A DNA stretch of 64,000 nucleotides from Actinomycetota bacterium (lineage in GTDB: Bacteria; Actinomycetota; Actinomycetes; Streptosporangiales; Streptosporangiaceae), in NCBI GenBank assembly GCA_027313705.1, contig DAHVDE010000075.1, forward strand, positions 1 through 64,000, in the 5' to 3' direction. The position numbers were made by a program, and so were the translations under genes. Of the stretch, positions 1 to 64,000 are shown piece after piece. The notes under the pieces were generated by a model. That model made no database searches, was not told where the DNA came from, and saw nothing but the letters and a program-made list of their open reading frames with translations. How positions within the stretch are numbered: position 1 is the stretch's first letter; each line of letters starts with the position of its first letter.

Positions 1-191
1 TGCTCACGTTCTCAATGCTCGTCGCCCTGGGCGGCGCCGACGCCCAGGTGCGCGGGCACGTCAACGCGAACCTGCGAGTCGGCAACACCCGCGCGAGGCT
101 GCTCGCCGTGCTGACCGTGCTCGTGCCCTTCATCGGCTACCCCCGCACCCTCAACGGCCTCGCCGCACTCAACGACATCACCAGAAGCTGA
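1..191 (+). CDS. Carboxymuconolactone decarboxylase family protein (C-terminal part)
   Basis: The reading frame is open from base 3 and ends at TGA 189-191, so the N-terminus lies left of the window. The visible 62 residues (LTFSMLVALGGADAQVRGH at the start, then a helix ending in VPFIGYPRTLNGLAALND) resemble the end of CMD/AhpD-like all-alpha proteins, in which the 'PFIGYPR.LNAL' tail is common. These are small trimeric or hexameric proteins with decarboxylase or peroxidase-type activity; the catalytic Cys motif would be upstream and cannot be seen. An aldo/keto reductase start follows 23 bases later, so the two were probably one operon. Confidence 0.7.
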   Translation, partial: LTFSMLVALGGADAQVRGHVNANLRVGNTRARLLAVLTVLVPFIGYPRTLNGLAALNDITRS

Positions 192-214
192 ACACCAACA
201 ACAAGGAGCACGAC

Positions 215-523
215 ATGGAATACCGGATGCTGGGCCGGACCGGGGTATCGGTGAGCCCGCTGTGCCTGGGCACGATGATGCTCGGGCCGTGGGGCAACGA
301 CGACCGCGCCGACACGACCCGCATCATCCACCGCGCCCTCGACGCCGGGATCAACTTCGTCGACACCGCCGACGTCTACTCAGGCGGCATCTCTGAGGAG
401 ATCACCGGCGAGGCCCTGCAAGGACACCGCGACGAGGTCGCCTACCTGGCGCAGAAAGTCGGTATTCCGCCTAAGGTGTTCCTCAAAAGCCGCCCGTGTA
501 CCAGGATCGTCGTTTATATGTAG
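215..523 (+). pseudogene. Aldo/keto reductase, 3'-truncated
   Basis: A clear AKR N-terminus starts at an ATG preceded by AAGGAG: the first residues MEYRMLGRTGVSVSPLCLGT, then GINFVDTADVYSGG carrying the catalytic Asp and Tyr of the family, and GHRDEVAYLAQKVG. Similarity stops at about residue 85 (near base 465); AKR proteins are normally about 320 residues, so three quarters of the enzyme, including the catalytic Lys/His region and NADPH site, is missing. The last 15-20 codons are read from DNA that belongs to the opposite-strand gene. The protein should be inactive. Upstream neighbour is a CMD-family gene with which it was probably co-transcribed. Confidence 0.75.
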
Positions 524-919
524 CGTGATGTAGTCGCCGTCGCGGATGCCGATAGTCACGTCCAGCTCGTCCGTCAGAGCCCGCTCTACTCGATCCGAGT
601 ACCTAACAGTCCGCGAAGTAAGATAGACAAGGCTTTTCGGACTCCGCCCAAACTCCCGGAGTCGTTCAACGGTACGACGGATCTTAGCTTCTGCATCAAT
701 CTCGACGCTGGCTTGGTAGTAGGTCTCGGGACGCATGCTGTCCTCGAAGATAGCGCCGTCCCGAGCATCGGCCCCGCCGTCTTTCAGCCCACCCAGTGGG
801 ATGAAAGAGATGCCGACCAGGCTGCTGTAGAAGGCGTTCGCGAACCTCTCGAACTGAAACCCCTCGGCCTTATCCAAAGCGATTTGCACGATATCGACCG
901 GAATACGCTCACTCGGCAC
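380..919 (-). pseudogene. Restriction-endonuclease-like (PD-(D/E)XK-type) protein, 3'-truncated fragment
   Basis: The frame begins at GTG 919 with GGAG nearby and gives about 150 residues of plausible protein: a helical start (DKAEGFQFERFANAFYSSL), then GGLKDGGADARDG followed by ETYYQASVEID and VERLREFGRSPKSLVYLTSR. The order helix-GxxDGGxDA-strand-Q-x-x resembles Mrr/NACHT-associated REase domains, where Asp and a Q/ExK pair bind metal; here the position after Gln reads ASVE, so the canonical Lys is not evident. From about base 465 leftwards the frame is simply the antisense of the aldo/keto reductase gene, so the true C-terminus is lost. The assignment is by fold pattern only and may be wrong in detail. 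Confidence 0.45.
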
Positions 920-1205
920 AGGATCTCCAACCTCTAATGGATCGATCCGTCACGCAGTACTTAGAACCACGATCTGGCTGCGGGTAGCCGTTCGGTCTCG
1001 CTAGGCGCGCTGAGACCCTGTCCCGGCAAGCCGGATCCAGACAGCCGACTAGATCCGTCCTGGCCTACACGCCTGTGCCGACGACGACCCTCAGCACGTA
1101 TTCAGCACCGCTAACCACACGCGCCCGCTCACAGCCGCGTATGGCCGCCTACAGCGAGATCGGCTCCCGACAGCGTTCGCGCTGGTCAGAGGCTGTCTCG
1201 CGAGG
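920..1205. other. Gene-free stretch between the truncated gene and tRNA-Tyr
   Basis: No open frame with coding character or convincing start was found on either strand. This is the 3' side of the tRNA gene, the usual landing side for tRNA-targeting integrases, but no integrase and no repeated copy of the tRNA 3' end was seen in it. Confidence 0.5.
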
Positions 1206-1290
1206 TGGTGGCAGGTGTTGGGTTCGAACCAACGTAGGCTGAGCCGACGGTTTTACAGACCGCTCCCTTTGGCCACTCGGGCAACCTGCC
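1206..1290 (-). tRNA. tRNA-Tyr (anticodon GTA)
   Basis: Read on the minus strand from 1290, the acceptor arm GGCAGGT pairs with ACCTGCC, the D arm is CCC...GGG, the anticodon stem GCGGT/ACCGT encloses the loop CTGTAAA (anticodon GTA), there is a long variable arm of about 13 nt as expected for bacterial tRNA-Tyr (class II), and the T arm GTTGG-TTCGAAC-CCAAC is perfect. The discriminator A is at 1209 and CCA is encoded at 1208-1206. It decodes UAC/UAU. It stands alone, with no neighbouring tRNA. Confidence 0.96.
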
Positions 1291-1504
1291 TTCGCTGTCC
1301 AACGAGGACAGCACGTTGAAGGATAGCGGAACAACCGCTCCCCGTCACATTGACCGTCATCGAGGCTCTCTGGCCCCGCAACTGGTCAGCTTGCGGCTTC
1401 GTGGGTATGCCAGCTGTGAAGAAACGACCCTGCCTGATCCCGCGTGGTGACAGTTCCGGACTTACCGGTGCACACTACGCGGACAGTACACCAGGGGGTA
1501 GCTG

Positions 1505-2914
1505 GTGCAATTCACTGACCGCGCCGACGCGGGCCGGCGCCTTGCCAGGAGGCTTGATTATCTCCGCGGCGGCGACGTCGTGGTGCTTGGCCTGCCACGC
1601 GGCGGTGTTCCTGTCGCGTTCGAGGTGGCGAGGGCGCTCGGCGCGCCGCTTGACGTGATCGTCGTGCGCAAGCTGGGGGCGCCGTTCCAGCCCGAGCTTG
1701 CCATGGGCGCCGTGGGCGAAGGAGGCGTCAGGGTTACCAATGATGATCTTATCCGCCGGGCCGGCGTCACGGCGGGCGAACTCGCGGCCGTGGAGCGGCG
1801 GGAGCTTGCTGACCTCGCGCTTCAGGCCGCGCGGTTCCGTGCCGGGCGACCGCACGTGGACATTGCCGGCAAGAACGTGATCGTGGTCGATGACGGGATC
1901 GCGACCGGTTCGACGGCGAGCGCGGCGTGCCAGGTGGCGCGCGGGCAGGGCGCAGGGACGGTGATTATGGCTGCTCCGGTCGGTGCTCCTGAGTCTATCG
2001 AGATGCTGCGCGCCTTCTGCGACGAGGTGGTGTGCCTGGACGCACCGCCCTGGTTCTCCGCCGTCGGCACCTGGTACGACGATTTCAGCCACGTACCTGA
2101 CGCCGAGGTCACAAAGCTCCTCGCCCAGGCGGCCAGCTCCCTTCCAGCAGCGCCAGCACCGCGTGATCCCCGAAATTCACCACCTTCATCGGCCAGTAAG
2201 GCAGCGGGGCCGCTCCCCGGTCAGCAAGCCATCGACGAGCCCGTGGAAGTCCTGGCGGGGCCGGTCAGGCTGGCCGGGCAGCTGACGATTCCGGTGGGGG
2301 CCGACGGGATCGTGGTCTTCGTGCACGGCAGCGGCAGCAGCAGGCGCAGTCCGCGCAACCGTTACGTGGCCACCCAGCTCAATGAGGCTGGGTTCGGCAC
2401 CCTGCTCTTCGACCTGCTGACCACGCAGGAGGAACTTGACCGGGCCAACGTCTTCGACGTCGAGATGCTGGCGAGCCGGCTGACCGAGGTTGCTTGCTGG
2501 CTGCGGTCCAGGCCCGATGCCGCCTGGATGCCTGTCGGCTATTTCGGTGCCAGCACTGGGGCGGCCGCAGCGCTCTGGGCCGCCGCCGAGCCTGCCGCGG
2601 AAGTTGCCGCGGTGGTGTCCCGTGGCGGCCGGCCTGATTTGGCGCAGGCGAGGCTGCCCGCCGTGCGGTCACCGACTCTGCTGATCGTGGGCGGCAGGGA
2701 CGAGGTCGTGCTCGGCCTTAACAAGGCGGCGCAGCGGGCGCTGCGCTGCGAGAACCGGCTGGCCGTCGTGCCTGGAGCGACGCACCTGTTCGAGGAACCG
2801 GGAACACTGCAGACCGTGACGCGGCTGGCAAGGGACTGGTTCGGCGTGTACTTCGGGGCCGGCCCGCGCAGCTGGGCGAGCCTGGGCGGGACCCAAGCCG
2901 CCCCGCCTCCCTAA
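1505..2914 (+). CDS. Phosphoribosyltransferase-alpha/beta hydrolase fusion protein
   Basis: The product has 469 residues and starts at GTG behind a G-rich Shine-Dalgarno stretch (near 1494-1499). Residues about 10-205 form a type I phosphoribosyltransferase domain: LGLPRGGVPVA near the start and the PRPP loop VIVVDDGIATGST at 125-137. A Pro/Ala/Ser-rich linker (about 208-245) leads to a dienelactone-hydrolase-like alpha/beta domain with an oxyanion segment VHGSGSS (273-279), nucleophile Ser350 in GASTG, Asp in GGRDEVV and His in GATHLFEE. The same two-domain arrangement is known in Mycobacterium (Rv0571c, in the dormancy regulon); the substrates are not established. It converges with the next gene, and their stop codons overlap (TAA 2912-2914 with TAG 2911-2913 on the other strand). 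Confidence 0.88.
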   Translation: MQFTDRADAGRRLARRLDYLRGGDVVVLGLPRGGVPVAFEVARALGAPLDVIVVRKLGAPFQPELAMGAVGEGGVRVTNDDLIRRAGVTAGELAAVERRELADLALQAARFRAGRPHVDIAGKNVIVVDDGIATGSTASAACQVARGQGAGTVIMAAPVGAPESIEMLRAFCDEVVCLDAPPWFSAVGTWYDDFSHVPDAEVTKLLAQAASSLPAAPAPRDPRNSPPSSASKAAGPLPGQQAIDEPVEVLAGPVRLAGQLTIPVGADGIVVFVHGSGSSRRSPRNRYVATQLNEAGFGTLLFDLLTTQEELDRANVFDVEMLASRLTEVACWLRSRPDAAWMPVGYFGASTGAAAALWAAAEPAAEVAAVVSRGGRPDLAQARLPAVRSPTLLIVGGRDEVVLGLNKAAQRALRCENRLAVVPGATHLFEEPGTLQTVTRLARDWFGVYFGAGPRSWASLGGTQAAPPP

Positions 2915-3396
2915 TCCTCCGTGCCGCAGCACATGAGCTCGACCAGCGAGACCCCGGTCTCGCCGGCATTGTGACCGCACAGGACGTCGGCAAGTTCGGC
3001 AAACCTGCGGGCACGGTCGGCGTCCCTGCCGTGCTCGGCACACAGCCCGCTGGCCCGGCTGGCGCAGTCCCAGCAGCCCGCAGGGGCCGCGCCGGAAGTA
3101 CGGTACTCGATCGCGTCGATCAGGGCCGCGAGGATGATGTCGAGTTGCCGCTCGGTGAAGGCCGCTTCCCTGCGGCCGCGCTGCCTCGCACGGGTCACCA
3201 GTGATGCGACGGTGGTCGCCGTCCGCTTATCCCAGTGACTGAGCCTGGCAAGGAACCGCCGGTCGGTGGCGGTCAGTTCCACGCCGTGCAGTGCGGCATT
3301 GAGTTCGGCTCTGGCGGCTGCCCGGCCGGAATCCCCTGCTCGGTTCGCGGTCGCTCGGCCTGGCCTGACGGCCTGCTGTTGAGCGAGATCAGTCAT
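2911..3396 (-). CDS. Hypothetical protein with Cys/His cluster
   Basis: I choose ATG 3396 (161 residues) rather than the longer frame to 3495 because a strong GGGGAGGAGG Shine-Dalgarno lies directly upstream of it. The N-terminal 30 residues are Ala/Arg-rich and look disordered; residues 35-100 are predicted helical (ATDRRFLARLSHWDKR, FTERQLDIILAALIDAIE). The C-terminal part has Cys108-x2-Cys111-x7-Cys119-x2-His122, then Cys140-x-His142 and a CysCys pair at 156-157, which could bind zinc. I do not recognise the family. It is divergent from korA and convergent with the PRTase-hydrolase gene. Confidence 0.7.
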   Translation of the reverse strand: MTDLAQQQAVRPGRATANRAGDSGRAAARAELNAALHGVELTATDRRFLARLSHWDKRTATTVASLVTRARQRGRREAAFTERQLDIILAALIDAIEYRTSGAAPAGCWDCASRASGLCAEHGRDADRARRFAELADVLCGHNAGETGVSLVELMCCGTED

Positions 3397-3782
3397 GAGA
3401 CTGCGGCCTCCTCCCCGTGAAAACCAACGACGTCGAGTATGACGCGTCTCTCCGTCACCTTGTCGACACGGCACGTAATCGAAACCTAGTCGCAACGCTA
3501 CCGACCGTTAATTGATCGCTCTACGACCGAGATCACACCCGTGGTTGTCGCGGTCATGCCTTTGTCCGGCGTGCACGGGTAATAGGATTCGGCGTGGCAC
3601 CGAGCCGGGCACTGCTGCCGTAACTGTCCCTGACGGCATAGATCCCGGCGGCGAGGTGTTATAGCCCGGGGGTATACGCCCGGGTTCATATCAGAAGCGC
3701 CCCGCCGACGTGGCGCCGCGCCTGAGCGAATACGCCGTCGTCGCGGATACGTGAGGTCGGCGCACAGAGGAGGAACTCCGCT
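3397..3782. promoter_or_regulatory. Divergent intergenic region upstream of korA
   Basis: This 386-base stretch holds no convincing gene and must carry the promoters of korA (+) and of the small Cys/His protein (-). I could not pick a clear -35/-10 pair. The only structured element seen is an inverted repeat at 3665-3684. A strong AGGAGGA ribosome site lies at about 3768-3775 for korA. Confidence 0.5.
3665..3684. promoter_or_regulatory. Inverted repeat CCCGGG-N8-CCCGGG upstream of korA
   Basis: Two CCCGGG hexamers at 3665-3670 and 3679-3684 flank GGTATACG, giving a dyad with 14-bp centre-to-centre spacing about 100 bases before the korA start. It could be an operator or a hairpin in the leader. 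No known regulator is matched with confidence. Confidence 0.3.
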
Positions 3783-5636
3783 GTGAGCAAGCAAATCCAG
3801 CAGCTTGATCGCGTGATCATCAGATTCGCCGGCGATTCAGGCGACGGCATGCAACTCGCTGGCGACAGGTTTACCCAGGAGACGGCGACCTTCGGCAACG
3901 ACCTGTCCACGCTGCCTAACTTCCCCGCCGAGATCCGCGCTCCGGCGGGGACGCTGCCTGGCGTGTCGAGCTTCCAGCTTCACTTCGCCGACCATGACAT
4001 CCTCACTCCTGGCGACGAGCCTGACGTCCTGGTCGCGATGAACCCGGCCGCGCTGAAGGCCAACATCAAGGACCTGCCGCGCGGCGCCGACATCATCGCC
4101 AACACAGACGAGTTCACCAAGCGCAACCTGACCAAGGTCGGCTACGAGAGCAATCCGCTTGAAGACGGCACCCTGGACGGTTACCAGCTGCACGCCATAC
4201 CGATCACCTCGGTGACGGTCAAGGCACTCGAGGGCTTCCAGATCACTAAGAAGGACGCCGAGCGGGCGAAGAACATGTTCTCGCTCGGCATGCTCTGCTG
4301 GCTTTACAACCGTCCGGCGGAGGGCACCCTGCGCTTCCTTGAGTCCAAGTTCGCCAGCAAGCCAGAGATCATGAAGGCGAACACCGCCGCCTTCCAGGCG
4401 GGCTGGAACTACGGCGAGACGACGGAAGAGTTCTCCGTACAGTACGAGATCAAGCCTGCCGCACTGCCGCCAGGCACTTACCGCAACATCACGGGTAACA
4501 TCGCGCTGGCCAACGGCCTGGTGACGGCCAGCAGCCTGACCGGGCTCCCGTTGTTCCTCGGCTCGTATCCGATCACGCCCGCCTCCGACATCTTGCATGA
4601 GCTTTCCAAGCACAAGCGCTTCGGCGTGCGCACGTTCCAGGCCGAGGACGAGATCGCCGGGGTCGGGGCGGCGCTCGGCGCCGCGTTCGGCGGCGCACTC
4701 GGCGTCACGACCACCTCGGGGCCTGGCATGTGCCTGAAGGCGGAGACGATCGGCCTCGCCGTCGCCGTTGAGCTTCCGCTCGTGGTCTGCGATATCCAGC
4801 GGGCAGGCCCGTCGACCGGGATGCCGACCAAGACCGAGCAGGCCGACCTGCTGATGGCGCTGTACGGGCGCAACGGCGAGTCACCGGCCGTGGTGCTCGC
4901 GCCCGCGACTCCGGGCGACTGCTTCGCGACCGCGATCGAGGCGGCCAGGCTCGCGGTGAAGTACCGGACCCCGGTGATCATCTTGTCGGACAGCTACCTG
5001 GCCAATGGCTCGGAGCCCTGGCGAGTGCCGGACGTCAGCGAACTGCCTGACCTGTCCGGCGAGTTCGACTTCGCCGCGCCGAACGGCGACGCCGGAGAGT
5101 TCGAGCCGTTCAGGCGAGACCCGCGGACGCTCGCCAGACCTTGGGCGATTCCGGGAACCAAGGGTCTTGAGCACAGGATCGGCGGCATCGAGAAAGCAGA
5201 CGGCTCGGGGGCCATCTCGTACGACCCGGACAATCACGACCGGATGGTGCGGCTGCGCCAGGCCAAGATCGACGGGATCGCCGCCGACATCGCACCGCTC
5301 GAAGTCGAGGATCCCGGCGGCGACGCGCGCCTGCTCGTGCTCGGCTGGGGTTCCACGTTCGGGTCTATCGGCGCGGCGGTACGCCGGGTGCGCCTCGCTG
5401 GCAGGCCGGTCGCTCAGGCGCATCTGCGCCACCTCTCGCCGTTCCCCGCCAATCTCGGTGAAGTGCTCAAGCGCTACGACAAGGTGCTGGTGCCCGAGAT
5501 CAACCTCGGCCATCTGGCCCTGATACTGCGCGGACGGTATCTCGTCGATGTGATCTCTTACAACCGCGTTCGCGGGCTCCCGTTCCGTGCCGCTGAACTC
5601 GCCGGAGTCATCTTGGATGTGATCGCGCATGACTGA
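3783..5636 (+). CDS. korA: 2-oxoglutarate:ferredoxin oxidoreductase, alpha (fused gamma-alpha) subunit
   Basis: KorA pairs with KorB to oxidise 2-oxoacids (2-oxoglutarate to succinyl-CoA) with CoA, passing electrons to ferredoxin; in actinomycetes it is an alternative to the 2-oxoglutarate dehydrogenase complex. The 617-residue product has an N-terminal gamma domain (residues about 10-190, with RFAGDSGDGM near 14-23) fused to the pyrimidine-binding alpha domain from about 230 (YPITPASDI at 262-270, then AEDEIAGVGAALGAA and TTSGPGMCLKAE). GTG 3783 is chosen because AGGAGGA precedes it by about 8 bases. The gene overlaps korB by 8 bases (ATGACTGA), showing translational coupling. No ferredoxin gene is adjacent. 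Confidence 0.93.
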   Translation: MSKQIQQLDRVIIRFAGDSGDGMQLAGDRFTQETATFGNDLSTLPNFPAEIRAPAGTLPGVSSFQLHFADHDILTPGDEPDVLVAMNPAALKANIKDLPRGADIIANTDEFTKRNLTKVGYESNPLEDGTLDGYQLHAIPITSVTVKALEGFQITKKDAERAKNMFSLGMLCWLYNRPAEGTLRFLESKFASKPEIMKANTAAFQAGWNYGETTEEFSVQYEIKPAALPPGTYRNITGNIALANGLVTASSLTGLPLFLGSYPITPASDILHELSKHKRFGVRTFQAEDEIAGVGAALGAAFGGALGVTTTSGPGMCLKAETIGLAVAVELPLVVCDIQRAGPSTGMPTKTEQADLLMALYGRNGESPAVVLAPATPGDCFATAIEAARLAVKYRTPVIILSDSYLANGSEPWRVPDVSELPDLSGEFDFAAPNGDAGEFEPFRRDPRTLARPWAIPGTKGLEHRIGGIEKADGSGAISYDPDNHDRMVRLRQAKIDGIAADIAPLEVEDPGGDARLLVLGWGSTFGSIGAAVRRVRLAGRPVAQAHLRHLSPFPANLGEVLKRYDKVLVPEINLGHLALILRGRYLVDVISYNRVRGLPFRAAELAGVILDVIAHD

Positions 5637-6678
5637 ACAACCCAAGTCGCTGCGGCTGGTGCCGCATGCTACGGCGAAGCTCAGCACCAAGGACTTCAAG
5701 TCGGACCAGGAAGTCCGCTGGTGCCCTGGTTGCGGTGACTACGCAATCCTTGCCGCCTTCCAGTCCTTCCTGCCCGAACTCGAGGTGCCCAGGGAGAACC
5801 TGGTCATCGTGTCGGGCATCGGCTGCTCGTCCAGGCTGCCTTACTACGTGAACAGCTACGGCCTGCACTCGATCCACGGACGGGCGCCGGCCATCGCCAC
5901 CGGCCTCGCGGCTTCCCGCCAGGACCTGTCGGTGTGGGTGATCACCGGGGACGGAGACGCCCTTTCGATCGGCGGCAATCACCTGATCCACGCACTGCGC
6001 CGCAACGTCAACATCAAGATCCTGCTGTTCAACAACCGGATCTACGGTCTCACCAAGGGCCAGTACTCACCCACCTCAGAGCAGGGCAAGGTCACCAAGT
6101 CGACGCCCTTCGGGTCGCTCGACACGCCCTTCAACCCGTTGTCGCTGGCGATCGGCGCCGAGGCCAGCTTCGTGGCCAGGACAATCGACTCTGACCGCAA
6201 GCACCTGACCAGCGTGCTACGCGCCGCCGCCGACCACAGGGGCGCCGCTTTCGTCGAGATCTACCAGAACTGCCCGATCTTCAACGACGACGCGTTCCTC
6301 CCGCTGACCGAGCCAGGTCCGCGCGAGCAGAACGTGGTCAGGCTCGAGCACGGTGAGCCGGTCAGGTACGGCCCGCAAGGCGAGCGTGGCCTGCGGTTCG
6401 GGAAGTTCGGCTCGATCGAGCCGGCCGACGTGGCGGGAACTGACGCCGGGTCCCTCCTGGTGCACGACGCGCACGCCGAGGACCCATCCTACGCGTTCGC
6501 GCTGTCCAGGCTCGACCGGTCAGACTTCGCGCACACTCCGATCGGCGTGTTCCGCTCGGTCGAGCGGAACACCTACGACGACACGATGGCCGGGCAGATC
6601 ACCGCCGTACGCGACCGGCAGGGCGACGGCGACCTGGCCGCCCTGCTAGCCGGCGGCGACACCTGGCTGGTGAGCTAA
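5629..6678 (+). CDS. korB: 2-oxoglutarate:ferredoxin oxidoreductase, beta subunit
   Basis: KorB carries thiamine diphosphate and a [4Fe-4S] cluster. In the 349-residue product the cluster ligands are visible as Cys32 and Cys35 (WCPGCGDY), Cys66 (GIGCSS) and a Cys near 215 (YQNCPIF). The TPP/Mg site is GDGDALSIGGNH (108-119) followed by NN at 135-136. Length and motifs are normal for the two-subunit Kor enzymes. It ends 6 bases from the convergent enoyl-CoA hydratase gene, so there is hardly room for a dedicated terminator. Confidence 0.94.
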   Translation: MTEQPKSLRLVPHATAKLSTKDFKSDQEVRWCPGCGDYAILAAFQSFLPELEVPRENLVIVSGIGCSSRLPYYVNSYGLHSIHGRAPAIATGLAASRQDLSVWVITGDGDALSIGGNHLIHALRRNVNIKILLFNNRIYGLTKGQYSPTSEQGKVTKSTPFGSLDTPFNPLSLAIGAEASFVARTIDSDRKHLTSVLRAAADHRGAAFVEIYQNCPIFNDDAFLPLTEPGPREQNVVRLEHGEPVRYGPQGERGLRFGKFGSIEPADVAGTDAGSLLVHDAHAEDPSYAFALSRLDRSDFAHTPIGVFRSVERNTYDDTMAGQITAVRDRQGDGDLAALLAGGDTWLVS

Positions 6679-6684
6679 CCCGGC

Positions 6685-7443
6685 TTACCTCCCATGCCGG
6701 CCGGCGCCTTCGACGAACCTGGTGACGTTCTTGACCAGGTCAGCGTCGGCGAGGCTGGCGACGCCGCGCGCGAACTCGTTGGCCATGGCATCGGCGTGAC
6801 TTAGCGGGAGCGACTCGACCGCGGCCAGCCGGTCGTTGCGCAGGCAGGTCTGGGGCAGGGCGGCCAGGTCAGCCGCCAGCCGTTCGGCGGCCTCGCGAGC
6901 CGCTCCGTTCGGCACCACCCGGTTGACCAGGCCGATGCTCAGCGCTTCGCGCGCGTTCACGGCCCGCCCGGTGAGGATCAGGTCCATCGCCCGGCTGAGG
7001 CCGATGAGCCTGGGCAGCCGCACCGTGCCGCCGTCAATGAGCGGAACGCCCCAGCGACGGCAGAAGACACCGAAAGTCGCGTCTTCTTCGGCGACGCGCA
7101 GGTCGCACCACAGCGCTAGCTCGAGCCCGCCGGCGACGGCGTAACCGGCGACCGCCGCGATCACCGGCTTGGAAAGCGCCAGCCTGGTCGGTCCCATCGG
7201 GCCGTCGCCGTCCTCGGAAACCACGTTCCCGGCCGGCGTGCCGACGGCCCTCAGGTCGGCCCCGGCGCAGAACGTGCCGCCCGCGCCGAACAGCACCGCG
7301 ACGTGGGCGCCTGGATCGGCGTCGAACTCCCTGAAGGCTGCGGCCAGTTCTGCCGCGGTAGCCAGGTCGACCGCGTTCCTTACCTCAGGCCGGTCAAGGA
7401 TCACGGTCGTGACCGGCCCGTTCCGCTCGGTCTTTACGCTCAT
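6685..7443 (-). CDS. Enoyl-CoA hydratase/isomerase family protein
   Basis: A crotonase-fold protein of 252 residues when started at ATG 7443 (MSVKTERNGPVTTVILDRP), which fits the family N-terminus; the longer frame to 7545 adds a low-complexity Arg/Gly leader that is unlikely to be protein. Oxyanion-hole segments are visible: GTFCAGADL (56-64) and VAGYAVAGGLELALWCDLR (about 102-120). Around the position of the second catalytic acid the sequence reads GVPLIDGGT, so an Asp, not the usual Glu, would sit there; the reaction (hydratase, isomerase or other acyl-CoA chemistry) cannot be fixed. It is divergent from the secreted hydrolase gene at 7581. Confidence 0.87.
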   Translation of the reverse strand: MSVKTERNGPVTTVILDRPEVRNAVDLATAAELAAAFREFDADPGAHVAVLFGAGGTFCAGADLRAVGTPAGNVVSEDGDGPMGPTRLALSKPVIAAVAGYAVAGGLELALWCDLRVAEEDATFGVFCRRWGVPLIDGGTVRLPRLIGLSRAMDLILTGRAVNAREALSIGLVNRVVPNGAAREAAERLAADLAALPQTCLRNDRLAAVESLPLSHADAMANEFARGVASLADADLVKNVTRFVEGAGRHGR

Positions 7444-7580
7444 GCGCACCCCGCTTCGCACTCGGCCGGCGCCAGTCCCTGCCTGGCGCATTGTTGGACG
7501 CCCGCCAATGCCCCAGTCGGACGACTTGTCTTTTATTCTTAGCAAGTCATTAAGTCAGGGCTCGCGCGTTGGGATCGGCT

Positions 7581-8522
7581 ATGCACGCTAGGTTACGGTG
7601 GTGCGCGGTTGTCACGCTGGCGATCTCTTGCACCATGGTCCCGGCGGTAGTTGTCACGGCGCCTGCGGCGCAGGCCGCCGCTAGCGTGCCGGGGGTCAAG
7701 TGCGTGTCGGCTGTCCGCGCTGACGATGCCCTGGCCGAGCGGATGGCCATTGCCATCACGGCCAGGCTGAACGGCAGAGTCAGCGACACCGGCCTCAACC
7801 TGACCGACAGCAAGACCGGCGTGACCTGCTGGTACCACTCGACCAGGCATTTTTACGCGGCCAGCGCAATCAAGGTGACTATCCTCGCCGCGCTGCTGCG
7901 CAAGGCGCAGGAGCAAAAGCGCAGTCTCACCAGGACCGAACTTGACAATGCCTGGCTCATGATCACGCAGTCCGACAATAACGCCGCGAACTATCTGTGG
8001 TCAGACGTCGGCCTGCCCTTCATGCGGCACTTCCTGGCGCTGGCCAAGATGAAGCAGACCGTGCTCGACTACCACTGGGGCCTGTCGCTGCTCACCGCGC
8101 ATGACGAGATGCTGCTGCTCGAGTTGATCACCGGCCCCAACGACGTGCTCACCAAGCCGTCGAGGATCTACGCCAGGTACCTGATGGCGCACGTCATCCC
8201 GAGTCAGCGCTGGGGCGTGCCGGCCGGCGCACCTAAGAGCGTGATCGTGCACGTCAAGAACGGCTGGCTGCCCTACCCTGGCAGCGCATGGGAGATCAAC
8301 AGCATCGGCACCTTCACGACCACGCATCGTGCCTACCTGATCGCCATGCTGACCTACGACAATCCTTCGATGGCCTACGGCATCGACACCATCGAGGGCG
8401 CCGCCGAGGTAATCCATGCCCTGCTGAATCCCGGCAAGCACGACACGATCCCCGCTTCGGTCCCCGGCCCTTCCTTGGGCATCCCAGACGAGCCGATTCC
8501 GCCGCAGGCCGGCCGGCGTTAG
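7581..8522 (+). CDS. Secreted serine hydrolase, class A beta-lactamase fold
   Basis: The product has 313 residues from ATG 7581; an in-frame TTG at 7569 is a less likely start. The first 33 residues are a signal peptide (basic start, hydrophobic VTLAISCTMVPAVVV, then APAAQAAA cleavage region), so it acts outside the membrane. All three active-site signatures of the penicillin-recognising fold are present in order: Ser95-x-x-Lys98 (SAIK), SDN at 131-133 and KNG at 226-228 in place of KTG/KSG. There is no clear class A Glu166 omega-loop motif, so a true beta-lactamase is less likely than a peptidase/esterase-like homologue. It ends with a 4-base overlap of the convergent solute-binding protein gene. 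Confidence 0.8.
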   Translation: MHARLRWCAVVTLAISCTMVPAVVVTAPAAQAAASVPGVKCVSAVRADDALAERMAIAITARLNGRVSDTGLNLTDSKTGVTCWYHSTRHFYAASAIKVTILAALLRKAQEQKRSLTRTELDNAWLMITQSDNNAANYLWSDVGLPFMRHFLALAKMKQTVLDYHWGLSLLTAHDEMLLLELITGPNDVLTKPSRIYARYLMAHVIPSQRWGVPAGAPKSVIVHVKNGWLPYPGSAWEINSIGTFTTTHRAYLIAMLTYDNPSMAYGIDTIEGAAEVIHALLNPGKHDTIPASVPGPSLGIPDEPIPPQAGRR

Positions 8523-9691
8523 CCTGCGGCCTTCGCCCAGTGGCCGGTCAGGTAGGCAACAGCGGCAGCGTACTGACCCGCGGACAGGTAGGTGGCCGGC
8601 CCGGTGATGGCCGGGTATGACCTGGCCGCGACGGCATCGGCGCTATGGTCGGCTTCCATCGCCGCCAGTTCCACCGGGCGAACACCGCCCTTCAGCCAGA
8701 GGTTCTGGCCGCCGTCTGCTTGCTGGCTGAAAAGAAATTCTTCCCATAGCCTGGCGGCGGCCGGGTCGGGCGCCTTCTTGCTGATGGCCTGGGCGTAGAA
8801 ACTGCCCACGGCCGCCCCGGCAGGGATGAACAGCCTCCAGGTTCCCGGCGTGCGCCCGACGACGCGGGCCGTGTTCAGGTAATCCCAGTTGATGACGACA
8901 GGCGTCTGGCCGGACTTGATCGTCAGTGGCGTCGTCGCCTGCACCGAGACCAGGTTGCCCGCAGCCGCCAGCTTGCGGAAGAACGCCACGCCAGGCGCGA
9001 TGTTGCCGGCCGTGCCGCCGAGCGCCAGGTTCGCCATCATCACCCCGGCCAGCGCTGAAGGTGCCTGGACCGGGCTGCCGTCGAGCGCGATCGAGCCGGC
9101 GAACTTGCGGCTGAGCAGCTGCCTGATCGAAGTGATCGTGCCGAACCTCGTGGGGTCATAGCCGACCGACATGTAGCCGCCGTAGTCCTGCACCCAGGCC
9201 CCGTCAGGTGCCTTCTGCGCGACCGGGATAGCGGGCCAGGTCGCCACCTCGTAGGGCGCGAACAGGCCGGCGTTCTGCGCCGCGAGGGAGGCCTCCACGT
9301 CGATCACGTCGGGCGCATGCTGACCGCCGCGCTTGACCGTGCTGATCTCTTGCTGGCTGGTGCCGTAAGGATCGCTTGCCTCGATCTTGATGCCGTAGAG
9401 CTTGGTGAACGCCCGCATGATGGCGGCGTAGTTGGCGTACTGCGGCGGCAGCCCGATCACGCGCAGCACACCCTCCCGCCTCGCCGCCCTGATCAGCGCC
9501 GTCATTCCGCCGCCGGCTGCCGCTGAGGTGGCAGCCGGCCAGGTCACCGGCTTGGCCTGCACCGGACTGGGCGAGGGCTGGCTGGGCGAAGGCTGGCTGG
9601 GCGGCGAGGCTCGCCCGGCCGCCGGCGACGAGCAGGCGCTCAGCATCGACGCGAGAACAAGGGCACCGGCTAACAGGAATCTGCGACCCAC
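8519..9691 (-). CDS. Lipoprotein solute-binding protein of an ABC transporter (PotD/Fe-type family)
   Basis: From GTG 9691 (390 residues) the protein begins with a compact lipoprotein signal, RRFLLAGALVLASMLSAC, with lipobox LSAC and Cys20 as lipidation site; a longer frame to 9724 would bury this signal. A Ser/Pro/Gln-rich linker with SPSQP repeats follows (about 30-48), then a two-lobe extracellular binding protein (family 1 type) with DVIDVEASLAAQN, KFAGSIALDG and TPVVINWDYLN. Such proteins capture polyamines, iron or similar ligands for an ABC importer. No permease or ATPase gene is near, so it is an orphan here and its ligand is unknown. Confidence 0.78.
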   Translation of the reverse strand: MGRRFLLAGALVLASMLSACSSPAAGRASPPSQPSPSQPSPSPVQAKPVTWPAATSAAAGGGMTALIRAARREGVLRVIGLPPQYANYAAIMRAFTKLYGIKIEASDPYGTSQQEISTVKRGGQHAPDVIDVEASLAAQNAGLFAPYEVATWPAIPVAQKAPDGAWVQDYGGYMSVGYDPTRFGTITSIRQLLSRKFAGSIALDGSPVQAPSALAGVMMANLALGGTAGNIAPGVAFFRKLAAAGNLVSVQATTPLTIKSGQTPVVINWDYLNTARVVGRTPGTWRLFIPAGAAVGSFYAQAISKKAPDPAAARLWEEFLFSQQADGGQNLWLKGGVRPVELAAMEADHSADAVAARSYPAITGPATYLSAGQYAAAVAYLTGHWAKAAG

Positions 9692-9760
9692 GTCATGACT
9701 ATTTCCACCCGAGCCGCACCTCACTCCGCGGTGCGCTGACCTTGCACGGATTCGCTGCGG

Positions 9761-10426
9761 CTAGCTTTCGGCGCTGACTACTCCCACCGGGCAGGACACG
9801 CCGGTGCCGCCGAGGCCGCAATAGCCGTTGGGGTTCTTGGCGTCAGACAGGTACTGCTGATGGTAGGGCTCGGCAAAGTAGAACTCGCCTGCCGGGTCGA
9901 TCTCAGTCGTGATCTTGCCGTAGCCGGCGCTGGTGAGTTGCTCCTGGTAGGCGGCCGCCGATTGCCTGGCTGCGTCTCGCTGCTCGTCGGAGTGATAGAA
10001 GATCGCCGAGCGGTATTGCGTGCCTATGTCGTTGCCCTGGCGCATGCCGAGCGTCGGGTCGTGCGACTCCCAGAAGACCTTGAGCAGGTCACGGTAGGAG
10101 ACCACCTTGGGATCGAAGACGACCAAGACCGTCTCGGCGTGGCCGGTGCCGCCGCTGCAGACCTCTTCATAGGTGGCGTTAGGCGTGAAGCCGCCCTCGT
10201 AGCCTGCGGCTGTGGTGATCACTCCTGGCACCTGCCAGAATTTGCGCTCGGCACCCCAGAAGCAGCCGAGTGCGAAGTCCGCGACCTCGCTGCCCTCTGG
10301 ATAGGGCGGCAGCAGCGGCGCACCGAGTACCTCATGCTTCTGCGGCACCTGCATCCGCTCTGCCCGGCCACGCAGAGCCTGATCGGCGGCCACCATCCGG
10401 GTCTTGTTGGTGCCAAACAGCCCCAT
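9761..10426 (-). CDS. msrA: Peptide methionine sulfoxide reductase A
   Basis: MsrA reduces methionine-S-sulfoxide in proteins or free form, using thioredoxin. The 221-residue product has the catalytic motif GCFWGAE with Cys55 and the C-terminal segment [15 protein letters not shown] with the recycling cysteines. The N-terminal 45 residues ([20 protein letters not shown]) are the extension usual in actinobacterial and enterobacterial MsrA. ATG 10426 follows GGGGAGGAGAC, a good ribosome site. It stands as a single gene between the polyprenyl synthase and the lipoprotein gene. Confidence 0.95.
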
Positions 10427-10531
10427 GGTTGTCTCCTCCCCGCCCGGCGCTCAAGCGCTCACGGGCGAATCGCCTAAGGGTTTCGCCGCCCCGCGGCGAG
10501 TACAGCGTTACGCGGGGCATGCTTGTTCCCG

Positions 10532-10556
10532 CCCGCCCCGACCGCCATTCGGCGGG
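10532..10556 (-). terminator. Possible terminator hairpin after the polyprenyl synthase gene
   Basis: On the minus strand, directly after the stop at 10558, CCCGCC (10556-10551) can pair with GGCGGG (10537-10532) around a 13-nt loop. There is no T-run, which is common for actinomycete terminators but lowers confidence. Confidence 0.3.
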
Positions 10557-10557
10557 C

Positions 10558-11580
10558 CTAACTGGTGCGCTCGACCATGAAGTCGCAGAGTTCGGCGAGC
10601 GCCGCCCTGGCAGGCAAGTCGGGCAGCGCGGCGATGAGATCGCGGGCCCGGCCGGCCCAGTGCCTGACGTCGGCCCTGGCCAGGTCCATGCCGGGGTGCT
10701 TGCGGAGCAGGCCGAGTGCCTCGTCCAGCAGTTCTGGGTCGCTCAGGTCGGTGCTGAGCAACTCCACCAGCCTGGCATCTTCCCGGCCGGCGACGCGCAG
10801 TGCGTGCAGCACGGGCAGTGACCTGACGCCCTCGCGCAGGTCGGTCCCCGGCGTCTTGCCCGACTGGAGCGATTCGCTGGTGATGTCAAGTATGTCGTCA
10901 GACAACTGGAACGCAAGGCCGAGCGCGGCGCACGCCGACGCGATCGAGTCGACAAGTTCAGGCGGCGCGCCGGAAAACATCGCGCCGAAGCGACCCGCCG
11001 TGGCGATCAGGGACGCGGTCTTGCCTCCGATCACGTCCATGTAGTGTTCCGCCGCGTCCTGGTCAGGCTTGGCTCCGACGGTCTCGGCGATCTGGCCGGC
11101 CACCAGGCGGCTGAACGTCTCCGCCTGGATCCGCACCGCGTCGGTGCCGAGGTCGGCAAGGATCAGCGAGGCGCGGGCGAACAGGAAGTCTCCGGTCAAG
11201 ATGGCGACCGAGTTGGTCCAGCGGGAATTGGCGCTTTCCCAGCCGCGCCTCTTATCCGCCTCGTCCATCACGTCGTCGTGGTACAGCGTCGCCAGATGGG
11301 TGAGTTCGATCGCCACGGCGGCGGGGACGATCCGCGGGTCACGAGGATTCCCGAAGTGGGCGGCAAGCAGCACCAAGGTGGCCCTGAATCGCTTGCCTCC
11401 CGCGTCGATGCCATAGGCAGACGTCTCGTCAAGCAACTCGTGCTGAGCCTGCGCGGCTTCGTGCATGCCCGCCTCGACCTGCGCCAGTCCGGTCGCCAGG
11501 CCGGCCGCCAAGCCAGGATCCGATAGCGCTACGGGAACGACGGTGACCACTTCATCCCCTATCGCTACGTCTGCCGCCAA
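10558..11580 (-). CDS. Long-chain polyprenyl diphosphate synthase (menaquinone side-chain type)
   Basis: A trans-isoprenyl diphosphate synthase of 340 residues that would elongate allylic diphosphates with isopentenyl diphosphate. Both aspartate-rich motifs are present: DDVMD at 102-106 and DDILD at 228-232, with GGKRFR at 61-66 and GGKTASLI at 185-192. The residue five before the first motif is Ala, a small side chain, which in this family allows long products. Its position after nuoN with menG and menJ upstream matches Mycobacterium (grcC1 near menJ) and Streptomyces, so the product is most likely the C40-C45 tail of menaquinone. A 96-base gap separates it from nuoN; read-through or an own promoter are both possible. 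Confidence 0.88.
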   Translation of the reverse strand: MAADVAIGDEVVTVVPVALSDPGLAAGLATGLAQVEAGMHEAAQAQHELLDETSAYGIDAGGKRFRATLVLLAAHFGNPRDPRIVPAAVAIELTHLATLYHDDVMDEADKRRGWESANSRWTNSVAILTGDFLFARASLILADLGTDAVRIQAETFSRLVAGQIAETVGAKPDQDAAEHYMDVIGGKTASLIATAGRFGAMFSGAPPELVDSIASACAALGLAFQLSDDILDITSESLQSGKTPGTDLREGVRSLPVLHALRVAGREDARLVELLSTDLSDPELLDEALGLLRKHPGMDLARADVRHWAGRARDLIAALPDLPARAALAELCDFMVERTS

Positions 11581-11676
11581 CTGCGTGGCCGCCGAATCTC
11601 AGGTAAGCACCACGATAAGCGCATCGGGGCACGTTGCCGAATTCGCCCGGTGGGCTAACGACCAAGAATAGGTGCA

Positions 11677-13263
11677 TCAGCGGACAAAGAGCTGGGTCGC
11701 GGCATCGTGCGCGAGCCTCAGCAACGGCTCGGGCACGATGCCGAGCACCAGCGTTGCCAGGGCGCCGATCGCCACCGCACTCGTCGTGAACACGCTTGGC
11801 CGCACCACGACAGGTCCGTCGGCTGGCGGGTCGCTGAAGAACATGAGCACGATCACCCGGACGTAGGGGAAGGCCAGGATCGCGCTGCTGATCGCGCCGA
11901 CCACGACGAGCGGAACGGCGCCACCGCCGATCGCGGCCTGGAACACCGCGAACTTGCCTATGAAGCCGCTGGTCAGCGGTATCCCGGCAAAGGCGATAAG
12001 AAACAGTGCGAAGACGCCGGCGACGAGCGGCGAGCGGCGGCCGAGCCCGGCCCAGCTCGACAGGTGATCGGCCTCACCGGCCGGGTTCCGCACCAGCGTC
12101 ACCACCGCGAAGGCGCCGATGGTCGCGAAGCCATAGGCAGCGAGATAGAAGAGGCTGCTGGAAAGCCCCGCCGTGGTAGCCGCGATGACACCGGTCAGGA
12201 TGTACCCGGCCTGCGCGATCGATGAGTAGGCAAGCAGTCGCTTCACGTCGGTCTGGGTGATCGCGATGATCGACCCGCCGAGCATGGTCACGATAGCCAC
12301 CGCCCACATAGCCGGCCGCCAGTCCCAGGTGAGCTGGCCGAACGCGACGTAGAACACCCGCAGCAGCGCGCCGAACGCGGCGACCAGTGTGCATGAGGCC
12401 ATCAGCGCGGTCACCGGCGTCGGCGCACCCTGATAGACGTCTGGCTTCCAGGCCTGGAAGGGCACCGCTCCGATCTTGAACAGCAGGCCGACACCGAGCA
12501 GCGCGATCCCGGCATAGAGCAAGACGGCATTGCCGGTATTACCGCTCGCGGCGGCGGCGATCGCGGCCAGGTTAACTGAGCCGGAGAAGCCATAGAGCAT
12601 GGCGACGCCGAACAAGAAAAACGCCGAGGAAAAGGCACCGAGCAGGAAGTACTTCATCGCTGCTTCCTGCGAGAGCAGCCTGCGCCGCCTGGCCAGGCCG
12701 CAGAGCAGGTAAAGCGGCAGCGAAAGCACCTCGAGCGCGACGAACATGGTAAGCAGGTCGTTCGAAGCAGGGAACAGCAGCATGCCGCCGACCGCGAACA
12801 GCGTGAGCGGGTACACCTCCGTATGACTGATACCGGCGACGAGGCCTTCGCGTTCCTCCGCGCTGCCAGGCACCGCCGCCGCCTGCGCCGCGAACGCGCT
12901 GACCTCGTGGGAGGATTCCGCGATCAGTAGCACGCTGACGAACGCGAGCACCAAGATCGTGCCCTGGATGAACAGCGTCGGCCGGTCAACGCCGACCGCG
13001 CCTTCGGCCGCGATCCGGCCAGCGGCACCGCCGCCGAACACCGAACTGTCCACGGCCACGGCGATGGTCAGTACGAACGCTCCGGCCAGGCCGCCGAGGG
13101 TGAGGGCCAAGTGGAAGCTGCGGCGCAGCGCGCGCGGCGCGAACGCCTCGACAAGCACCCCGGCTACGGCGGCACCGAAGACGAGCAGCATCGGCGAGAG
13201 CAGCCCGTATTCGATATGGGGGGTAGGAATGACCGGCGCGATCGCGCCGACATACGCGGTCAC
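11677..13263 (-). CDS. nuoN: NADH-quinone oxidoreductase subunit N
   Basis: NuoN is one of three antiporter-like proton-channel subunits of complex I. I start it at GTG 13263, which overlaps the nuoM TGA by four bases (GTGA); the longer open frame to 13548 is antisense-like and has no family character. The 528-residue product is almost wholly transmembrane, with the antiporter-family signatures EVLSLPLYLLCG and MKYFLLGAFSSAFFLFG, a QAWKPDVYQGAPTPVTA segment in the discontinuous helix region, and LLAYSSIAQAGY. It closes the nuo operon. Confidence 0.93.
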   Translation of the reverse strand: MTAYVGAIAPVIPTPHIEYGLLSPMLLVFGAAVAGVLVEAFAPRALRRSFHLALTLGGLAGAFVLTIAVAVDSSVFGGGAAGRIAAEGAVGVDRPTLFIQGTILVLAFVSVLLIAESSHEVSAFAAQAAAVPGSAEEREGLVAGISHTEVYPLTLFAVGGMLLFPASNDLLTMFVALEVLSLPLYLLCGLARRRRLLSQEAAMKYFLLGAFSSAFFLFGVAMLYGFSGSVNLAAIAAAASGNTGNAVLLYAGIALLGVGLLFKIGAVPFQAWKPDVYQGAPTPVTALMASCTLVAAFGALLRVFYVAFGQLTWDWRPAMWAVAIVTMLGGSIIAITQTDVKRLLAYSSIAQAGYILTGVIAATTAGLSSSLFYLAAYGFATIGAFAVVTLVRNPAGEADHLSSWAGLGRRSPLVAGVFALFLIAFAGIPLTSGFIGKFAVFQAAIGGGAVPLVVVGAISSAILAFPYVRVIVLMFFSDPPADGPVVVRPSVFTTSAVAIGALATLVLGIVPEPLLRLAHDAATQLFVR

Positions 13264-14906
13264 GGGTTGCTCCCGTTCTGGGTCGAGGAAGAGGTTGCCG
13301 AAGAGAGCCCGGTCACCACGAACCTGTTGTTGACCGGGTGAGGTGGCACCGGGTTGGCAGAATGCGCGTCGACCAAGGTCGCGCGCACGGCCGGGTTGAT
13401 CACGTCGATGATCGGCTTGGGATAGACGCCGAGCACGATGATCAGTGCGATCAGCGGGCCGACGGCCCACAGTTCGCGTGCCTTCAGGTCGGGCATCGAG
13501 GCGACCTCGGGCTTCACCGGGCCGGTCATGGTCCGCTGGTACATCCACAGGATGTAGATGGCGGCCAGGATGATGCCCGCGGTGGCCAGGATCGCGGCGG
13601 CCTCGTACCTGGTGAAGGTGCCGACGAGCACGAGGAACTCGCTGACGAAGGTGGACAGGCCAGGCAGGGCGAGACCGGCCAGGCCCGCGATCAGGAACAA
13701 CCCGGCAAGCACCGGCGCCACCTTCTGCACGCCGCCGTAGTCGGCGATCTGCGCGGAGCGCCGCCGCGAGATCATGAATCCGGCGATCAGGAAGAGCGCC
13801 CCGGTCGCGAAGCCGTGGTTGACCATGTAGAGGGTGGCGCCGACCTGGCCCTGGCTGGTCATGGCGAAGATGCCGAGCGTGATCAGGCCCATGTGCGATA
13901 CCGAGGTATAGGCGACCAGGCGTTTCAGGTCGGCCTGCCCGATCGCCACGATCGCGCCGTACAAGACGCCGATCACGGAAAGCGCGATGATCAGCGGCGT
14001 GAAGTAATGAGCGGCGGAGGGGAACAGGTCAAGGCAGTACCTGATCATCCCGAAGGTGCCCACCTTGTCGAGCACGCCGACCAGCACTACCGCCGCGCCT
14101 GGCTGCGCCGCGGTCGCGGCGTCTGGCAGCCAGGTGTGGAACGGCCAGAGCGGCGCCTTGATCGCGAAGGCGACGAAGAACCCGAGGAACAGCCACTTCT
14201 GCACCGTCGCGCTCAGCACCAGGTGCGTGAGCGGCAGGAACAAGAACGTGCCAGGCCGGCCGCCCGAGGTCGAGTAGACATAGAGCGCGATGACCGCGAC
14301 CAGCATGAGCAACCCGCCAAGCAGGCTGTAGAGCAGGAACTTTACCGCCGCGTACTGGCGCTGGCCGACACCGTAGCTGCCGATCATGAAGTACATCGGG
14401 ATCAGCATGGCCTCGAAGAACACGTAGAACAGGAAGACATCGGTGGCCGCGAAGACCCCGATCATCATCGTCTCGAGTACCAGCATCAAGATGAAGTAGG
14501 TCTTGATGCTGCGCCGCGGTGGCGCCGAGCCAACCGGGTTGCCCGCTCCTTCCGCGTCGTTCCAGGAGGCGAGCACGACGACCGGCATCAGCACCGTCGT
14601 CATCAAGATCAGGACCAGCGCGATGCCGTCCACGCCTACCGCGTAGTGCACGCCGAACTGCGGTATCCACTGGTAGGTCTGCGTGAACTGAAAGCGCGGT
14701 CCGCCTATCTTGAACTGCACCGCCATCGCGACCGTGATGGCCAGCGTGATCACGCTGAAGACCAGCGCGATGCGCTTGACGAGCAGGTCGCGGGCGCGGC
14801 GGTCGGCCGGGCCGCCGGGAGCGGACTGACCGGGAGTCAGGCCGATCGCGATCGCGCCGACCAGCGGTACCACGCCGGCGACGGTGAGCCAGGGGAAATT
14901 GCTCAT
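13260..14906 (-). CDS. nuoM: NADH-quinone oxidoreductase subunit M
   Basis: A 548-residue antiporter-like membrane subunit of complex I. Recognisable segments include GVDGIALVLILMTTVLMP, FYVFFEAMLIPMYFMIG (with the key membrane Glu), KAPLWPFHTWLPDA with its functional Lys/His, and KRLVAYTSVSHMGLITLG. Its start ATG 14906 is 25 bases after the nuoL stop and its stop overlaps the nuoN start. A polar C-terminal tail of about 40 residues follows the last helix. Confidence 0.95.
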   Translation of the reverse strand: MSNFPWLTVAGVVPLVGAIAIGLTPGQSAPGGPADRRARDLLVKRIALVFSVITLAITVAMAVQFKIGGPRFQFTQTYQWIPQFGVHYAVGVDGIALVLILMTTVLMPVVVLASWNDAEGAGNPVGSAPPRRSIKTYFILMLVLETMMIGVFAATDVFLFYVFFEAMLIPMYFMIGSYGVGQRQYAAVKFLLYSLLGGLLMLVAVIALYVYSTSGGRPGTFLFLPLTHLVLSATVQKWLFLGFFVAFAIKAPLWPFHTWLPDAATAAQPGAAVVLVGVLDKVGTFGMIRYCLDLFPSAAHYFTPLIIALSVIGVLYGAIVAIGQADLKRLVAYTSVSHMGLITLGIFAMTSQGQVGATLYMVNHGFATGALFLIAGFMISRRRSAQIADYGGVQKVAPVLAGLFLIAGLAGLALPGLSTFVSEFLVLVGTFTRYEAAAILATAGIILAAIYILWMYQRTMTGPVKPEVASMPDLKARELWAVGPLIALIIVLGVYPKPIIDVINPAVRATLVDAHSANPVPPHPVNNRFVVTGLSSATSSSTQNGSNP

Positions 14907-14931
14907 GGAAATATCAGCGCCTCACCGGAAC

Positions 14932-16887
14932 TTAGAGCTTTACCAGCAGCAGAGCACCGATAACGAGCACGGCGCCGATCAGCATGGACAGGGCATACGA
15001 GCGGACGAATCCGGTCTGGACCTTGCGTATCCGTCCCGAGCTTCCGCCCATCGCGGCGGCGACGCTTCGCACCAGGCCGTCGATGCCCTGATTGTCGAAG
15101 TACACCGAGAGCCTGGTCATCCAGGACCCAGGGCGCATCAGCAGCGACTCGTTGAGCGCGTCACCGTAGAGATCCTTGCGGGCCGCCCCCGTGACCAGGC
15201 TGCCGCGCGGCGCGGTGACCGGGACGTCGCGCCTTCCGTAGATCAGCCAGGCCACCGCCGCTCCGGCGATGACAAGCACCAGCGAGGCGATGCTGATCAG
15301 GCTGAAGAAGCCGTGCGAAAGCGGCGGCGTGCCGACGACCGGGGCCAGGAAGTCGATGAGCCGGTTGGCGAGCATCAAGAAGGCGCCCGCGCCGAGCGAG
15401 CCGATCGCCAGGATCACCATCGGCGAGGTCATGATCGGCGGTGCCTCATGCGGGTGCGCGTGGTCGTCCCAGCGCCGCTTGCCGGTAAAGGTCATCAGCA
15501 TGACCCTGGTCATGTAGAACGCGGTAATGCCCGCACCGATCAGCGCAGCGGTGCCGAGGATCGCGCCTGAGGTGCCGCCCTTGGCAAAGGCCGCGTCGAT
15601 GATGGGGTCCTTGGTGAAGAAGCCGGAGAACGGCGGGATGCCGATAATGGCCAGATAGCCGAAACCGAACGTCACGAAAGTGATCTTCATGGCCGAAGCC
15701 AGGCCGCCGAACCTGCGCATGTCTACTTCGTCGTTCATCTCATGCTTGACCGCCCCGGCGCCGAGGAACAGCCCGGCCTTGAAGAATCCGTGCGCGAGCA
15801 GGTGCGCGATCGCCAGCGCGTAGCCGACCGGGCCAAGCCCCGCAGCCAGCATCATGTAGCCGATCTGGCTCATGGTCGAGCCGGCTAGTGCCTTTTTGAT
15901 GTCGTCCTTCGCGCACCCGATGACGGCGCCGAAAAGCAAGGTGGCTGCGCCGACGATCGCGACGACCAGCCTGGCGTCGGGTGACAGGTTGAAGATCGGC
16001 GCCGACCTGACGATCAGGTACACGCCCGCCGTCACCATCGTCGCCGCGTGGATAAGCGCGGAAACCGGGGTCGGACCCTCCATCGCGTCAAGCAGCCATG
16101 ACTGCAGCGGCAACTGGGCCGACTTGCCGCAGGCGCCGAGCAGCAGCAAGAGCCCGATCGCGGTAATCGTGCCAGGCCGAGCCGAGTGCACCTGGCTGAA
16201 GACGCCGTCGAAGCTCACCGAGCCGAACTGGGCGAACATCAGCATGATCGCCAGCGAGAGCCCGACGTCACCGACCCGGTTCGCGATGAAGGCCTTCTTG
16301 GCCGCCACCGGGGGTGCCGGGTTGTAGAACCAGAATCCGATCAGCAAGTAAGACGCCAGGCCCACGCCTTCCCAGCCCGCGTACAGGGCCAGGTAGTTGT
16401 CGGCGATGACCAGCAGCAGCATCGAGGCGATGAACAGGTTCAGGTAACCGAAGAACCGGCGCCGGTCAGGGTCAGCGGCCATGTAGCCGACGGCGTAGAT
16501 GTGAATGAGCGATCCGACACCGGTGATCAGCAGCACGAAGCAGATGGAAAGCTGGTCGATCCTGATGCCGAGCGGCACCGCGAACCGGCCGATCGCCGGA
16601 ATCCAGGTGAATACCCGCAAGTCAAGGCCGCGCTTGCTGGCCGGGAGGCCGAGCAGCTGCACGAAGAGCGCGACACCGTAGCCAAAGGCCGCCAGTGACA
16701 TCGCGACACCGAGCCAGTGCCCCCACTTGTTGGTGCGCTTGCCGCCAAGCAGCAGGACCAGTGCGCCGAACCCCGGGAACGCCAGCAGCAGCCAGGCCGC
16801 GTGCGCCGCGCCGGTCGCGGGCAGCGTCGTCAGCGCCGTGGCTTGCGGGGCCAGCGTGGCCGCAAGGGAGCCAGTCACTGCTACCAC
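14932..16887 (-). CDS. nuoL: NADH-quinone oxidoreductase subunit L
   Basis: The largest membrane subunit of complex I (651 residues), distal proton channel with the long lateral helix. It shows [52 protein letters not shown] (with the channel Glu), a [19 protein letters not shown] type segment with the Lys/Ser pair, and a hydrophobic C-terminus. GTG 16887 gives an N-terminus [17 protein letters not shown] 16878 three codons later is equally possible. There is a 49-base gap from nuoK, the longest within the operon. Confidence 0.95.
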
Positions 16888-16936
16888 TCCAATACTCAGT
16901 TCGTCGTCGCCCGGTGCCTGATGAGCACGGAGACGG

Positions 16937-17239
16937 TTAGTACTTAAGCAAATTGGCGTCGTCCACCGACGCCGACTTACGGGTGCGGAAGATCGATGTC
17001 AGGATCGCCAGGCCGACCACCACTTCTGCGGCCGCGACGACCATGACGAAGAAAGCGATGACCTGACCGTCGAGGTTCCCGTGCAGCCTTGAGAAGGCGA
17101 TGAACGACAGGTTGACGGCGTTGAGCATCAACTCGACGCTCATGAACACGACGAGCGCGTTCCTGCGGATCAGCACGCCTACGCCGCCGATCACGAACAA
17201 GATCGCGGCGAGCGCGATGTAATGCGCCGGGCTAATCAC
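16937..17239 (-). CDS. nuoK: NADH-quinone oxidoreductase subunit K
   Basis: A 100-residue membrane protein with three transmembrane helices, the normal NuoK size. [15 protein letters not shown] carries the conserved membrane Glu of helix 2, and [14 protein letters not shown] carries the Glu of helix 3; both are part of the central proton path. ATG 17239 overlaps the nuoJ stop by four bases. Confidence 0.96.
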
Positions 17240-18081
17240 AGCTTCTCCTGGTTCAGCTCGTCGCGGTCGGCCGGCTGCTCGCCGGCGTCAGGCTCGGCCT
17301 CGATCACCTCGACCGGCGCGCCAGGCTCGATCAGCTCGGTGATGGCGATCCCTGTCCTGCCCGCCTCCCTGGTCGCGAGCACCCCGCTGACCGAGAGCCG
17401 CGACGCGCTGCCGTCAGGCAGCAAGGCAGGCATGTCGACCGCGTTGTGCCTGGCATAGGTGCCAGGGCCAGGCAGCGGCGCCGGGTGACCGCTCGCCACT
17501 CGCTGCCTGGACAACATTCGCTGGGTCGGCTTGGGGCTGGTCCGCTCGCGATGGGCGAGCACCATCGCGCCGAGCGCCGCCGTGATCAGCAAGGCGCTGG
17601 TGACCTCGAAAGGAAAGACGTACCTGGTGAAGATCAAGGCGGCCAGGTCGTTCACGTTGGCCGAGCTGTTACGTGGACCAGAAGGCGCGGCCGGGCCGAT
17701 CGCCGCGTGCCCGACCACGAGGATCAGCAGTACGAGCAGCGCTATTCCGGCGAGCGCGGCCCAGAACCGCTGGCCCTTGATCGTCTCGATGATCGAGTCG
17801 GCCGAGCTGATGCCGACGATCATCATCACGAAGAGGAACAGCATGAGCACCGCGCCGGTGTAAACGATCACCTGCACGAACGCGAGGAAGGGCGCGCCCT
17901 GCATCGCGTACATGGCCGCGAGGACGAGCATGACCACGGCGAGCAGCACCGCGCAATGCACGGCCCGCCTGGTGAAGATCATGCCGAGCGCGGCACCGAC
18001 CGCGACAATGGCCAGAATCCACCACGTCGCAAGTTCGGTGAAGTCGCTGCCTGGCGACGCCAGCAGGAGCGAATGACTCAC
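17236..18081 (-). CDS. nuoJ: NADH-quinone oxidoreductase subunit J
   Basis: GTG 18081 is chosen because it overlaps the nuoI TGA (GTGA) and gives [20 protein letters not shown], whereas the longer frame to 18381 is antisense-like. The 281-residue product has the five-helix NuoJ core ([40 protein letters not shown] with the pi-bulge helix) within the first 170 residues. A long polar tail of about 100 residues with Pro and Glu follows, as in other actinobacterial NuoJ. Confidence 0.94.
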
Positions 18082-18674
18082 TGGTCGTCTCCCGTCCGAG
18101 CCCAGTCGTGGACAGTGCCTTCGCTGACCATGGAGCCAAGCATGTCTTCCTCGACTGCCTGAGCGGCGGCGAACGTCGGACCCTGCCGGTAGTAGTCCTC
18201 TTCGTCCTTGCCGAGCCGCATCGGGTGCGGCGGTGCTTCCATGCCCTGCCGCAGGGGCGCGAGCAGTTGCTCCTTGGTCCAGATCAAGCTTTCCCTGTTG
18301 TCGTCGGCAAGCTCGTAGTCGTTGGTCATGGTCAGTGCCCTGGTCGGGCACGCCTCCACGCACAGCCCGCACAAGATGCACCGCAGGTAGTTGATCTGGT
18401 AGACAGCACCGTACCGCTCACCCGGCGAGTACCGCTCCTGGTCGGTGTTGCTGCCGCCCTCGACATAGATGGCGTCGGCCGGGCACGCCCAGGCGCAAAG
18501 CTCACAGCCGATGCACTTCTCCAGGCCGTCCGGCCAGCGGTTGAGCTGGTGCCTTCCGTGGAACCTGGGCGCGGTCGGCAGTTTTTCTTCCGGGTACTGA
18601 ACGGTGTCTACCTGCTTGAACATCTGCCTGAAGGTGACCGCGAAACCCTTGACCGGGTTAAGGAAGTCAAGCAC
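18078..18674 (-). CDS. nuoI: NADH-quinone oxidoreductase subunit I
   Basis: NuoI carries two [4Fe-4S] clusters (N6a/N6b) in the peripheral arm. From GTG 18674 the product has 198 residues: Cys54-x2-Cys57-x2-Cys60-x3-Cys64 ([11 protein letters not shown]) and Cys99-x2-Cys102-x2-Cys105-x3-Cys109 ([11 protein letters not shown]). The start overlaps nuoH by 8 bases and yields the family N-terminus [15 protein letters not shown]; the longer frame to 18803 is discarded because it lies inside nuoH. Confidence 0.96.
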
Positions 18675-20049
18675 CGGTGACCTCCGATACCGTCGCTTGC
18701 CTGGTATCTCGGCCAGCCGAGGCCAGTTCGCCGAGCACCGCGCCTTCGGCGGCAATGCCGTGGTAGTGCGGCAGGTCCATCGGCGGGACCGGGAAGGTCT
18801 CACCGATCTTCCCGGTGAACTCGGCCTCTGCGGCGGCCCGCTGCTCGGCCCTGCGCTCTGCGGTCAGGTCGGTGGCGAACAGCCAGACGAGCACTCCGGC
18901 TATCACCAGGCCGCCGATGATGTACACGACCGCCCCGCCACCTTGCCTGCGGTAGACGCGCAGCGTCGCGATCAGCAGCGTCCAGGCCAGCGCGGCGGGA
19001 ATCAGGATCTTCCATCCGAAGGCCATCAGCTGGTCGTACCTGATCCGCGGCAGCGAACCCCGCAGCCAGATGAAGAAGAACAGCAAGGCGCCGACCTTGA
19101 CGAGGAACCACAGCACCGGCCACCAGCCGTGGTTAGCGCCCGACCACACCGAGATCGGCCAGACCGCGTGCCAGCCGCCGAGGAACAGCGTCGTGGCCAG
19201 CGCCGCGACCGTCGTCATGTTCACGTATTCAGCCAGGTAAAACAGCGCGAACTTGAGCGAGGAATATTCGGTGTGGTAACCGGCGACGAGTTCGCCTTCG
19301 CCTTCTGGCAGGTCGAAAGGCAGCCGGTTAGTCTCGCCGACCATGGTGATGATGTAAATGACAAAGGACGGGAGCAGCAAGATAGCGAACCACGAGGGGT
19401 AATGCAGCACGGCGCCGAACCACTTGAAGGTGGCGCCATTCGCCTGTGCGTGGACGATCTGCGCCGTCGAAAGCGAACCGGCGTAGAGGAAGACCGGCAC
19501 GAAGGACAGTCCCATGGCGATCTCGTAGCTGATGACCTGCGCCGAGGAGCGCAGCCCGCCGAGCAGTGCGTAAGGCGAGGTCGACGACCAGCCGGCCAGC
19601 ACGATCCCGTAGACGCCCATCGAGCTCATTGCGAGCACGAGCAGCACGGCGACCGGAAGGTTGGCAAGCTGAAGCGGCGTGTGGTGGCCGGCAATCGAGA
19701 CGGTCGGTCCCCAGGGGATGATCGCGAAGCTCACGAAGGCCGGGATCGAGGCCAGCGCGGGGGCGATTATGAACAGCACCTTGTCGACGCCGCGAGGAAT
19801 GATGTCTTCCTTGAGCGGCAGCTTGATGCCGTCCATCAGGGACTGAAGCAGGCCGAACTTGCCCGCCCGGTTCGGGCCAGGCCGCTGCTGCATCCGGCCG
19901 ATGACCCTGCGCTCGGCCCAGATCATGAACAGCGTGCTCAGCATCAGGAAGGCGAAGACGATGATCACCTTGAGCGCGGTCAGCCACCACGGATCATTGT
20001 CGATCAAAGCGGAAGTAGCGGCGCTGGCGCCACCAGATGCCAGGATCAT
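18667..20049 (-). CDS. nuoH: NADH-quinone oxidoreductase subunit H
   Basis: The 460-residue membrane subunit that forms the quinone chamber at the junction of both arms. It shows [19 protein letters not shown], the cytoplasmic loop with [13 protein letters not shown], and the Glu-rich quinone-site loop [21 protein letters not shown] cytoplasmic C-terminal extension of about 70 residues ([14 protein letters not shown] onward) is longer than in enterobacteria. ATG 20049 overlaps the nuoG stop by four bases. Confidence 0.96.
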
Positions 20050-22478
20050 TCCGCGCTCCTCAAGGTCACTAGGGTGCCATGACCGGCACCGAGCTGACTT
20101 CGCACGGCGCAGCCGGCGGAGTTAGTTGGCAGCCAGACCACCCGGTCAGGCATGACCGTGATCTTGACAGGCACCGTGATGGCACCCTGGCCGGTGCTCA
20201 CCGTTATCTTGGCCCCGTCGCTGACTCCGGATTCAGCGGCCGTGAACGCCGACATCCGCGCTACGGCGGCCCTGGCGGTTCCGGCCAGGTGCGGTTCGCC
20301 GTCTTGCATTCGGCCTGCGTCGAGGAGATTATGCCAGGTCGCGAGCAACGCCTGGCCAGGGGTCGGATTGAGGGGCGACACCGCCGAGTACACACCGCTG
20401 CCGCTCGCGGTTGCCTGGGTACCCGCGCCGAGCTCGGCCAGTTCCCGGCGAGCGGCGGCGGCATCTGGCAGGCCGAAGTGCACGTCCATGGCGTCGGCGA
20501 GGCCAGCGAGCACGTTGAGATCGGTCATCGCGCCCGGCCTGCTCAGTGCGGCGCCGAACTCGCCTGGCCTGCCTTCCCAGTTCACGAACGTGCCCTGCTT
20601 CTCGAGCGCAGAGACGATTGGGAAGACTACGTCGGCTCGGTCGGTGACGGCACTTGCTCGCAGTTCGATGCTGACCACGAAGCCAGCTTGCTCGATCGCC
20701 GCCAGCGCGGCGGCAGGATCGGGCAGGTCAGCGGGGTCAACTCCGGCGACTACCATGGCCTCGAGCTCGCCCGCGCCGACCGCGGCTAGCATGCCCGCAG
20801 TATCCCTGCCCGGCGCGTCAGGCAGCGAGTTCACGTTCCACGCCCTGGCCACTTCCGCCCGCGCGACCTCGTCGGCTACCAGCCGCCCGCCGGGCAGCAA
20901 GCCGGGCAGTGCCCCGGCCTCGATGGCACCGCGCTCGCCTGCCCTGCGGGGCATCCAGGCCAGCTTCGCGCCGGTAAGGTCGGCGAGCCTGGCCGCCGCC
21001 GACAGCGCGCCAGGCACCTCGGCAAGTCGCTCGCCGACGCAGATCACGGCTCCTTCGGCGCGGAGCGCCTCAGCGGCGATCCTGGTGACCTCGTCCGCGA
21101 TCGCCGCCGGATCCGCTGCCAGCAGGTCGAGCCGAGCCGCCTCGCCGCCAGGCGGCGTGGGCAGCAAGGTTCCTGACATCCTGGTCAGGCCGCTGGTCGC
21201 GAAGGAGGCAACCGAGAAGACCCTGGTGCCGCGCCTGCGCGCCGCCTTGCGCAGCCGCAGGAACACGATCGGCGATTCGTCTTCAGGTTCGAATCCCGCG
21301 AGCAGCACGGCCGGGGCCTGCTCAAGCGTCTGGTAGCTGACTCCTGAGTGCTGGCCGGCGACCCTGGTGGCGAGGAACGTGCTCTCCTCGGCGCTGTGCG
21401 GCCTGGCCCGCATGTCTATGTCATTGCCGTGCAGTGCCACCCTGGCGAATTTCGCGTAAGCGTAGGCGTCTTCGACCGTGAGCCGACCGCCGGTCAGCAC
21501 CCCCGCGCGACCACGGGCGGCGAGCAGTCCGCGTGCCGCGGCGTCGAGCGCCTCTGGCCAGGACGCCGGGTTGAGCACTCCGGCCTCGTCCCTGACCAGC
21601 GGCGCGACCAGGCGGTCAGGCGCGCTGGCGTAAGTGAAGGCCCAGCGGCCCTTATCGCAGTTCCACTCCTCGTTCACCTCCGGCGCGTTGCCCGCCAGCC
21701 TGCGGGTCACCGCGTTCCTGCGGTGGTCGGTGCGCAACTGGCAGCCCGAGGCGCAGTGCTCGCAGACGGCGGGCGTCGAAACGGTGTCGAACGGCCTGGC
21801 CCTGAACCGGTATGAGGAGCTGGTGAGCGCGCCGACCGGGCAGATCTGGATCGTGTTGCCAGAGAAATACGAGTCGAAAGGCACGCCTTCCGCCACACCG
21901 ACCTGCTCTTGCGCTCCGCGTTCGATGAGGTCGATCAGCGGCTCGCCGGCCACCTGGTCGGCGAACCTGGTGCACCTGGCGCACTGCACGCAGCGCTCAC
22001 GGTCGAGCAGCACCTGGGCGGAAAGCGCGATCGGCTTGGCGAACTTGCGCTTGGTGCCGGTGAACCTGGTCTCGCCCTGGCCGTTCGACATGGCCTGGTT
22101 CTGCAGCGGGCACTCGCCGCCCTTGTCGCACATCGGGCAGTCGAGCGGATGGTTGACCAGCAGCATCTCCATGATGCCGCGCTGCGCCTTCTCGGCCACC
22201 GGCGAGGTCATCTGGGTGCGGACGACCATGCCGTCCGTGCAGACCGTGGTGCAGGAAGCCGGCGGTTTCGGCTGGCCTTCCACCTGGACCAGGCACTGGC
22301 GGCAGGCACCGATCGGCTCGAGCAGCGGGTGGTCGCAAAAACGCGGGACCTGAATGCCGAGCATCTCGGCGGCCCTGATGATCAGCGTCCCCTTGGGCAC
22401 GGTGATCTCGAAGCCGTCGATGCTCACGTGGACGCCCTCGACGAGGGCGGGCACCGCGGGCATGGGGGATACCGTCAT
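20046..22478 (-). CDS. nuoG: NADH-quinone oxidoreductase subunit G
   Basis: The large iron-sulfur subunit. I prefer ATG 22478 (810 residues) to ATG 22490 because it forms the ATGA overlap with the nuoF stop and has GGAG about 8 bases upstream. The N-terminal ferredoxin domain has [15 protein letters not shown] with a following CTTVC for the [2Fe-2S] cluster; then [20 protein letters not shown] and CPVG for [4Fe-4S] clusters, and CEHCASGC for the extra N7-type cluster. The rest is a molybdopterin-oxidoreductase-like domain that no longer binds the cofactor in this family. Confidence 0.95.
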
Positions 22479-23785
22479 CGGGATCTCCATGATTCGCTGA
22501 AGGTCGTGGCCGCGGCTGGGTCGAACGGGCAGGCGCCGCGCTTGACATGCTCGATGTACTCGTCCCTGAAGTACTTGATTGACGAGACGATCGGGCTGAT
22601 CGCGCCGTCACCGAACGGGCAGAACGACCGGCCGAGTATGTTGTCGCAGATGTCGAGCAACTTGTCCAGGTCGGCGGCGCTGCCCTGGCCGTTCTCAAGC
22701 GAGTCGAGCACCTGCACCGTCCAGTAGGTGCCCTCGCGGCAAGGGGTGCACTTGCCGCACGACTCGTGCTTATAGAACTGCATCCAGCGCAGCACTGCCC
22801 TGACCACGCAGGTCGTCTCGTCGAAGATCTGGAGCGCCCTGGTGCCAAGCATGGACCCCGCCGCGCCGATACCCTCGAAATCGAGCGGGGTGTCCAGATG
22901 CTCGTGCGTGAGGATCGGCGTCGAGGAACCGCCAGGGGTCCAGAACTTCAGCATGTGGCCGCGGCGCACTCCGCCCGCGATGGAGAGCAGTTCCCTTAGC
23001 GTGACGCCGAGCGGTGCCTCGTACTGACCTGGTGTCGTGACGTGCCCGGACAGCGAGAAGATGCCGAAACCCTTGGACCTTTCCGTGCCGAGCGCGGCAA
23101 AGGCGGCGGCACCGTTCTTGATGATGGCCGGCACGCTGGCGATCGACTCGACGTTATTGACGACGGTCGGGCAGGCGTACAAACCCTCGATCGCGGGGAA
23201 GGGCGGCTTGAGCCTTGGCTGGCCGCGCTTTCCTTCGAGCGAGTCAAGCAGCGCGGTCTCCTCGCCGCACTCATACGCCCCCGCCCCGGCGTGCACCACC
23301 AAGTCAAGGTCGAAACCAGAGCCGAGAATGTCAGGACCCAGGTAGCCCGCGTCGTACGCTTCAGCCACGGCATGGTGCAGGCGCCTGATCACGTGCAGCA
23401 CCTCGCCGCGCACGTAGATGAAGGCTTTGTTCGCCCGGATCGCGTAAGCGGCGATGACGGCGCCCTCGACGAGCGCATGCGGGTTGGCCAGCATGGTCGG
23501 GATGTCCTTGCAGGTGCCTGGCTCAGACTCGTCGGCGTTGATCACGAGGTAGTGCGGCTTGTTGTCACCCTGCGGTATGAAACCCCACTTCATCCCGGTA
23601 GGGAAGCCTGCACCGCCCCGGCCGCGCAGGCCGGACTCCTTAACCGCCGCGATGACGGCGTCCGGCTGCATGGCAAGCGCCCTTGGCAGGGCCTGATAGC
23701 CGCCCGCCCGGCGGTAGCCGGCCAGTGTGAACGAGTCGGCCTCGTCCCAGTGGGCAGTCAGTTCAGGGGTGAGCACCGTACTCAA
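22475..23785 (-). CDS. nuoF: NADH-quinone oxidoreductase subunit F
   Basis: The NADH- and FMN-binding subunit (436 residues), where electrons enter complex I. The NADH/FMN loop [13 protein letters not shown] is at 55-67, the acidic segment [13 protein letters not shown] follows, and the [4Fe-4S] N3 cluster motif [15 protein letters not shown] lies near residue 350 with the distant fourth Cys in [15 protein letters not shown]. Start ATG 23785 overlaps nuoE by four bases. Confidence 0.96.
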
Positions 23786-24459
23786 TGCTGTGCTCCATCG
23801 TTCGATCCGTTGTCGGGCTGCCAGCCGTTCTCTTTAGCTATGCGCAGCCCGGCTAGCGTCGGGCCACCGGCCGTATTACCGGTGGCCGCCTGGTCATCGG
23901 GGAAGCCGGCCAGGATCATGGCGGCTTCGCGCCAGTTGACCAGCCGCTCGGCACCCCGGCTCGGCGCCCGGCAGTCGCCAGAGCGCAACCCGTCGACCAG
24001 TTCCCTGGTCGAATCGGGCGTCATGTTGTCGTAGAACTCCCAGTTGACCATGACGACGGGAGCGTAGTCACAGCCCGCGTTGCACTCTATTCGCTCGATG
24101 CTCACCTTGCCGTCCGCAGTAGGCTCGTCGGCGTCGACGCCCAGGTGGTCACGCAACCCGGCGTAGATCGCGTCGCCGCCCATGATCGCGCACAGCGTGT
24201 TGGTGCAGACACCCACGTGGTACTCGCCGACCGGTGACCGCTTGTACATCGTGTAGAACGACACCACGGCCGTCACGTCGGCCTCGGTCAGGCCAAGCTG
24301 CTCGGCGCAATAGGCGATGCCGTCGTTGGACACATAGCCTTCGCGCGACTGCACCAGATGCAGCAGCGGGAGCAGCGCCGACCTGGACACCGGATACCTG
24401 GCAATGATCTGCCCGGCCTGCCCGGCCAGTTCAGCCTTGTCCTGCTCGGAATAGGCCAT
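23782..24459 (-). CDS. nuoE: NADH-quinone oxidoreductase subunit E
   Basis: The thioredoxin-like [2Fe-2S] N1a subunit. The cluster ligands Cys85, Cys90 (VCTNTLC), Cys126 and Cys130 (ECNAGC) are all present in a 225-residue product. The C-terminal 50 residues are a polar extension (DDQAATGNTAGG) beyond the usual 165-180 residue core, as seen in other actinobacteria. Its ATG overlaps the nuoD TAA by one base (TAATG). Confidence 0.95.
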   Translation of the reverse strand: MAYSEQDKAELAGQAGQIIARYPVSRSALLPLLHLVQSREGYVSNDGIAYCAEQLGLTEADVTAVVSFYTMYKRSPVGEYHVGVCTNTLCAIMGGDAIYAGLRDHLGVDADEPTADGKVSIERIECNAGCDYAPVVMVNWEFYDNMTPDSTRELVDGLRSGDCRAPSRGAERLVNWREAAMILAGFPDDQAATGNTAGGPTLAGLRIAKENGWQPDNGSNDGAQH

Positions 24460-25787
24460 TACCGATCCACCCCTCCCATCACGGGGTCAATGCTGGCGAC
24501 GGCCGCGATCACGTCCGCCACCAGGCCGCCCTCGCACATCGCGGACACCGATTGCAGGTTCGTGAAGGACGGGTCGCGGAAATGCACCCGGTGCGGCCTG
24601 GTGCCGCCGTCGCTTACCGCGTGACAGCCAAGTTCGCCGCGTGGTGACTCCACGCTCGCGTAGACCTGCCCGGCCGGCACCCGAAAGCCCTCGGTGACCA
24701 GCTTGAAGTGATGGATCAGCGCCTCCATCGACTGGCTCATGATGTGCGCGATGTGGTCGGCGGAGTTCCCCATGCCGTCGGGGCCGACGGCGAGCTGAGC
24801 CGGCCAGCCGATCTTGGCGTTGCCTATCATCACCGGGTCGTGCACCGGGCGCTTGGCGGCGAGCCGGTCGGTGCACTGCTCGATGATCCGCAGCGACTGG
24901 TCGATCTCGTCCATCCGCACCAGGTACCTGGCGTAGACGTCGGCGCCATCTTGGGTGCAGATGTCGAAGTCGTAGGTCTCGTAGCCGCAGTAAGGCTGGC
25001 TCTTGCGCAGGTCCCACGGCAGGCCGGCGGAACGCAGGATCGGCCCGGTGATCCCGAGCGACATGCAGCCGGCCAGGTCGAGGTAGGCGACGTCGCGGGT
25101 GCGGCGCAGGTAGATCGGGTTCACGTCGAGCAGCTTGCGCAGTTCGTCGAGCTGCCCTGGCATGATGGCGAGGAAGTCGCGCAGCTTCTCGATCGCGCCA
25201 GGAGGCAGGTCCTGAGCGACTCCGCCGGGCCTGATGTAGGCGTGGTTCATCCGCAAGCCGCTGATCAGCTCGAACAGGTCGAGCACCTTCTCGCGCTCGC
25301 GCAGGCCGTAGAGGAAGACGGTGGTCGCGCCGAGTTCCATCCCGAACGTGCCGACCGCCATCAGGTGCGAGGAGATCCGGTTGAGCTCCATCATGAGGAC
25401 ACGCAGGACGCTGGCGCGGACCGGGACCTGATCGGTGATGCCGAGCAGCTTCTCCACCGCCAGGCAGTAAGCAGTCTCGTTGAACAGCGGCGACAGGTAG
25501 TCCATCCTGGTGCAGAAGGTGACCCCCTGCGTCCAGGTGCGGAACTCCATGTTCTTCTCGATACCGGTGTGCAGGTACCCGATCACCGGCCGGATCTCGG
25601 TTACGGTCTCGCCGTCGAGGGTCAGCACCAGCCTGAGCACGCCATGTGTTGACGGGTGCTGCGGTCCCATGTTGACGATGAGGCGCTCATCTGAGCCCTC
25701 GTCGCGCAAGTCATCGGCGGCGGCGATAACTTCATCCCAGTCCTGGCCGCCGACATTGTAAACGCGGCCCTCGGTTGTGCTGGTCAT
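24459..25787 (-). CDS. nuoD: NADH-quinone oxidoreductase subunit D
   Basis: The 49-kDa-type subunit that, with NuoB, forms the quinone-binding site near cluster N2 (442 residues). Clear family segments are [22 protein letters not shown] with the quinone-site His, [17 protein letters not shown], and [20 protein letters not shown] near the C-terminus. ATG 25787 overlaps the nuoC stop by four bases. Confidence 0.96.
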
Positions 25788-26524
25788 TCGTATGACCTCC
25801 GCTCGTCGGGCGGCGGGACGGTGGCGCCGCGGTACTCCACTGGAATGCCGCCGAGCGGGTAATCCTTGCGCTGCGGATGGCCTTTCCAGTCGTCCGGCAT
25901 CTCGATCCTGGTCAGGGCCGGGTGCCCGTCAAAGATGATGCCAAAGAAATCCCAGGTCTCCCGCTCGTGCCAGTCACAGGTGGGATAGACCGCGGTGACC
26001 GAGGGAATGTGCGGATCGGCGTCAGGCGCGGAAACCTCGAGCCGCAGCCGCCGGTTATGTGTAATGGAAAGCAGGTGATATACGGCGTGCAACTCGCTGC
26101 CAGCGAACTTGGGGTAGTGCACCCCGCCGACTCCCAGGCATAGCTGGAACGCCAGGTGCGGGTCGTCGCGCAGGCGCCGGCAGACCTCGACCAGGTAATC
26201 GCGCCGCACATGCAGCGTTAGTTCCCCGTTTGCCACCACGACCCGCTCGACGGCGGTACCGAAGTTCAGGCCGGACGCTTCGAGCGCGCTGCCGAGCGCG
26301 TCGGCTACCTCGTCGAAATAGGAGCCGTAAGGGCGCGCTGACGAGGGCAGCGGCTGCTGCCTGACCATAAGGCCGCCATAGCCTGAGGTGTCGCCCGTGG
26401 TGTGCGTACCGAACATGCCGGTGCGGACGACAGGCTCGCTCAGTCGCTCCTCGCCTGCCTGGGCGCCGGCGTCTTCTTCCTGCTCGTCGCTGCTCGCTGA
26501 CCCTGGGTTTGGTGGCTGAGTCAC
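25784..26524 (-). CDS. nuoC: NADH-quinone oxidoreductase subunit C
   Basis: The 30-kDa-type peripheral-arm subunit (246 residues). The core from about residue 80 has [13 protein letters not shown], and the family signature [20 protein letters not shown] followed by [17 protein letters not shown]. The first 55 residues are a hydrophilic Glu/Ala-rich extension typical of actinobacterial NuoC. The start overlaps nuoB by four bases. Confidence 0.95.
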
Positions 26525-27111
26525 TTGTGCCCGCCTTCCACCCGCTCGGGCCGGCTCTCAGCTTCCGCCCGCAGGTGGGGCAGCAGCGGCAGTCGCCTTA
26601 GCCTGGCTTCCTCTAGCTCGGTGATCTCTTTCTCCCTGTTAGCGCCGAGCTTCATGTTCTGGATCTTGTCGTGCAGCTTCACGATCGCGTCGAGCAGCAT
26701 CTCTGGCCGCGGCGGACAGCCTGGCAGGTAAATGTCGACGGGCACAATGTGGTCAACGCCCTGCACGATCGCATAGTTGTTGAACATGCCGCCGCTCGAG
26801 GCGCAGACGCCCATCGAGATGACCCACTTCGGTTCTGACATCTGGTCATAGATCTGCCTGAGGACGGGCGCCATCTTCTGGCTCACCCGGCCGGCCACGA
26901 TCATGAGGTCAGCCTGGCGCGGCGTATTCGACGCGCGCTCCATGCCGAACCTGGCCAGGTCGTGCCTCGGACCGCCGGTCGCCATCAGCTCAATCGCACA
27001 GCAAGCCAGGCCGAAGGTCGCCGGCCAGACAGAAACCTTGCGGGCGTAGCCGGCCAGTTTCTCTACCGTGGTAAGCAGGACGCCGCTAGGCAGCTTCTCT
27101 TCAATTCCCAT
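26521..27111 (-). CDS. nuoB: NADH-quinone oxidoreductase subunit B
   Basis: The subunit holding the terminal [4Fe-4S] cluster N2 (196 residues). The four ligands are Cys37 and Cys38 (the tandem pair in [13 protein letters not shown]), Cys103 ([11 protein letters not shown]) and Cys132 (LPGCPPRPE). A short acidic/basic C-terminal tail ([16 protein letters not shown]) follows. It starts three bases after the nuoA stop. Confidence 0.97.
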
Positions 27112-27114
27112 TGA

Positions 27115-27483
27115 CTAATCCCATTCCAGACCGCCGCGCCGCCACACGTAGACGTACGCGATCAGGACGGTCGCGACGAACGTGACCATCTCTACGAGCC
27201 CGAAGGCGCCGAGGCGGTCAAAGGCGACCGCCCAGGGATACAGGAAGATGATCTCGATGTCGAAGACGATGAAAAGCATCGCCGTCAGGTAGTACTTGAC
27301 AGGGAACCTGATGCCGGCCGGCTGACGGGTAGGTTCGATACCGCACTCGTAAGACTCGAGCTTGGCGCGGTTCCACCGCTTCGGACCGCTGATCGCGCCG
27401 GCTACCAGCGAGAAGATGGCGAACAGCGCGGACAGGGCACCGAGTGCGACGACGGGAACGTAGTAGCTCACGGGCTCCGTCAC
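27115..27483 (-). CDS. nuoA: NADH-quinone oxidoreductase subunit A
   Basis: First gene of the nuo operon; 122 residues from GTG 27483, which is preceded by AAGGGG and gives the NuoA-like N-terminus TEPVSYYVPVVALG. Three transmembrane helices with the conserved loop SYECGIEPTRQPAGIRFPVKY between helices 1 and 2 and FDIEIIFLYPWAV in helix 2. The open frame continues to 27582 but that part has no family likeness. Confidence 0.95.
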   Translation of the reverse strand: MTEPVSYYVPVVALGALSALFAIFSLVAGAISGPKRWNRAKLESYECGIEPTRQPAGIRFPVKYYLTAMLFIVFDIEIIFLYPWAVAFDRLGAFGLVEMVTFVATVLIAYVYVWRRGGLEWD

Positions 27484-27616
27484 CCCCTTGTCTCGCCGCG
27501 CAGCTATCCGGCTGAGCGGCCCAATCGATCTCGGGCTGCGGATCTGGCGCTGGCCTTCGCGCCATGGATCTCGCGTCTGCAATTAGCACCTTGGGGTCCA
27601 AGGTCAGCTACGGGCG

Positions 27617-28906
27617 TTATGCCGCCGGTGCGATCTTAGACAGCGCGTTGACGACGCGGTCCACCGCATCGCCGCCGCGCGGTTCCGTGAGGTTTCCAAG
27701 CAACTTCATCGTCATCCGCATGACGGCCGGGCTCTTGATCCCGTGCCTTGTGGCGAACTTCATGAAGGATGGATTTCCGATCAGCTTCACGAATGTCCGG
27801 CCAAGAGTGTAGTAGCCGCCGTAGTTCTGCTTCAGTGCTACCGGGTAACCCTGCAGCACTCGTTCGGTTCCCGCCGCCGTGGGCCGGCCGAGTGCCTGTA
27901 CGACCGAGCGCGCGGCGAGTTCACCTGACTCCATCGCGTACGCGATGCCCTCGCCGTTGAACGGGTTCACCATACCGCCGGCGTCACCCACGAGCACCAG
28001 CCCGCGGGTGTAGTGCGGCGTGCGGTTGAACCCCATCGGCAACGCGGCACCGCGGATCGGCTCGGTTCTGTTTTCCTCGCGGAATCCCCACTCGGCTGGC
28101 ATTGCCGCCAGCCAGCGGCGCAGCAGCGACCGGTAGTCGATGTGCCCGAACGCCTCAGAGGTGTTCAGCAGGCCAAGGCCCACATTGGAGGTGCCGTCGC
28201 CCATGCCGAAGATCCAGCCGTAGCCGGGCAGCAGGTCCTTGCCATCCCAGAGGTCAAGCCAGGCTTCAAGGTAGTCGTCGTTGGTACGCGGGCTCTGGTA
28301 ATAGGTACGCACGGCCACGCCGAGCGGACGGTCGTCCCGCTTGTGCAGGCCAAGGGAAACCGACAGTCGCGATGAGTTGCCGTCGGCTGCCACCACGACC
28401 CTTGCCCGCAGGTCCGCTGGCGGCTCGGAAGCGCTATTTCCAGTGGCGCGGGCGGTGACGCCGGTTACCCGCCCGGTCCGCTCGTCGACGGTGGCACCGG
28501 TCACGGTGACGTTCTCGCGCAGCCTGACGCCTGCCTTCACCGCATGCCGGGCCAGGATCTGGTCGAAGTCGGCCCTGGTCCTGACCGTGCCGAAGCCAGG
28601 AAAGGAAGAAAGCTCCGGCCACGCCAGTTCGATCCGGCCGCCGCCGCCGACGATGCGCAGGCCCTTGTTACGCAGCCAGCCTTCGCTCTCGTCGATCGGC
28701 ACGCCCATCGTGGTCAGCGCCTTGACCGCGCGAGGGGTGAGCCCATCGCCGCAGACCTTCTCGCGCGGGAAGCTGGTCTTCTCGAGCAGCAACACGTCAA
28801 GCCCGGCGGTCGCCATGTGATATGCCGCCGCCGAGCCAGCCGGCCCGGCACCGACGACAATCACATCGGCCGTATCCGCCGAGTCACGGGGGTTCTGCAC
28901 ACTCAC
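27617..28906 (-). CDS. menJ: Geranylgeranyl-reductase family flavoprotein, probable menaquinone reductase
   Basis: An FAD-dependent oxidoreductase of 429 residues. It has the Rossmann motif VVGAGPAGSAAA (GxGxxG at 19-24), an ARVVVAADGNSSRL segment, and the second FAD motif GDAGGMVNPFNGEGIAYAME. In Mycobacterium the homologue at the same neighbourhood (MenJ) saturates one isoprene unit of menaquinone; by context that is the best guess, other polyprenyl reductions being the alternative. I prefer GTG 28906 over TTG 28909 because an AAGGGGA ribosome site then lies at a better distance. It is followed by nuoA after 133 bases on the same strand and preceded by a Rex operator. Confidence 0.85.
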   Translation of the reverse strand: MSVQNPRDSADTADVIVVGAGPAGSAAAYHMATAGLDVLLLEKTSFPREKVCGDGLTPRAVKALTTMGVPIDESEGWLRNKGLRIVGGGGRIELAWPELSSFPGFGTVRTRADFDQILARHAVKAGVRLRENVTVTGATVDERTGRVTGVTARATGNSASEPPADLRARVVVAADGNSSRLSVSLGLHKRDDRPLGVAVRTYYQSPRTNDDYLEAWLDLWDGKDLLPGYGWIFGMGDGTSNVGLGLLNTSEAFGHIDYRSLLRRWLAAMPAEWGFREENRTEPIRGAALPMGFNRTPHYTRGLVLVGDAGGMVNPFNGEGIAYAMESGELAARSVVQALGRPTAAGTERVLQGYPVALKQNYGGYYTLGRTFVKLIGNPSFMKFATRHGIKSPAVMRMTMKLLGNLTEPRGGDAVDRVVNALSKIAPAA

Positions 28907-28917
28907 CAACTTTTCCC

Positions 28918-28937
28918 CTTGTGAACGCCTTCACAAG
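28918..28937. promoter_or_regulatory. Rex (redox-sensing repressor) operator upstream of menJ-nuo
   Basis: The sequence CTTGTGAACGCCTTCACAAG is a perfect 8-bp inverted repeat (28918-28925 and 28930-28937) with a 4-base spacer and matches the Rex operator pattern TTGTGAA-N4-TTCACAA exactly. Rex releases DNA when NADH/NAD+ rises and is known to control nuo and cyd genes in Streptomyces. On the minus strand a TAGACT -10-like hexamer lies at 28956-28951, so Rex bound here would sit over the early transcribed region and block menJ and, by read-through, nuoA-N. Confidence 0.85.
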
Positions 28938-28991
28938 TACAGACGCCCATAGTCTAACCCCTGCATCCGCGCCGCATCCGGCCCCCGTCCG

Positions 28992-29699
28992 CTACCCTCG
29001 CGGCGCCGGTCGCCTGGCGACATGAACGGCGACGATACCCGCGGTCAGGTTCCGCCAGGACACCCTGGACCAGCCGGCCGCCGCGATGCGGTCGGCGAGC
29101 TGCCGCTGGGCGGGCCAGTCCTTGATCGACTCAGCCAGGTAGGCATAGGCGCTCGCATTTCGTGACACGATGCGGGCGACCGCAGGCAGCGCGGCGGCCA
29201 GGTAGCGCTGGTACACGGCGTCGAGCGGCCTGGCCGGCAGATGGCTGAACTCGCAAATCACCAGCCGGCCACCTGGCCTGGTGACCCTGCGCAACTCGGC
29301 GAGCGCGCGATCGGGTTCCGCCACGTTGCGCAGCCCGAACGAGATCGTCACCACGTCGAACGCCTCGTCGGCAAACGGCAGGTCAACCGCGTCGCCGGCC
29401 ACGAAACGCACTCGCTCGGCCGGCTTGCGCGCGCCAGAGCGGAGCATTCCGAGCGAGAAATCGCAGGCCACGCACCGGGCGCCGGCCTTGGTGAAGGCAC
29501 GGGACGAGGTTCCTGTGCCCGCCGCCAGGTCAAGCACCAGATCGTCAGGCCCGGCCGCAACCAGCTTGGCGACGACGTTGCGCCAGCGCCGGTCAAGGCC
29601 CGCTGACAGCACGTCGTTCATCAGGTCATACCGCTCGGCGACCTCGTCGAACATGGCCGATACGTCGGCCGGTGCCTTGTCAAGCTGCGCGCGCGTCAT
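28992..29699 (-). CDS. menG: Demethylmenaquinone methyltransferase
   Basis: UbiE/MenG-type C-methyltransferase that uses S-adenosylmethionine for the last step of menaquinone synthesis. From ATG 29699 the product has 235 residues: [20 protein letters not shown] is the family start, VLDLAAGTG (55-63) is SAM motif [14 protein letters not shown] and [12 protein letters not shown] are further signatures. GTG/ATG further upstream (29720) would add seven residues. It is 82 bases upstream of menJ on the same strand, and the Rex site lies in that gap. Confidence 0.92.
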
Positions 29700-29746
29700 G
29701 AGTCCAAGCGTGGCACACACCCGCCAGGCAGCTCACCTCCGCCAGC

Positions 29747-29977
29747 CCCCACGTATGCAGCGTCGCAGGCTCCCTAACTCCGGCAGCCACCCCCCACGTT
29801 GCGGCGTCGCGGGCGCCCCGGCCCCCACGTTGCGGCTCCGCGAGGGCTCGCGGCAGCGGGCCTGGGCGCGCGCTGTGACCGCGCGGGGGTTCGCGGCGCA
29901 GGGCGGCCCCCTACGTTGCGGCGTCGCGGGTGCCCTGGCACCCACGTTGCGGCTCCGTGGGGGTTCGCGGCGGCGGG
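29747..29977. repeat. GC-rich direct repeats (unit offset 117 bases) between menG and a secreted protein gene
   Basis: The motif ACGTTGCGGC occurs at 29796, 29827, 29913 and 29944 with a degenerate copy at 29751, usually preceded by CCCCC or CCC. The pair 29796/29827 and the pair 29913/29944 have the same 31-base spacing and are offset by exactly 117 bases, so a unit of about 117 bases holding two motif copies was duplicated and has since diverged slightly. The lead sequence alternates GCGTCGCGGG and GCTCCG(C/T)G. No gene is visible in this 443-base gap (29700-30142). Confidence 0.75.
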
Positions 29978-30142
29978 GCGGGCGGCAGGGATCGGCTCGG
30001 GGTGCTTTCTGGCGTCTTATTTGGCCGCGACTCGCAGACTGTTATCTTTCAATTCTTAGGCAAGCGGGTGAACCGTGCCGCATAGTTAAACGTCTTGACT
30101 TGCACAAGCGTTTCTATTCAATTAACCGAACGAGGAAAGACC

Positions 30143-30841
30143 GTGCGAAAAGTATCCATGGCACTCGGCGCCATAGTGATCACGATGAACCTCTGGGCCG
30201 GCACCGCATGGGCATCCGTGCACCCTAAGCAGCCTGATGCCACGCCTGCCTGCAATTATACCTGTTACGACCTGTCGAACCTGATGCTCGGCACCGACCA
30301 GATTCAGAATGCCTATGTTTACGGCGATTACGGTACGGGCGGTAAGGTCGGCCAGAATCTCAATCTTAAGCTCGCGAGCAATAGCCACCCGAACGAGGAT
30401 TTCGCCGAGAAGAAGGTCGGCGACCTGGCTGCCTACTGCGGCAAGGTGATCGCGCGCACGTCTTATGTGTGCCTGCGCTACCCGCCCGCCTACCCGGTGT
30501 TCGAGTCGGACTGGGCACCCTATGGTAACGAGTCTGGCCTGTGCGCCGGCGTCAGCGTCGCCAATACCGGCGACGAACCCGTGACCCTTCAGCGCTGCGG
30601 CGTGTCGGCGAAGACGCTGTGGGTCGGCGACATGAAGGACTCGACGACCTGCAACGGCGACGTCTACACACCCTGGGTAAACGCTGCCGACCGTGCCTTC
30701 AGTCATCCGCTCGTGCTCACCATCGGCCCTCAGAAGGGCCGGCCTTGGCGCAAGCTGCTCGTCGACCGGCTAGACACGCTGACCGGTGGCGTGGTGAAGG
30801 ACTCACAGGAGTTCACGATCAGGTACGGCCCCGTCGCCTAA
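30143..30841 (+). CDS. Secreted protein of unknown function
   Basis: GTG 30143 is chosen since GAGGAAAG lies 7-8 bases upstream; the frame is open to 30095 but without a better start. The 232-residue product begins with a signal peptide (VRKVSMALGAIVITMNLWAGTAWA) and cleavage is expected after the AWA near residue 24. The mature part contains about seven Cys (PACNYTCYDLS, AYCGKV, YVCLRY, GLCAGVS, QRCGVS, TTCNGD), suggesting disulfides, and a NLKLASNSHPNEDF segment. I do not recognise the family. It opens the accessory block; a TTGACT at 30095-30100 might be a -35 box but no convincing -10 was found. Confidence 0.75.
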   Translation: MRKVSMALGAIVITMNLWAGTAWASVHPKQPDATPACNYTCYDLSNLMLGTDQIQNAYVYGDYGTGGKVGQNLNLKLASNSHPNEDFAEKKVGDLAAYCGKVIARTSYVCLRYPPAYPVFESDWAPYGNESGLCAGVSVANTGDEPVTLQRCGVSAKTLWVGDMKDSTTCNGDVYTPWVNAADRAFSHPLVLTIGPQKGRPWRKLLVDRLDTLTGGVVKDSQEFTIRYGPVA

Positions 30842-31039
30842 AGCGAGTGCGCTAGCCGCCGCTCGGAATCAAGGACCAGGTAACCAGGGCGCGCCGCAGC
30901 CGGGCAAGATCCGGCACGTGACATGCCAGCCCGCGGGTGAAATCAGCCGCTTCCTGCACCCACGACGGACTTGACACGAACCTGCGGGTGACGCCAGCCT
31001 TGACGTTTTACCAGTCCAAGGCCGGAAGGGAAGCCAACT

Positions 31040-34000
31040 TTGAGCAGCGCACGCCGACACCCCGCGCCTGCGGCGGTCCGGGTCTTCGCCAGCATCGCCC
31101 TCGGCGCGGTGAGCTTGAACGCTGGCGCGATTGGCCATGCGCTAGACAAGATCGCCCACGAGCCGGCCAAGCTGGCGGCGCGCTCTTCGGCCCAGGTGCT
31201 GTACGCGTACGCCACTGGCTCCGCCGTAGATTCATCGAAGTGCCCGTCGACAACGCGCCGAGCCGATAGGTGCAACTTGGTGCAGGCGCTTCGCAGAGTC
31301 CGCCCCGGAGGGACAATCCTGCTGGCTACCGCCGGGCGGGTCGTTAGCTATTCAGGCAACTTCACGGTGGCCACGCCGCACACATCAGCCCGCTTGCCCG
31401 TGACCATCAAGCCGGCGCCGCGGGTGCGCGGTCCTGTGCTCGATGGCGACGGCTCCGACAAGGTGCGATGCCCGATGGCGGCATGTGACGGAGCCGTGCT
31501 GACGGTTCGGGCCGGCGTCGTCGCGCGGATCGAGTCGATCACGATTCGCGATGGGCGCAATGCCATTTCCAGTGCTGGTGGCGGCGGCATTAATGATCTA
31601 GGCACCGTCAGCCTTGTCGGAGTCGACATAACCGACTGCATCGCTTACGTAGGCGGTGCTGTGGCAGTCGGCACCGGCGCTCATCTCACGGTCGAGAACT
31701 CTTCGTTCACGAAAGACCAAGCGACCTATTTCGGCGGTGCCATCGGTAACGGCACGACCATAGCCGGGCACGCGGCTAACGGCCAGCTTAAGGTCTCCCG
31801 CTCGACGTTCTCCCGCGACAGCGCTCCGCGCGGCGGCGCGATCAGTAACGGCGATGGCGGCGTTGGAGAGCTGACCGTTTTTAATTCGACATTTACCTAC
31901 GACAGTGCGGCAAGACGCGGCGGCGCCATCGACAACGGCGACGGCGGGACCGGATCAGCATCGGTCGCCGGTTCGACCTTCGCCTATGACAATGCACCGA
32001 TCGGCGGTGCCATCAACAATGCTGACTCGCTCGGCACAGGCACGCTCAGCGTGGAGACATCGACGTTCTATCGAGACCGCGCGGCGATGAGAGGCGCGGC
32101 TCTCAGTAACGGCTTCGGTACAGGCAGGGGCTCAGCGCTGATCTTGAATACGACGGTGGCCGATAGTTCAGGAAGGACGGCCATCAATGTGACAAGCGGC
32201 ACCGTCCAGGTCGCCGGCAGCATAATTGCGGCGTCGGCAGAGGCGAACTGCGCGGGTCACGTCACTGATGACGGCTACAACCTCGAGGATGACACTGCGG
32301 CGCGCTGTGGTTTCAGCAAGGGCCAGCACGACATCGTGGGCAAGAATCCGCGCCTCGGCCCGCTGGCGAGCAATGGCGGACCTACCCAGACCATGAAGCC
32401 GCAGCCGACCAGCCCGGTACTGTATCAGATCCCCTACCCTGCGCTGGCTTATCTCGAGCCTAGCGGTAAGGCCATCGCCCTGTGCCCGGTCACCGACCAG
32501 CGCGGCGATGGCAAGGAGTACGACCACCTTGGCTGCTCGCTCGGTTCAGTCGACACCACAGGAAACGTTCCGGTGATAACGTCGCTCGGCACGACAGCCG
32601 GACCAGCCGCTGGCCGAGCCGTAGTGATCATCCATGGCGGGAACTTCGGGGCTGGACTGACCGTCAGGTTCGGTTCCGCCGCCGCGCGCAAGGTAACTGT
32701 GGTGTCGAAGACCGAGATCACCGTTGTCAGCCCCGCATTCGCCGGGCTAGACGGCTCGGGCACGGTCGCCGTCACGGCCACCAGCGCCTCAGGCCTGAGC
32801 AGCCCGGCCCGGATAACCGATCTGTACACCTATTACTCGGCTGACTGGTCGGCCTATCTCAACGGAAGCATGCACTCGTCCTATAATCCGGGTGCTACAT
32901 CGATCACGCCCAGCCATATGGCTAACCTCCAACCTATCTGGCAGTTGCAGGCGCCGCCCGCGCCGAACGACGGGAATGTGAACGACTACGCCAGCCCGAT
33001 CGTGTCGAATGGCGTCGTCTACGTCGGTCTTGAGGATGGCGATATGTACGCACTCAGCGAAATGACCGGCGCGGTCATCTGGAGCCATAATCTCGGGATC
33101 GAGGAGGCCAATACCTGTACTGGCCCATGGGGCATCACATCCACGGCGACCGTGGCTAACAGCCCGGGGCCGGGCACTGGCACACCGACCGTTTACGTAA
33201 ACGCGCCCGACGGCTACCTGTACGCACTCAACGCCGCGACAGGTCAGACTCAATGGCGTTCTGTCGTCGGCATTCCCCCGTCGGGCACAGACAGCTATTA
33301 CGCATGGGGATCGCCTACAGTCGCCAACGGCAAGGTCTATATCGGGATCGCTTCCAACTGCGACAACCCGCTAGTACCTGGAGGGGTGCTCGAATTCAGT
33401 CAGCGTACCGGTGCCCTGCTCGCCCGTTGGAACTCCTTGCCGTCCGGGGATCTCGGGGGCAGCGTGTGGAGCAGCATCGCGGTACTGCCCGACGGCAACA
33501 TCGTCGCAACGACAGGTAACTCCTCCGACGTTACCCAGCAGGTACCGAACGCCGAGTCCGTCGTCGTGCTGGACGGATCCACGCTTAAGTTGCTGGACTC
33601 CTGGATGATCCCTATGACCCTGCAGATCACCGACTCTGACTTCGGCGGCTCTCCGACCGTGTTTACCGCCTATCCCGGGGGCGTCGCGACGACAATGGTC
33701 GGTGCGTGCAACAAAGACGGGGTCTACTTTGCCTTCCGGGCCGATGACCTGCACGCCGGCCCCCTTTGGGAGCATCGGATGGGCGCCCCGACAGGAACCA
33801 TGTCGAACGAGTGCGACGCAGCAGCTATCTGGAACGGCCATGACCTGATCGAAGGCGGCGGAAGCGCGATCACCATCAACGGCAAGGCTTACGCCGGGTC
33901 GGTGCAGGCACTCGATCCGACCACGGGCAAGGTAATCTGGGCGACCGGCCTGCCCGGCTGGGTGGTAGGCAGCCCGGCAGAAGACGGCGGCGGCGTAGTC

Positions 34001-34474
34001 GCGGCACCGGTCTACCACTCCGCAGATGACCAGGCCGGAATCTACCTGCTGTCCGCTACAACGGGACGCAGGCTCAAGTTCCTCTCCGTGCAGCCACGCA
34101 AAGCCTTCGCGCAGCCGGTATTCGATGGCAATGATCTGCTGATCGGCGATATTTCAGCGATACCGGTGACCGCTTTCGCGGAGACAACTCCTGGCCAGGA
34201 CACGCCGATTACGGTGACGTCTTCAGCGCCGCTCAACCCGCGGACCAACGTCACGCTCACCGTGACAGGAAGTGGCGGTTTCGTGGCACCGGCTACCGCG
34301 ATCGTGTCCGGGGCAAGCATGGAGGTACGGTCTGTCCAGATCGATTCCCCCACCACGGCTACCGTGAAAGTCGCCGTATTCGCCGACGCCCCCCCTGGAG
34401 TTTCCTTTAACCTCACCATCGTGGAACCGAAGCTCACAACGTACTCATGTGTTTCCTGCCTGACCGTCGGCTGA
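31040..34474 (+). CDS. Large secreted protein: parallel beta-helix, TIG domain and quinoprotein-like beta-propeller
   Basis: The 1144-residue product starts at TTG 31040 behind GGAAGGGAA and has a signal-like N-terminus (VRVFASIALGAVSLNAGA). Residues about 110-400 are repeats of the right-handed beta-helix type, with recurring STF-x-x-DSA-x-x-GGAI-x-N-G units (SRSTFSRDSAPRGGAISNG is one). An IPT/TIG Ig-like domain covers about 511-590 (VITSLGTTAGPAAG, VRFGSAAARKV). From about 600 to 1045 there is a PQQ-type beta-propeller with blades such as VVYVGLEDGDMYALS and TVYVNAPDGYLYALNAATG, then a C-terminal Ig-like part. No C-terminal membrane anchor or sorting motif is visible. It may bind or modify a surface polymer; enzymatic activity is not evident. 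Confidence 0.8.
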   Translation: MSSARRHPAPAAVRVFASIALGAVSLNAGAIGHALDKIAHEPAKLAARSSAQVLYAYATGSAVDSSKCPSTTRRADRCNLVQALRRVRPGGTILLATAGRVVSYSGNFTVATPHTSARLPVTIKPAPRVRGPVLDGDGSDKVRCPMAACDGAVLTVRAGVVARIESITIRDGRNAISSAGGGGINDLGTVSLVGVDITDCIAYVGGAVAVGTGAHLTVENSSFTKDQATYFGGAIGNGTTIAGHAANGQLKVSRSTFSRDSAPRGGAISNGDGGVGELTVFNSTFTYDSAARRGGAIDNGDGGTGSASVAGSTFAYDNAPIGGAINNADSLGTGTLSVETSTFYRDRAAMRGAALSNGFGTGRGSALILNTTVADSSGRTAINVTSGTVQVAGSIIAASAEANCAGHVTDDGYNLEDDTAARCGFSKGQHDIVGKNPRLGPLASNGGPTQTMKPQPTSPVLYQIPYPALAYLEPSGKAIALCPVTDQRGDGKEYDHLGCSLGSVDTTGNVPVITSLGTTAGPAAGRAVVIIHGGNFGAGLTVRFGSAAARKVTVVSKTEITVVSPAFAGLDGSGTVAVTATSASGLSSPARITDLYTYYSADWSAYLNGSMHSSYNPGATSITPSHMANLQPIWQLQAPPAPNDGNVNDYASPIVSNGVVYVGLEDGDMYALSEMTGAVIWSHNLGIEEANTCTGPWGITSTATVANSPGPGTGTPTVYVNAPDGYLYALNAATGQTQWRSVVGIPPSGTDSYYAWGSPTVANGKVYIGIASNCDNPLVPGGVLEFSQRTGALLARWNSLPSGDLGGSVWSSIAVLPDGNIVATTGNSSDVTQQVPNAESVVVLDGSTLKLLDSWMIPMTLQITDSDFGGSPTVFTAYPGGVATTMVGACNKDGVYFAFRADDLHAGPLWEHRMGAPTGTMSNECDAAAIWNGHDLIEGGGSAITINGKAYAGSVQALDPTTGKVIWATGLPGWVVGSPAEDGGGVVAAPVYHSADDQAGIYLLSATTGRRLKFLSVQPRKAFAQPVFDGNDLLIGDISAIPVTAFAETTPGQDTPITVTSSAPLNPRTNVTLTVTGSGGFVAPATAIVSGASMEVRSVQIDSPTTATVKVAVFADAPPGVSFNLTIVEPKLTTYSCVSCLTVG

Positions 34475-35130
34475 GCTGCCGAGCACGGGCTTGACCTACA
34501 TGAGGTGCCCAGGAATACATGTATGCGAGGAAGGTGCGTGCCGATAACTCAAGTTCACGGCACGGCGACCGCGTTCACCGGAATGACCCACGGAAGCCTG
34601 CCTAACGCCGCCTAACGCCCTGGCTAAGCCGAGACCTTCGAGGAAGCCAGGCAATCGCGCAGGCGTGCCATTCGCTACACCGCTGGCCTGGCTCTGCTCG
34701 CCTGGCTCTGCTCGCCTGGCTCTGGCCTGGCTCTGCTGGCGAGGCTCTGCTAGCTGGCTCTGCCAGCCTTGGCCACGCCTGCACCCTTGAGCCTGATCGC
34801 GCTGACAGCCGGGTAGCCTGCTGGCGCGATCCTCGCGGCGATCACGGCTTCTGCCGCGGTAGCGGTCCCGCCTGCCTGACGCATCAGCCGGCCTCTGGCG
34901 CCTTCAGCCGCCGCAAACGCGGCGAGGGTAACGGCGTCGCAGGCTTCGCCGCATCACCGGGCGCATCCCGCATCCCCGCATCCCCGCATCCACCGGGTCG
35001 GCGGCGCCAGAACGCGCACATCCCGATTTGCGTAATCTTGATGTACTAGAGTGCATCATCTGACCACGCTTCAGGCTAGTTTCTGCCGTCTTCCGCCTGG
35101 CGCTTACATTCATGACAGGAAGGATTCTCG
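34475..35130. other. Long gene-free region with short degenerate repeats
   Basis: No credible coding frame was found in these 656 bases between two plus-strand genes. Apart from the GGCTCTG repeats (see 34690-34762) there is a run of four GCATCC units at 34963-34992. A promoter for the propeller gene at 35131 should lie in the last 100 bases, which are noticeably more AT-rich, but I cannot name its boxes. Confidence 0.5.
34690..34762. repeat. Six GGCTCTG repeats with 11-14 base spacing
   Basis: GGCTCTG begins at 34690, 34704, 34718, 34729, 34743 and 34756. The first three share a 14-base unit GGCTCTGCTCGCCT; later units are degenerate. It is a small tandem array in a gene-free region; nothing shows a function. 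Confidence 0.7.
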
Positions 35131-36528
35131 ATGGCGAAGGGTACCTACTTCGCACGCCTGCTGGCAGTAGCCGCCGGCCTGTCCCTCCTCGCGCCGGCTG
35201 CGGCACTAGCGGTCGGCCGAGCCAGCCCAACCGACTGGCCAAGCTTCCTCGACGGGCCGATGCACTGGTCATATGCCGCCTCCCAGAAAGCCATCACCCC
35301 GGGGACGGCGAAGGGTCTGGTGCAGAAGTGGCACTTCCTCGGCCCAGCGGGACATCAGCCAGGCCAGCCACCGCCCGACTACTACGCGAGTCCGACAGTG
35401 GCTGACGGCGCGGTATTCATCGGCTCGAACACAGGTTGGTTCTACAAGCTGAACGAAAAAACCGGTGCGGTTGAGGCCAAGGCATTCATCGGCTACCAGC
35501 CTAGGCTTACCTGCTATCCGATGGGTATCGTCGATACTGCGACGGTGGCAGCCGACCCGGCAACCCACAAAGAGACCGTCTACGTCGGCGGTCCGGACGG
35601 TTATCTCTACGCGTTCAACGCTGCCAACCTGACGCTTAAGTGGAAGTCGACGATCGCTATTCCATCGAAGAAGGTCAATGATTACTTCGAGTGGTCGTCA
35701 CCCACAGTAACGGGTGGGAAGATCTATATCGGAGCCTCAAGCAACTGCGACAACCCGCTGATCCGTGGCGGCGTCTTCGGCTACCGGCAGACAACCGGCA
35801 AGCGGTTCGCTGCTTTCTACACGGTGCCTAAGCATCAAGTCGGTGGCTCGGTCTGGGCTACCGTGGCGGTGACGCCAAACGGCGACGTATACGCAGCCAC
35901 GGGCAACGGTCCGCTGAACTCCCAGGAGCTTGCCTATTCACAGTCAATCATCAGGCTGACTCCTGACCTTAAGCTGCTGAATTCCTGGAAAGTGCCCGTT
36001 GGCCAGCACGCCGTGGACGGCGACTTCGGCGCTTCTCCGACGATTTTCGGCCGTTACGTAGGGGACTGCAACAAGGACGGCATATACTACGCGCTTGACC
36101 GTTACAGTCTGAAGCTAATCTGGGAAGCCAGGGTAGGCGCTTTTGTCAAGGCCTCGGTTCTGGCTATCTGCACCGGCTCCGCAGCCTATAATGGCCGAGA
36201 TCTCTTCATCGGCTCGACCGGAGTTAAGATACATGGCAAGAACTATCGGGGCTCGATCCAGGAGAGAACTGCGGGCGGCAAGCTCGTGTGGCAAACGGGG
36301 CTGCCAGAAGGAGTCACCGGCACTCCGACGATCGACGGTGGCGGCATCGTAGCCGTTGGCACGTTCGACAATGGCACTGCACCTAATGCCACTTATCTCA
36401 TAAATGCCAGTAACGGACATATAATTAGCGCTTTTGTAAAGGGCCTGGACTTCGCGCAGTCGACCTTCGCGAATGGCTGGCTATTCACGGCGAATGCATT
36501 TGGCGTCTTCGCCTGGGCGCCCAGCTAA
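35131..36528 (+). CDS. Secreted PQQ-type beta-propeller protein
   Basis: A 465-residue product from ATG 35131 (GGAAGGA upstream) with a signal peptide ending near ALAVGRA (residue 30). The whole mature part is a quinoprotein-alcohol-dehydrogenase-like propeller: VFIGSNTGWFYKLNEKTG, TVYVGGPDGYLYAFNAANL, GKIYIGASSNCDNPL, CNKDGIYYALDRYSL. It is a paralogue of residues about 600-1045 of the 1144-residue protein at 31040, with shared phrases such as SNCDNPL and CNKDG. No residues of true PQQ dehydrogenases (adjacent Cys pair, catalytic Asp) can be pointed out, so a structural or binding role is as likely as a redox one. Confidence 0.8.
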   Translation: MAKGTYFARLLAVAAGLSLLAPAAALAVGRASPTDWPSFLDGPMHWSYAASQKAITPGTAKGLVQKWHFLGPAGHQPGQPPPDYYASPTVADGAVFIGSNTGWFYKLNEKTGAVEAKAFIGYQPRLTCYPMGIVDTATVAADPATHKETVYVGGPDGYLYAFNAANLTLKWKSTIAIPSKKVNDYFEWSSPTVTGGKIYIGASSNCDNPLIRGGVFGYRQTTGKRFAAFYTVPKHQVGGSVWATVAVTPNGDVYAATGNGPLNSQELAYSQSIIRLTPDLKLLNSWKVPVGQHAVDGDFGASPTIFGRYVGDCNKDGIYYALDRYSLKLIWEARVGAFVKASVLAICTGSAAYNGRDLFIGSTGVKIHGKNYRGSIQERTAGGKLVWQTGLPEGVTGTPTIDGGGIVAVGTFDNGTAPNATYLINASNGHIISAFVKGLDFAQSTFANGWLFTANAFGVFAWAPS

Positions 36529-36539
36529 CGCTAGCTATT

Positions 36540-36578
36540 GACTGCGGCGGCGCGACGTTCTTAAGCGCCGCCGCAGTC
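36540..36578. terminator. Strong bidirectional hairpin terminator
   Basis: GACTGCGGCGGCGC (36540-36553) and its perfect complement GCGCCGCCGCAGTC (36565-36578) form a 14-bp stem with an 11-base loop. It sits between two convergent genes (ends at 36528 and 36577), its right arm overlapping the first two bases of the glycosyltransferase stop codon. No long T-run follows on either side. Confidence 0.8.
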
Positions 36579-37734
36579 AGGAATAATCTGACGGCGGCTT
36601 TACATGCCGACCTCGCCGGGTGGCCGCCAGCTCTTCGTAGACCGATATGTATGCCTGTATAGTGCTGCTCCAGCTATAGGCCTTGACCCGCTCAAGAGAA
36701 CCCGCAGAGAGCCGCTGATAGAGTCCGTCTTCGGTTAGAAGGCGATGGAAGGCCTCCGCGAACTTCTCTTTTCGCAAGTCCACCAGCAAACCGGTGACAT
36801 GGTCTTCAACCACTGTCCGTACTCCGTGGATGTCGCCGGCTACCACCGGCAGTCCCTTCGCCATCGCCTCGAGCAGCACCTGCGGAAAGGACTCATTGGT
36901 CGAAGTCATAACAAAGACGTCAGCTTGCTCGTACAGTCGCTCCAGATCGCTTCCAGTCACATAGCCATGCAGCGTCACGTGCTCTTGCAGGGACAGGTCA
37001 GTGATGGTCCTGCGTACAACAGGCATGAGTTCGCCGTCGCCAATTAGGTCGAGGTGGACAGCCTGAGCGTACGTGTCACCGAAAAACCGGACCGTTTCCA
37101 GAAGCAGCGGCAGATTCTTCTGAATAGCGACCCGGCCGGCGAAAAGCAGCCGTAGGGGTTGCCCTGGGCTTCGTCTAGGCGAAGAGAGGACGGAGAAGCT
37201 GGTTGCATTTGGTATTACTCTTATACGTTCAGGATCCACAGCATACTTGGCCGCCATGAGGTCGACATCGTCGCGTGTCAGGACGATGACAAGCTGCGCA
37301 GTCCGATACACCCAGCGCAAGATGCTTCGCTTATAGAGCGAGAGCAGCCGGTCGCGCAGCTTGCTGTGGCCAGCTACATCCAGCGGCACGCGGGCGATAT
37401 AAGGTATGCGCCGCAGCTTGCAGATTAGGGCGGTGACTTCTGGCACGTATGCGATCGCGGTCTCTACCTGGACCGCACTGTCACCGGGCATCCGCAGCAA
37501 GGCCAGTGGCAGGCCGAAGATGATCGGAGTACGGGCGACCTCCAGGCTCCGCAGGTAACGCACCACAAGACCCGGGCTTGTCACCGAGTGCGGATATGTT
37601 TCCTCGGAAGATGTGAGCGTCTCGACCAGCCAGCCTGCGGCGGCCAGTCGCTCCGCACGCTCCCGCGCCCGGATCTCCATACCGCCGACGTGAGGCGGGT
37701 TGTAGTAGGAGACGACCTGCACGATCCGGTTCAT
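36577..37734 (-). CDS. Glycosyltransferase family 4
   Basis: A GT-B-fold sugar transferase of 385 residues from ATG 37734, which has GGAGAACG just upstream; the open frame to 37764 adds ten unlikely residues. The N-terminal acceptor domain starts VQVVSYYNPPHVGGME with the glycine loop; the donor domain has LFAGRVAIQKNLPLLLE and the EX7E-type motif ESFPQVLLEAMAKGLPVV. It probably adds a hexose to a lipid-linked or surface glycan in the cytoplasm. The next GT4 gene lies 40 bases upstream on the same strand, so the two likely form a transcription unit. Confidence 0.88.
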   Translation of the reverse strand: MNRIVQVVSYYNPPHVGGMEIRARERAERLAAAGWLVETLTSSEETYPHSVTSPGLVVRYLRSLEVARTPIIFGLPLALLRMPGDSAVQVETAIAYVPEVTALICKLRRIPYIARVPLDVAGHSKLRDRLLSLYKRSILRWVYRTAQLVIVLTRDDVDLMAAKYAVDPERIRVIPNATSFSVLSSPRRSPGQPLRLLFAGRVAIQKNLPLLLETVRFFGDTYAQAVHLDLIGDGELMPVVRRTITDLSLQEHVTLHGYVTGSDLERLYEQADVFVMTSTNESFPQVLLEAMAKGLPVVAGDIHGVRTVVEDHVTGLLVDLRKEKFAEAFHRLLTEDGLYQRLSAGSLERVKAYSWSSTIQAYISVYEELAATRRGRHVKPPSDYS

Positions 37735-37774
37735 GCGTTCTCCATGGCGGGCGGCGAAGGGCACGGCACGCTGC

Positions 37775-38905
37775 TCACCTCAAGGTGCCGGCCAGCCGGC
37801 AAAGTTCGCCCGCCTGACGTTCCCACGTGTAGCGTTCCCTGAGCCGCCGGGCTGCGGTCGCGGCCGTCTTGGCACGCTCCGCAGGACTGCTCGCCGCGAC
37901 GTGATGCAGAACGTCGGCCAGCGCGGCAGGGTCACCCGGCTTGGCCAGATAGCCATCTGTTCCGTCATCGATCAGCGCGGGCAGTGCGCCGATTCTGGCG
38001 GCCACTACAGGTACCGCGCGTGCCCATGCTTCGAGTATCACGGTCGGGAATGCGTCGTTAGCCGTCGTCGGGTAGACGATAAGCGCCGTTGCCTCGGCGA
38101 AAGCGGCTTCCTTCTCCGCACCGGTCTGCCAGCCACGGAAGTGAACCGCAGCTGCCATCCCGAGCCGTGCGGCAGCTTCTTCATAGCTCGCGCGGCCATT
38201 GCCGCCACCGAGGATCGTCAGCTCAGCGGCAGCATCGTAAGCTTGCCGGTACCGCGCCACAGCCAGCAAGATCAGGTCGAGGCCCTTCCACGAGTGCGTC
38301 CGGTCAAGCGAGCCCACGAACAAGAACCTCGTAACAGGCGGCTGCACACGCTCACGGATGGAGTCCTCCCACACCGCGTTGGGCAGCACGGTGACCTTGC
38401 CGCGCACGTTCGCGGGCAGGCACTGGCGCACATAGTCCGACACAGCCAGTATGTGATCGGCACGAGAGAGCGTCGCCCGCTGGTAGACCTGGTAGGCGCG
38501 AGCTAGCCCGTTGAACACCGGCGATCCGGCCTTCATCAGCGTGGCCGCATGGTAGGCAATGACGATTGGCGTGCGACCCGCTGCGAGTGCCGCGGCATCA
38601 GCCATCGAGGGAACCGGTGTATGGGCCAGTATCAGGTCTGGCCGCACCTCGCGCACGATGCGGCGGATCTTCACAGGCCATAGCGGGCTAACTGGCGTGT
38701 TAGACAGCTTGGCCCAGGTGCCAAGCCGGTACACCCGCAGCCCGTCGACCTGGGATACGGCCTCATCTCGGCGCCTAGCCGCTGAAGTAACTATCGTGAC
38801 GTCCCAGTCATGTAGCCGCTGCATGGCGATGGCTAGCTGCCGTGCGTATGTCTCGAGGCCGCCGATCCGAGGGTGGTAGTACGGCGTGACCATGAGCAGC
38901 CTCAT
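37775..38905 (-). CDS. Glycosyltransferase family 4
   Basis: A second GT4 enzyme (376 residues, ATG 38905). N-terminal MLMVTPYYHPRIGGLETYARQ-like loop, then ILAHTPVPSM and the donor-site phrases FVGSLDRTHSWKGLDLILLA and an EX7E-like region near AFPTVILEAWARAVPVVA (here with Asn-Asp-Ala before it, so the first acidic residue is shifted to Asp/Glu neighbours). First gene of the minus-strand pair; its promoter must lie in 38906-39221, divergent from the plus-strand operon at 39222. Confidence 0.87.
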   Translation of the reverse strand: MRLLMVTPYYHPRIGGLETYARQLAIAMQRLHDWDVTIVTSAARRRDEAVSQVDGLRVYRLGTWAKLSNTPVSPLWPVKIRRIVREVRPDLILAHTPVPSMADAAALAAGRTPIVIAYHAATLMKAGSPVFNGLARAYQVYQRATLSRADHILAVSDYVRQCLPANVRGKVTVLPNAVWEDSIRERVQPPVTRFLFVGSLDRTHSWKGLDLILLAVARYRQAYDAAAELTILGGGNGRASYEEAAARLGMAAAVHFRGWQTGAEKEAAFAEATALIVYPTTANDAFPTVILEAWARAVPVVAARIGALPALIDDGTDGYLAKPGDPAALADVLHHVAASSPAERAKTAATAARRLRERYTWERQAGELCRLAGTLR

Positions 38906-39221
38906 CCGCTAGCCGACCTCCAAGTTTCAGCGAACAGGCCGAAGGTTAGCATTCCTGGCCAGCCGGACAGGCCACCGAACGGTGAGGCACCAGGCGGCCA
39001 TGAGGAAGATCCGCAATACGCATGAGGAGTTGTTTTGTGGAGTCATGGCTGCTTGTAACCCCATCGGGCGGTTAACATGACTGGGAAAGCAGGCCGACCT
39101 CGTCGGCTACTGCTGCCTAACCCGCACTGCACGAGACGCGTTAGCGTATCTCCTACACCCATCGTCGTAGACGGGTGATGGCCACGGCCAGTGCTGTCAG
39201 CCGGATGGAAGGATCGACGCT
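38906..39221. other. Divergent intergenic region, no gene seen
   Basis: 316 bases between the minus-strand GT4 pair and the plus-strand membrane-protein operon. A short frame from ATG 39000 (25 codons) is too short and lacks a good ribosome site. It must hold two divergent promoters. The GGAAGGA just before 39222 is a good ribosome site. Confidence 0.5.
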
Positions 39222-39722
39222 ATGCGCTGGCCGAGTCGAGAACCCGGGAGCATTCAATGTCGCCGACCCGGCCTGGCTAGCCGGAGGTGGTGGCCGTTCC
39301 TGGCGCCAGCACTCGTGCTCGCGGTCAGTGCCAGCCTCCTGTCGGCCGCAGGCCGGCATCAGTGGGCGCTGTCACTCTTCCGGCAGCCGACTTACTATAC
39401 CGCTCTGTACTTCGGTCACGCATCGGTGCTGCCGAGCGCGCTAGTGCGGGGCCAGAGGATCCCAGTATCTTTCTACGTGCGCAACGAAGAGGGCGGTCCG
39501 GTTGACTACCAATACGTGGTCACCTCAAGTGACGGTATCTACACAGACGTGCTAAAGCAGTCGCGGCGTACCGTCGCTGCGGGCGCTACCTGGAAGGTTT
39601 TCATCAGCGTCAGACCCGGATGCCGCCTGACGCCGTGCCGTATCGAGGTCGCGCTCCCAGGACACCCAGAGAACATCGACTTCCTCATGAGCCTGATCCC
39701 CGGGAGAGCCAAGCATGCGTGA
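39222..39722 (+). CDS. Small membrane-anchored protein with extracytoplasmic beta domain
   Basis: The 166-residue product (ATG 39222, GGAAGGA upstream) has an Arg-rich cytoplasmic start, one transmembrane helix at about 25-45 (PFLAPALVLAVSASLLSAAG) and an extracytoplasmic part of about 110 residues that reads like one Ig/DUF1616-like beta domain: IPVSFYVRNEEGGPVDYQYV, SDGIYTDVL, TWKVFISVRPG with two Cys close together (CRLTPC). The likeness to DUF1616 is an inference from pattern. It opens a four-gene plus-strand operon with a large polytopic membrane protein and a GH39-like protein, so a role in assembly of a surface glycan is plausible. Confidence 0.7.
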   Translation: MRWPSREPGSIQCRRPGLASRRWWPFLAPALVLAVSASLLSAAGRHQWALSLFRQPTYYTALYFGHASVLPSALVRGQRIPVSFYVRNEEGGPVDYQYVVTSSDGIYTDVLKQSRRTVAAGATWKVFISVRPGCRLTPCRIEVALPGHPENIDFLMSLIPGRAKHA

Positions 39723-39790
39723 TCTCGATACCTGCCTGACCGCGATCTTTGCGACCGGGGTGGTTCGGCACTCAAGGCGGGCGTTCGTGC

Positions 39791-42175
39791 GTGGCTGCTG
39801 ACCTGAACCCGCCTGCGACGATCGCCGATACACTGCCAGGCGCGCCGATCGCAGGAAACCCAGCGCCCCGCTGGTTTGACATGTCAAGCCTGGTGACGCT
39901 CGGCCTCGCCGGCTGCGCCAATGCCTTCGTGCTGACCGGCTTCAGTATGCCCTTCCTGGTACCCGCGGTCGGCTTCTGCTTCCTGCTGGTCCAGCCCGTG
40001 TGGCTGCTATACAACACCTCATTCTGGGATCGCCTGCCGAGGATGGAGCGGCTAGGCTACAGCCTCGCGGCGATATTGCTCTTCCTCATGGCGGCAGGAC
40101 TTGCCATGAATGCCGTCCTGCCGCACCTCGGCCTGGCCAGGCCGCTCGATCCGGTTCCTGTCCTCGTCATGTTGGACGTCCTTACCGTCGCGGCCTATTA
40201 CGCGCGACGGCGCTATCCGGCGCAGCGTGTGTCGTCATCGCCCGCATCCGCCCGGGCACCCGAAGGAATACGCCTCGTCGTCGCGGCTGCCCTGCCGGTT
40301 GTGCTGGCCGTGCTTGGCGCGAATCGCCTGAACAACGGCGCCGGCGACCAGGTCAGCCTCGCCGCGCTAATCATCGATGCCATCGTCCTGATATTTCTGC
40401 TGCGCTGGCATAGCCGGATAAGAGAAGAGTTCACTGCCGCGACTTTGTATCTGGTCTCACTGAGCCTGCTGCTCATGACCTCGCTACGCGGCTGGTACAT
40501 CACGGGTCACGACATTCAAACCGAGTATCAGGTATTCCAGCTCACTCTGGCACATGGCCGCTGGAATATCGCGCTCTTCCGCAACGCTTACAACGCCTGT
40601 CTCAGTATCACGATTCTCCCGACGGAGTTCGCGCATCTCGTTCACGTCGCGGACCCGTATATCTACAAGGTTTTCTTTCAGCTTATCTTCGCGGCCTCCA
40701 CGCCTCTCGTCTACACGATCGCTCGTCGCTACTGGCAGGCTCCGGTAGCTATTCTCGCATCTATATATTTCATCAGTTTTCCAACTTTCTTTACGGACAT
40801 GCCGTTCCTTAACCGGCAGGAGATCGCCATAGTTTTCCTGTGCGCAGGACTACTGGCGATCACGAACCACGCATGGAGCCCGCAAAGACGGCGGCTGACC
40901 TTCCTGATCATCGCCGTCGGCGTTGAGGTTTCACACTACTCCACGATGTACCAGCTACTCGCGGTGACACTGGTCAGCTGGCTCGCGCACTGGATATGGA
41001 AAGCACTCCGGAGACCGAGGCCGGCTCGCGCTTCGCATGCCCGGCCACAGCAGTGGGGGAGCATTGATCAGATACTCGGCGCCTGGTCTGTCCTCGCAGT
41101 CTTCCTCATCTGCTTCGCCTGGGGTTATCTGGCGACCCAGACCGCCGGCGCACTCGTGACCGATGCGCGGGCAGCGGTGACCGGCCTGTTCAGCCAGACC
41201 GGCCATCGCTCCGAGAACGTGTCATATACGGTTCTGTTTTTTCATAAGCCGACTCCGCAGCAAATTGTAAACGAATATCAAAATGCCGCCTTTAAGATAA
41301 GGGCGAAAGCTCCTCGTGACGCTTACTTGCCGTCCGGGGATCTTTCCTACTCGCGCCTGCGAGCGGACCCGGAGCCATCGCTGCCGCTGACGGCCGCGGG
41401 CCGGGTTCTTTCCGATATTGGCGTACCCGTAGCCGTGCTGAACGGTGCCATTCGTATCATCGCGGCCGAAGGCGAGCAAATTTTTATAGGAATCGGTCTG
41501 CTTGCGTGCCTTTTCATGCCTGCGCTCAGGCGTCAGATTGGACGGGAATTCTTGTTCCTGGGCATAGGCTGCGCGGCGTTCCTGGTCATCATAACGGTAC
41601 TGCCTGGCCTGTCCGTCGACTACGGGGTCCTCAGAGCGTTCGAGGAATCCTTGATCTTCCTCGGCCCAGTTCTGGTATCCGGATGCATGACGATGTTCCA
41701 TCGCCTTGGCACAATATGGTCGTCAAGGCTGACCTCCGTGCTCTGCCTCGGCATCTTCATCTCAACCACTGGCCTGCTCCCGCAGGTACTAGGTGGTTAT
41801 CCGGCCCAGCTTAGCCTGAATAATAGCGGCCAGTACTATGACAGCTACTACACTCATCCCCAGGAAGTATCTGCCGTCAATTGGCTATCCCACCAGCAGG
41901 GCGTGCTACCGGGCTCGCTCCAGGCAACTTTCTCGCCGGACAGATACTTGTTCACTCAGCCGTCCGACGTGACCGGCGGGCAGTTTATCTCTGACGCCTT
42001 CCCGCCATTGCTCCGGCCGACTGGCTGGGTCATACTCGGCTACGCTGTCGTCCGCTATGACCGCGCCGCGCTCTCATACAGCGGCGACCTGAATTTCTAT
42101 TCATATCCGATGAGTTTTATTCGGAACAGTAAGAATCTGGTATACGACAACGGCGGCGCCGAGGTCTACAGGTGA
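39791..42175 (+). CDS. Large polytopic membrane protein, GT-C/DUF2206-like
   Basis: I prefer GTG 39791 (794 residues; AAGGCGGG about 10 bases upstream) to TTG 39749, which overlaps no known feature of the family. At least 12 hydrophobic helices are predicted. The first extracytoplasmic loop after several helices reads GWYITGHDIQTEYQVFQL, placing Asp/Glu acidic residues where GT-C glycosyltransferases have their catalytic loop; the helix order and the closing soluble domain (SAVNWLSHQQG, PDRYLFTQPSDV) recall DUF2206/PMT-like archaeal and actinobacterial proteins. A lipid-phosphate-sugar-dependent transferase or polymer synthase is a reasonable guess. Codon use is less GC-rich than in the nuo region. 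It is three bases from the next gene. Confidence 0.72.
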   Translation: MAADLNPPATIADTLPGAPIAGNPAPRWFDMSSLVTLGLAGCANAFVLTGFSMPFLVPAVGFCFLLVQPVWLLYNTSFWDRLPRMERLGYSLAAILLFLMAAGLAMNAVLPHLGLARPLDPVPVLVMLDVLTVAAYYARRRYPAQRVSSSPASARAPEGIRLVVAAALPVVLAVLGANRLNNGAGDQVSLAALIIDAIVLIFLLRWHSRIREEFTAATLYLVSLSLLLMTSLRGWYITGHDIQTEYQVFQLTLAHGRWNIALFRNAYNACLSITILPTEFAHLVHVADPYIYKVFFQLIFAASTPLVYTIARRYWQAPVAILASIYFISFPTFFTDMPFLNRQEIAIVFLCAGLLAITNHAWSPQRRRLTFLIIAVGVEVSHYSTMYQLLAVTLVSWLAHWIWKALRRPRPARASHARPQQWGSIDQILGAWSVLAVFLICFAWGYLATQTAGALVTDARAAVTGLFSQTGHRSENVSYTVLFFHKPTPQQIVNEYQNAAFKIRAKAPRDAYLPSGDLSYSRLRADPEPSLPLTAAGRVLSDIGVPVAVLNGAIRIIAAEGEQIFIGIGLLACLFMPALRRQIGREFLFLGIGCAAFLVIITVLPGLSVDYGVLRAFEESLIFLGPVLVSGCMTMFHRLGTIWSSRLTSVLCLGIFISTTGLLPQVLGGYPAQLSLNNSGQYYDSYYTHPQEVSAVNWLSHQQGVLPGSLQATFSPDRYLFTQPSDVTGGQFISDAFPPLLRPTGWVILGYAVVRYDRAALSYSGDLNFYSYPMSFIRNSKNLVYDNGGAEVYR

Positions 42176-42178
42176 GGC

Positions 42179-42748
42179 ATGGGTCCTAACTTCTATCGCG
42201 CGATCGAGGGAACAGCCACCGGTGCCGCGTATTCAGCCGGACTATGCTGGGCAAGCACCTGCCTGGTAGCTGGATTCAGGCCCGCCGACCTTCGCCTTGC
42301 TTACTGGTCGGCGCTACCATATCTGCGCACTGACACATGCGGCATCGCCGCATTCCTTGTCACCGCGGTGTTCCTATGCACCAGCGAGTACCTCCGCTCG
42401 CTCCGGCGGGCTCGTTCCGGCGGGCAGTACGCGCATGACGGCCTCTCCAGCGAGCCGGCGCGGTCCAATCTGGCACTGCTCCTGCTAGCCTTCGCGAAGA
42501 CTGCCGCGGTGCTTTCCACTGGCCTCGTGCTTTACCTCTCCCTTAACTCTGTCACCCATCCAGCTACGCTGAACCTTCAGGCCACGCACCTAATAACGTG
42601 GCCAACCGAAGGCACCCTCCGAGTCGCGGCACTGGCGGTCTGCGCGGTCGCCGCCGGTACCCTGAGATACTCGCGCGCGGCCTGGCCATCACTGACCCCC
42701 GCCCATACTTGGACACTGCCCTCCCGCGATATATCGAAGACGTTCTAA
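42179..42748 (+). CDS. Small polytopic membrane protein of unknown function
   Basis: A 189-residue product with about four to five hydrophobic segments (GAAYSAGLCWASTCLVAGF, CGIAAFLVTAVFLC, NLALLLLAFAKTAAVLSTGLVL, VAALAVCAVAAGTL) and short loops. AGGTGAGG lies before ATG 42179, three bases after the preceding stop, so it is coupled to the GT-C-like gene. I do not recognise the family; it may be a partner subunit of that protein. Confidence 0.6.
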   Translation: MGPNFYRAIEGTATGAAYSAGLCWASTCLVAGFRPADLRLAYWSALPYLRTDTCGIAAFLVTAVFLCTSEYLRSLRRARSGGQYAHDGLSSEPARSNLALLLLAFAKTAAVLSTGLVLYLSLNSVTHPATLNLQATHLITWPTEGTLRVAALAVCAVAAGTLRYSRAAWPSLTPAHTWTLPSRDISKTF

Positions 42749-42757
42749 GGTGGCAAC

Positions 42758-43885
42758 GTGGCGATACGATTTCACAAGGTCCAGATAGTGGCCCTGGCTG
42801 CGGTTCTGCTCGCGGCATGCCTGATCGTCCTGGGTCTGATCCGTCGCTCCGCGCCTCCGGTGAATGCTCCGGACGCGTCGCCGCCGGCTCAGGCCACAGC
42901 TAACCGCCAAGCTCGGCACACTGTTCTAATCGGAATCGCAGATGCAAACCTGCTAAATGAAACAAGCCGGGCACGAGCCAGGGAACTGGCGAGTATGAAG
43001 TCTATTGGCATTGACTCTATCCGACTCGATGTTAATTGGAATTGGGTACAGCACGCCGGCCGGCGGACCTATCACTGGAGTAGTCTCGATTCCGAAATTC
43101 ATGCAGTGCTCGCTGCCCGCATGACCGTCGAGGTCATCATCGACGGTTGCCCGCCGTGGGCAGCCCTCGCCGGTAGCGAGCATGACCCGACGCCACGGCC
43201 GAGGTCGGCAAAGATGTTCGCGGCCTGGGCAAGGCAAGTCGTTCAGCGCTATGCTCCGCAGGGTGTCCGGGACTTCGAGATCTGGAATGAACCCAACGAT
43301 CAGAAGTACTGGCAGCCTAAGGTCAATGCGGCCTTCTACACGAAGATGCTTATAGACTCCTACAAGGCTATCAAGCGGGTCGATCCTCACGCATTCGTGC
43401 TGACCGGAGGACTTGCTCCGGTTGCGAGCAGGGCGGGTAATGAAAGTCCTATAGATTTCCTTCGCGCCCTGTACAAGCATGGCGCAAAGGGCTTCTTCGA
43501 TGCGCTGTCCGTGCATCCCTACACATTCCCTGCACTGCCAGGCACCTATCAGTCCTGGTCCGGCTGGTCACAGATGAACGCCACCAGGCCATCACTGAGA
43601 AGCATCATGCGAAGCCACGGCAATAAGAATATTCCTATCTGGGTTACCGAGTTCGGCGCCCCGTCAGCAGGTCCGCGAGGAGTCGGACTGAGCGGCCAGG
43701 CAGCCGAAGACAGTCAGGCCGTGACTTTGGCCAAGAAGTCAGGCTGGATCGGCGCTATCTACATCGTCTCGTGGAAGGATCTCGGGACGAAGCGCTGGGC
43801 AAATGCTGACTGGTATGGCTTGCTGACCTTCGCCGGGAAAGCGAAGCCATCCTACTGGGCGGTAAAGCTGGCTATCCAGAAGTAG
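42758..43885 (+). CDS. Membrane-anchored glycoside hydrolase, GH39/GH5-like
   Basis: A 375-residue product from GTG 42758 (AAGGTGG upstream). One N-terminal transmembrane helix at about 9-27 anchors an extracytoplasmic TIM-barrel. The clan GH-A acid/base is Glu178 in FEIWNEPN and the nucleophile Glu298 in WVTEFGAPS, both clear. SVHPYTFPALPG matches the barrel strand before the nucleophile. PslG of the Pseudomonas Psl locus is a GH39 enzyme that trims its own polysaccharide; this gene's position at the end of a glycan-assembly operon suggests a similar role, but the substrate is unknown. Confidence 0.82.
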   Translation: MAIRFHKVQIVALAAVLLAACLIVLGLIRRSAPPVNAPDASPPAQATANRQARHTVLIGIADANLLNETSRARARELASMKSIGIDSIRLDVNWNWVQHAGRRTYHWSSLDSEIHAVLAARMTVEVIIDGCPPWAALAGSEHDPTPRPRSAKMFAAWARQVVQRYAPQGVRDFEIWNEPNDQKYWQPKVNAAFYTKMLIDSYKAIKRVDPHAFVLTGGLAPVASRAGNESPIDFLRALYKHGAKGFFDALSVHPYTFPALPGTYQSWSGWSQMNATRPSLRSIMRSHGNKNIPIWVTEFGAPSAGPRGVGLSGQAAEDSQAVTLAKKSGWIGAIYIVSWKDLGTKRWANADWYGLLTFAGKAKPSYWAVKLAIQK

Positions 43886-43896
43886 AAATCTAACTC

Positions 43897-43941
43897 GCCT
43901 GCAGCCAGCCGCACAGCGGAGCCCGGAGAGCGGCTTCAGGC
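43897..43941. terminator. Probable bidirectional terminator hairpin
   Basis: Between the convergent ends at 43885 and 43966, GCCTG (43897-43901) pairs with CAGGC (43937-43941), and GCCGC (43908-43912) with GCGGC (43930-43934), leaving an interrupted stem-loop. No T-run. Confidence 0.45.
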
Positions 43942-43965
43942 TACGTAAGCCGATACCGCGATTAT

Positions 43966-45201
43966 TCAGATCAGCAACGCACTCGCGACACGGTCAGTCA
44001 TCACGTTCCAGTCATATTCGCCGATCCAGTCCTCTACTTCATCCGGTACCTCATCCGGTACCTCATCCGGCGCCTTAGCTCCGGCTAGGTCCCGCTCTGA
44101 GGTACTGGCAAGAAGCTGCCGCACCGCATCGGCAAGTGCCGCCGCAGCCGGCTCGCAGATGACGCTAGATGCCGACCTTGCCACCAGATGCTTAGCGAGA
44201 TTGTCTGGCGCCGAGGTCGTGACGACCGGAAGGCCGCAGGCCAGGGCTTCGAGCACGGCGATACCGAAACCTTCCCTGGCGGACGGGAAGACATAGATTC
44301 TCGCCGCTTTGACGAAGCTATATATTTCCTGCTGCGTCGACACGTCGTGCTGGAAGTCAATTGCCTGCGCTACACCCAGGCGCTGCGCTAGCGAGTGCAG
44401 TGCGTCGCGCTGCGGACCGTCGCCGATAATGCGGCACGTCACAGGAATGCCCGACGCGTGCAGCAACGCGATCGCTTCGATCAGCATGTCTACCCTCTTA
44501 TGCGGAAGCAGCCTGCCGACCAGTACAAGATCAGTGCGCAGCGAATGAGGTGCCGCGGCCTTGACGGCAGCCAGGTCGATACCGTTGGGAGCGACTGTGA
44601 TTGATTCGCGGCCCCGGCGTATCTCTGCGAGCCGTTCAGCCGTCTGCGAAGAAGCCGCTATTATGTGATCAGGCATACGCACGGTTGCCGACTCAATGAG
44701 CGCCGCGACCAGCCCAGCCGGACCTAGGTAATAGCGCCAGTAGGATTTGCCCCATACCTCGTGCCAGGTAACTACGAAGCGCTTACGTTTGAGGGTAGCG
44801 ATCGCACGCAGTATGGGAATCTGCAGAAACGGTATCTGATCGGCCTCAAGAACGTCGAAGTCGTGACGCAGCAGACGGGCACAGGAAAGAGCGAAGAACA
44901 GCGCCTGGCGCAGTGATCGACGATCATGATTATAGAGCGGAAATAGTCGCGAAATGGCGTGAAAAGAAACACCGCCGTCGACTCTGACTGTCGGACCGCT
45001 CCACCAGTGCATGGTAAAGACATGGACTTCGGCGCGACGGGCCAGTCGTTGTGTGAGCTCGTGGCAGCGAGTCTCCTTTCCGCCCCGATGATACGGGTGC
45101 ACTGCGTCGGTCACCATCGCGATGACTGGCTTCCCGCTAGACGGGGCCGAAGGCAGAGGATCGGAGCGCACGACGTCGTTGTCAGTTCGCGGCCCTGGCA
45201 C
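43966..45201 (-). CDS. Glycosyltransferase family 4
   Basis: A 411-residue GT-B enzyme. N-terminal domain with PYHRGGKETRCHELTQRL (nucleotide-loop region of GT4), donor domain with LVLVGRLLPHKRVDMLIEA and SAREGFGIAVLEALACGLPVV carrying the EX7E motif. GTG 45201 has GGAGAAGG upstream, inside the end of the GT2 gene, with which it overlaps by 20 bases, so the two are coupled. Oddity: near the C-terminus a 12-base unit is repeated three times in tandem (PDEV-PDEV-PDEV at residues about 381-392; bases 44039-44075), apparently a recent slippage expansion. Confidence 0.87.
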   Translation of the reverse strand: MPGPRTDNDVVRSDPLPSAPSSGKPVIAMVTDAVHPYHRGGKETRCHELTQRLARRAEVHVFTMHWWSGPTVRVDGGVSFHAISRLFPLYNHDRRSLRQALFFALSCARLLRHDFDVLEADQIPFLQIPILRAIATLKRKRFVVTWHEVWGKSYWRYYLGPAGLVAALIESATVRMPDHIIAASSQTAERLAEIRRGRESITVAPNGIDLAAVKAAAPHSLRTDLVLVGRLLPHKRVDMLIEAIALLHASGIPVTCRIIGDGPQRDALHSLAQRLGVAQAIDFQHDVSTQQEIYSFVKAARIYVFPSAREGFGIAVLEALACGLPVVTTSAPDNLAKHLVARSASSVICEPAAAALADAVRQLLASTSERDLAGAKAPDEVPDEVPDEVEDWIGEYDWNVMTDRVASALLI

Positions 45202-46021
45202 CGGTGCCTTCTCCGTCGGCGTGCATGACCAGCGAGGCGACGTGATTCACCCCGTTATGCGCCGGATCAGGCGAAGTCCAGGTCACCGCCTCGCGCTCGG
45301 CGGGCACACTAGACACCGTCAGCTGCGACTTGCGCCGTAGCCTGACTTGAACAAGAATGCGAAGGCACGCCAGTGCGTCACGCCAGGTGATCTTTTTACC
45401 GTCGGCATGCGTTCTGCCGTAATAGCTAACCGGGACTTCAAATGGCCGAATGCCCTGCCTCAGCAGCGAAGCGGTCAATTCGGTATCCAGTCCGAAGCCC
45501 GTTTCCTTCAGGTTCAGGCTGCGAAATCTACCTAGTGGCACGAGCTTCAGGCAGGTATGGAGATCGCTCAGGTAGGCGTCGAAAAGTATATTCGCGATCC
45601 TGGTAAGGAAGTGATTACCAACCGCATACCGATAACTCTGGTAAACGGTATTATAACCGAAGAGACGGACGCCGTAGACAACTTCGCAGCGCTTGCTAAG
45701 CGCTGGCGCGAGAACCTTGGGGATATCCTCAGCCGCGTACTCGAGATCCGCGTCGAACGGCAAGATGAAAGAGCCGGTCGCCAGATTCGCGGCGGTGCGC
45801 AGCGCCGCGCCCTTCCCCTGGTTCCTGCTGTGCCGGTGTAGCACCAATCGAGGGTCGTTGACCTGACTTAGCAAGATCGAGGTCGCGTCCGTACTTCCGT
45901 CGTCGACAACCACCAGTTCCATCTCGCATGGGTACTGAACGCTGAATATGTCGCGTACTGCTCGCAAGATGGTGCGCTCTTCGTTGAAAGCGCACATGAG
46001 AATCGATACCTTTAGCGGCAT
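45182..46021 (-). CDS. Glycosyltransferase family 2 (dolichyl-phosphate-sugar synthase-like)
   Basis: A GT-A enzyme of 279 residues. SILMCAFNEERTI starts the nucleotide-binding fold, LVVVDDGSTDATS follows, and the DxD metal site is FDADLEYAAED. The C-terminal part (YGVRLFGYNTVYQSYRYAVGN, KETGFGLDTELTA, PVSYYGRTHADGKKI) fits polyprenyl-phosphate-sugar synthases (DPM/ArnC-like without membrane helices). Such an enzyme could supply the lipid-linked sugar for a GT-C transferase like the one at 39791. ATG 46021 has GGGAAG upstream; the gene heads a two-gene unit with the GT4. Confidence 0.87.
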   Translation of the reverse strand: MPLKVSILMCAFNEERTILRAVRDIFSVQYPCEMELVVVDDGSTDATSILLSQVNDPRLVLHRHSRNQGKGAALRTAANLATGSFILPFDADLEYAAEDIPKVLAPALSKRCEVVYGVRLFGYNTVYQSYRYAVGNHFLTRIANILFDAYLSDLHTCLKLVPLGRFRSLNLKETGFGLDTELTASLLRQGIRPFEVPVSYYGRTHADGKKITWRDALACLRILVQVRLRRKSQLTVSSVPAEREAVTWTSPDPAHNGVNHVASLVMHADGEGTGARAAN

Positions 46022-46736
46022 AACTTCCCGCAGGGACCGAGTAGTGAGAGCGGAAGAACCGCCGTGCCCGAGGCCGAGGTCCGCATTCCGCGTGATCCGG
46101 CGGGCGGGAAGATCATTAGCACGGCACAGAGGTCAAGCCAGGACCCGTCTGGCTCATCAATGACAACAACACGCACACCCGGCGCCCCCTCCAACTAAGC
46201 CGGCCCAACCTGCCCTGGACATCAATCGGAGCGAACCATTTGGTAAGCGCGTGATGACGGCTAGGGAGTTAGCTTGCTATTCGTAAGCCTTCTAGGTGCC
46301 CGACGGGCATGTGCTCCCTGTGTAGGCGCTGGCCAGTCTTGCACGTGTTGGAGATGGTGTCAATCGAGTCGGACTGATTGCAACATGAATGTTCACCACC
46401 CTGAGGATGCGCGTGAAGTTTTCTAGCTATGTATAAGATTAGGTGTTTTGTACATTAATCCTTGCTGCTCGTGCCACCACGTCGAGCACGCGCTCAGCGA
46501 GCGGGCAGGGCGGGGCATGGTCCCGTGACAGACCACGGGCTGCCTCGTCGCTGCGCCGTCTGAGTCCGGACGACACTGGCCCCCAAGGATCAGGTCTGTG
46601 TGCACTTATAGCCGTCTATGGCGGTCACGAATATGTTAGAGCAGGCGAAGGAGGTTAAGGATGCACTTCATGCTGAACTGGCTCGATGTTTGAGTGATGG
46701 TTCACACAGCAGTGACCGGGCGGACGTGAGGCAGGC
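46022..46736. other. Long gene-poor region at the boundary between the accessory block and the EPS locus
   Basis: About 700 bases between divergent transcription units with only a doubtful 40-codon frame at its right end. AT-rich patches (near 46430-46460, TGTATAAGATTAGG) and a small hairpin CCCGTG-N6-CACGGG (46522-46539) are visible. Base composition changes from mixed to strongly GC-rich just after it, so it may mark one edge of an acquired block. No integrase, tRNA or repeat supports a mobile element. Confidence 0.5.
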
Positions 46737-46740
46737 GTGA
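46618..46740 (+). CDS. Possible 40-residue protein coupled to the flippase gene
   Basis: A frame from ATG 46618 (or ATG 46633) reads through to TGA 46738-46740, which overlaps the flippase GTG in the GTGA manner typical of coupled genes. The peptide contains a charged helix, MLEQAKEVKDALHAELARC, then a polar tail. Against it: codon third positions are not GC-rich and no good ribosome site precedes 46618. Inside the same stretch a perfect AAGGAGG precedes another ATG (46661) that opens only a 10-codon frame. It may be a leader, a small protein or a remnant. Confidence 0.3.
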   Translation: MAVTNMLEQAKEVKDALHAELARCLSDGSHSSDRADVRQA

Positions 46741-48116
46741 AACTGGCACGGATCCCGCTGGCCGGGCGGCTGCGGGCGGATCAGATGGTGCGCAACTCGG
46801 TGTACCTGATGCTCAGTTCCGGACTCCAGGCGCTGCTCGGCTTCGCGTTCTGGGTTGTCGTCGCCCGCCTGTACAAGACGACCGAAGTCGGCGGCGCGAG
46901 TTCGCTGATCTCCGCTACGACGGTCATCGCGTACCTGGCGCTGTTCGGGCTCAATAGCACGCTGGTCAGGTTCTTGCCGACGGCGGGTAACCGGGATGCC
47001 CTGATCACCGCCGGGCTGCTCGTGGTGGCCGGCGGCGGTGCGGTGATCGGGCTAGGTTACGTGCTGCTCACCCCGGTGATCGCCCCGAAACTGGCCTTTG
47101 TCGACCACCGCCTGCTGCTAGCGGCCGGATTCGTGGTCCTGACCGCGGCCGCCAGCGTGAACCTGCTTACTGACTCGGTGTTCATCGCCTCCCGTCGTGC
47201 GGTCTTCTGCGCGGTCACCGACGGGATCGTGGGCGGCACAAGCAAGATACTCGCGGCAGTGGTGCTGGCCGGTGCCGCGGCCTACGGCGTCTTCGCCGCG
47301 TCGACCGGAGGTTTCGCGTTTTCAGCGGGGGTCAGCGTGGTGCTGATCTTCACGGTACTTCGGTGGCGGCCAAAGCTCACCAATCCGGTACGTACCCTGC
47401 GCCCGCTGCTGCGTTTCTCGACCGCCAACTACGCGGGCAATGTGCTCAACCTGCTGCCGGTGCTCATCGTGCCGCTCATTGTCTATGACCGGCTCGGTCC
47501 TGAAGAAGCGGCCTACTACTTCGTCGCGTACCAGATCGCGACGCTGCTTTACTCGGCGGCTTACGCGGTCGGGCAGAGTTTCCTCGCCGAGGGATCGCAG
47601 GCCGGCGCCGACCGCCGCGCACTGCGCAAGCGCAGCAGGAAAGCGCTGGTCGTGTTGTATCTGCCAGGTGTGGCAGCGGTGGTCCTAGCGGCGCACCTGG
47701 TGCTCGCGGTGTTCGGGCCTTCCTACAGCCGCCATGGCGCCACCGCTTTGGTGCTGCTCGCACTTGGCGCTATTCCCATCGCGGCCTGTAACTGGTCGTG
47801 GACAGCGCTTCGGCTGTCTTCGCACCTGCGAGCGATAGTGCTAAGCAGCGCCGTCTATATGATCGCCATTTGCGGTCTGGCCTGGTACCTCGCCCCGCAC
47901 GGTCTGACCGCGCTTGCCGCCGCCTGGCCGCTTGGCGCATTGCTTGCCGCAGTGGTGTCCTCCGTGGCGGTCGCGGTATTGCGCAACGTCCCGCCCAGGC
48001 ACCGCCGGGTAGCCGGGGATGCGAACGCGGCGGGCGACGAGGAAGAGTGGCCGCCGGCGAGCTGGTTCCGGCCAGAGAAGCCAGAAGTCAAGAAGGGAAG
48101 GCAAAGAACGCGGTGA
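46737..48116 (+). CDS. Polysaccharide flippase (Wzx/MATE-like)
   Basis: A 459-residue integral membrane protein with 12-14 predicted helices of the MOP exporter superfamily: NSVYLMLSSGLQALLGFAFW, RLYKTTEVGGASSLISATTV, the second half after LRPLLRFSTANYAGNVLNLL. The conserved start 'A..F.....RLY....VG..S' is that of lipid-linked oligosaccharide flippases. The start GTG 46737 overlaps a small frame ending at 46740. The C-terminus is hydrophilic and acidic (GDANAAGDEEEWPPASW). A second flippase is encoded at 53624; this one could serve the glycan made by the genes to its left. Confidence 0.85.
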   Translation: MKLARIPLAGRLRADQMVRNSVYLMLSSGLQALLGFAFWVVVARLYKTTEVGGASSLISATTVIAYLALFGLNSTLVRFLPTAGNRDALITAGLLVVAGGGAVIGLGYVLLTPVIAPKLAFVDHRLLLAAGFVVLTAAASVNLLTDSVFIASRRAVFCAVTDGIVGGTSKILAAVVLAGAAAYGVFAASTGGFAFSAGVSVVLIFTVLRWRPKLTNPVRTLRPLLRFSTANYAGNVLNLLPVLIVPLIVYDRLGPEEAAYYFVAYQIATLLYSAAYAVGQSFLAEGSQAGADRRALRKRSRKALVVLYLPGVAAVVLAAHLVLAVFGPSYSRHGATALVLLALGAIPIAACNWSWTALRLSSHLRAIVLSSAVYMIAICGLAWYLAPHGLTALAAAWPLGALLAAVVSSVAVAVLRNVPPRHRRVAGDANAAGDEEEWPPASWFRPEKPEVKKGRQRTR

Positions 48117-48151
48117 CTTCTGCCGCAGTGTCGGAGTCGTGGCGGAACCGG

Positions 48152-50182
48152 CTAGAGCAGGGCGGGACGTTCCCAGTCCTCACCGAGCACGTGCTCGGCG
48201 AGGAACGCGAAGACCGTCTGGTACCAGACCGCGGCGTCGCCTGGCTTGAGTATCCAGTGGTTTTCTTGCGGGAAGCAGAGGAACTTGACCTGCTTGCCGC
48301 GGGTTGCCAGGTCCGAGTACATGCGCAGCGCCTCGCCGATAGGCACCCGGTAGTCCTTGTCGCCGTGGATGATCAGCACGGGTGTCGTGATCGAGTCGGC
48401 ATGCAGGTGGGGCGAGTTGTCGAGGTAACGCTGCGGCTCGGTCTCCGGCGTGCCGAATTGCCTGCGCCAGTAGAACGGGCCGTCGGTGGTGCCGAATGCC
48501 TGGTCGAGCGCCCAGACCCCGGCGTGGCTGACTATGGCGGAAAAACGGCTGGTGTGACCGGCGATCCAGTTGGCCATGTACCCGCCGAATGAGCCGCCCA
48601 TCACCGCGGTCCTGCTCGCGTCGATCTCAGGCATCGCGGTCACCACGTCGGTGATCATCATCAGGTCGGTGAACGGGTTACCGCCCCAGGAAGCGTAGCC
48701 GCGAGCCATGAAGTCGCGGCCGTACCCGGTCGACAGCGCCGGGTCAGGCAACAGCACCGCGTAGCCGCGGGCCACCATCAGCCAGGGGTTCCACCGCCAG
48801 GACCACTCGTTCCAGCTGCTGTAAGGACCGCCGTGCACCCAGAGCAGCAGCGGAGCCTGGTGAGCCGCCGACGCTCCGTGCGGCAGCGCGAGCCAGCCGC
48901 GTACGGTACTGCCGTCGGCCACGACCGTCGTCACCTCGGTGACCCGGCCAGGCAACTCAAGCGAAGGAGCCGGGCTGGCCAGCCGCACCTGATCGGCTTG
49001 CGGCGTGGTCAGGTCGATCCGCACCGGGGCATGCGGCTCGGTGATCGCCGCGCGCAGCGCGTAGAGCGATTGCCCGTCGGGTGCCGCGCACAGGTTGCTG
49101 TAGGTCGCATCGTCCGTGGTCAGCGCCCTGACCTGTGCCGACTCCAGGCCGACGGAGAAAACAGGGCGGCGGCCATTGTCATCGGCCGTGAAGTAAACCG
49201 TCGCGGAGTCGGCGCTCCAGGCCACTTCTACCGGGCGGCGGTCGAAGTCAGGCAGCAAGTCGCGCGGGGCGGTTGCCTGTCCATCGGCCAGCGGGACGAT
49301 GGACAGGGTGACGTCGCCGCCGCGTGCCACGGTGTCGTGCTCGAACCTGACGGCGGCGACGTACCTGCCGTCGGGCGAGATCACCGGAGCCATGAAGTCA
49401 TGACCAGGGGCAGAAAGGAGCGTCCGGCTTTCCCCGGTCGCGACCTCGAAGGCGACCACCTCGTTGCGCATGACGCCAGGCCCATCGAGGCGCTGCCATC
49501 CGGTGACCGCGAAGCGGCCGTCTGGTGACAGCGCAAACGCCTGGTCATCGAGCGCACGTCCTGGCTCAGGAGTCAGGTCCTTGGCGCCTTCCTCGCCGCC
49601 GGTGCCCGCGAAAAGCCGCAGGCAGTCAGGACCGAGGTCGTCATCCCAGAATCTGACCAGCCCGCCATGGTCATGCAAGATCGCGGTCACGCCTGCGTCC
49701 GCCCTTGCCTTCCTGCGGGCCGCGTCCTGCCCTGCCTGCGTGGTGCCGTCGAACGCGGGCGCGGTGATCAGGAAGGAGCGGGACTCGCGGGCGGTGGCCA
49801 GCCCGGATACGCCGCCGGGCGGCGCGGTGACCAGGAACGCCTCGCCTCCGCCGACCGGAAGCGACCAGAGCCCGGCCTTGTCGGCTGCTTCATCGCCTGG
49901 CTTGGCGGCCGGGTCCTGCCGCAGCGAGACGAAGAGCAGCGAGCCGTCAGGCAAGAACGCGGCCTCGCCCTCGCCCTGCGCCGATCTCGTCAGCCGGCTC
50001 GCTGGCGCGCCGGCGACATCGACCCGCCAGATGCTGCTGACGTACTTCTTACCATCGGGAGCAAGGCTTGCCACGGTCGCCGCCAGCCATAGACCGTCGG
50101 GCGACAACCGCAGCGCCGTCACTCGCGGAATCGCGGCGTAGTCGCTAAATTCCCCGAACGGGGACGCTACAGGCTGTGACAT
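48152..50182 (-). CDS. S9 family peptidase (acylaminoacyl-/prolyl oligopeptidase-like)
   Basis: A 676-residue cytoplasmic serine peptidase with an N-terminal beta-propeller made of WD40/TolB-like blades (TALRLSPDGLWLAATV, SPDGRYVAAVRF, DDQAFALSPDGRFAVTG) and a C-terminal alpha/beta-hydrolase domain. The catalytic Ser531 lies in GGSFGGYM; Asp in IHGDKDYRVP and His in FPQENHWI complete the triad. The oxyanion segment HGGPYSSWNEWSW is typical of S9C. No signal peptide. It is convergent with the flippase gene (35-base gap) and divergent from the polysaccharide operon; its relation to the glycan genes is unclear. Confidence 0.93.
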   Translation of the reverse strand: MSQPVASPFGEFSDYAAIPRVTALRLSPDGLWLAATVASLAPDGKKYVSSIWRVDVAGAPASRLTRSAQGEGEAAFLPDGSLLFVSLRQDPAAKPGDEAADKAGLWSLPVGGGEAFLVTAPPGGVSGLATARESRSFLITAPAFDGTTQAGQDAARRKARADAGVTAILHDHGGLVRFWDDDLGPDCLRLFAGTGGEEGAKDLTPEPGRALDDQAFALSPDGRFAVTGWQRLDGPGVMRNEVVAFEVATGESRTLLSAPGHDFMAPVISPDGRYVAAVRFEHDTVARGGDVTLSIVPLADGQATAPRDLLPDFDRRPVEVAWSADSATVYFTADDNGRRPVFSVGLESAQVRALTTDDATYSNLCAAPDGQSLYALRAAITEPHAPVRIDLTTPQADQVRLASPAPSLELPGRVTEVTTVVADGSTVRGWLALPHGASAAHQAPLLLWVHGGPYSSWNEWSWRWNPWLMVARGYAVLLPDPALSTGYGRDFMARGYASWGGNPFTDLMMITDVVTAMPEIDASRTAVMGGSFGGYMANWIAGHTSRFSAIVSHAGVWALDQAFGTTDGPFYWRRQFGTPETEPQRYLDNSPHLHADSITTPVLIIHGDKDYRVPIGEALRMYSDLATRGKQVKFLCFPQENHWILKPGDAAVWYQTVFAFLAEHVLGEDWERPALL

Positions 50183-50491
50183 TGCATACTCCCATGGTCA
50201 TGCCGCCGAGCTGATGCGGCGAGCTGCACCGCTAGCTATCATGTCAGAATCGCTCGCCTTGCCGGCCGGCGCGATCAGCTGCCCGGCCTAGATCGTGATC
50301 CAAGAACCGGCCGGGAGCAACATGGTCTGCGTTGACGGCTATTTCAGCGGTGCACCTGATATGCGCGCAGCAGCGCCTTGCGCGCTGCTGCGCACTTATG
50401 CTCTAACCCTGAGATCCCCGAAATTACCGAGCTGCATCGGGCAGCGCCCCACCGCGCCCTGCCATTCGCGCAGCGTGAGGAGTTCCTGCGG
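50183..50491. promoter_or_regulatory. Divergent intergenic region and leader of the EPS operon
   Basis: 309 bases between the S9 peptidase (-) and the Wzz-like gene (+). It contains a strong hairpin at 50365-50393 and, close to the start at 50492, a good ribosome site GAGGAG. The frame is open from 50378 but the part before 50492 has no family likeness. No clear promoter boxes were assigned. Confidence 0.5.
50365..50393 (+). promoter_or_regulatory. Perfect 12-bp hairpin in the leader of the EPS operon
   Basis: GCGCAGCAGCGC (50365-50376) and GCGCTGCTGCGC (50382-50393) pair perfectly around the loop CTTGC. It lies about 100 bases before the Wzz-like start and cannot be the terminator of the neighbouring gene, which is transcribed away from it. 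It may be an attenuator, a protein-binding site on RNA or, as a palindrome, an operator on DNA. Confidence 0.5.
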
Positions 50492-52228
50492 ATGACCGCG
50501 CAGCCAGTCGCCGAATATTTCGAGCTCGCCGATTATGCCGGCGTGGTCAGGCGGCGCTCGGCGATGATCGTCGCCTTCGCTCTGGCCGGGCTCGCGCTCG
50601 GAACGGCTTACGCCTACGTGGCGCCGCGCGTCTACACGGCTTCCGTGCTCATCCAGGTGAACGCGCTGCCGACGAACGCCAACGCGCTCGGCGGCCGTAC
50701 CGGCGGCCCGGTCAACATGGACAACGAAGGCCAGATAGTCCAGTCGGCCACCGTGGCCACGATCGCGCAGTCCAAGCTGCGCATATCACTGCCGGTCACC
50801 ACCCTGCTCAATGACATTCACGTCGCGGTGCCGCCGAACACCACCTTCCTTCAGGTCAGCTGCGACATGGGCAGCGCCCGCCTGGCTGAACGCTGCGCCA
50901 ACGCCTTCGGGCGCGCGTACCTGTACAACAGGCGGCTCACCGCTCTCGGGGTCATCACCTCCGGCATCAGGCAGCTCCAAGACCAGGCTACGGCGCTCGA
51001 GGCCAGCGTCGAGCAACTGCACGCCAAGCTCGGCAAGGGCGGGCTCAAGTCAGGTTCCGCCGCGCGCGGAATCGCCGAGCTCGAGTTAAGCGCCAGGCTA
51101 TCCAGGCTGAACACGATCCAGACCAGGATCAGCGCGGTGACACCGCTCGTGGCCAGCCTGACCGGCAAGAACAATTTCGTCGGCCAGATCGTCACGCCCG
51201 CGGTCGCGCCCGCCAATCCGGTCAGCCCGAAGAAGAAACTGCTGCTGCCGAGCGGGCTGACGGCAGGACTGGTCGTCGGGCTGATCTTCGCGTTCATCTG
51301 GGATTGGCGCAGGCCAAGGATCTACGCCGTCCGTGACGTGCGACGCCGGATCAGCGGGCCCGCCGTCTTCAGCCTGCTCGACATCAAGAACGAAGCGCAG
51401 GCCGTTTTCCCGCCGCCCAGGTCACGTACCGGCCAGGTCTACAGCGAGCTCGCTGCGCTCGCAGGGATCTCGCTTGGCGACGGCCATCACGTGCTGCTGG
51501 TGACCGGGACCTCACCTGCCGCAGGCAACGGCGCGGCCGCTGCGAACCTGGCGAGCGCGCTGGCCAGGACCCGCGGCGAGACCATGCTGATCTGCGCTGA
51601 CCCGAACGCCATGACGGTGCCAGGGTTGCTGGGCAACGGCGGCGGTCGCGGTTTAGCCGAGGTGCTGGCCGGCACGGCGACGGTAGGTGAGGTGGCCAGG
51701 CGCAGTTCGGGACTGCCGCGACTGCGGGTGCTTACCCCTGGCAATCACGCCGCGGGCACCGTCTATGACATGCGGCTTGACAAGGTGAGCGCTCTGATGC
51801 AGTACCTGCGCAGGGAAGTCAGGTACGTCGTCATCGACGTACCTCCGCCAGGCACCGACACCTGTCCTTTCAGCCTGGTCGAGTTCGCGGACGGCGCGAT
51901 CGTGGTCATCCGGGCACGCGTCTCGCGTCCCGACGACCTCACCGACTGCACGGAACGGCTTGAGCGGATGCGGACGAAGGTGCTCGCGGCCATCGTGCTG
52001 CCGCCAGGAGCCGCGACCGGCCGCAGCCGCGGTATCGGCCCTGGCGCCAGTTCACCTTCGATCCAGCCTGGCCGGCGTGAGGACTACTACCCGGTCAAGG
52101 AGCAGCCGGCCGGCACCTCTGGCCTCAGCGGCGCGTGGCGGCCGAGAACGGCCAGCGAGAACTGGCCGCTGCGCGGCAGCGGCCAGGACGAGGAGCCCGG
52201 CGTTTCTGATCCCCTGATGGGCGGCTAG
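50492..52228 (+). CDS. Wzz-type polysaccharide co-polymerase fused to a degenerate BY-kinase-like domain
   Basis: From ATG 50492 (GAGGAG upstream) 578 residues. Two membrane helices (about 26-46, MIVAFALAGLALGTAYAYVA, and about 252-272, GLTAGLVVGLIFAFIWDW) flank an extracytoplasmic coiled region (QLQDQATALEASVEQLHAKL), the Wzz/chain-length layout. The cytoplasmic C-terminal part is CpsD/Wzc-like with VTGTSPAAGNGAAAANLASA, but where a P-loop should have GKS/T it reads GNGAAA (345-350), and no C-terminal Tyr cluster is seen, so ATP binding and autokinase activity are doubtful. The Walker A' equivalent still reads MLICADPN and VVIDVPPPG. It heads an operon with polymerase and flippase and should set chain length. 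Confidence 0.82.
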   Translation: MTAQPVAEYFELADYAGVVRRRSAMIVAFALAGLALGTAYAYVAPRVYTASVLIQVNALPTNANALGGRTGGPVNMDNEGQIVQSATVATIAQSKLRISLPVTTLLNDIHVAVPPNTTFLQVSCDMGSARLAERCANAFGRAYLYNRRLTALGVITSGIRQLQDQATALEASVEQLHAKLGKGGLKSGSAARGIAELELSARLSRLNTIQTRISAVTPLVASLTGKNNFVGQIVTPAVAPANPVSPKKKLLLPSGLTAGLVVGLIFAFIWDWRRPRIYAVRDVRRRISGPAVFSLLDIKNEAQAVFPPPRSRTGQVYSELAALAGISLGDGHHVLLVTGTSPAAGNGAAAANLASALARTRGETMLICADPNAMTVPGLLGNGGGRGLAEVLAGTATVGEVARRSSGLPRLRVLTPGNHAAGTVYDMRLDKVSALMQYLRREVRYVVIDVPPPGTDTCPFSLVEFADGAIVVIRARVSRPDDLTDCTERLERMRTKVLAAIVLPPGAATGRSRGIGPGASSPSIQPGRREDYYPVKEQPAGTSGLSGAWRPRTASENWPLRGSGQDEEPGVSDPLMGG

Positions 52229-52230
52229 TC

Positions 52231-53616
52231 ATGCCTCCGGGCTCGGTCACGAGCTTTACCGCCCGCCATCCTGCCTGGCCGCTCACGGCCCTGCTTGTCG
52301 GGTACCCGGTCTGGTGGGCGCTCGGCCTCGCCGACTTCAGCTGGATAATCCTGGCCGTTCCGATGGTCGCCCAACTGCTTGCCTGGCACCTTAGCGGACA
52401 GCGGCGGCTGGCTGTGCCGCCAGGCTTCGGCTGGTGGCTGCTCTTCCTCATCGTGGCAGGCGTCGGCATAGCCGCCATCGGCGTCACCGCTCCTGGCACG
52501 GTCACGAGCCCGGTGTCGCACCGGGTGCTCTCCTACCTCAACCGGTCGTCGGACTACTTAGCTGTGACCGTGTTCCTGCTCTACGCGGGCAACCTCACCG
52601 AGCAGGAACTGAGCAAGCGCCGATTCGCCTGGATGCTCGGCCTGGTCGGCGCCTACGCCGTGGCTGGCGGCCTAGCCGGCCTGGTCATGCCGCACCTGCA
52701 TTTCAACTCGCCGCTGATGTACCTGCTGCCGCACAGCGTCAGGGCCAACCCCTACATCCAGGCTTCCATGCAACCAGGCCTGGCGCAGGTGCAGAACGTG
52801 CTCGGCAGCGCGGGAGGGCGGCCCAAGGCGCCTTTCGACTACACCAACACCTGGGGTGATTGCCTGACCATCTTGCTGCCTTACTTGTTCGCTGGCTGGT
52901 GGGACGGCTGGCCAGGGCGGTTCGGCGCGCGGCTGAGCCTGCGGCGGCAGCGGCTTGCCTTGCTGGCGACGGCGGGAATCGCGACGATACCGCTGCTTTA
53001 CTCGCTCAATCGAGGTGCCTGGATAGGGGCCGCGCTCTCCGTCGGCTACCTCGCGGTCAGATTCGCGCTCAAGGGCAGGACCGCGCTGCTGGCCGGCCTG
53101 GCCACGCTCGTCACGATCGGTGCACTCCTGGTCGTCGTGACCCCGCTCGGCAGCGTTTTCGCCAGCAGGCTGCAACACGGCCGTAGTAACAACCTGCGGG
53201 CCAACCTGTCTTCGCTTGCCGTCACCGATGCCCTCGACTCGCCGCTCATCGGATTCGGTGACACCAGGCAAGAGCGCGGCAGCCCGAACTCGATCGCGAT
53301 CGGCCCTTCCCTCAAGTGCCCGACCTGCGGCCAGCTTGAGGTTGGCAGCACCGGCCAGCTATGGCTTCTCCTAGTCTGTGACGGGTTCCTTGGCACCGCC
53401 TTTTACCTGATCTTCTTCGGCTACGGAGCGTGGTATTACCGGCACGGCCAAGGCAAGGAGGCGGTCGCCGGGGTGCTGGTGATCGGACTGTCGTTCGTGT
53501 ACATGTTCACCTACGACGCGGCGGGCGCACCGCTCGGCTTCACCATGCTGGCGTACGGGCTGATGTGGAAAGGCAGCCGGTCGCGGCGCGAGCTGACAGT
53601 CACCGCTACTCCATGA
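52231..53616 (+). CDS. Wzy-like polysaccharide polymerase / O-antigen ligase family membrane protein
   Basis: A 461-residue polytopic membrane protein (10-12 helices) of the O-antigen ligase/polymerase superfamily. The large periplasmic loop in the middle (LNRGAWIGAALSVGYLAVRF preceded by LLPYLFAGWWDG) has the R-G-x-W region seen in these proteins, and a second loop GFGDTRQERGSPNSIAIG follows before LLLVCDGFLGTAFYLIFFGY. It would polymerise lipid-linked repeat units outside the membrane. ATG 52231 is two bases after the Wzz-like stop. Confidence 0.85.
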   Translation: MPPGSVTSFTARHPAWPLTALLVGYPVWWALGLADFSWIILAVPMVAQLLAWHLSGQRRLAVPPGFGWWLLFLIVAGVGIAAIGVTAPGTVTSPVSHRVLSYLNRSSDYLAVTVFLLYAGNLTEQELSKRRFAWMLGLVGAYAVAGGLAGLVMPHLHFNSPLMYLLPHSVRANPYIQASMQPGLAQVQNVLGSAGGRPKAPFDYTNTWGDCLTILLPYLFAGWWDGWPGRFGARLSLRRQRLALLATAGIATIPLLYSLNRGAWIGAALSVGYLAVRFALKGRTALLAGLATLVTIGALLVVVTPLGSVFASRLQHGRSNNLRANLSSLAVTDALDSPLIGFGDTRQERGSPNSIAIGPSLKCPTCGQLEVGSTGQLWLLLVCDGFLGTAFYLIFFGYGAWYYRHGQGKEAVAGVLVIGLSFVYMFTYDAAGAPLGFTMLAYGLMWKGSRSRRELTVTATP

Positions 53617-53623
53617 GCGCGGC

Positions 53624-55210
53624 ATGACCGGCCAGGCAAGCGCACGGACCAGCTCGCGACCCGCTGAGGTGGGCCGGGCCGGGCTGGCCAGGGTGGCCAG
53701 GGGCGGCGCGCTTAACCTTGCGGGCGCGCTCGTCTCCGCGATCGCCAGCCTGGGCCTGACCGTGATCGTTACGCACAGCTTTTCCCGGCCGGTGGCCGGC
53801 GCGTTCTTCGTTGCCACCTCACTTTTCCTGATCGTCGAGGCGGCCGCCAGCCTCGGCGCATGTAACGGCGCGATCTACTTCATCGCCAGGTTCCGTGCCT
53901 TACGGGCAGAACGCAGGATCCCTGCGATCATGCGGGCGGCGATCGTGCCGGTGCTTGTCTCTTCGGTGATCGGCGCGACCGCGGTCGCCGTCTTCGCCCG
54001 TCCGCTGGCCGGGCTGCTGCTCGACGGCCGGACCGCACAGGGAGCCGGCCAGGCGGCGGTCGCGGCGCAGCTGCGAGTACTGGCGATCGCGCTGCCTTTC
54101 GCGGCGCTGACCGATACCTTGCTAGGCGCCGCGCGCGGCTATCACAAGATGCGGCCGACGGTGCTGGTCGACCGGATCGGTCGTTCTGGCCTGCAAATGC
54201 TCGGCGTGCTTGCAGCGGCGTTCGCGGCAAGCGCGGTTCTGCTAGCACCAGCCTGGGCGATTCCCTATGCGGTGGCCAGCGTCGTCGCTGCCTTCTGGCT
54301 GCGCCGGATCATGAAAACGGACCAGCATCTGGTCAGCCTGCGGGACGGCGAGGACCGGGCCGGGCGACGGCACCGGCCAGATCCCGGCAAGCCGGACGCC
54401 AGTGGCTTCTGGCGGTTCACCGGTCCGCGATCGCTCGCCAGCATCGCCCAGATCGTCATACAGCGCCTGGACATCGTGCTGGTCGGCATCATGAGAGGTC
54501 CCGTCGACGCGGCCATATACACCGCGGCGACCAGGTTCTTAGTCGCCGGGCAGCTAGCCAACGCGGCGATCAGCATGGCGGCGCAGCCGCAGTTCACGCG
54601 GCTGTTCGCGGTCGGCGACCTGGCAGGCGCCAAGTCCGTCTACCGTGCGACCACGACCTGGCTGATCTTGGCGACCTGGCCGATTTACCTGCTTGCGGCG
54701 ATTTTCGGGCCAGGCGTGCTGGGCATTTTCGGTCGTTCCTACCGCGCTGGCGGCGCCGTCATGCTGATTCTGGCCCTGACCATGCTGCTGGCCACCGCGT
54801 GCGGGCAGGTTGACCTGGTGCTCATCACCTTCGGGCGGAGCAGCTTGAGCCTGGTGAACGGGCTGCTCGCGATGGTCGCCAATATCGGCGTGGACCTGGC
54901 TCTGATACCGAAGTTCGGCATCACTGGCGCCGCCGTCGGCTGGGCCGCCGCGATCGCGATCTCGAACCTGGTGCCGCTCGTGCAGGTCGCGGTCGCGGCG
55001 CGGGTTCATCCGTTCGGGCCTGGCACACTGACGGCCTGCCTGCTGACCACGGTCAGCTTCGCGGTCGTGCCCCTGGCGGCAAGAGGCCTCGCCGGTGACT
55101 CCGGCCTGCTGTCGGCGGCTGCCGTGCTCACCGGCGGCACAATCATGGCAGCCGGCCTGCTCTGGCTGCGCGGGCCGCTCAGGCTAGACCAGCGCATGCG
55201 GATGAAATGA
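53624..55210 (+). CDS. Polysaccharide flippase (Wzx/MurJ-like, MOP superfamily)
   Basis: A 528-residue multi-helix protein. Starts with a 25-residue polar segment, then GGALNLAGALVSAIASLGLTV and the family phrase SFSRPVAGAFFVATSLFLI. The second half begins with FWRFTGPRSLASIAQIVIQRLD, like other Wzx proteins where the second repeat follows a cytoplasmic loop. It would transfer the undecaprenyl-linked repeat unit across the membrane for the polymerase encoded just before (7-base gap). Confidence 0.88.
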   Translation: MTGQASARTSSRPAEVGRAGLARVARGGALNLAGALVSAIASLGLTVIVTHSFSRPVAGAFFVATSLFLIVEAAASLGACNGAIYFIARFRALRAERRIPAIMRAAIVPVLVSSVIGATAVAVFARPLAGLLLDGRTAQGAGQAAVAAQLRVLAIALPFAALTDTLLGAARGYHKMRPTVLVDRIGRSGLQMLGVLAAAFAASAVLLAPAWAIPYAVASVVAAFWLRRIMKTDQHLVSLRDGEDRAGRRHRPDPGKPDASGFWRFTGPRSLASIAQIVIQRLDIVLVGIMRGPVDAAIYTAATRFLVAGQLANAAISMAAQPQFTRLFAVGDLAGAKSVYRATTTWLILATWPIYLLAAIFGPGVLGIFGRSYRAGGAVMLILALTMLLATACGQVDLVLITFGRSSLSLVNGLLAMVANIGVDLALIPKFGITGAAVGWAAAIAISNLVPLVQVAVAARVHPFGPGTLTACLLTTVSFAVVPLAARGLAGDSGLLSAAAVLTGGTIMAAGLLWLRGPLRLDQRMRMK

Positions 55211-55275
55211 GCTGGACACGCAATGATCACGGCGCGCGGGATATAGTCCTGCGAGCACCAAGGAGGTGAATAGCG

Positions 55276-56157
55276 TTGCACAGGTACCTGGTCGCCCTGA
55301 TCTGGCCAGCGGGCATGGCCTTGATCGTGGCAGCAGGGTTCGTGCTGGTCAGGAGAACCCCGCGAGGCATCGCGGTCAGCTCGCCGCTGGCCAGCGGGCA
55401 CCGCCGCAAGGCCGGGGAAACCAGGGCGGGCCTGACCGAGGTGATAAGGGACTCGGCCAGGCTGGTCACGATCGCGGCGTTAGGTTCGCTCGCCGTCTTC
55501 TGCCTTACCTGCGCGCTCGGAGTTCCCGTCGTGAACCATGGCCTGGCCATCGACCGGCCAGTCTTCCACTGGATGCAGTCGCACCAGGTGCACGCACTGG
55601 CCGCCCTGATGAATCGGCTGACCAAGATCGGCGACACCTGGACGACCTGGGGCGCGGCGGCCGCCGCCGCCGTCTGCCTGGCGGTGACCTGGCGTTCCAA
55701 GCGCTGGCTGCCCCCCGTCGCGCTGGGCTTCATGATCTTCAGCGACCACTACACGACCCTCGCGCTGCGGCACGTGTTCCACCGGCCCGGCCCGCCGACC
55801 AGTCCGCTGGGGACTTACCCTTCCGGCGGCGACGACCGGGTGATCTTGTTCTACGGCCTGATCGCCTACTTGCTCTGGCGCGAGTTCAGCGGCGAGCGCC
55901 GGATGGCGATCGCCGCGGGCACCGCCGTCGCGGCGCTCGGCTTCGACGAGGCGTACAGCAGGGTGTACCTATCCCTGCACTGGTTTACCGACGCGGTCAG
56001 CGGCCTGCTCTACGGGTTCTTGCTGCTCGTCGCCTTCATCGTGGCCGTCAGGCTGGTAGCGGGACCGCCCGCGGTGCCCAAGGCCGCCCTAGGCGTCCCT
56101 GACCAGCATGATCAGCTTATGGATGACCGGCCGGCCGGCACGGGACCGCGACGGTGA
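55276..56157 (+). CDS. PAP2-superfamily membrane protein with altered phosphatase motifs
   Basis: A 293-residue membrane protein starting at TTG 55276, where a perfect AGGAGGTGA ribosome site decides the start. Six helices are predicted. Motif 3 of PAP2 phosphatases is intact (SRVYLSLHWFTD, SR-x5-H-x3-D), but motif 1 reads R-x6-GP (RHVFHRPGP) instead of K-x6-RP, and motif 2 reads PSGG instead of PSGH, so the catalytic acid/base His of motif 2 is missing. A subset of actinobacterial homologues is thought to share PSGG. It may dephosphorylate undecaprenyl diphosphate or have a non-catalytic role. It overlaps the following gene by four bases. Confidence 0.82.
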   Translation: MHRYLVALIWPAGMALIVAAGFVLVRRTPRGIAVSSPLASGHRRKAGETRAGLTEVIRDSARLVTIAALGSLAVFCLTCALGVPVVNHGLAIDRPVFHWMQSHQVHALAALMNRLTKIGDTWTTWGAAAAAAVCLAVTWRSKRWLPPVALGFMIFSDHYTTLALRHVFHRPGPPTSPLGTYPSGGDDRVILFYGLIAYLLWREFSGERRMAIAAGTAVAALGFDEAYSRVYLSLHWFTDAVSGLLYGFLLLVAFIVAVRLVAGPPAVPKAALGVPDQHDQLMDDRPAGTGPRR

Positions 56158-57173
56158 GGGTTACCCGCCGGATGGCAATCACCGGGCTCACGGTGGCCGT
56201 GGTCGCTGTCGGCGTACCTGTCTGCCTTAGCCTCACGGCCGCCAGGCATCGCGACGAGCAAAAGCAGGTGCCACGATCCCCTGACTCCTCGGCCGCCGCA
56301 CCGTCACTGGCTTACTCGCTCGTGCCCAGGTCAGGTGCCTACCTTGGGGCTTACATCCAGCCGAAGTCCGATACCTCACCCGATCAGCTCGCCGCCGTCG
56401 ACGCCTTCCAGCACAGCATCGGCAGATCGCTCATGCTGGTGCACGTCTACCACCCCTGGGATCAGCCGTTCCCCAGCCAGGCCGACCGGCGGTTCGTTCG
56501 TGACGGCAAGGTGCTGCTGATCACCTGGGGCGGCACTCCGGACACCGAGAAGATCATCGCCGGACGTTACGACAATCTGATCAGGCAGCGCGCGGAGGCG
56601 GTCAAGACGTTGCACCGGCCGATCCTGCTTGAGTTCAGGCACGAGATGGACCGGCCGAACCTCCAGTGGGCGATCCACGGCCCGAAGAACTACATCAAGG
56701 CCTGGGACCACATCAGGGCGATCTTCCAGACGGCCGGTGCCGCCAACGTGGGCTGGGTATGGTGCCCGACCGGCTACGGCTTCCTCGTCGGCCGGGCGCA
56801 GGCGTTCTACCCTGGCAGCAAGGAGGTCGACTGGGTCTGCGCCGACGTGTACCCGATCGTTCCCGGTCAGTCGCTCAGACAGGCCGCCCTGCCGTTCATG
56901 CGCTGGGCCGCACATACCCGCAAGCCCGTCATCATCGGCGAATTCGCCAGCAACGACTCGCCGCGGGCATGGCCGGCCTTTCTCGCCGCGGCGGGCAGGT
57001 TCGCCGAGCACAACCGGCAAATCAAGGCCATTGCCTACTTCGATGCCAACGGCAGCGACAGCAACGGCAAGCCGTTCAGGTACTGGCTCGGCAGCCACGC
57101 AAAGGCGATAGCCGCCTTCGCGCACCTGGCCAGGATGCGTTACTTCGAGCCCGCGGCGCCCTGGAGTTCATGA
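56154..57173 (+). CDS. Exported glycoside hydrolase, GH26-like
   Basis: A 339-residue product from GTG 56154 with an N-terminal hydrophobic signal or anchor (MAITGLTVAVVAVGVPVCLSL). The TIM-barrel shows the GH26 acid/base Glu164 in FRHEMD and the nucleophile Glu263 in IIGEFAS; WVWCPTGYGF and VDWVCADVYP mark intermediate strands. GH26 members are mainly beta-mannanases; in polysaccharide operons such enzymes can trim or release the product. Translationally coupled on both sides (GTGA overlap before, ATGA overlap after). Confidence 0.83.
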   Translation: MRVTRRMAITGLTVAVVAVGVPVCLSLTAARHRDEQKQVPRSPDSSAAAPSLAYSLVPRSGAYLGAYIQPKSDTSPDQLAAVDAFQHSIGRSLMLVHVYHPWDQPFPSQADRRFVRDGKVLLITWGGTPDTEKIIAGRYDNLIRQRAEAVKTLHRPILLEFRHEMDRPNLQWAIHGPKNYIKAWDHIRAIFQTAGAANVGWVWCPTGYGFLVGRAQAFYPGSKEVDWVCADVYPIVPGQSLRQAALPFMRWAAHTRKPVIIGEFASNDSPRAWPAFLAAAGRFAEHNRQIKAIAYFDANGSDSNGKPFRYWLGSHAKAIAAFAHLARMRYFEPAAPWSS

Positions 57174-58345
57174 TGGCGGGTTCCTCCGCCGATTACCTGA
57201 GCGAGATCAGCGAGTTGCTCTGGCCGTCGCCAGCCGGTTACCGGCTGCTTGTGCTGCCGCACGCCCGGCGGCCGAGGATCGTCGTCCCTTCCGGGCGTCG
57301 CGCAAGCGCCGCCGCGCTCCGCAGGCACGGCGAGCCGGGCTCGGTCAGGACCAGGCTGGCCGCTCGGGCGCTCGCGACGCTGCTGGCGAGCGGGCTCGGC
57401 CGGTTCGCCGGCGACAGCCTAGGTACCGGCGGCCCGCCAGGCGGGCAGACCATCGAGTCTTACCTGGCGACGCTGCTGCGCAGGCCGGTGCAGGTCAGCA
57501 TGCACCTCGGCGCGGCCAGAGCAAACAGGAAGCCCGTGCTGCAGTTACTCAGCCAAGACGGCGAGACGATCGGCTACGCGAAGATCGGCGTCAACGCGCT
57601 GACCTCCGGCCTGGTCGAGGCCGAGCGGGCGACCCTGACCGGGCTCGCGGCGGCCGGGCTCGAACTGATGCGGCTGCCAGGGGTGCTTGCGCATGGCTGC
57701 TGGAACGGGCTCGCGGTACTCGTGCTCAGCCCGCTTCCCGTCTGGTTGCGCCGGAGGCCGCTGCGGTCCGGGCAGTTGCACGCGGCGCTGGCCGAGCTGA
57801 GCGGGCTTGGCGGCATCAGCTCCTCGGTGCTTCCCGGCAGCCAGTACCTGGACCAGCTTGGCGGCCGGCTCGGCCTGGCGGCCAGGAGCCAGGAAAAAGA
57901 CAGGCTGAGCTCGGCGCTCGGGCGGCTGGCCGAGACCGCGAACGGCCCGGAGCTGAGCTTCGGCAGCTGGCATGGTGACCTGACGCCATGGAACCTCGCC
58001 CACACCGGCGCGGGGCTGCTGGTATGGGACTGGGAGCGGTTCGGCACTGGAGTTCCCGTCGGGTTCGACGCGCTGCATTACTGGCTCGCGGCACGGGTCG
58101 CCCGCACCGGAGCCGATCCGGCACTCGCGGCCTGCGAGTGCGTCGAGCGGGCAGCCTCGCTGCTCGGGCCTTTCGGCATCGGGCCGGCGGCGGCCAGGCT
58201 GACCGCGCTGGCCTACCTGGCCGAACTGTCGGCGCGGTACCTGGCGGACCGGCAGGAGGAGGCCGGGGCGCGGCTCGGCGCGCCCCGGCGCTGGCTGCTT
58301 CCCGCGCTTGAGGCCGGACTTCGCGGCGGCACGAGCGATGGCTAG
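57170..58345 (+). CDS. APH/choline-kinase-fold phosphotransferase
   Basis: A 391-residue cytoplasmic protein starting at ATG 57170 (overlapping the previous stop as ATGATG; ATG 57173 is equally possible). The kinase loop is HGDLTPWN at 268-275 with catalytic Asp270, and the metal-binding Asp287 is in VWDWERF. The N-terminal part carries YLATLLRRPVQVSMHLG and a Lys in GYAKIGVNALT, fitting the ATP-binding lobe. Substrate is unknown; in a polysaccharide operon it may phosphorylate a sugar or an alcohol used as substituent. An apparent extension of the frame to 56666 lies inside the GH26 gene and is ignored. Confidence 0.82.
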   Translation: MMAGSSADYLSEISELLWPSPAGYRLLVLPHARRPRIVVPSGRRASAAALRRHGEPGSVRTRLAARALATLLASGLGRFAGDSLGTGGPPGGQTIESYLATLLRRPVQVSMHLGAARANRKPVLQLLSQDGETIGYAKIGVNALTSGLVEAERATLTGLAAAGLELMRLPGVLAHGCWNGLAVLVLSPLPVWLRRRPLRSGQLHAALAELSGLGGISSSVLPGSQYLDQLGGRLGLAARSQEKDRLSSALGRLAETANGPELSFGSWHGDLTPWNLAHTGAGLLVWDWERFGTGVPVGFDALHYWLAARVARTGADPALAACECVERAASLLGPFGIGPAAARLTALAYLAELSARYLADRQEEAGARLGAPRRWLLPALEAGLRGGTSDG

Positions 58346-59171
58346 GTCGGTCTCACCGCCGGCCAGGCGGGCCGTGCATGCCGCGACGGTAACCGCCGGG
58401 CGGATGACCAGCCCGCTGCGGATGCTGCCTGACTTCCTGCTCGTCGGCGCGCAGCGGTGCGGCACCACGTCCATGTACCGGGTGCTCAGCGAGCATCCCG
58501 CGGTTAAGAAGGCCGTACTGCACAAGGGCGTGCACTACTTCGACATGAACTACGAGCGTGGCCTGCGGTGGTACCGTGCGCATTTCCCGCTGCGCACGGG
58601 CGGTGCGGTCACCTTCGAGTCGAGCCCTTACTACCTCTTCCATCCGCTCGCGGCCGAGCGGATCGCGGCCGACCTGCCAGGCGTGAAGCTCATCGTCTTG
58701 GTGCGCGACCCGGTGGAGCGGGCGTACTCGGCCTACACCCACGAGCGGGCACGCGGGTTCGAGACCGAGTCATTCGAGCGGGCTCTGGAGCTAGAGCAGC
58801 AGCGTCTTCGCGGCGAAGCCGAGCACATGATCGCCGACCCCCGCTACCGCAGCCGCAGCCACCAGCATCACGCTTACCTGAGCCGAGGCAGGTACGCAGA
58901 ACAGCTCGGCAGGCTCGGGCACCTGTTCGGCCGGGATCGCATCCACGTAGCGGACAGCGGCGACTTCTTTGCCAAGCCTGAACCTGTCTACGCGGCGGTG
59001 CTCGACTTCCTCGGCTTGCCGCTCGCCGGGTACCCGCGGTTCGAGCAGCACAACGCCAGGCCTCGTCCCCCGATCAGCCCGGACCTCGCCGATTGCCTTG
59101 GCGCGCATTTCCTTCCCTGCGACGAGCAACTGACCGGCTGGCTTGGCCGCACGCCAAGCTGGCGGCGCTAG
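58338..59171 (+). CDS. Sulfotransferase (PAPS-dependent)
   Basis: A 277-residue product from ATG 58338; a TTG at 58308 would add ten residues. The 5'-phosphosulfate loop LLVGAQRCGTTSMYR is at 35-48, with KGVHYFDMNYERGLRWYRAHF after it and the 3'-phosphate motif VLVRDPVERAYSAYTHER in the middle, as in heparan-sulfate-type and bacterial carbohydrate sulfotransferases. It would move sulfate from PAPS to a sugar hydroxyl of the polysaccharide or its precursor. Last gene of the plus-strand operon; its start overlaps the kinase stop by eight bases. It converges with the WecG-like gene (6-base gap). Confidence 0.9.
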   Translation: MARSVSPPARRAVHAATVTAGRMTSPLRMLPDFLLVGAQRCGTTSMYRVLSEHPAVKKAVLHKGVHYFDMNYERGLRWYRAHFPLRTGGAVTFESSPYYLFHPLAAERIAADLPGVKLIVLVRDPVERAYSAYTHERARGFETESFERALELEQQRLRGEAEHMIADPRYRSRSHQHHAYLSRGRYAEQLGRLGHLFGRDRIHVADSGDFFAKPEPVYAAVLDFLGLPLAGYPRFEQHNARPRPPISPDLADCLGAHFLPCDEQLTGWLGRTPSWRR

Positions 59172-59177
59172 CATGCC

Positions 59178-59966
59178 TTAGCGGCGAAGGCGCAGGCGGC
59201 GCCGCAGGCTCGAAGCTAGCAGGGCGATCGCGAAGGGCAGGTCGCGGCTCAGGTAGCGGCCCGCTAACCGGCGCGGCTCGCTGATCAGGCGGAAAGCCCA
59301 CTCCAGGCCGAGTCGCTGCAGCCAGGCCAGCGCCCGCCTCAGATCGCCGGCCGCGAAACCAATGGCGGCGCCACAGCCGACGAACCAGGTGCCTGGCAGG
59401 TCAGGCGCCAGCCTGGCGATCAGCTGCTCCTGCTTGGGGAACCCGAGCCCGGCGAAGATCACCTTTGCGTCAGCGTCGGTGAGTTCCTTGCGCAGCGTTT
59501 CGATGTCGCCAGCGACGGGATCGAAGCGTTCAGGCAGGGCGCAGCCGCGGACCGCGAGGCCAGGGTAGCGCTCGGCGAGCCTGGCGGCGGCGAGCTGCGC
59601 CACCGCAGGCCGCCCGTTCTTTCCCGGCAGTCCGCCGACCAGGTACACAGGCCAGCCGTTGGCCAGGCTGGCCGCGCACAGCGAGAAGATCAGGTCGGCA
59701 CCGGTGATCCGTTCCGCCAGCGGCATGCCTGCAAGCCGCGCCGCCCAGAGCAACGGCATGCCGTCGGGCACGACGATCGTCGCCGCGGCCACGAAGCGCC
59801 GGCTGGCCGGGTCGGCGCGCAGCCGGTGACAGATGTCGATATTGGGCGTCACGATCGTGCCGCCCTGGCCGAGTTTGATCGCCTCGGCGACCAGGCTGAG
59901 CAACTCTTCCGCGGTCAGCAGGTCGAAGGCCGCGCCGGCCACGGCGACCCGGCCGGTCGCCGTCAT
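59178..59966 (-). CDS. WecG/TagA/CpsF-family glycosyltransferase
   Basis: A 262-residue GT26 enzyme. Family landmarks are TIVTPNIDICHRLRADP with the Asn-Ile-Asp catalytic region, VVPDGMPLLWAARLAG, VYLVGGLPG and FAGLGFPKQEQLIARL (G-x-P-K-Q-E). Such enzymes add N-acetylmannosamine(uronate) or a similar sugar to a lipid-linked first sugar. The C-terminal segment is basic and amphipathic (RRLAGRYLSRDL), fitting membrane association. Overlaps the GT2 gene by four bases; last of three minus-strand genes. Confidence 0.92.
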   Translation of the reverse strand: MTATGRVAVAGAAFDLLTAEELLSLVAEAIKLGQGGTIVTPNIDICHRLRADPASRRFVAAATIVVPDGMPLLWAARLAGMPLAERITGADLIFSLCAASLANGWPVYLVGGLPGKNGRPAVAQLAAARLAERYPGLAVRGCALPERFDPVAGDIETLRKELTDADAKVIFAGLGFPKQEQLIARLAPDLPGTWFVGCGAAIGFAAGDLRRALAWLQRLGLEWAFRLISEPRRLAGRYLSRDLPFAIALLASSLRRRLRLRR

Positions 59967-60889
59967 ATGCCGTGCCCGCGCGCGTGCAGGGCCGCAAGCA
60001 CCCGTTCGCCGGAGACCACCCCGGCGGCGACGGCCAGCACGAAAGGAAGACGTCGCTCATGCCAGTTCAGCCGCAGCGCCCGTGCCGTCCACTTGCCAGA
60101 CTCGCTGCGCTGGCCAAGGCAGGCGTAGCCGAACGCGATCTGCGCGCAGACACGCGCCGCGCCCGGCCCGTCGGCGGCCAGGTCGGGGTGATGTTCGAGC
60201 ATCCAGCGCAGGCCGGCGACCTTGGACTCCCACTGCTGCGCGTAGCAGGAACTCGTGTCCCAGGTCACCAGGACCATGGGCTCGGTTACGTTGACGATCG
60301 GCCGCCGCCTGGCCGCGCGGAGCGCCAGATCCCAGTCTTCGCTCTGGCTGGCCGGGATGGATTCGTCGACCAGGCCGATGCCGTCGAGCAAGGCCGCCCT
60401 GGTGAGGAGGTAGGTCGAGGCATGAACCATGACCATTCTGGATCGCAGCAGGTCATGGTAGCTCACTTCGGCCTGGCCGGCGGTGCGTTCAATGGTCCGG
60501 CCAGCGGACCGCACGGCGATGCCGCAACTGGCGAACTCGGCACCTGGGCTAGCCAGGAGCGCGCCGACCTGACTGGTCAGCTTGGCGGGCAGCCACTCGT
60601 CGTCGTCATCGCAGAACGCCACCAGATCGGTGTCGAGCGCGAGTATCCCGCTGTTGCGCGCCCCCGCCAGCCCAGGGGTCCTGGTGTTGGCGAGTACGCG
60701 GACGCCCCCGCCCTCGGCGAGCCCTGGGTCGGGCGCGGACTGGTCGAAGACCACGGCAACCTGAAGCCTGCCCTGGTAGTCCTGAGCCGCGATGGCAGCA
60801 AGCGCGGCACGCAACTGGTCAGGGCGGTCGCGGGTTGGCACGACAACGCCGACAGAAGGTAACCGGGCGGCGCAGCGATCTGGCGTCAT
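59963..60889 (-). CDS. Glycosyltransferase family 2
   Basis: A 308-residue GT-A protein: VGVVVPTRDRPDQLRAALAA, VAVVFDQSAPD, and the DxD-type site VAFCDDDDEWLPAKL. The C-terminal half (RMVMVHASTYLLTRAALLDG, PASQSEDWDLALRAARRRP) has the ED acid pair typical of inverting GT2 enzymes. It overlaps the sulfotransferase by four bases at its start and the WecG-type gene by four bases at its end. Confidence 0.9.
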   Translation of the reverse strand: MTPDRCAARLPSVGVVVPTRDRPDQLRAALAAIAAQDYQGRLQVAVVFDQSAPDPGLAEGGGVRVLANTRTPGLAGARNSGILALDTDLVAFCDDDDEWLPAKLTSQVGALLASPGAEFASCGIAVRSAGRTIERTAGQAEVSYHDLLRSRMVMVHASTYLLTRAALLDGIGLVDESIPASQSEDWDLALRAARRRPIVNVTEPMVLVTWDTSSCYAQQWESKVAGLRWMLEHHPDLAADGPGAARVCAQIAFGYACLGQRSESGKWTARALRLNWHERRLPFVLAVAAGVVSGERVLAALHARGHGI

Positions 60890-61842
60890 TGGGTGCCCCG
60901 CAGGTAGCCGTAGTGGTTGAGCAGCGGCAGCGTGAGCGCGGTCACCGCACGTCGGGCTGAATCCGGCATGTCCTGCTGCCAGCGGTCATCGGACCTGATC
61001 GCGATCCGGCCAGCGGTGAACCGCATCGGATTGCCCGCAGCCGTATGCGCGGGGTGCAACTGTGCCCACTGGGCAGGCCCTTCGCCGCCGATGAAGGCGA
61101 GACCGGTATCGGGAGCGGCAAGGCCGGCGAAGTTCGCGAGCGAGCGCACGGCCGGCTTCACTGCAGGCACCAGATCTTCGTAGCGCAGCAACGTGACCGG
61201 CGTGCTCGTCCTCGCCAGCAACTGCAGCGCGCCGTTCTGCGCGTTCCACTCCCTGGCCGCGCGCAGCGGCGAGTACGTGGTCATGAAGCTCTCGCCCGGC
61301 GCCTCAGGGCGCCTGACCTGCCTGGTCCATGAGTGGGCTACCGCGCGGCTGTCCCGCACCACGTGGACCACGCGCAGGTCAAGCTCCGCGCGCTGGCTCA
61401 GGCAGAAGGCGAGCGAGGCGTGCTTGCTTGAGTCGACGACGGTTCCGCAGCCGCTCACGGTGGCGAGTGCCTGGTAAAGACGCTGGTAGTAGCCGGTGTA
61501 CTCGCCAAGGTCACGGCGCAGCCCTGCCGCCGGCGATCGCCTGGCCAGCAGCGGGATGAACCTGGTACGGTCCACCGACGCGCGCAGTTCCGCGATCCGC
61601 TGCACGTCAAGGTTCGACCAGCCGCCGAAGGCGGAGTCACCTACCCTGGACCAGAACTCGCACGACCTGAACTCGGTACCGCAGCCACAGCGCTCGTTGG
61701 CGACGACACCACGTTCCCACAGATGCACGACCTCGCCGGCGATACACACGCCGGGAAGCTCGCCGAGCAGCCGTTCGATCAGGGTGCTGCCGCTCCGCCC
61801 CATGCCGCCCAGATAGATGACCTTGAAGTCACCGAGCGCCAT
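60886..61842 (-). CDS. Sulfotransferase (PAPS-dependent)
   Basis: A second sulfotransferase (318 residues, ATG 61842), distinct from the one at 58338. The PAPS loop is YLGGMGRSGSTLIERLLG (10-27) and the 3'-phosphate segment VVHVVRDSRAVAHSWTRQ. Two Cys in RCGCGTEFRSCEFW are a known feature of this subgroup. It heads a three-gene unit with GT2 and WecG-type transferases, so sulfation and sugar transfer are encoded together. Its promoter must lie in the AT-richer 119 bases at 61843-61961. Confidence 0.9.
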   Translation of the reverse strand: MALGDFKVIYLGGMGRSGSTLIERLLGELPGVCIAGEVVHLWERGVVANERCGCGTEFRSCEFWSRVGDSAFGGWSNLDVQRIAELRASVDRTRFIPLLARRSPAAGLRRDLGEYTGYYQRLYQALATVSGCGTVVDSSKHASLAFCLSQRAELDLRVVHVVRDSRAVAHSWTRQVRRPEAPGESFMTTYSPLRAAREWNAQNGALQLLARTSTPVTLLRYEDLVPAVKPAVRSLANFAGLAAPDTGLAFIGGEGPAQWAQLHPAHTAAGNPMRFTAGRIAIRSDDRWQQDMPDSARRAVTALTLPLLNHYGYLRGTQ

Positions 61843-61961
61843 GTCACCAACCTGTACCGAACGTAGTCAGCTGAAAAGAGAGTCGTATTTTGCGTCGTCA
61901 CGGCGATGCTCGCACGAATTTTAGCGCTATTGAGGTGATCAGCGCGTAGCCAGGAGGTGAT

Positions 61962-63356
61962 TCAGCGCCGGTAGGGCAGAAAGCAGATGCCCGACAGGCC
62001 GTAGACCTTGCCGCACATCTGGCTGCCCGCGTAGTTGTCGCTGGCGATCCAAAGACCCGCCGAGGTCGCCAGCATGTCGTCGGCGCCAAGGCCGCGCGAT
62101 CTGGTCGGGTTGAACGTGAGCTTCCCTGTCACCGATGACAGTCCCTCGAATCCTGGTGCGGCTATCGCGTGCCTGTCGACGTGGAAGGACTTGCAGCCGT
62201 CTGGCGCCTGCGACCAGAGTTCGTGCCCGCCGAAGTAGGCGGTGTATGCGTCGGCCGCGACCGAGTAGAGCGAGTAGCAACCGTCGTAATTGATCCACTT
62301 CAGCGTGGCGAAGTGCTGGTTCGCCGTGAACGCGGCCGCCATGTCGCACAGGCCCTGCAGCGGGTAACCGCTCTTGTCGTTCCACGGCCGGTAGCCAGTG
62401 CTCGCGACGTAGACGGTGTGGTCATCGGGCGACCAGGCCGCGGCCCTGATGTAGAAGGGCTCGTTGCCGGTGCAGTTGTAGTAATAACCTTTCGGAGGGT
62501 AACCGCTGCCGCCGTCGAAGCGCGGCGACGACCATCCGGTCACCGTCGCCCCGCGCTTAGCCGCCAGGTTCAGCATGAAGATCTGCCGCCGCTGCTGGCC
62601 GCCGACTGAGGTGAAGTCCCCTTCGACCAGGTCAAGCGTGCCGGTGTGGCTGAGTTGCTGGTTGTAGACCCTGGTGCGGTTGGGCGCGACACCCGGATAG
62701 ACGTAATGGCCGCTGATGTGCAGCCGCAGCAAGCCGTCGTCGCGGCCGGTCAGGTAGTTCAGGCTGGCCAGGTAGGGGTCGGCTGAACTGCCGTTGACCG
62801 AGGTGAAATAGCCGCCCGCCAGGATGTGGGTCCGGTACGCGGCCAGGGTTTCTACCGTGTTGCTCGCATCATGACCGAAGGCTTCGACAACCGAGCCCGT
62901 GCCCGTGGTACTGACCTCGGCCAGGTTAGCGGCCTGCTGCTTGCCCACAGCGGAGAAACTGCCACCCAGGTAGGCATAACCGCACCGGCCTTTGACGAAC
63001 GCGACCGAGTCGACTTCGCCGTTGACGTCCGGGTCCCAGCCGTTCAACGTGAACGGCGCCCTGGCGGAGAAACTGAAGGCGTTATGGCGGATGAATGAGC
63101 GTCTTCCCTGGTCGACCACGGAGAAGGTGCCGACCGCGAAGATCGTCTTCCCGCATTGGACCAGTTGCCTGATCTGCTCGGTAGCCGGCGTCTTCGGCGG
63201 AAAATGCGGCGTGCCGGTCGCCGGGCGCAGCTGTAAGAACCTCGCCGCGGTGACGGCTAACCCGGCGCGGGCCTGGCCGACAGGGACCAGCACGAGCGCG
63301 CAGCAAAGGGCCAGCGCGCCGGCGGCAGGCAGCCAGGTCCCTTGCCTGACGCGCAT
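61962..63356 (-). CDS. Secreted beta-propeller-like protein of unknown function
   Basis: A 464-residue product with a signal peptide (MRVRQGTWLPAAGALALCCALVLVP, cleavage near AGLA). The mature part has repeated strands of the type YLGGSFSAVGKQQAANLAEV, ILAGGYFTSVNGSSADPYLASL and LVEGDFTSVGGQQRRQIFML, which fit delta-60/Kelch-like propeller repeats found in secreted actinobacterial proteins. About ten Cys are scattered, several in the C-terminal third. ATG 63356 lies three bases beyond the cysN stop, so it is translationally coupled to a sulfate-activation gene. Confidence 0.75.
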   Translation of the reverse strand: MRVRQGTWLPAAGALALCCALVLVPVGQARAGLAVTAARFLQLRPATGTPHFPPKTPATEQIRQLVQCGKTIFAVGTFSVVDQGRRSFIRHNAFSFSARAPFTLNGWDPDVNGEVDSVAFVKGRCGYAYLGGSFSAVGKQQAANLAEVSTTGTGSVVEAFGHDASNTVETLAAYRTHILAGGYFTSVNGSSADPYLASLNYLTGRDDGLLRLHISGHYVYPGVAPNRTRVYNQQLSHTGTLDLVEGDFTSVGGQQRRQIFMLNLAAKRGATVTGWSSPRFDGGSGYPPKGYYYNCTGNEPFYIRAAAWSPDDHTVYVASTGYRPWNDKSGYPLQGLCDMAAAFTANQHFATLKWINYDGCYSLYSVAADAYTAYFGGHELWSQAPDGCKSFHVDRHAIAAPGFEGLSSVTGKLTFNPTRSRGLGADDMLATSAGLWIASDNYAGSQMCGKVYGLSGICFLPYRR

Positions 63357-63358
63357 GG

Positions 63359-64000
63359 CTAGCTGCCCTCGATGATCATCGCGGCGCCGACCGTGGCGCC
63401 CGTCACCTCGTCGATCAAGATCATGCCGCCCGTCATGCGGTTGCGCGAATACGGGTCGCTGAAGATGGGCTGGGTCAGCCGCAGCGACACGCGGCCGATC
63501 TCGTTGAGGCCGAGGCTCAGGGCCGACTCGTCTCTGTGCAGCGAGTTCACGTCCAGCCGGTATGCGATGTCGCGGACCATCGCCTTGACCGTCCTCGTCG
63601 TGTGCTTCACCACCAGTCGGCTGCGCGGGGTAAGCCGCGGCGCGTCGGCCATCCAGCAGACCATCGCCTGCACGTCCTGCGTGACCTGCGGCTGATTGCC
63701 CGCACGGCAGATCATGTCGCCGCGCGAGATGTCAATGTCGTTGTCGAGCAGCAAGGTGACCGACATCGGCGGGTACGCCTCATCCACCGGGCCGCCTGGC
63801 CCGTCGATCCGCCTGACGGTCGAGGTCAGGCCACTCGGCAGGTGCATTACTTCGTCACCGGCCTTGAGCACGCCGCCGGCTACCTGGCCGGCGTAGCCGC
63901 GATAGTCGTGCAACTCGGGGTCAGTAGCCTGGTGCGGCCTGATCACGTACTGCACAGGGAACCTGACATCGATGAGATTCCGGTCCGAGGCGATGTGCAG
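63359..64000 (-). CDS. cysN: Sulfate adenylyltransferase subunit 1 (CysN), C-terminal part
   Basis: The frame is open to the right edge of the window, so the GTPase domain lies outside. Visible are the last 213 residues: domain 2 with VQYVIRPHQATDPELHDYRG and GQVAGGVLKAGDEVMHLPSG, then domain 3 with DIDISRGDMICRAGNQPQV, and NEIGRVSLRLTQPIF to the end GATVGAAMIIEGS. CysN is the regulatory GTPase of ATP sulfurylase, which with CysD makes APS from sulfate. There is no C-terminal APS kinase (CysC) fusion. Its location beside two sulfotransferase genes suggests a PAPS supply for glycan sulfation; a housekeeping role in sulfate assimilation is the alternative. Confidence 0.9.
   Translation of the reverse strand: MHIASDRNLIDVRFPVQYVIRPHQATDPELHDYRGYAGQVAGGVLKAGDEVMHLPSGLTSTVRRIDGPGGPVDEAYPPMSVTLLLDNDIDISRGDMICRAGNQPQVTQDVQAMVCWMADAPRLTPRSRLVVKHTTRTVKAMVRDIAYRLDVNSLHRDESALSLGLNEIGRVSLRLTQPIFSDPYSRNRMTGGMILIDEVTGATVGAAMIIEGS

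Follow-up and report, generated by a model that had tools for sequence, protein, structure and literature searches.

The Rex operator of the nuoA1-N1 operon of Streptomyces avermitilis has been characterized by EMSA, ChIP and DNase I footprinting, and for nuoA1 the binding of Rex, its release by NADH and derepression in a rex mutant have all been demonstrated (PMC5355995). The Rex targets in this organism comprise rex-hem, wblE, atp, cyd and nuoA1-N1 (PMC5355995). With respect to gene order, the closest described locus is that of Actinomyces oris, in which ubiE, a geranylgeranyl reductase gene (ggr) and nuo are neighbours (PMC5478893). We have analyzed a stretch of 64,000 nucleotides, here called the window, in which a similar arrangement is preceded by a palindrome of the Rex type. 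An earlier sequence-only reading of this DNA had proposed that Rex, acting through this palindrome, controls menaquinone tail reduction and complex I as one unit.

The palindrome, its neighbours and the Rex regulon of the genome

On the minus strand of the window, the order is menG, operator, a gene of the geranylgeranyl reductase family, nuoA, nuoB, nuoC and onward. The features of this region are as follows:

28992..29720, minus strand: menG-type demethylmenaquinone methyltransferase gene, upstream of the operator (NF001241, 360 bits; cut-off 327)
28907..28991, minus strand: menG-menJ intergenic region with promoter, operator and ribosome-binding site, from reading of the sequence
28951..28956, minus strand: TAGACT, inferred -10 promoter box, separated by 13 nt from the 20-bp palindrome downstream of it and by 14 nt from the 18-bp core
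28918..28937, minus strand: 20-bp palindrome, predicted Rex operator (ROP), from its exact consensus match and its conservation upstream of menJ
27617..28906, minus strand: MenJ-like FAD enzyme of the geranylgeranyl reductase family, a frame of 430 codons including the stop (TIGR02032, Pfam FAD_binding_3)
27115..27483, minus strand: nuoA, first complex I gene, with a GTG start at 27483 or 27471 (NF005922 NuoA, 193 bits, cut-off 155, on 27115-27477)
11677..27111, minus strand: remaining nuo cluster, with NuoB, NuoC, NuoL, NuoM and NuoN identified from NCBIfam matches and the ORF list

Direct reading of the window sequence revealed that 28918-28937 holds the 20-base palindrome CTTGTGAACGCCTTCACAAG, with an 18-bp core TTGTGAACGCCTTCACAA at 28919-28936 that reads TTGTGAAGGCGTTCACAA on the minus strand and agrees with TTGTGAA-N4-TTCACAA at 0 mismatches. 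The exact palindrome claimed by the sequence-only reading is thus present, and its claimed position between menG and menJ, ahead of nuo, was equally borne out, with all of the neighbours on the minus strand. This core is the sole match in the window at up to 3 mismatches (shuffled sequences average 0.44 at the same laxity), and from base composition (65.5% GC) exact matches are expected at a rate of 1.7e-5 per 64 kb or 0.0014 per 5.31-Mb genome. Over the whole genome the motif occurs once exactly, twice with 1 mismatch and once with 2 mismatches.

The gene downstream of the operator starts with GTG at 28906, with AGGGGA upstream, and the nearest named relatives of its product are from metagenome-assembled Streptosporangiaceae. 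This protein passes the subfamily model TIGR02032 (270 bits vs. a cut-off of 159) but does not reach the cut-off of the MenJ equivalog NF045655 (252 bits vs. 700), and for this reason MenJ-like is the safer name; menJ is used here as a family-level name only, with a putative substrate assignment. Elsewhere in the window, on the plus strand, an ORF of 1144 aa (31040-34474) gave weak matches to PQQ-type and BamB-like beta-propeller families and to a choice-of-anchor domain.

The rex gene on which the sequence-only reading depended was found as a single copy in the genome, one ORF comprising a winged-helix domain (PF06971, 67 bits) and an NAD-binding Rossmann domain (PF02629, 68 bits), and its protein matches solved Rex structures in the PDB (5zz5, 2.8e-45). 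The genome has three remaining sites with up to 2 mismatches: one, with 1 mismatch, about 130 bp ahead of the stretch coding for the Rex HTH, adjoined by hemA (glutamyl-tRNA reductase); another 53 bp ahead of a WhiB-family gene; and a further one preceding a probable atp operon, at a small membrane protein that is probably AtpI, named by eye with no Pfam match. Since all three lie at known Streptomyces Rex targets, we count them as support for a Rex operator in the window. The cydA locus of the genome is without a Rex site, the best match there having 5 mismatches. Judged on its sequence and setting, the palindrome is a genuine Rex operator, a solid but largely expected addition to a known regulon.

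Conservation of the site and the gene that it follows

The survey sample consisted of menJ loci from 80 named records plus loci retrieved by a genome-collection search. Adjacency was defined as nuoA within 400 bp after menJ, and the site was sought, at up to 2 mismatches, in a stretch covering the 400 bp ahead of menJ and its first 60 bp. Conservation of the site before menJ in relatives, a check put forward in the sequence-only reading, held where nuoA follows: the operator was found upstream of menJ in 115 of 127 adjacent menJ-nuoA loci (reversed motif, 0) and in the menJ-nuoA gap in 2/127, counts that are not independent because the loci are related and some occur twice, once per collection (L006 looks identical to L119). 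The 115 sites comprise 66 without a mismatch, 37 with a single mismatch and 12 with two mismatches, and the genomes that bear them span ~30 families by our own count from anonymous family labels. Several genomes of family f16 (L107, L174, L176, L185) carry two tandem Rex-type sites, 30-36 bp apart, upstream of menJ.

Presence of the site was linked to presence of rex. For 110 genome loci with menJ adjoining nuoA, rex and site were both found in 99, rex without a site at up to 2 mismatches in 5, neither in 5 and a site without rex in 1 (Fisher p 1.2e-5, relatedness ignored). The five loci with neither come from four families (f24, f42, f46 and f77), while the one locus with a site and no rex belongs to a genome (G287) that is 61% complete, so that rex may have escaped assembly. 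As a separate observation, f46 loci in which rex was not found (L281-L283, L285) harbor a half-degraded operator-like TTGTGATAGCTTTCAGGG 31-45 bp before nuoA, which may be a relic after rex loss; G146, also of f46, has rex together with a 1-mismatch site.

Loci in which menJ and nuoA are separated showed which of the two genes the operator accompanies. In Streptomycetaceae, where 0.5-2.4 kb lie between menJ and nuoA, the operator stands before nuoA in 36/36 loci and before menJ in 0; a 37th separated locus, from a genome without detected rex, has the operator at neither gene. Among other rex-positive genomes with nuoA away from menJ, a site precedes nuoA in G214 (exact, 43 bp before nuoA, with no menJ near it), in G162 and G258 (one mismatch) and in G097 and G107 (two mismatches); no site at up to 2 mismatches was found before nuoA in G247, G274, G134, G050, G235 and G278. 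Conversely, menJ lacking an adjoining nuo had no site in the rex-positive genomes checked, with one possible exception (G097), and G008, which has menJ and rex and in which nuoA was not found, had no site before menJ. The separated loci keep the operator at nuoA, indicating that it follows nuo and not menJ; the predicted Rex target that is conserved is nuo, and menJ comes under control as the leading gene of the operon. In two of the four Streptomyces loci that were read (L047, L050), an opposite-strand ORF of 279-289 aa fills the menJ-nuoA interval; it has a signal-peptide-like start, looks secreted and would break the operon.

These findings divide the proposal of the sequence-only reading. 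The site, the rex gene and a probable joint menJ-nuo unit speak for it, but menaquinone tail reduction as an independent Rex target finds no support in the Streptomycetaceae operators, all of which stay at nuo, or in menJ genes standing alone without a site. Nor do we see support for a dedicated tuning of tail reduction by Rex, and regulation of tail reduction as such would exceed the evidence, because menJ is only the leader of nuo, the substrate of the enzyme is putative and Streptomycetaceae do without this arrangement.

Promoter, transcript and alternative readings

A consensus promoter scan yielded no consensus -35 and no promoter on either side of the operator; we recognized the -10 box by comparing relatives. 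In 31 loci of the Streptosporangiaceae type, TAGACT or TAAACT (once ATAGACT) precedes the operator, ending mostly 11-17 nt upstream of it. Where the available sequence reached far enough upstream, 61/90 sites have a -10-like hexamer at a distance of 2-30 nt from the operator, compared to 5 with such a hexamer at 31-54 nt. From this we infer a transcription start near 28944, relative to which the operator would span about +8 to +27.

We surmise that Rex, as an NADH/NAD+-sensing repressor, would sit on the operator when NADH is low. The -10 box is a short way upstream of the operator, whose edge touches the menJ ribosome-binding site, and bound Rex would block initiation or early elongation/clearance of the menJ-nuoA...N transcript. 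Upon a rise in NADH, e.g. in oxygen limitation, Rex would leave and complex I would be made together with the MenJ-like reductase. We hold with considerable confidence that the palindrome is a Rex operator mediating NADH-relieved repression of menJ-nuoA...N, with nuo as the conserved target and menJ as the first gene, and Rex very probably represses menJ and nuo together here.

Joint repression presupposes read-through from menJ into nuoA, which lie on the same strand in conserved order and are likely co-transcribed. The contrary reading, in which the operator controls menJ only and a separate promoter in 27484-27616 drives nuo, draws on the room for a promoter in the 133-bp gap, on an operator inside this gap in G036 and on a second, weaker operator inside it in L158. 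We consider this reading unlikely: menJ-nuoA gaps range from overlap to 320 bp and are <50 bp in 28/128 loci, including one of 27 bp in the same-genus genome L120; TA[GAT]ACT occurs in 9/92 gaps vs. upstream of 49 operators; and the operator is at nuoA when the genes are separated, pointing to nuo as what it follows. The scan also detected no promoter- or terminator-like element on the minus strand of the gap, but given that it missed the promoter before menJ as well, this silence is weak evidence.

The identity of the binding protein can be questioned too, as the core contains TGTGA-N6-TCACA, the genome encodes one Crp-type HTH protein and nuoA in the Mycobacteriaceae-like family f4 does have Crp-type palindromes. 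Control of the unit by cAMP/Crp instead of Rex is nevertheless, in our judgement, very unlikely, since conservation extends to positions dispensable for Crp, with the outer T1 and A18 kept in 112 and 115 of 115 sites and the inner A7 and T12 in 110 and 115, while the f4 sites vary at the inner positions; moreover, the Rex motif also precedes rex, and the site is missing from families without rex. Even less credible is an RNA hairpin in the menJ 5' leader in place of a protein site on DNA. A possible 7-bp stem does lie directly before the ribosome-binding site, but we rejected this idea on the grounds that the leader folds no better than shuffled sequences (z = -0.14) and that position 2/17 shows C-A 29 times but C-G just 5 times, indicating that pairing is not maintained; in addition, the nuoA1 operator bound by Rex in Streptomyces spans -42 to -16 and is not part of the transcript (PMC5355995).

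Family f4 itself presents a different picture. In its loci (L259, L264-L266, L268, L287-L313) there is no menJ near nuoA, and a Rex site lies upstream of nuoA in 1/34. TGTGA-N6-TCACA at up to 1 mismatch, often as CTGTGTCTTAGCTCACAT, was found upstream of nuoA in 23/34 (reversed motif, 0; shuffles average 0.2). In f4, even where rex is retained, a Crp-type regulator seems to have taken over nuo from Rex.

Comparison with described systems

The ubiE-ggr-nuo locus of A. oris resembles the gene order of the window, but the study in question concerns pilus assembly, and no Rex site was studied there (PMC5478893). Mycobacterial MenJ, a menaquinone tail reductase, and the window protein belong to the same FAD-dependent geranylgeranyl reductase superfamily; the Mycobacteriaceae-like homologues are 32-37% identical and do not adjoin nuoA in the loci read. 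Within the open literature, which our search covered, we found no report of a Rex-controlled menJ-nuo layout; an earlier one may exist.

With our survey, a regulon proven in Streptomyces now reaches ~30 families, and within the survey sample the published position of the nuo operator is a variant and not the rule. Tentatively, and at somewhat less than even likelihood, we postulate that Actinomycetota other than Streptomycetaceae set complex I and menaquinone-tail saturation jointly according to the NADH/NAD+ ratio, via one Rex-controlled menJ-nuo operon. Such an operon, possibly ancestral to the phylum, would have been split in Streptomycetaceae, with the operator left at nuo. This hypothesis would predict that menaquinone tail reduction rises along with complex I upon NADH build-up in most Actinomycetota with the menJ-nuo layout, but not in Streptomycetaceae. 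The locus would also provide an example of an operator shifting along an operon with its target unchanged.

The S. avermitilis nuoA1-N1 operon and the window have in common the consensus TTGTGAA-N4-TTCACAA and the target operon, and both genomes have sites at rex-hem, wblE and atp. They differ in where the operator lies: in S. avermitilis it is directly before nuoA1 and overlaps the -35 region (-42 to -16), whereas in the window it is before menJ, downstream of the -10 box, with menJ included in the unit. The footprinted nuo operators of Streptomyces are already published; the novelty lies in the menJ-first layout across the phylum and in its relocation.
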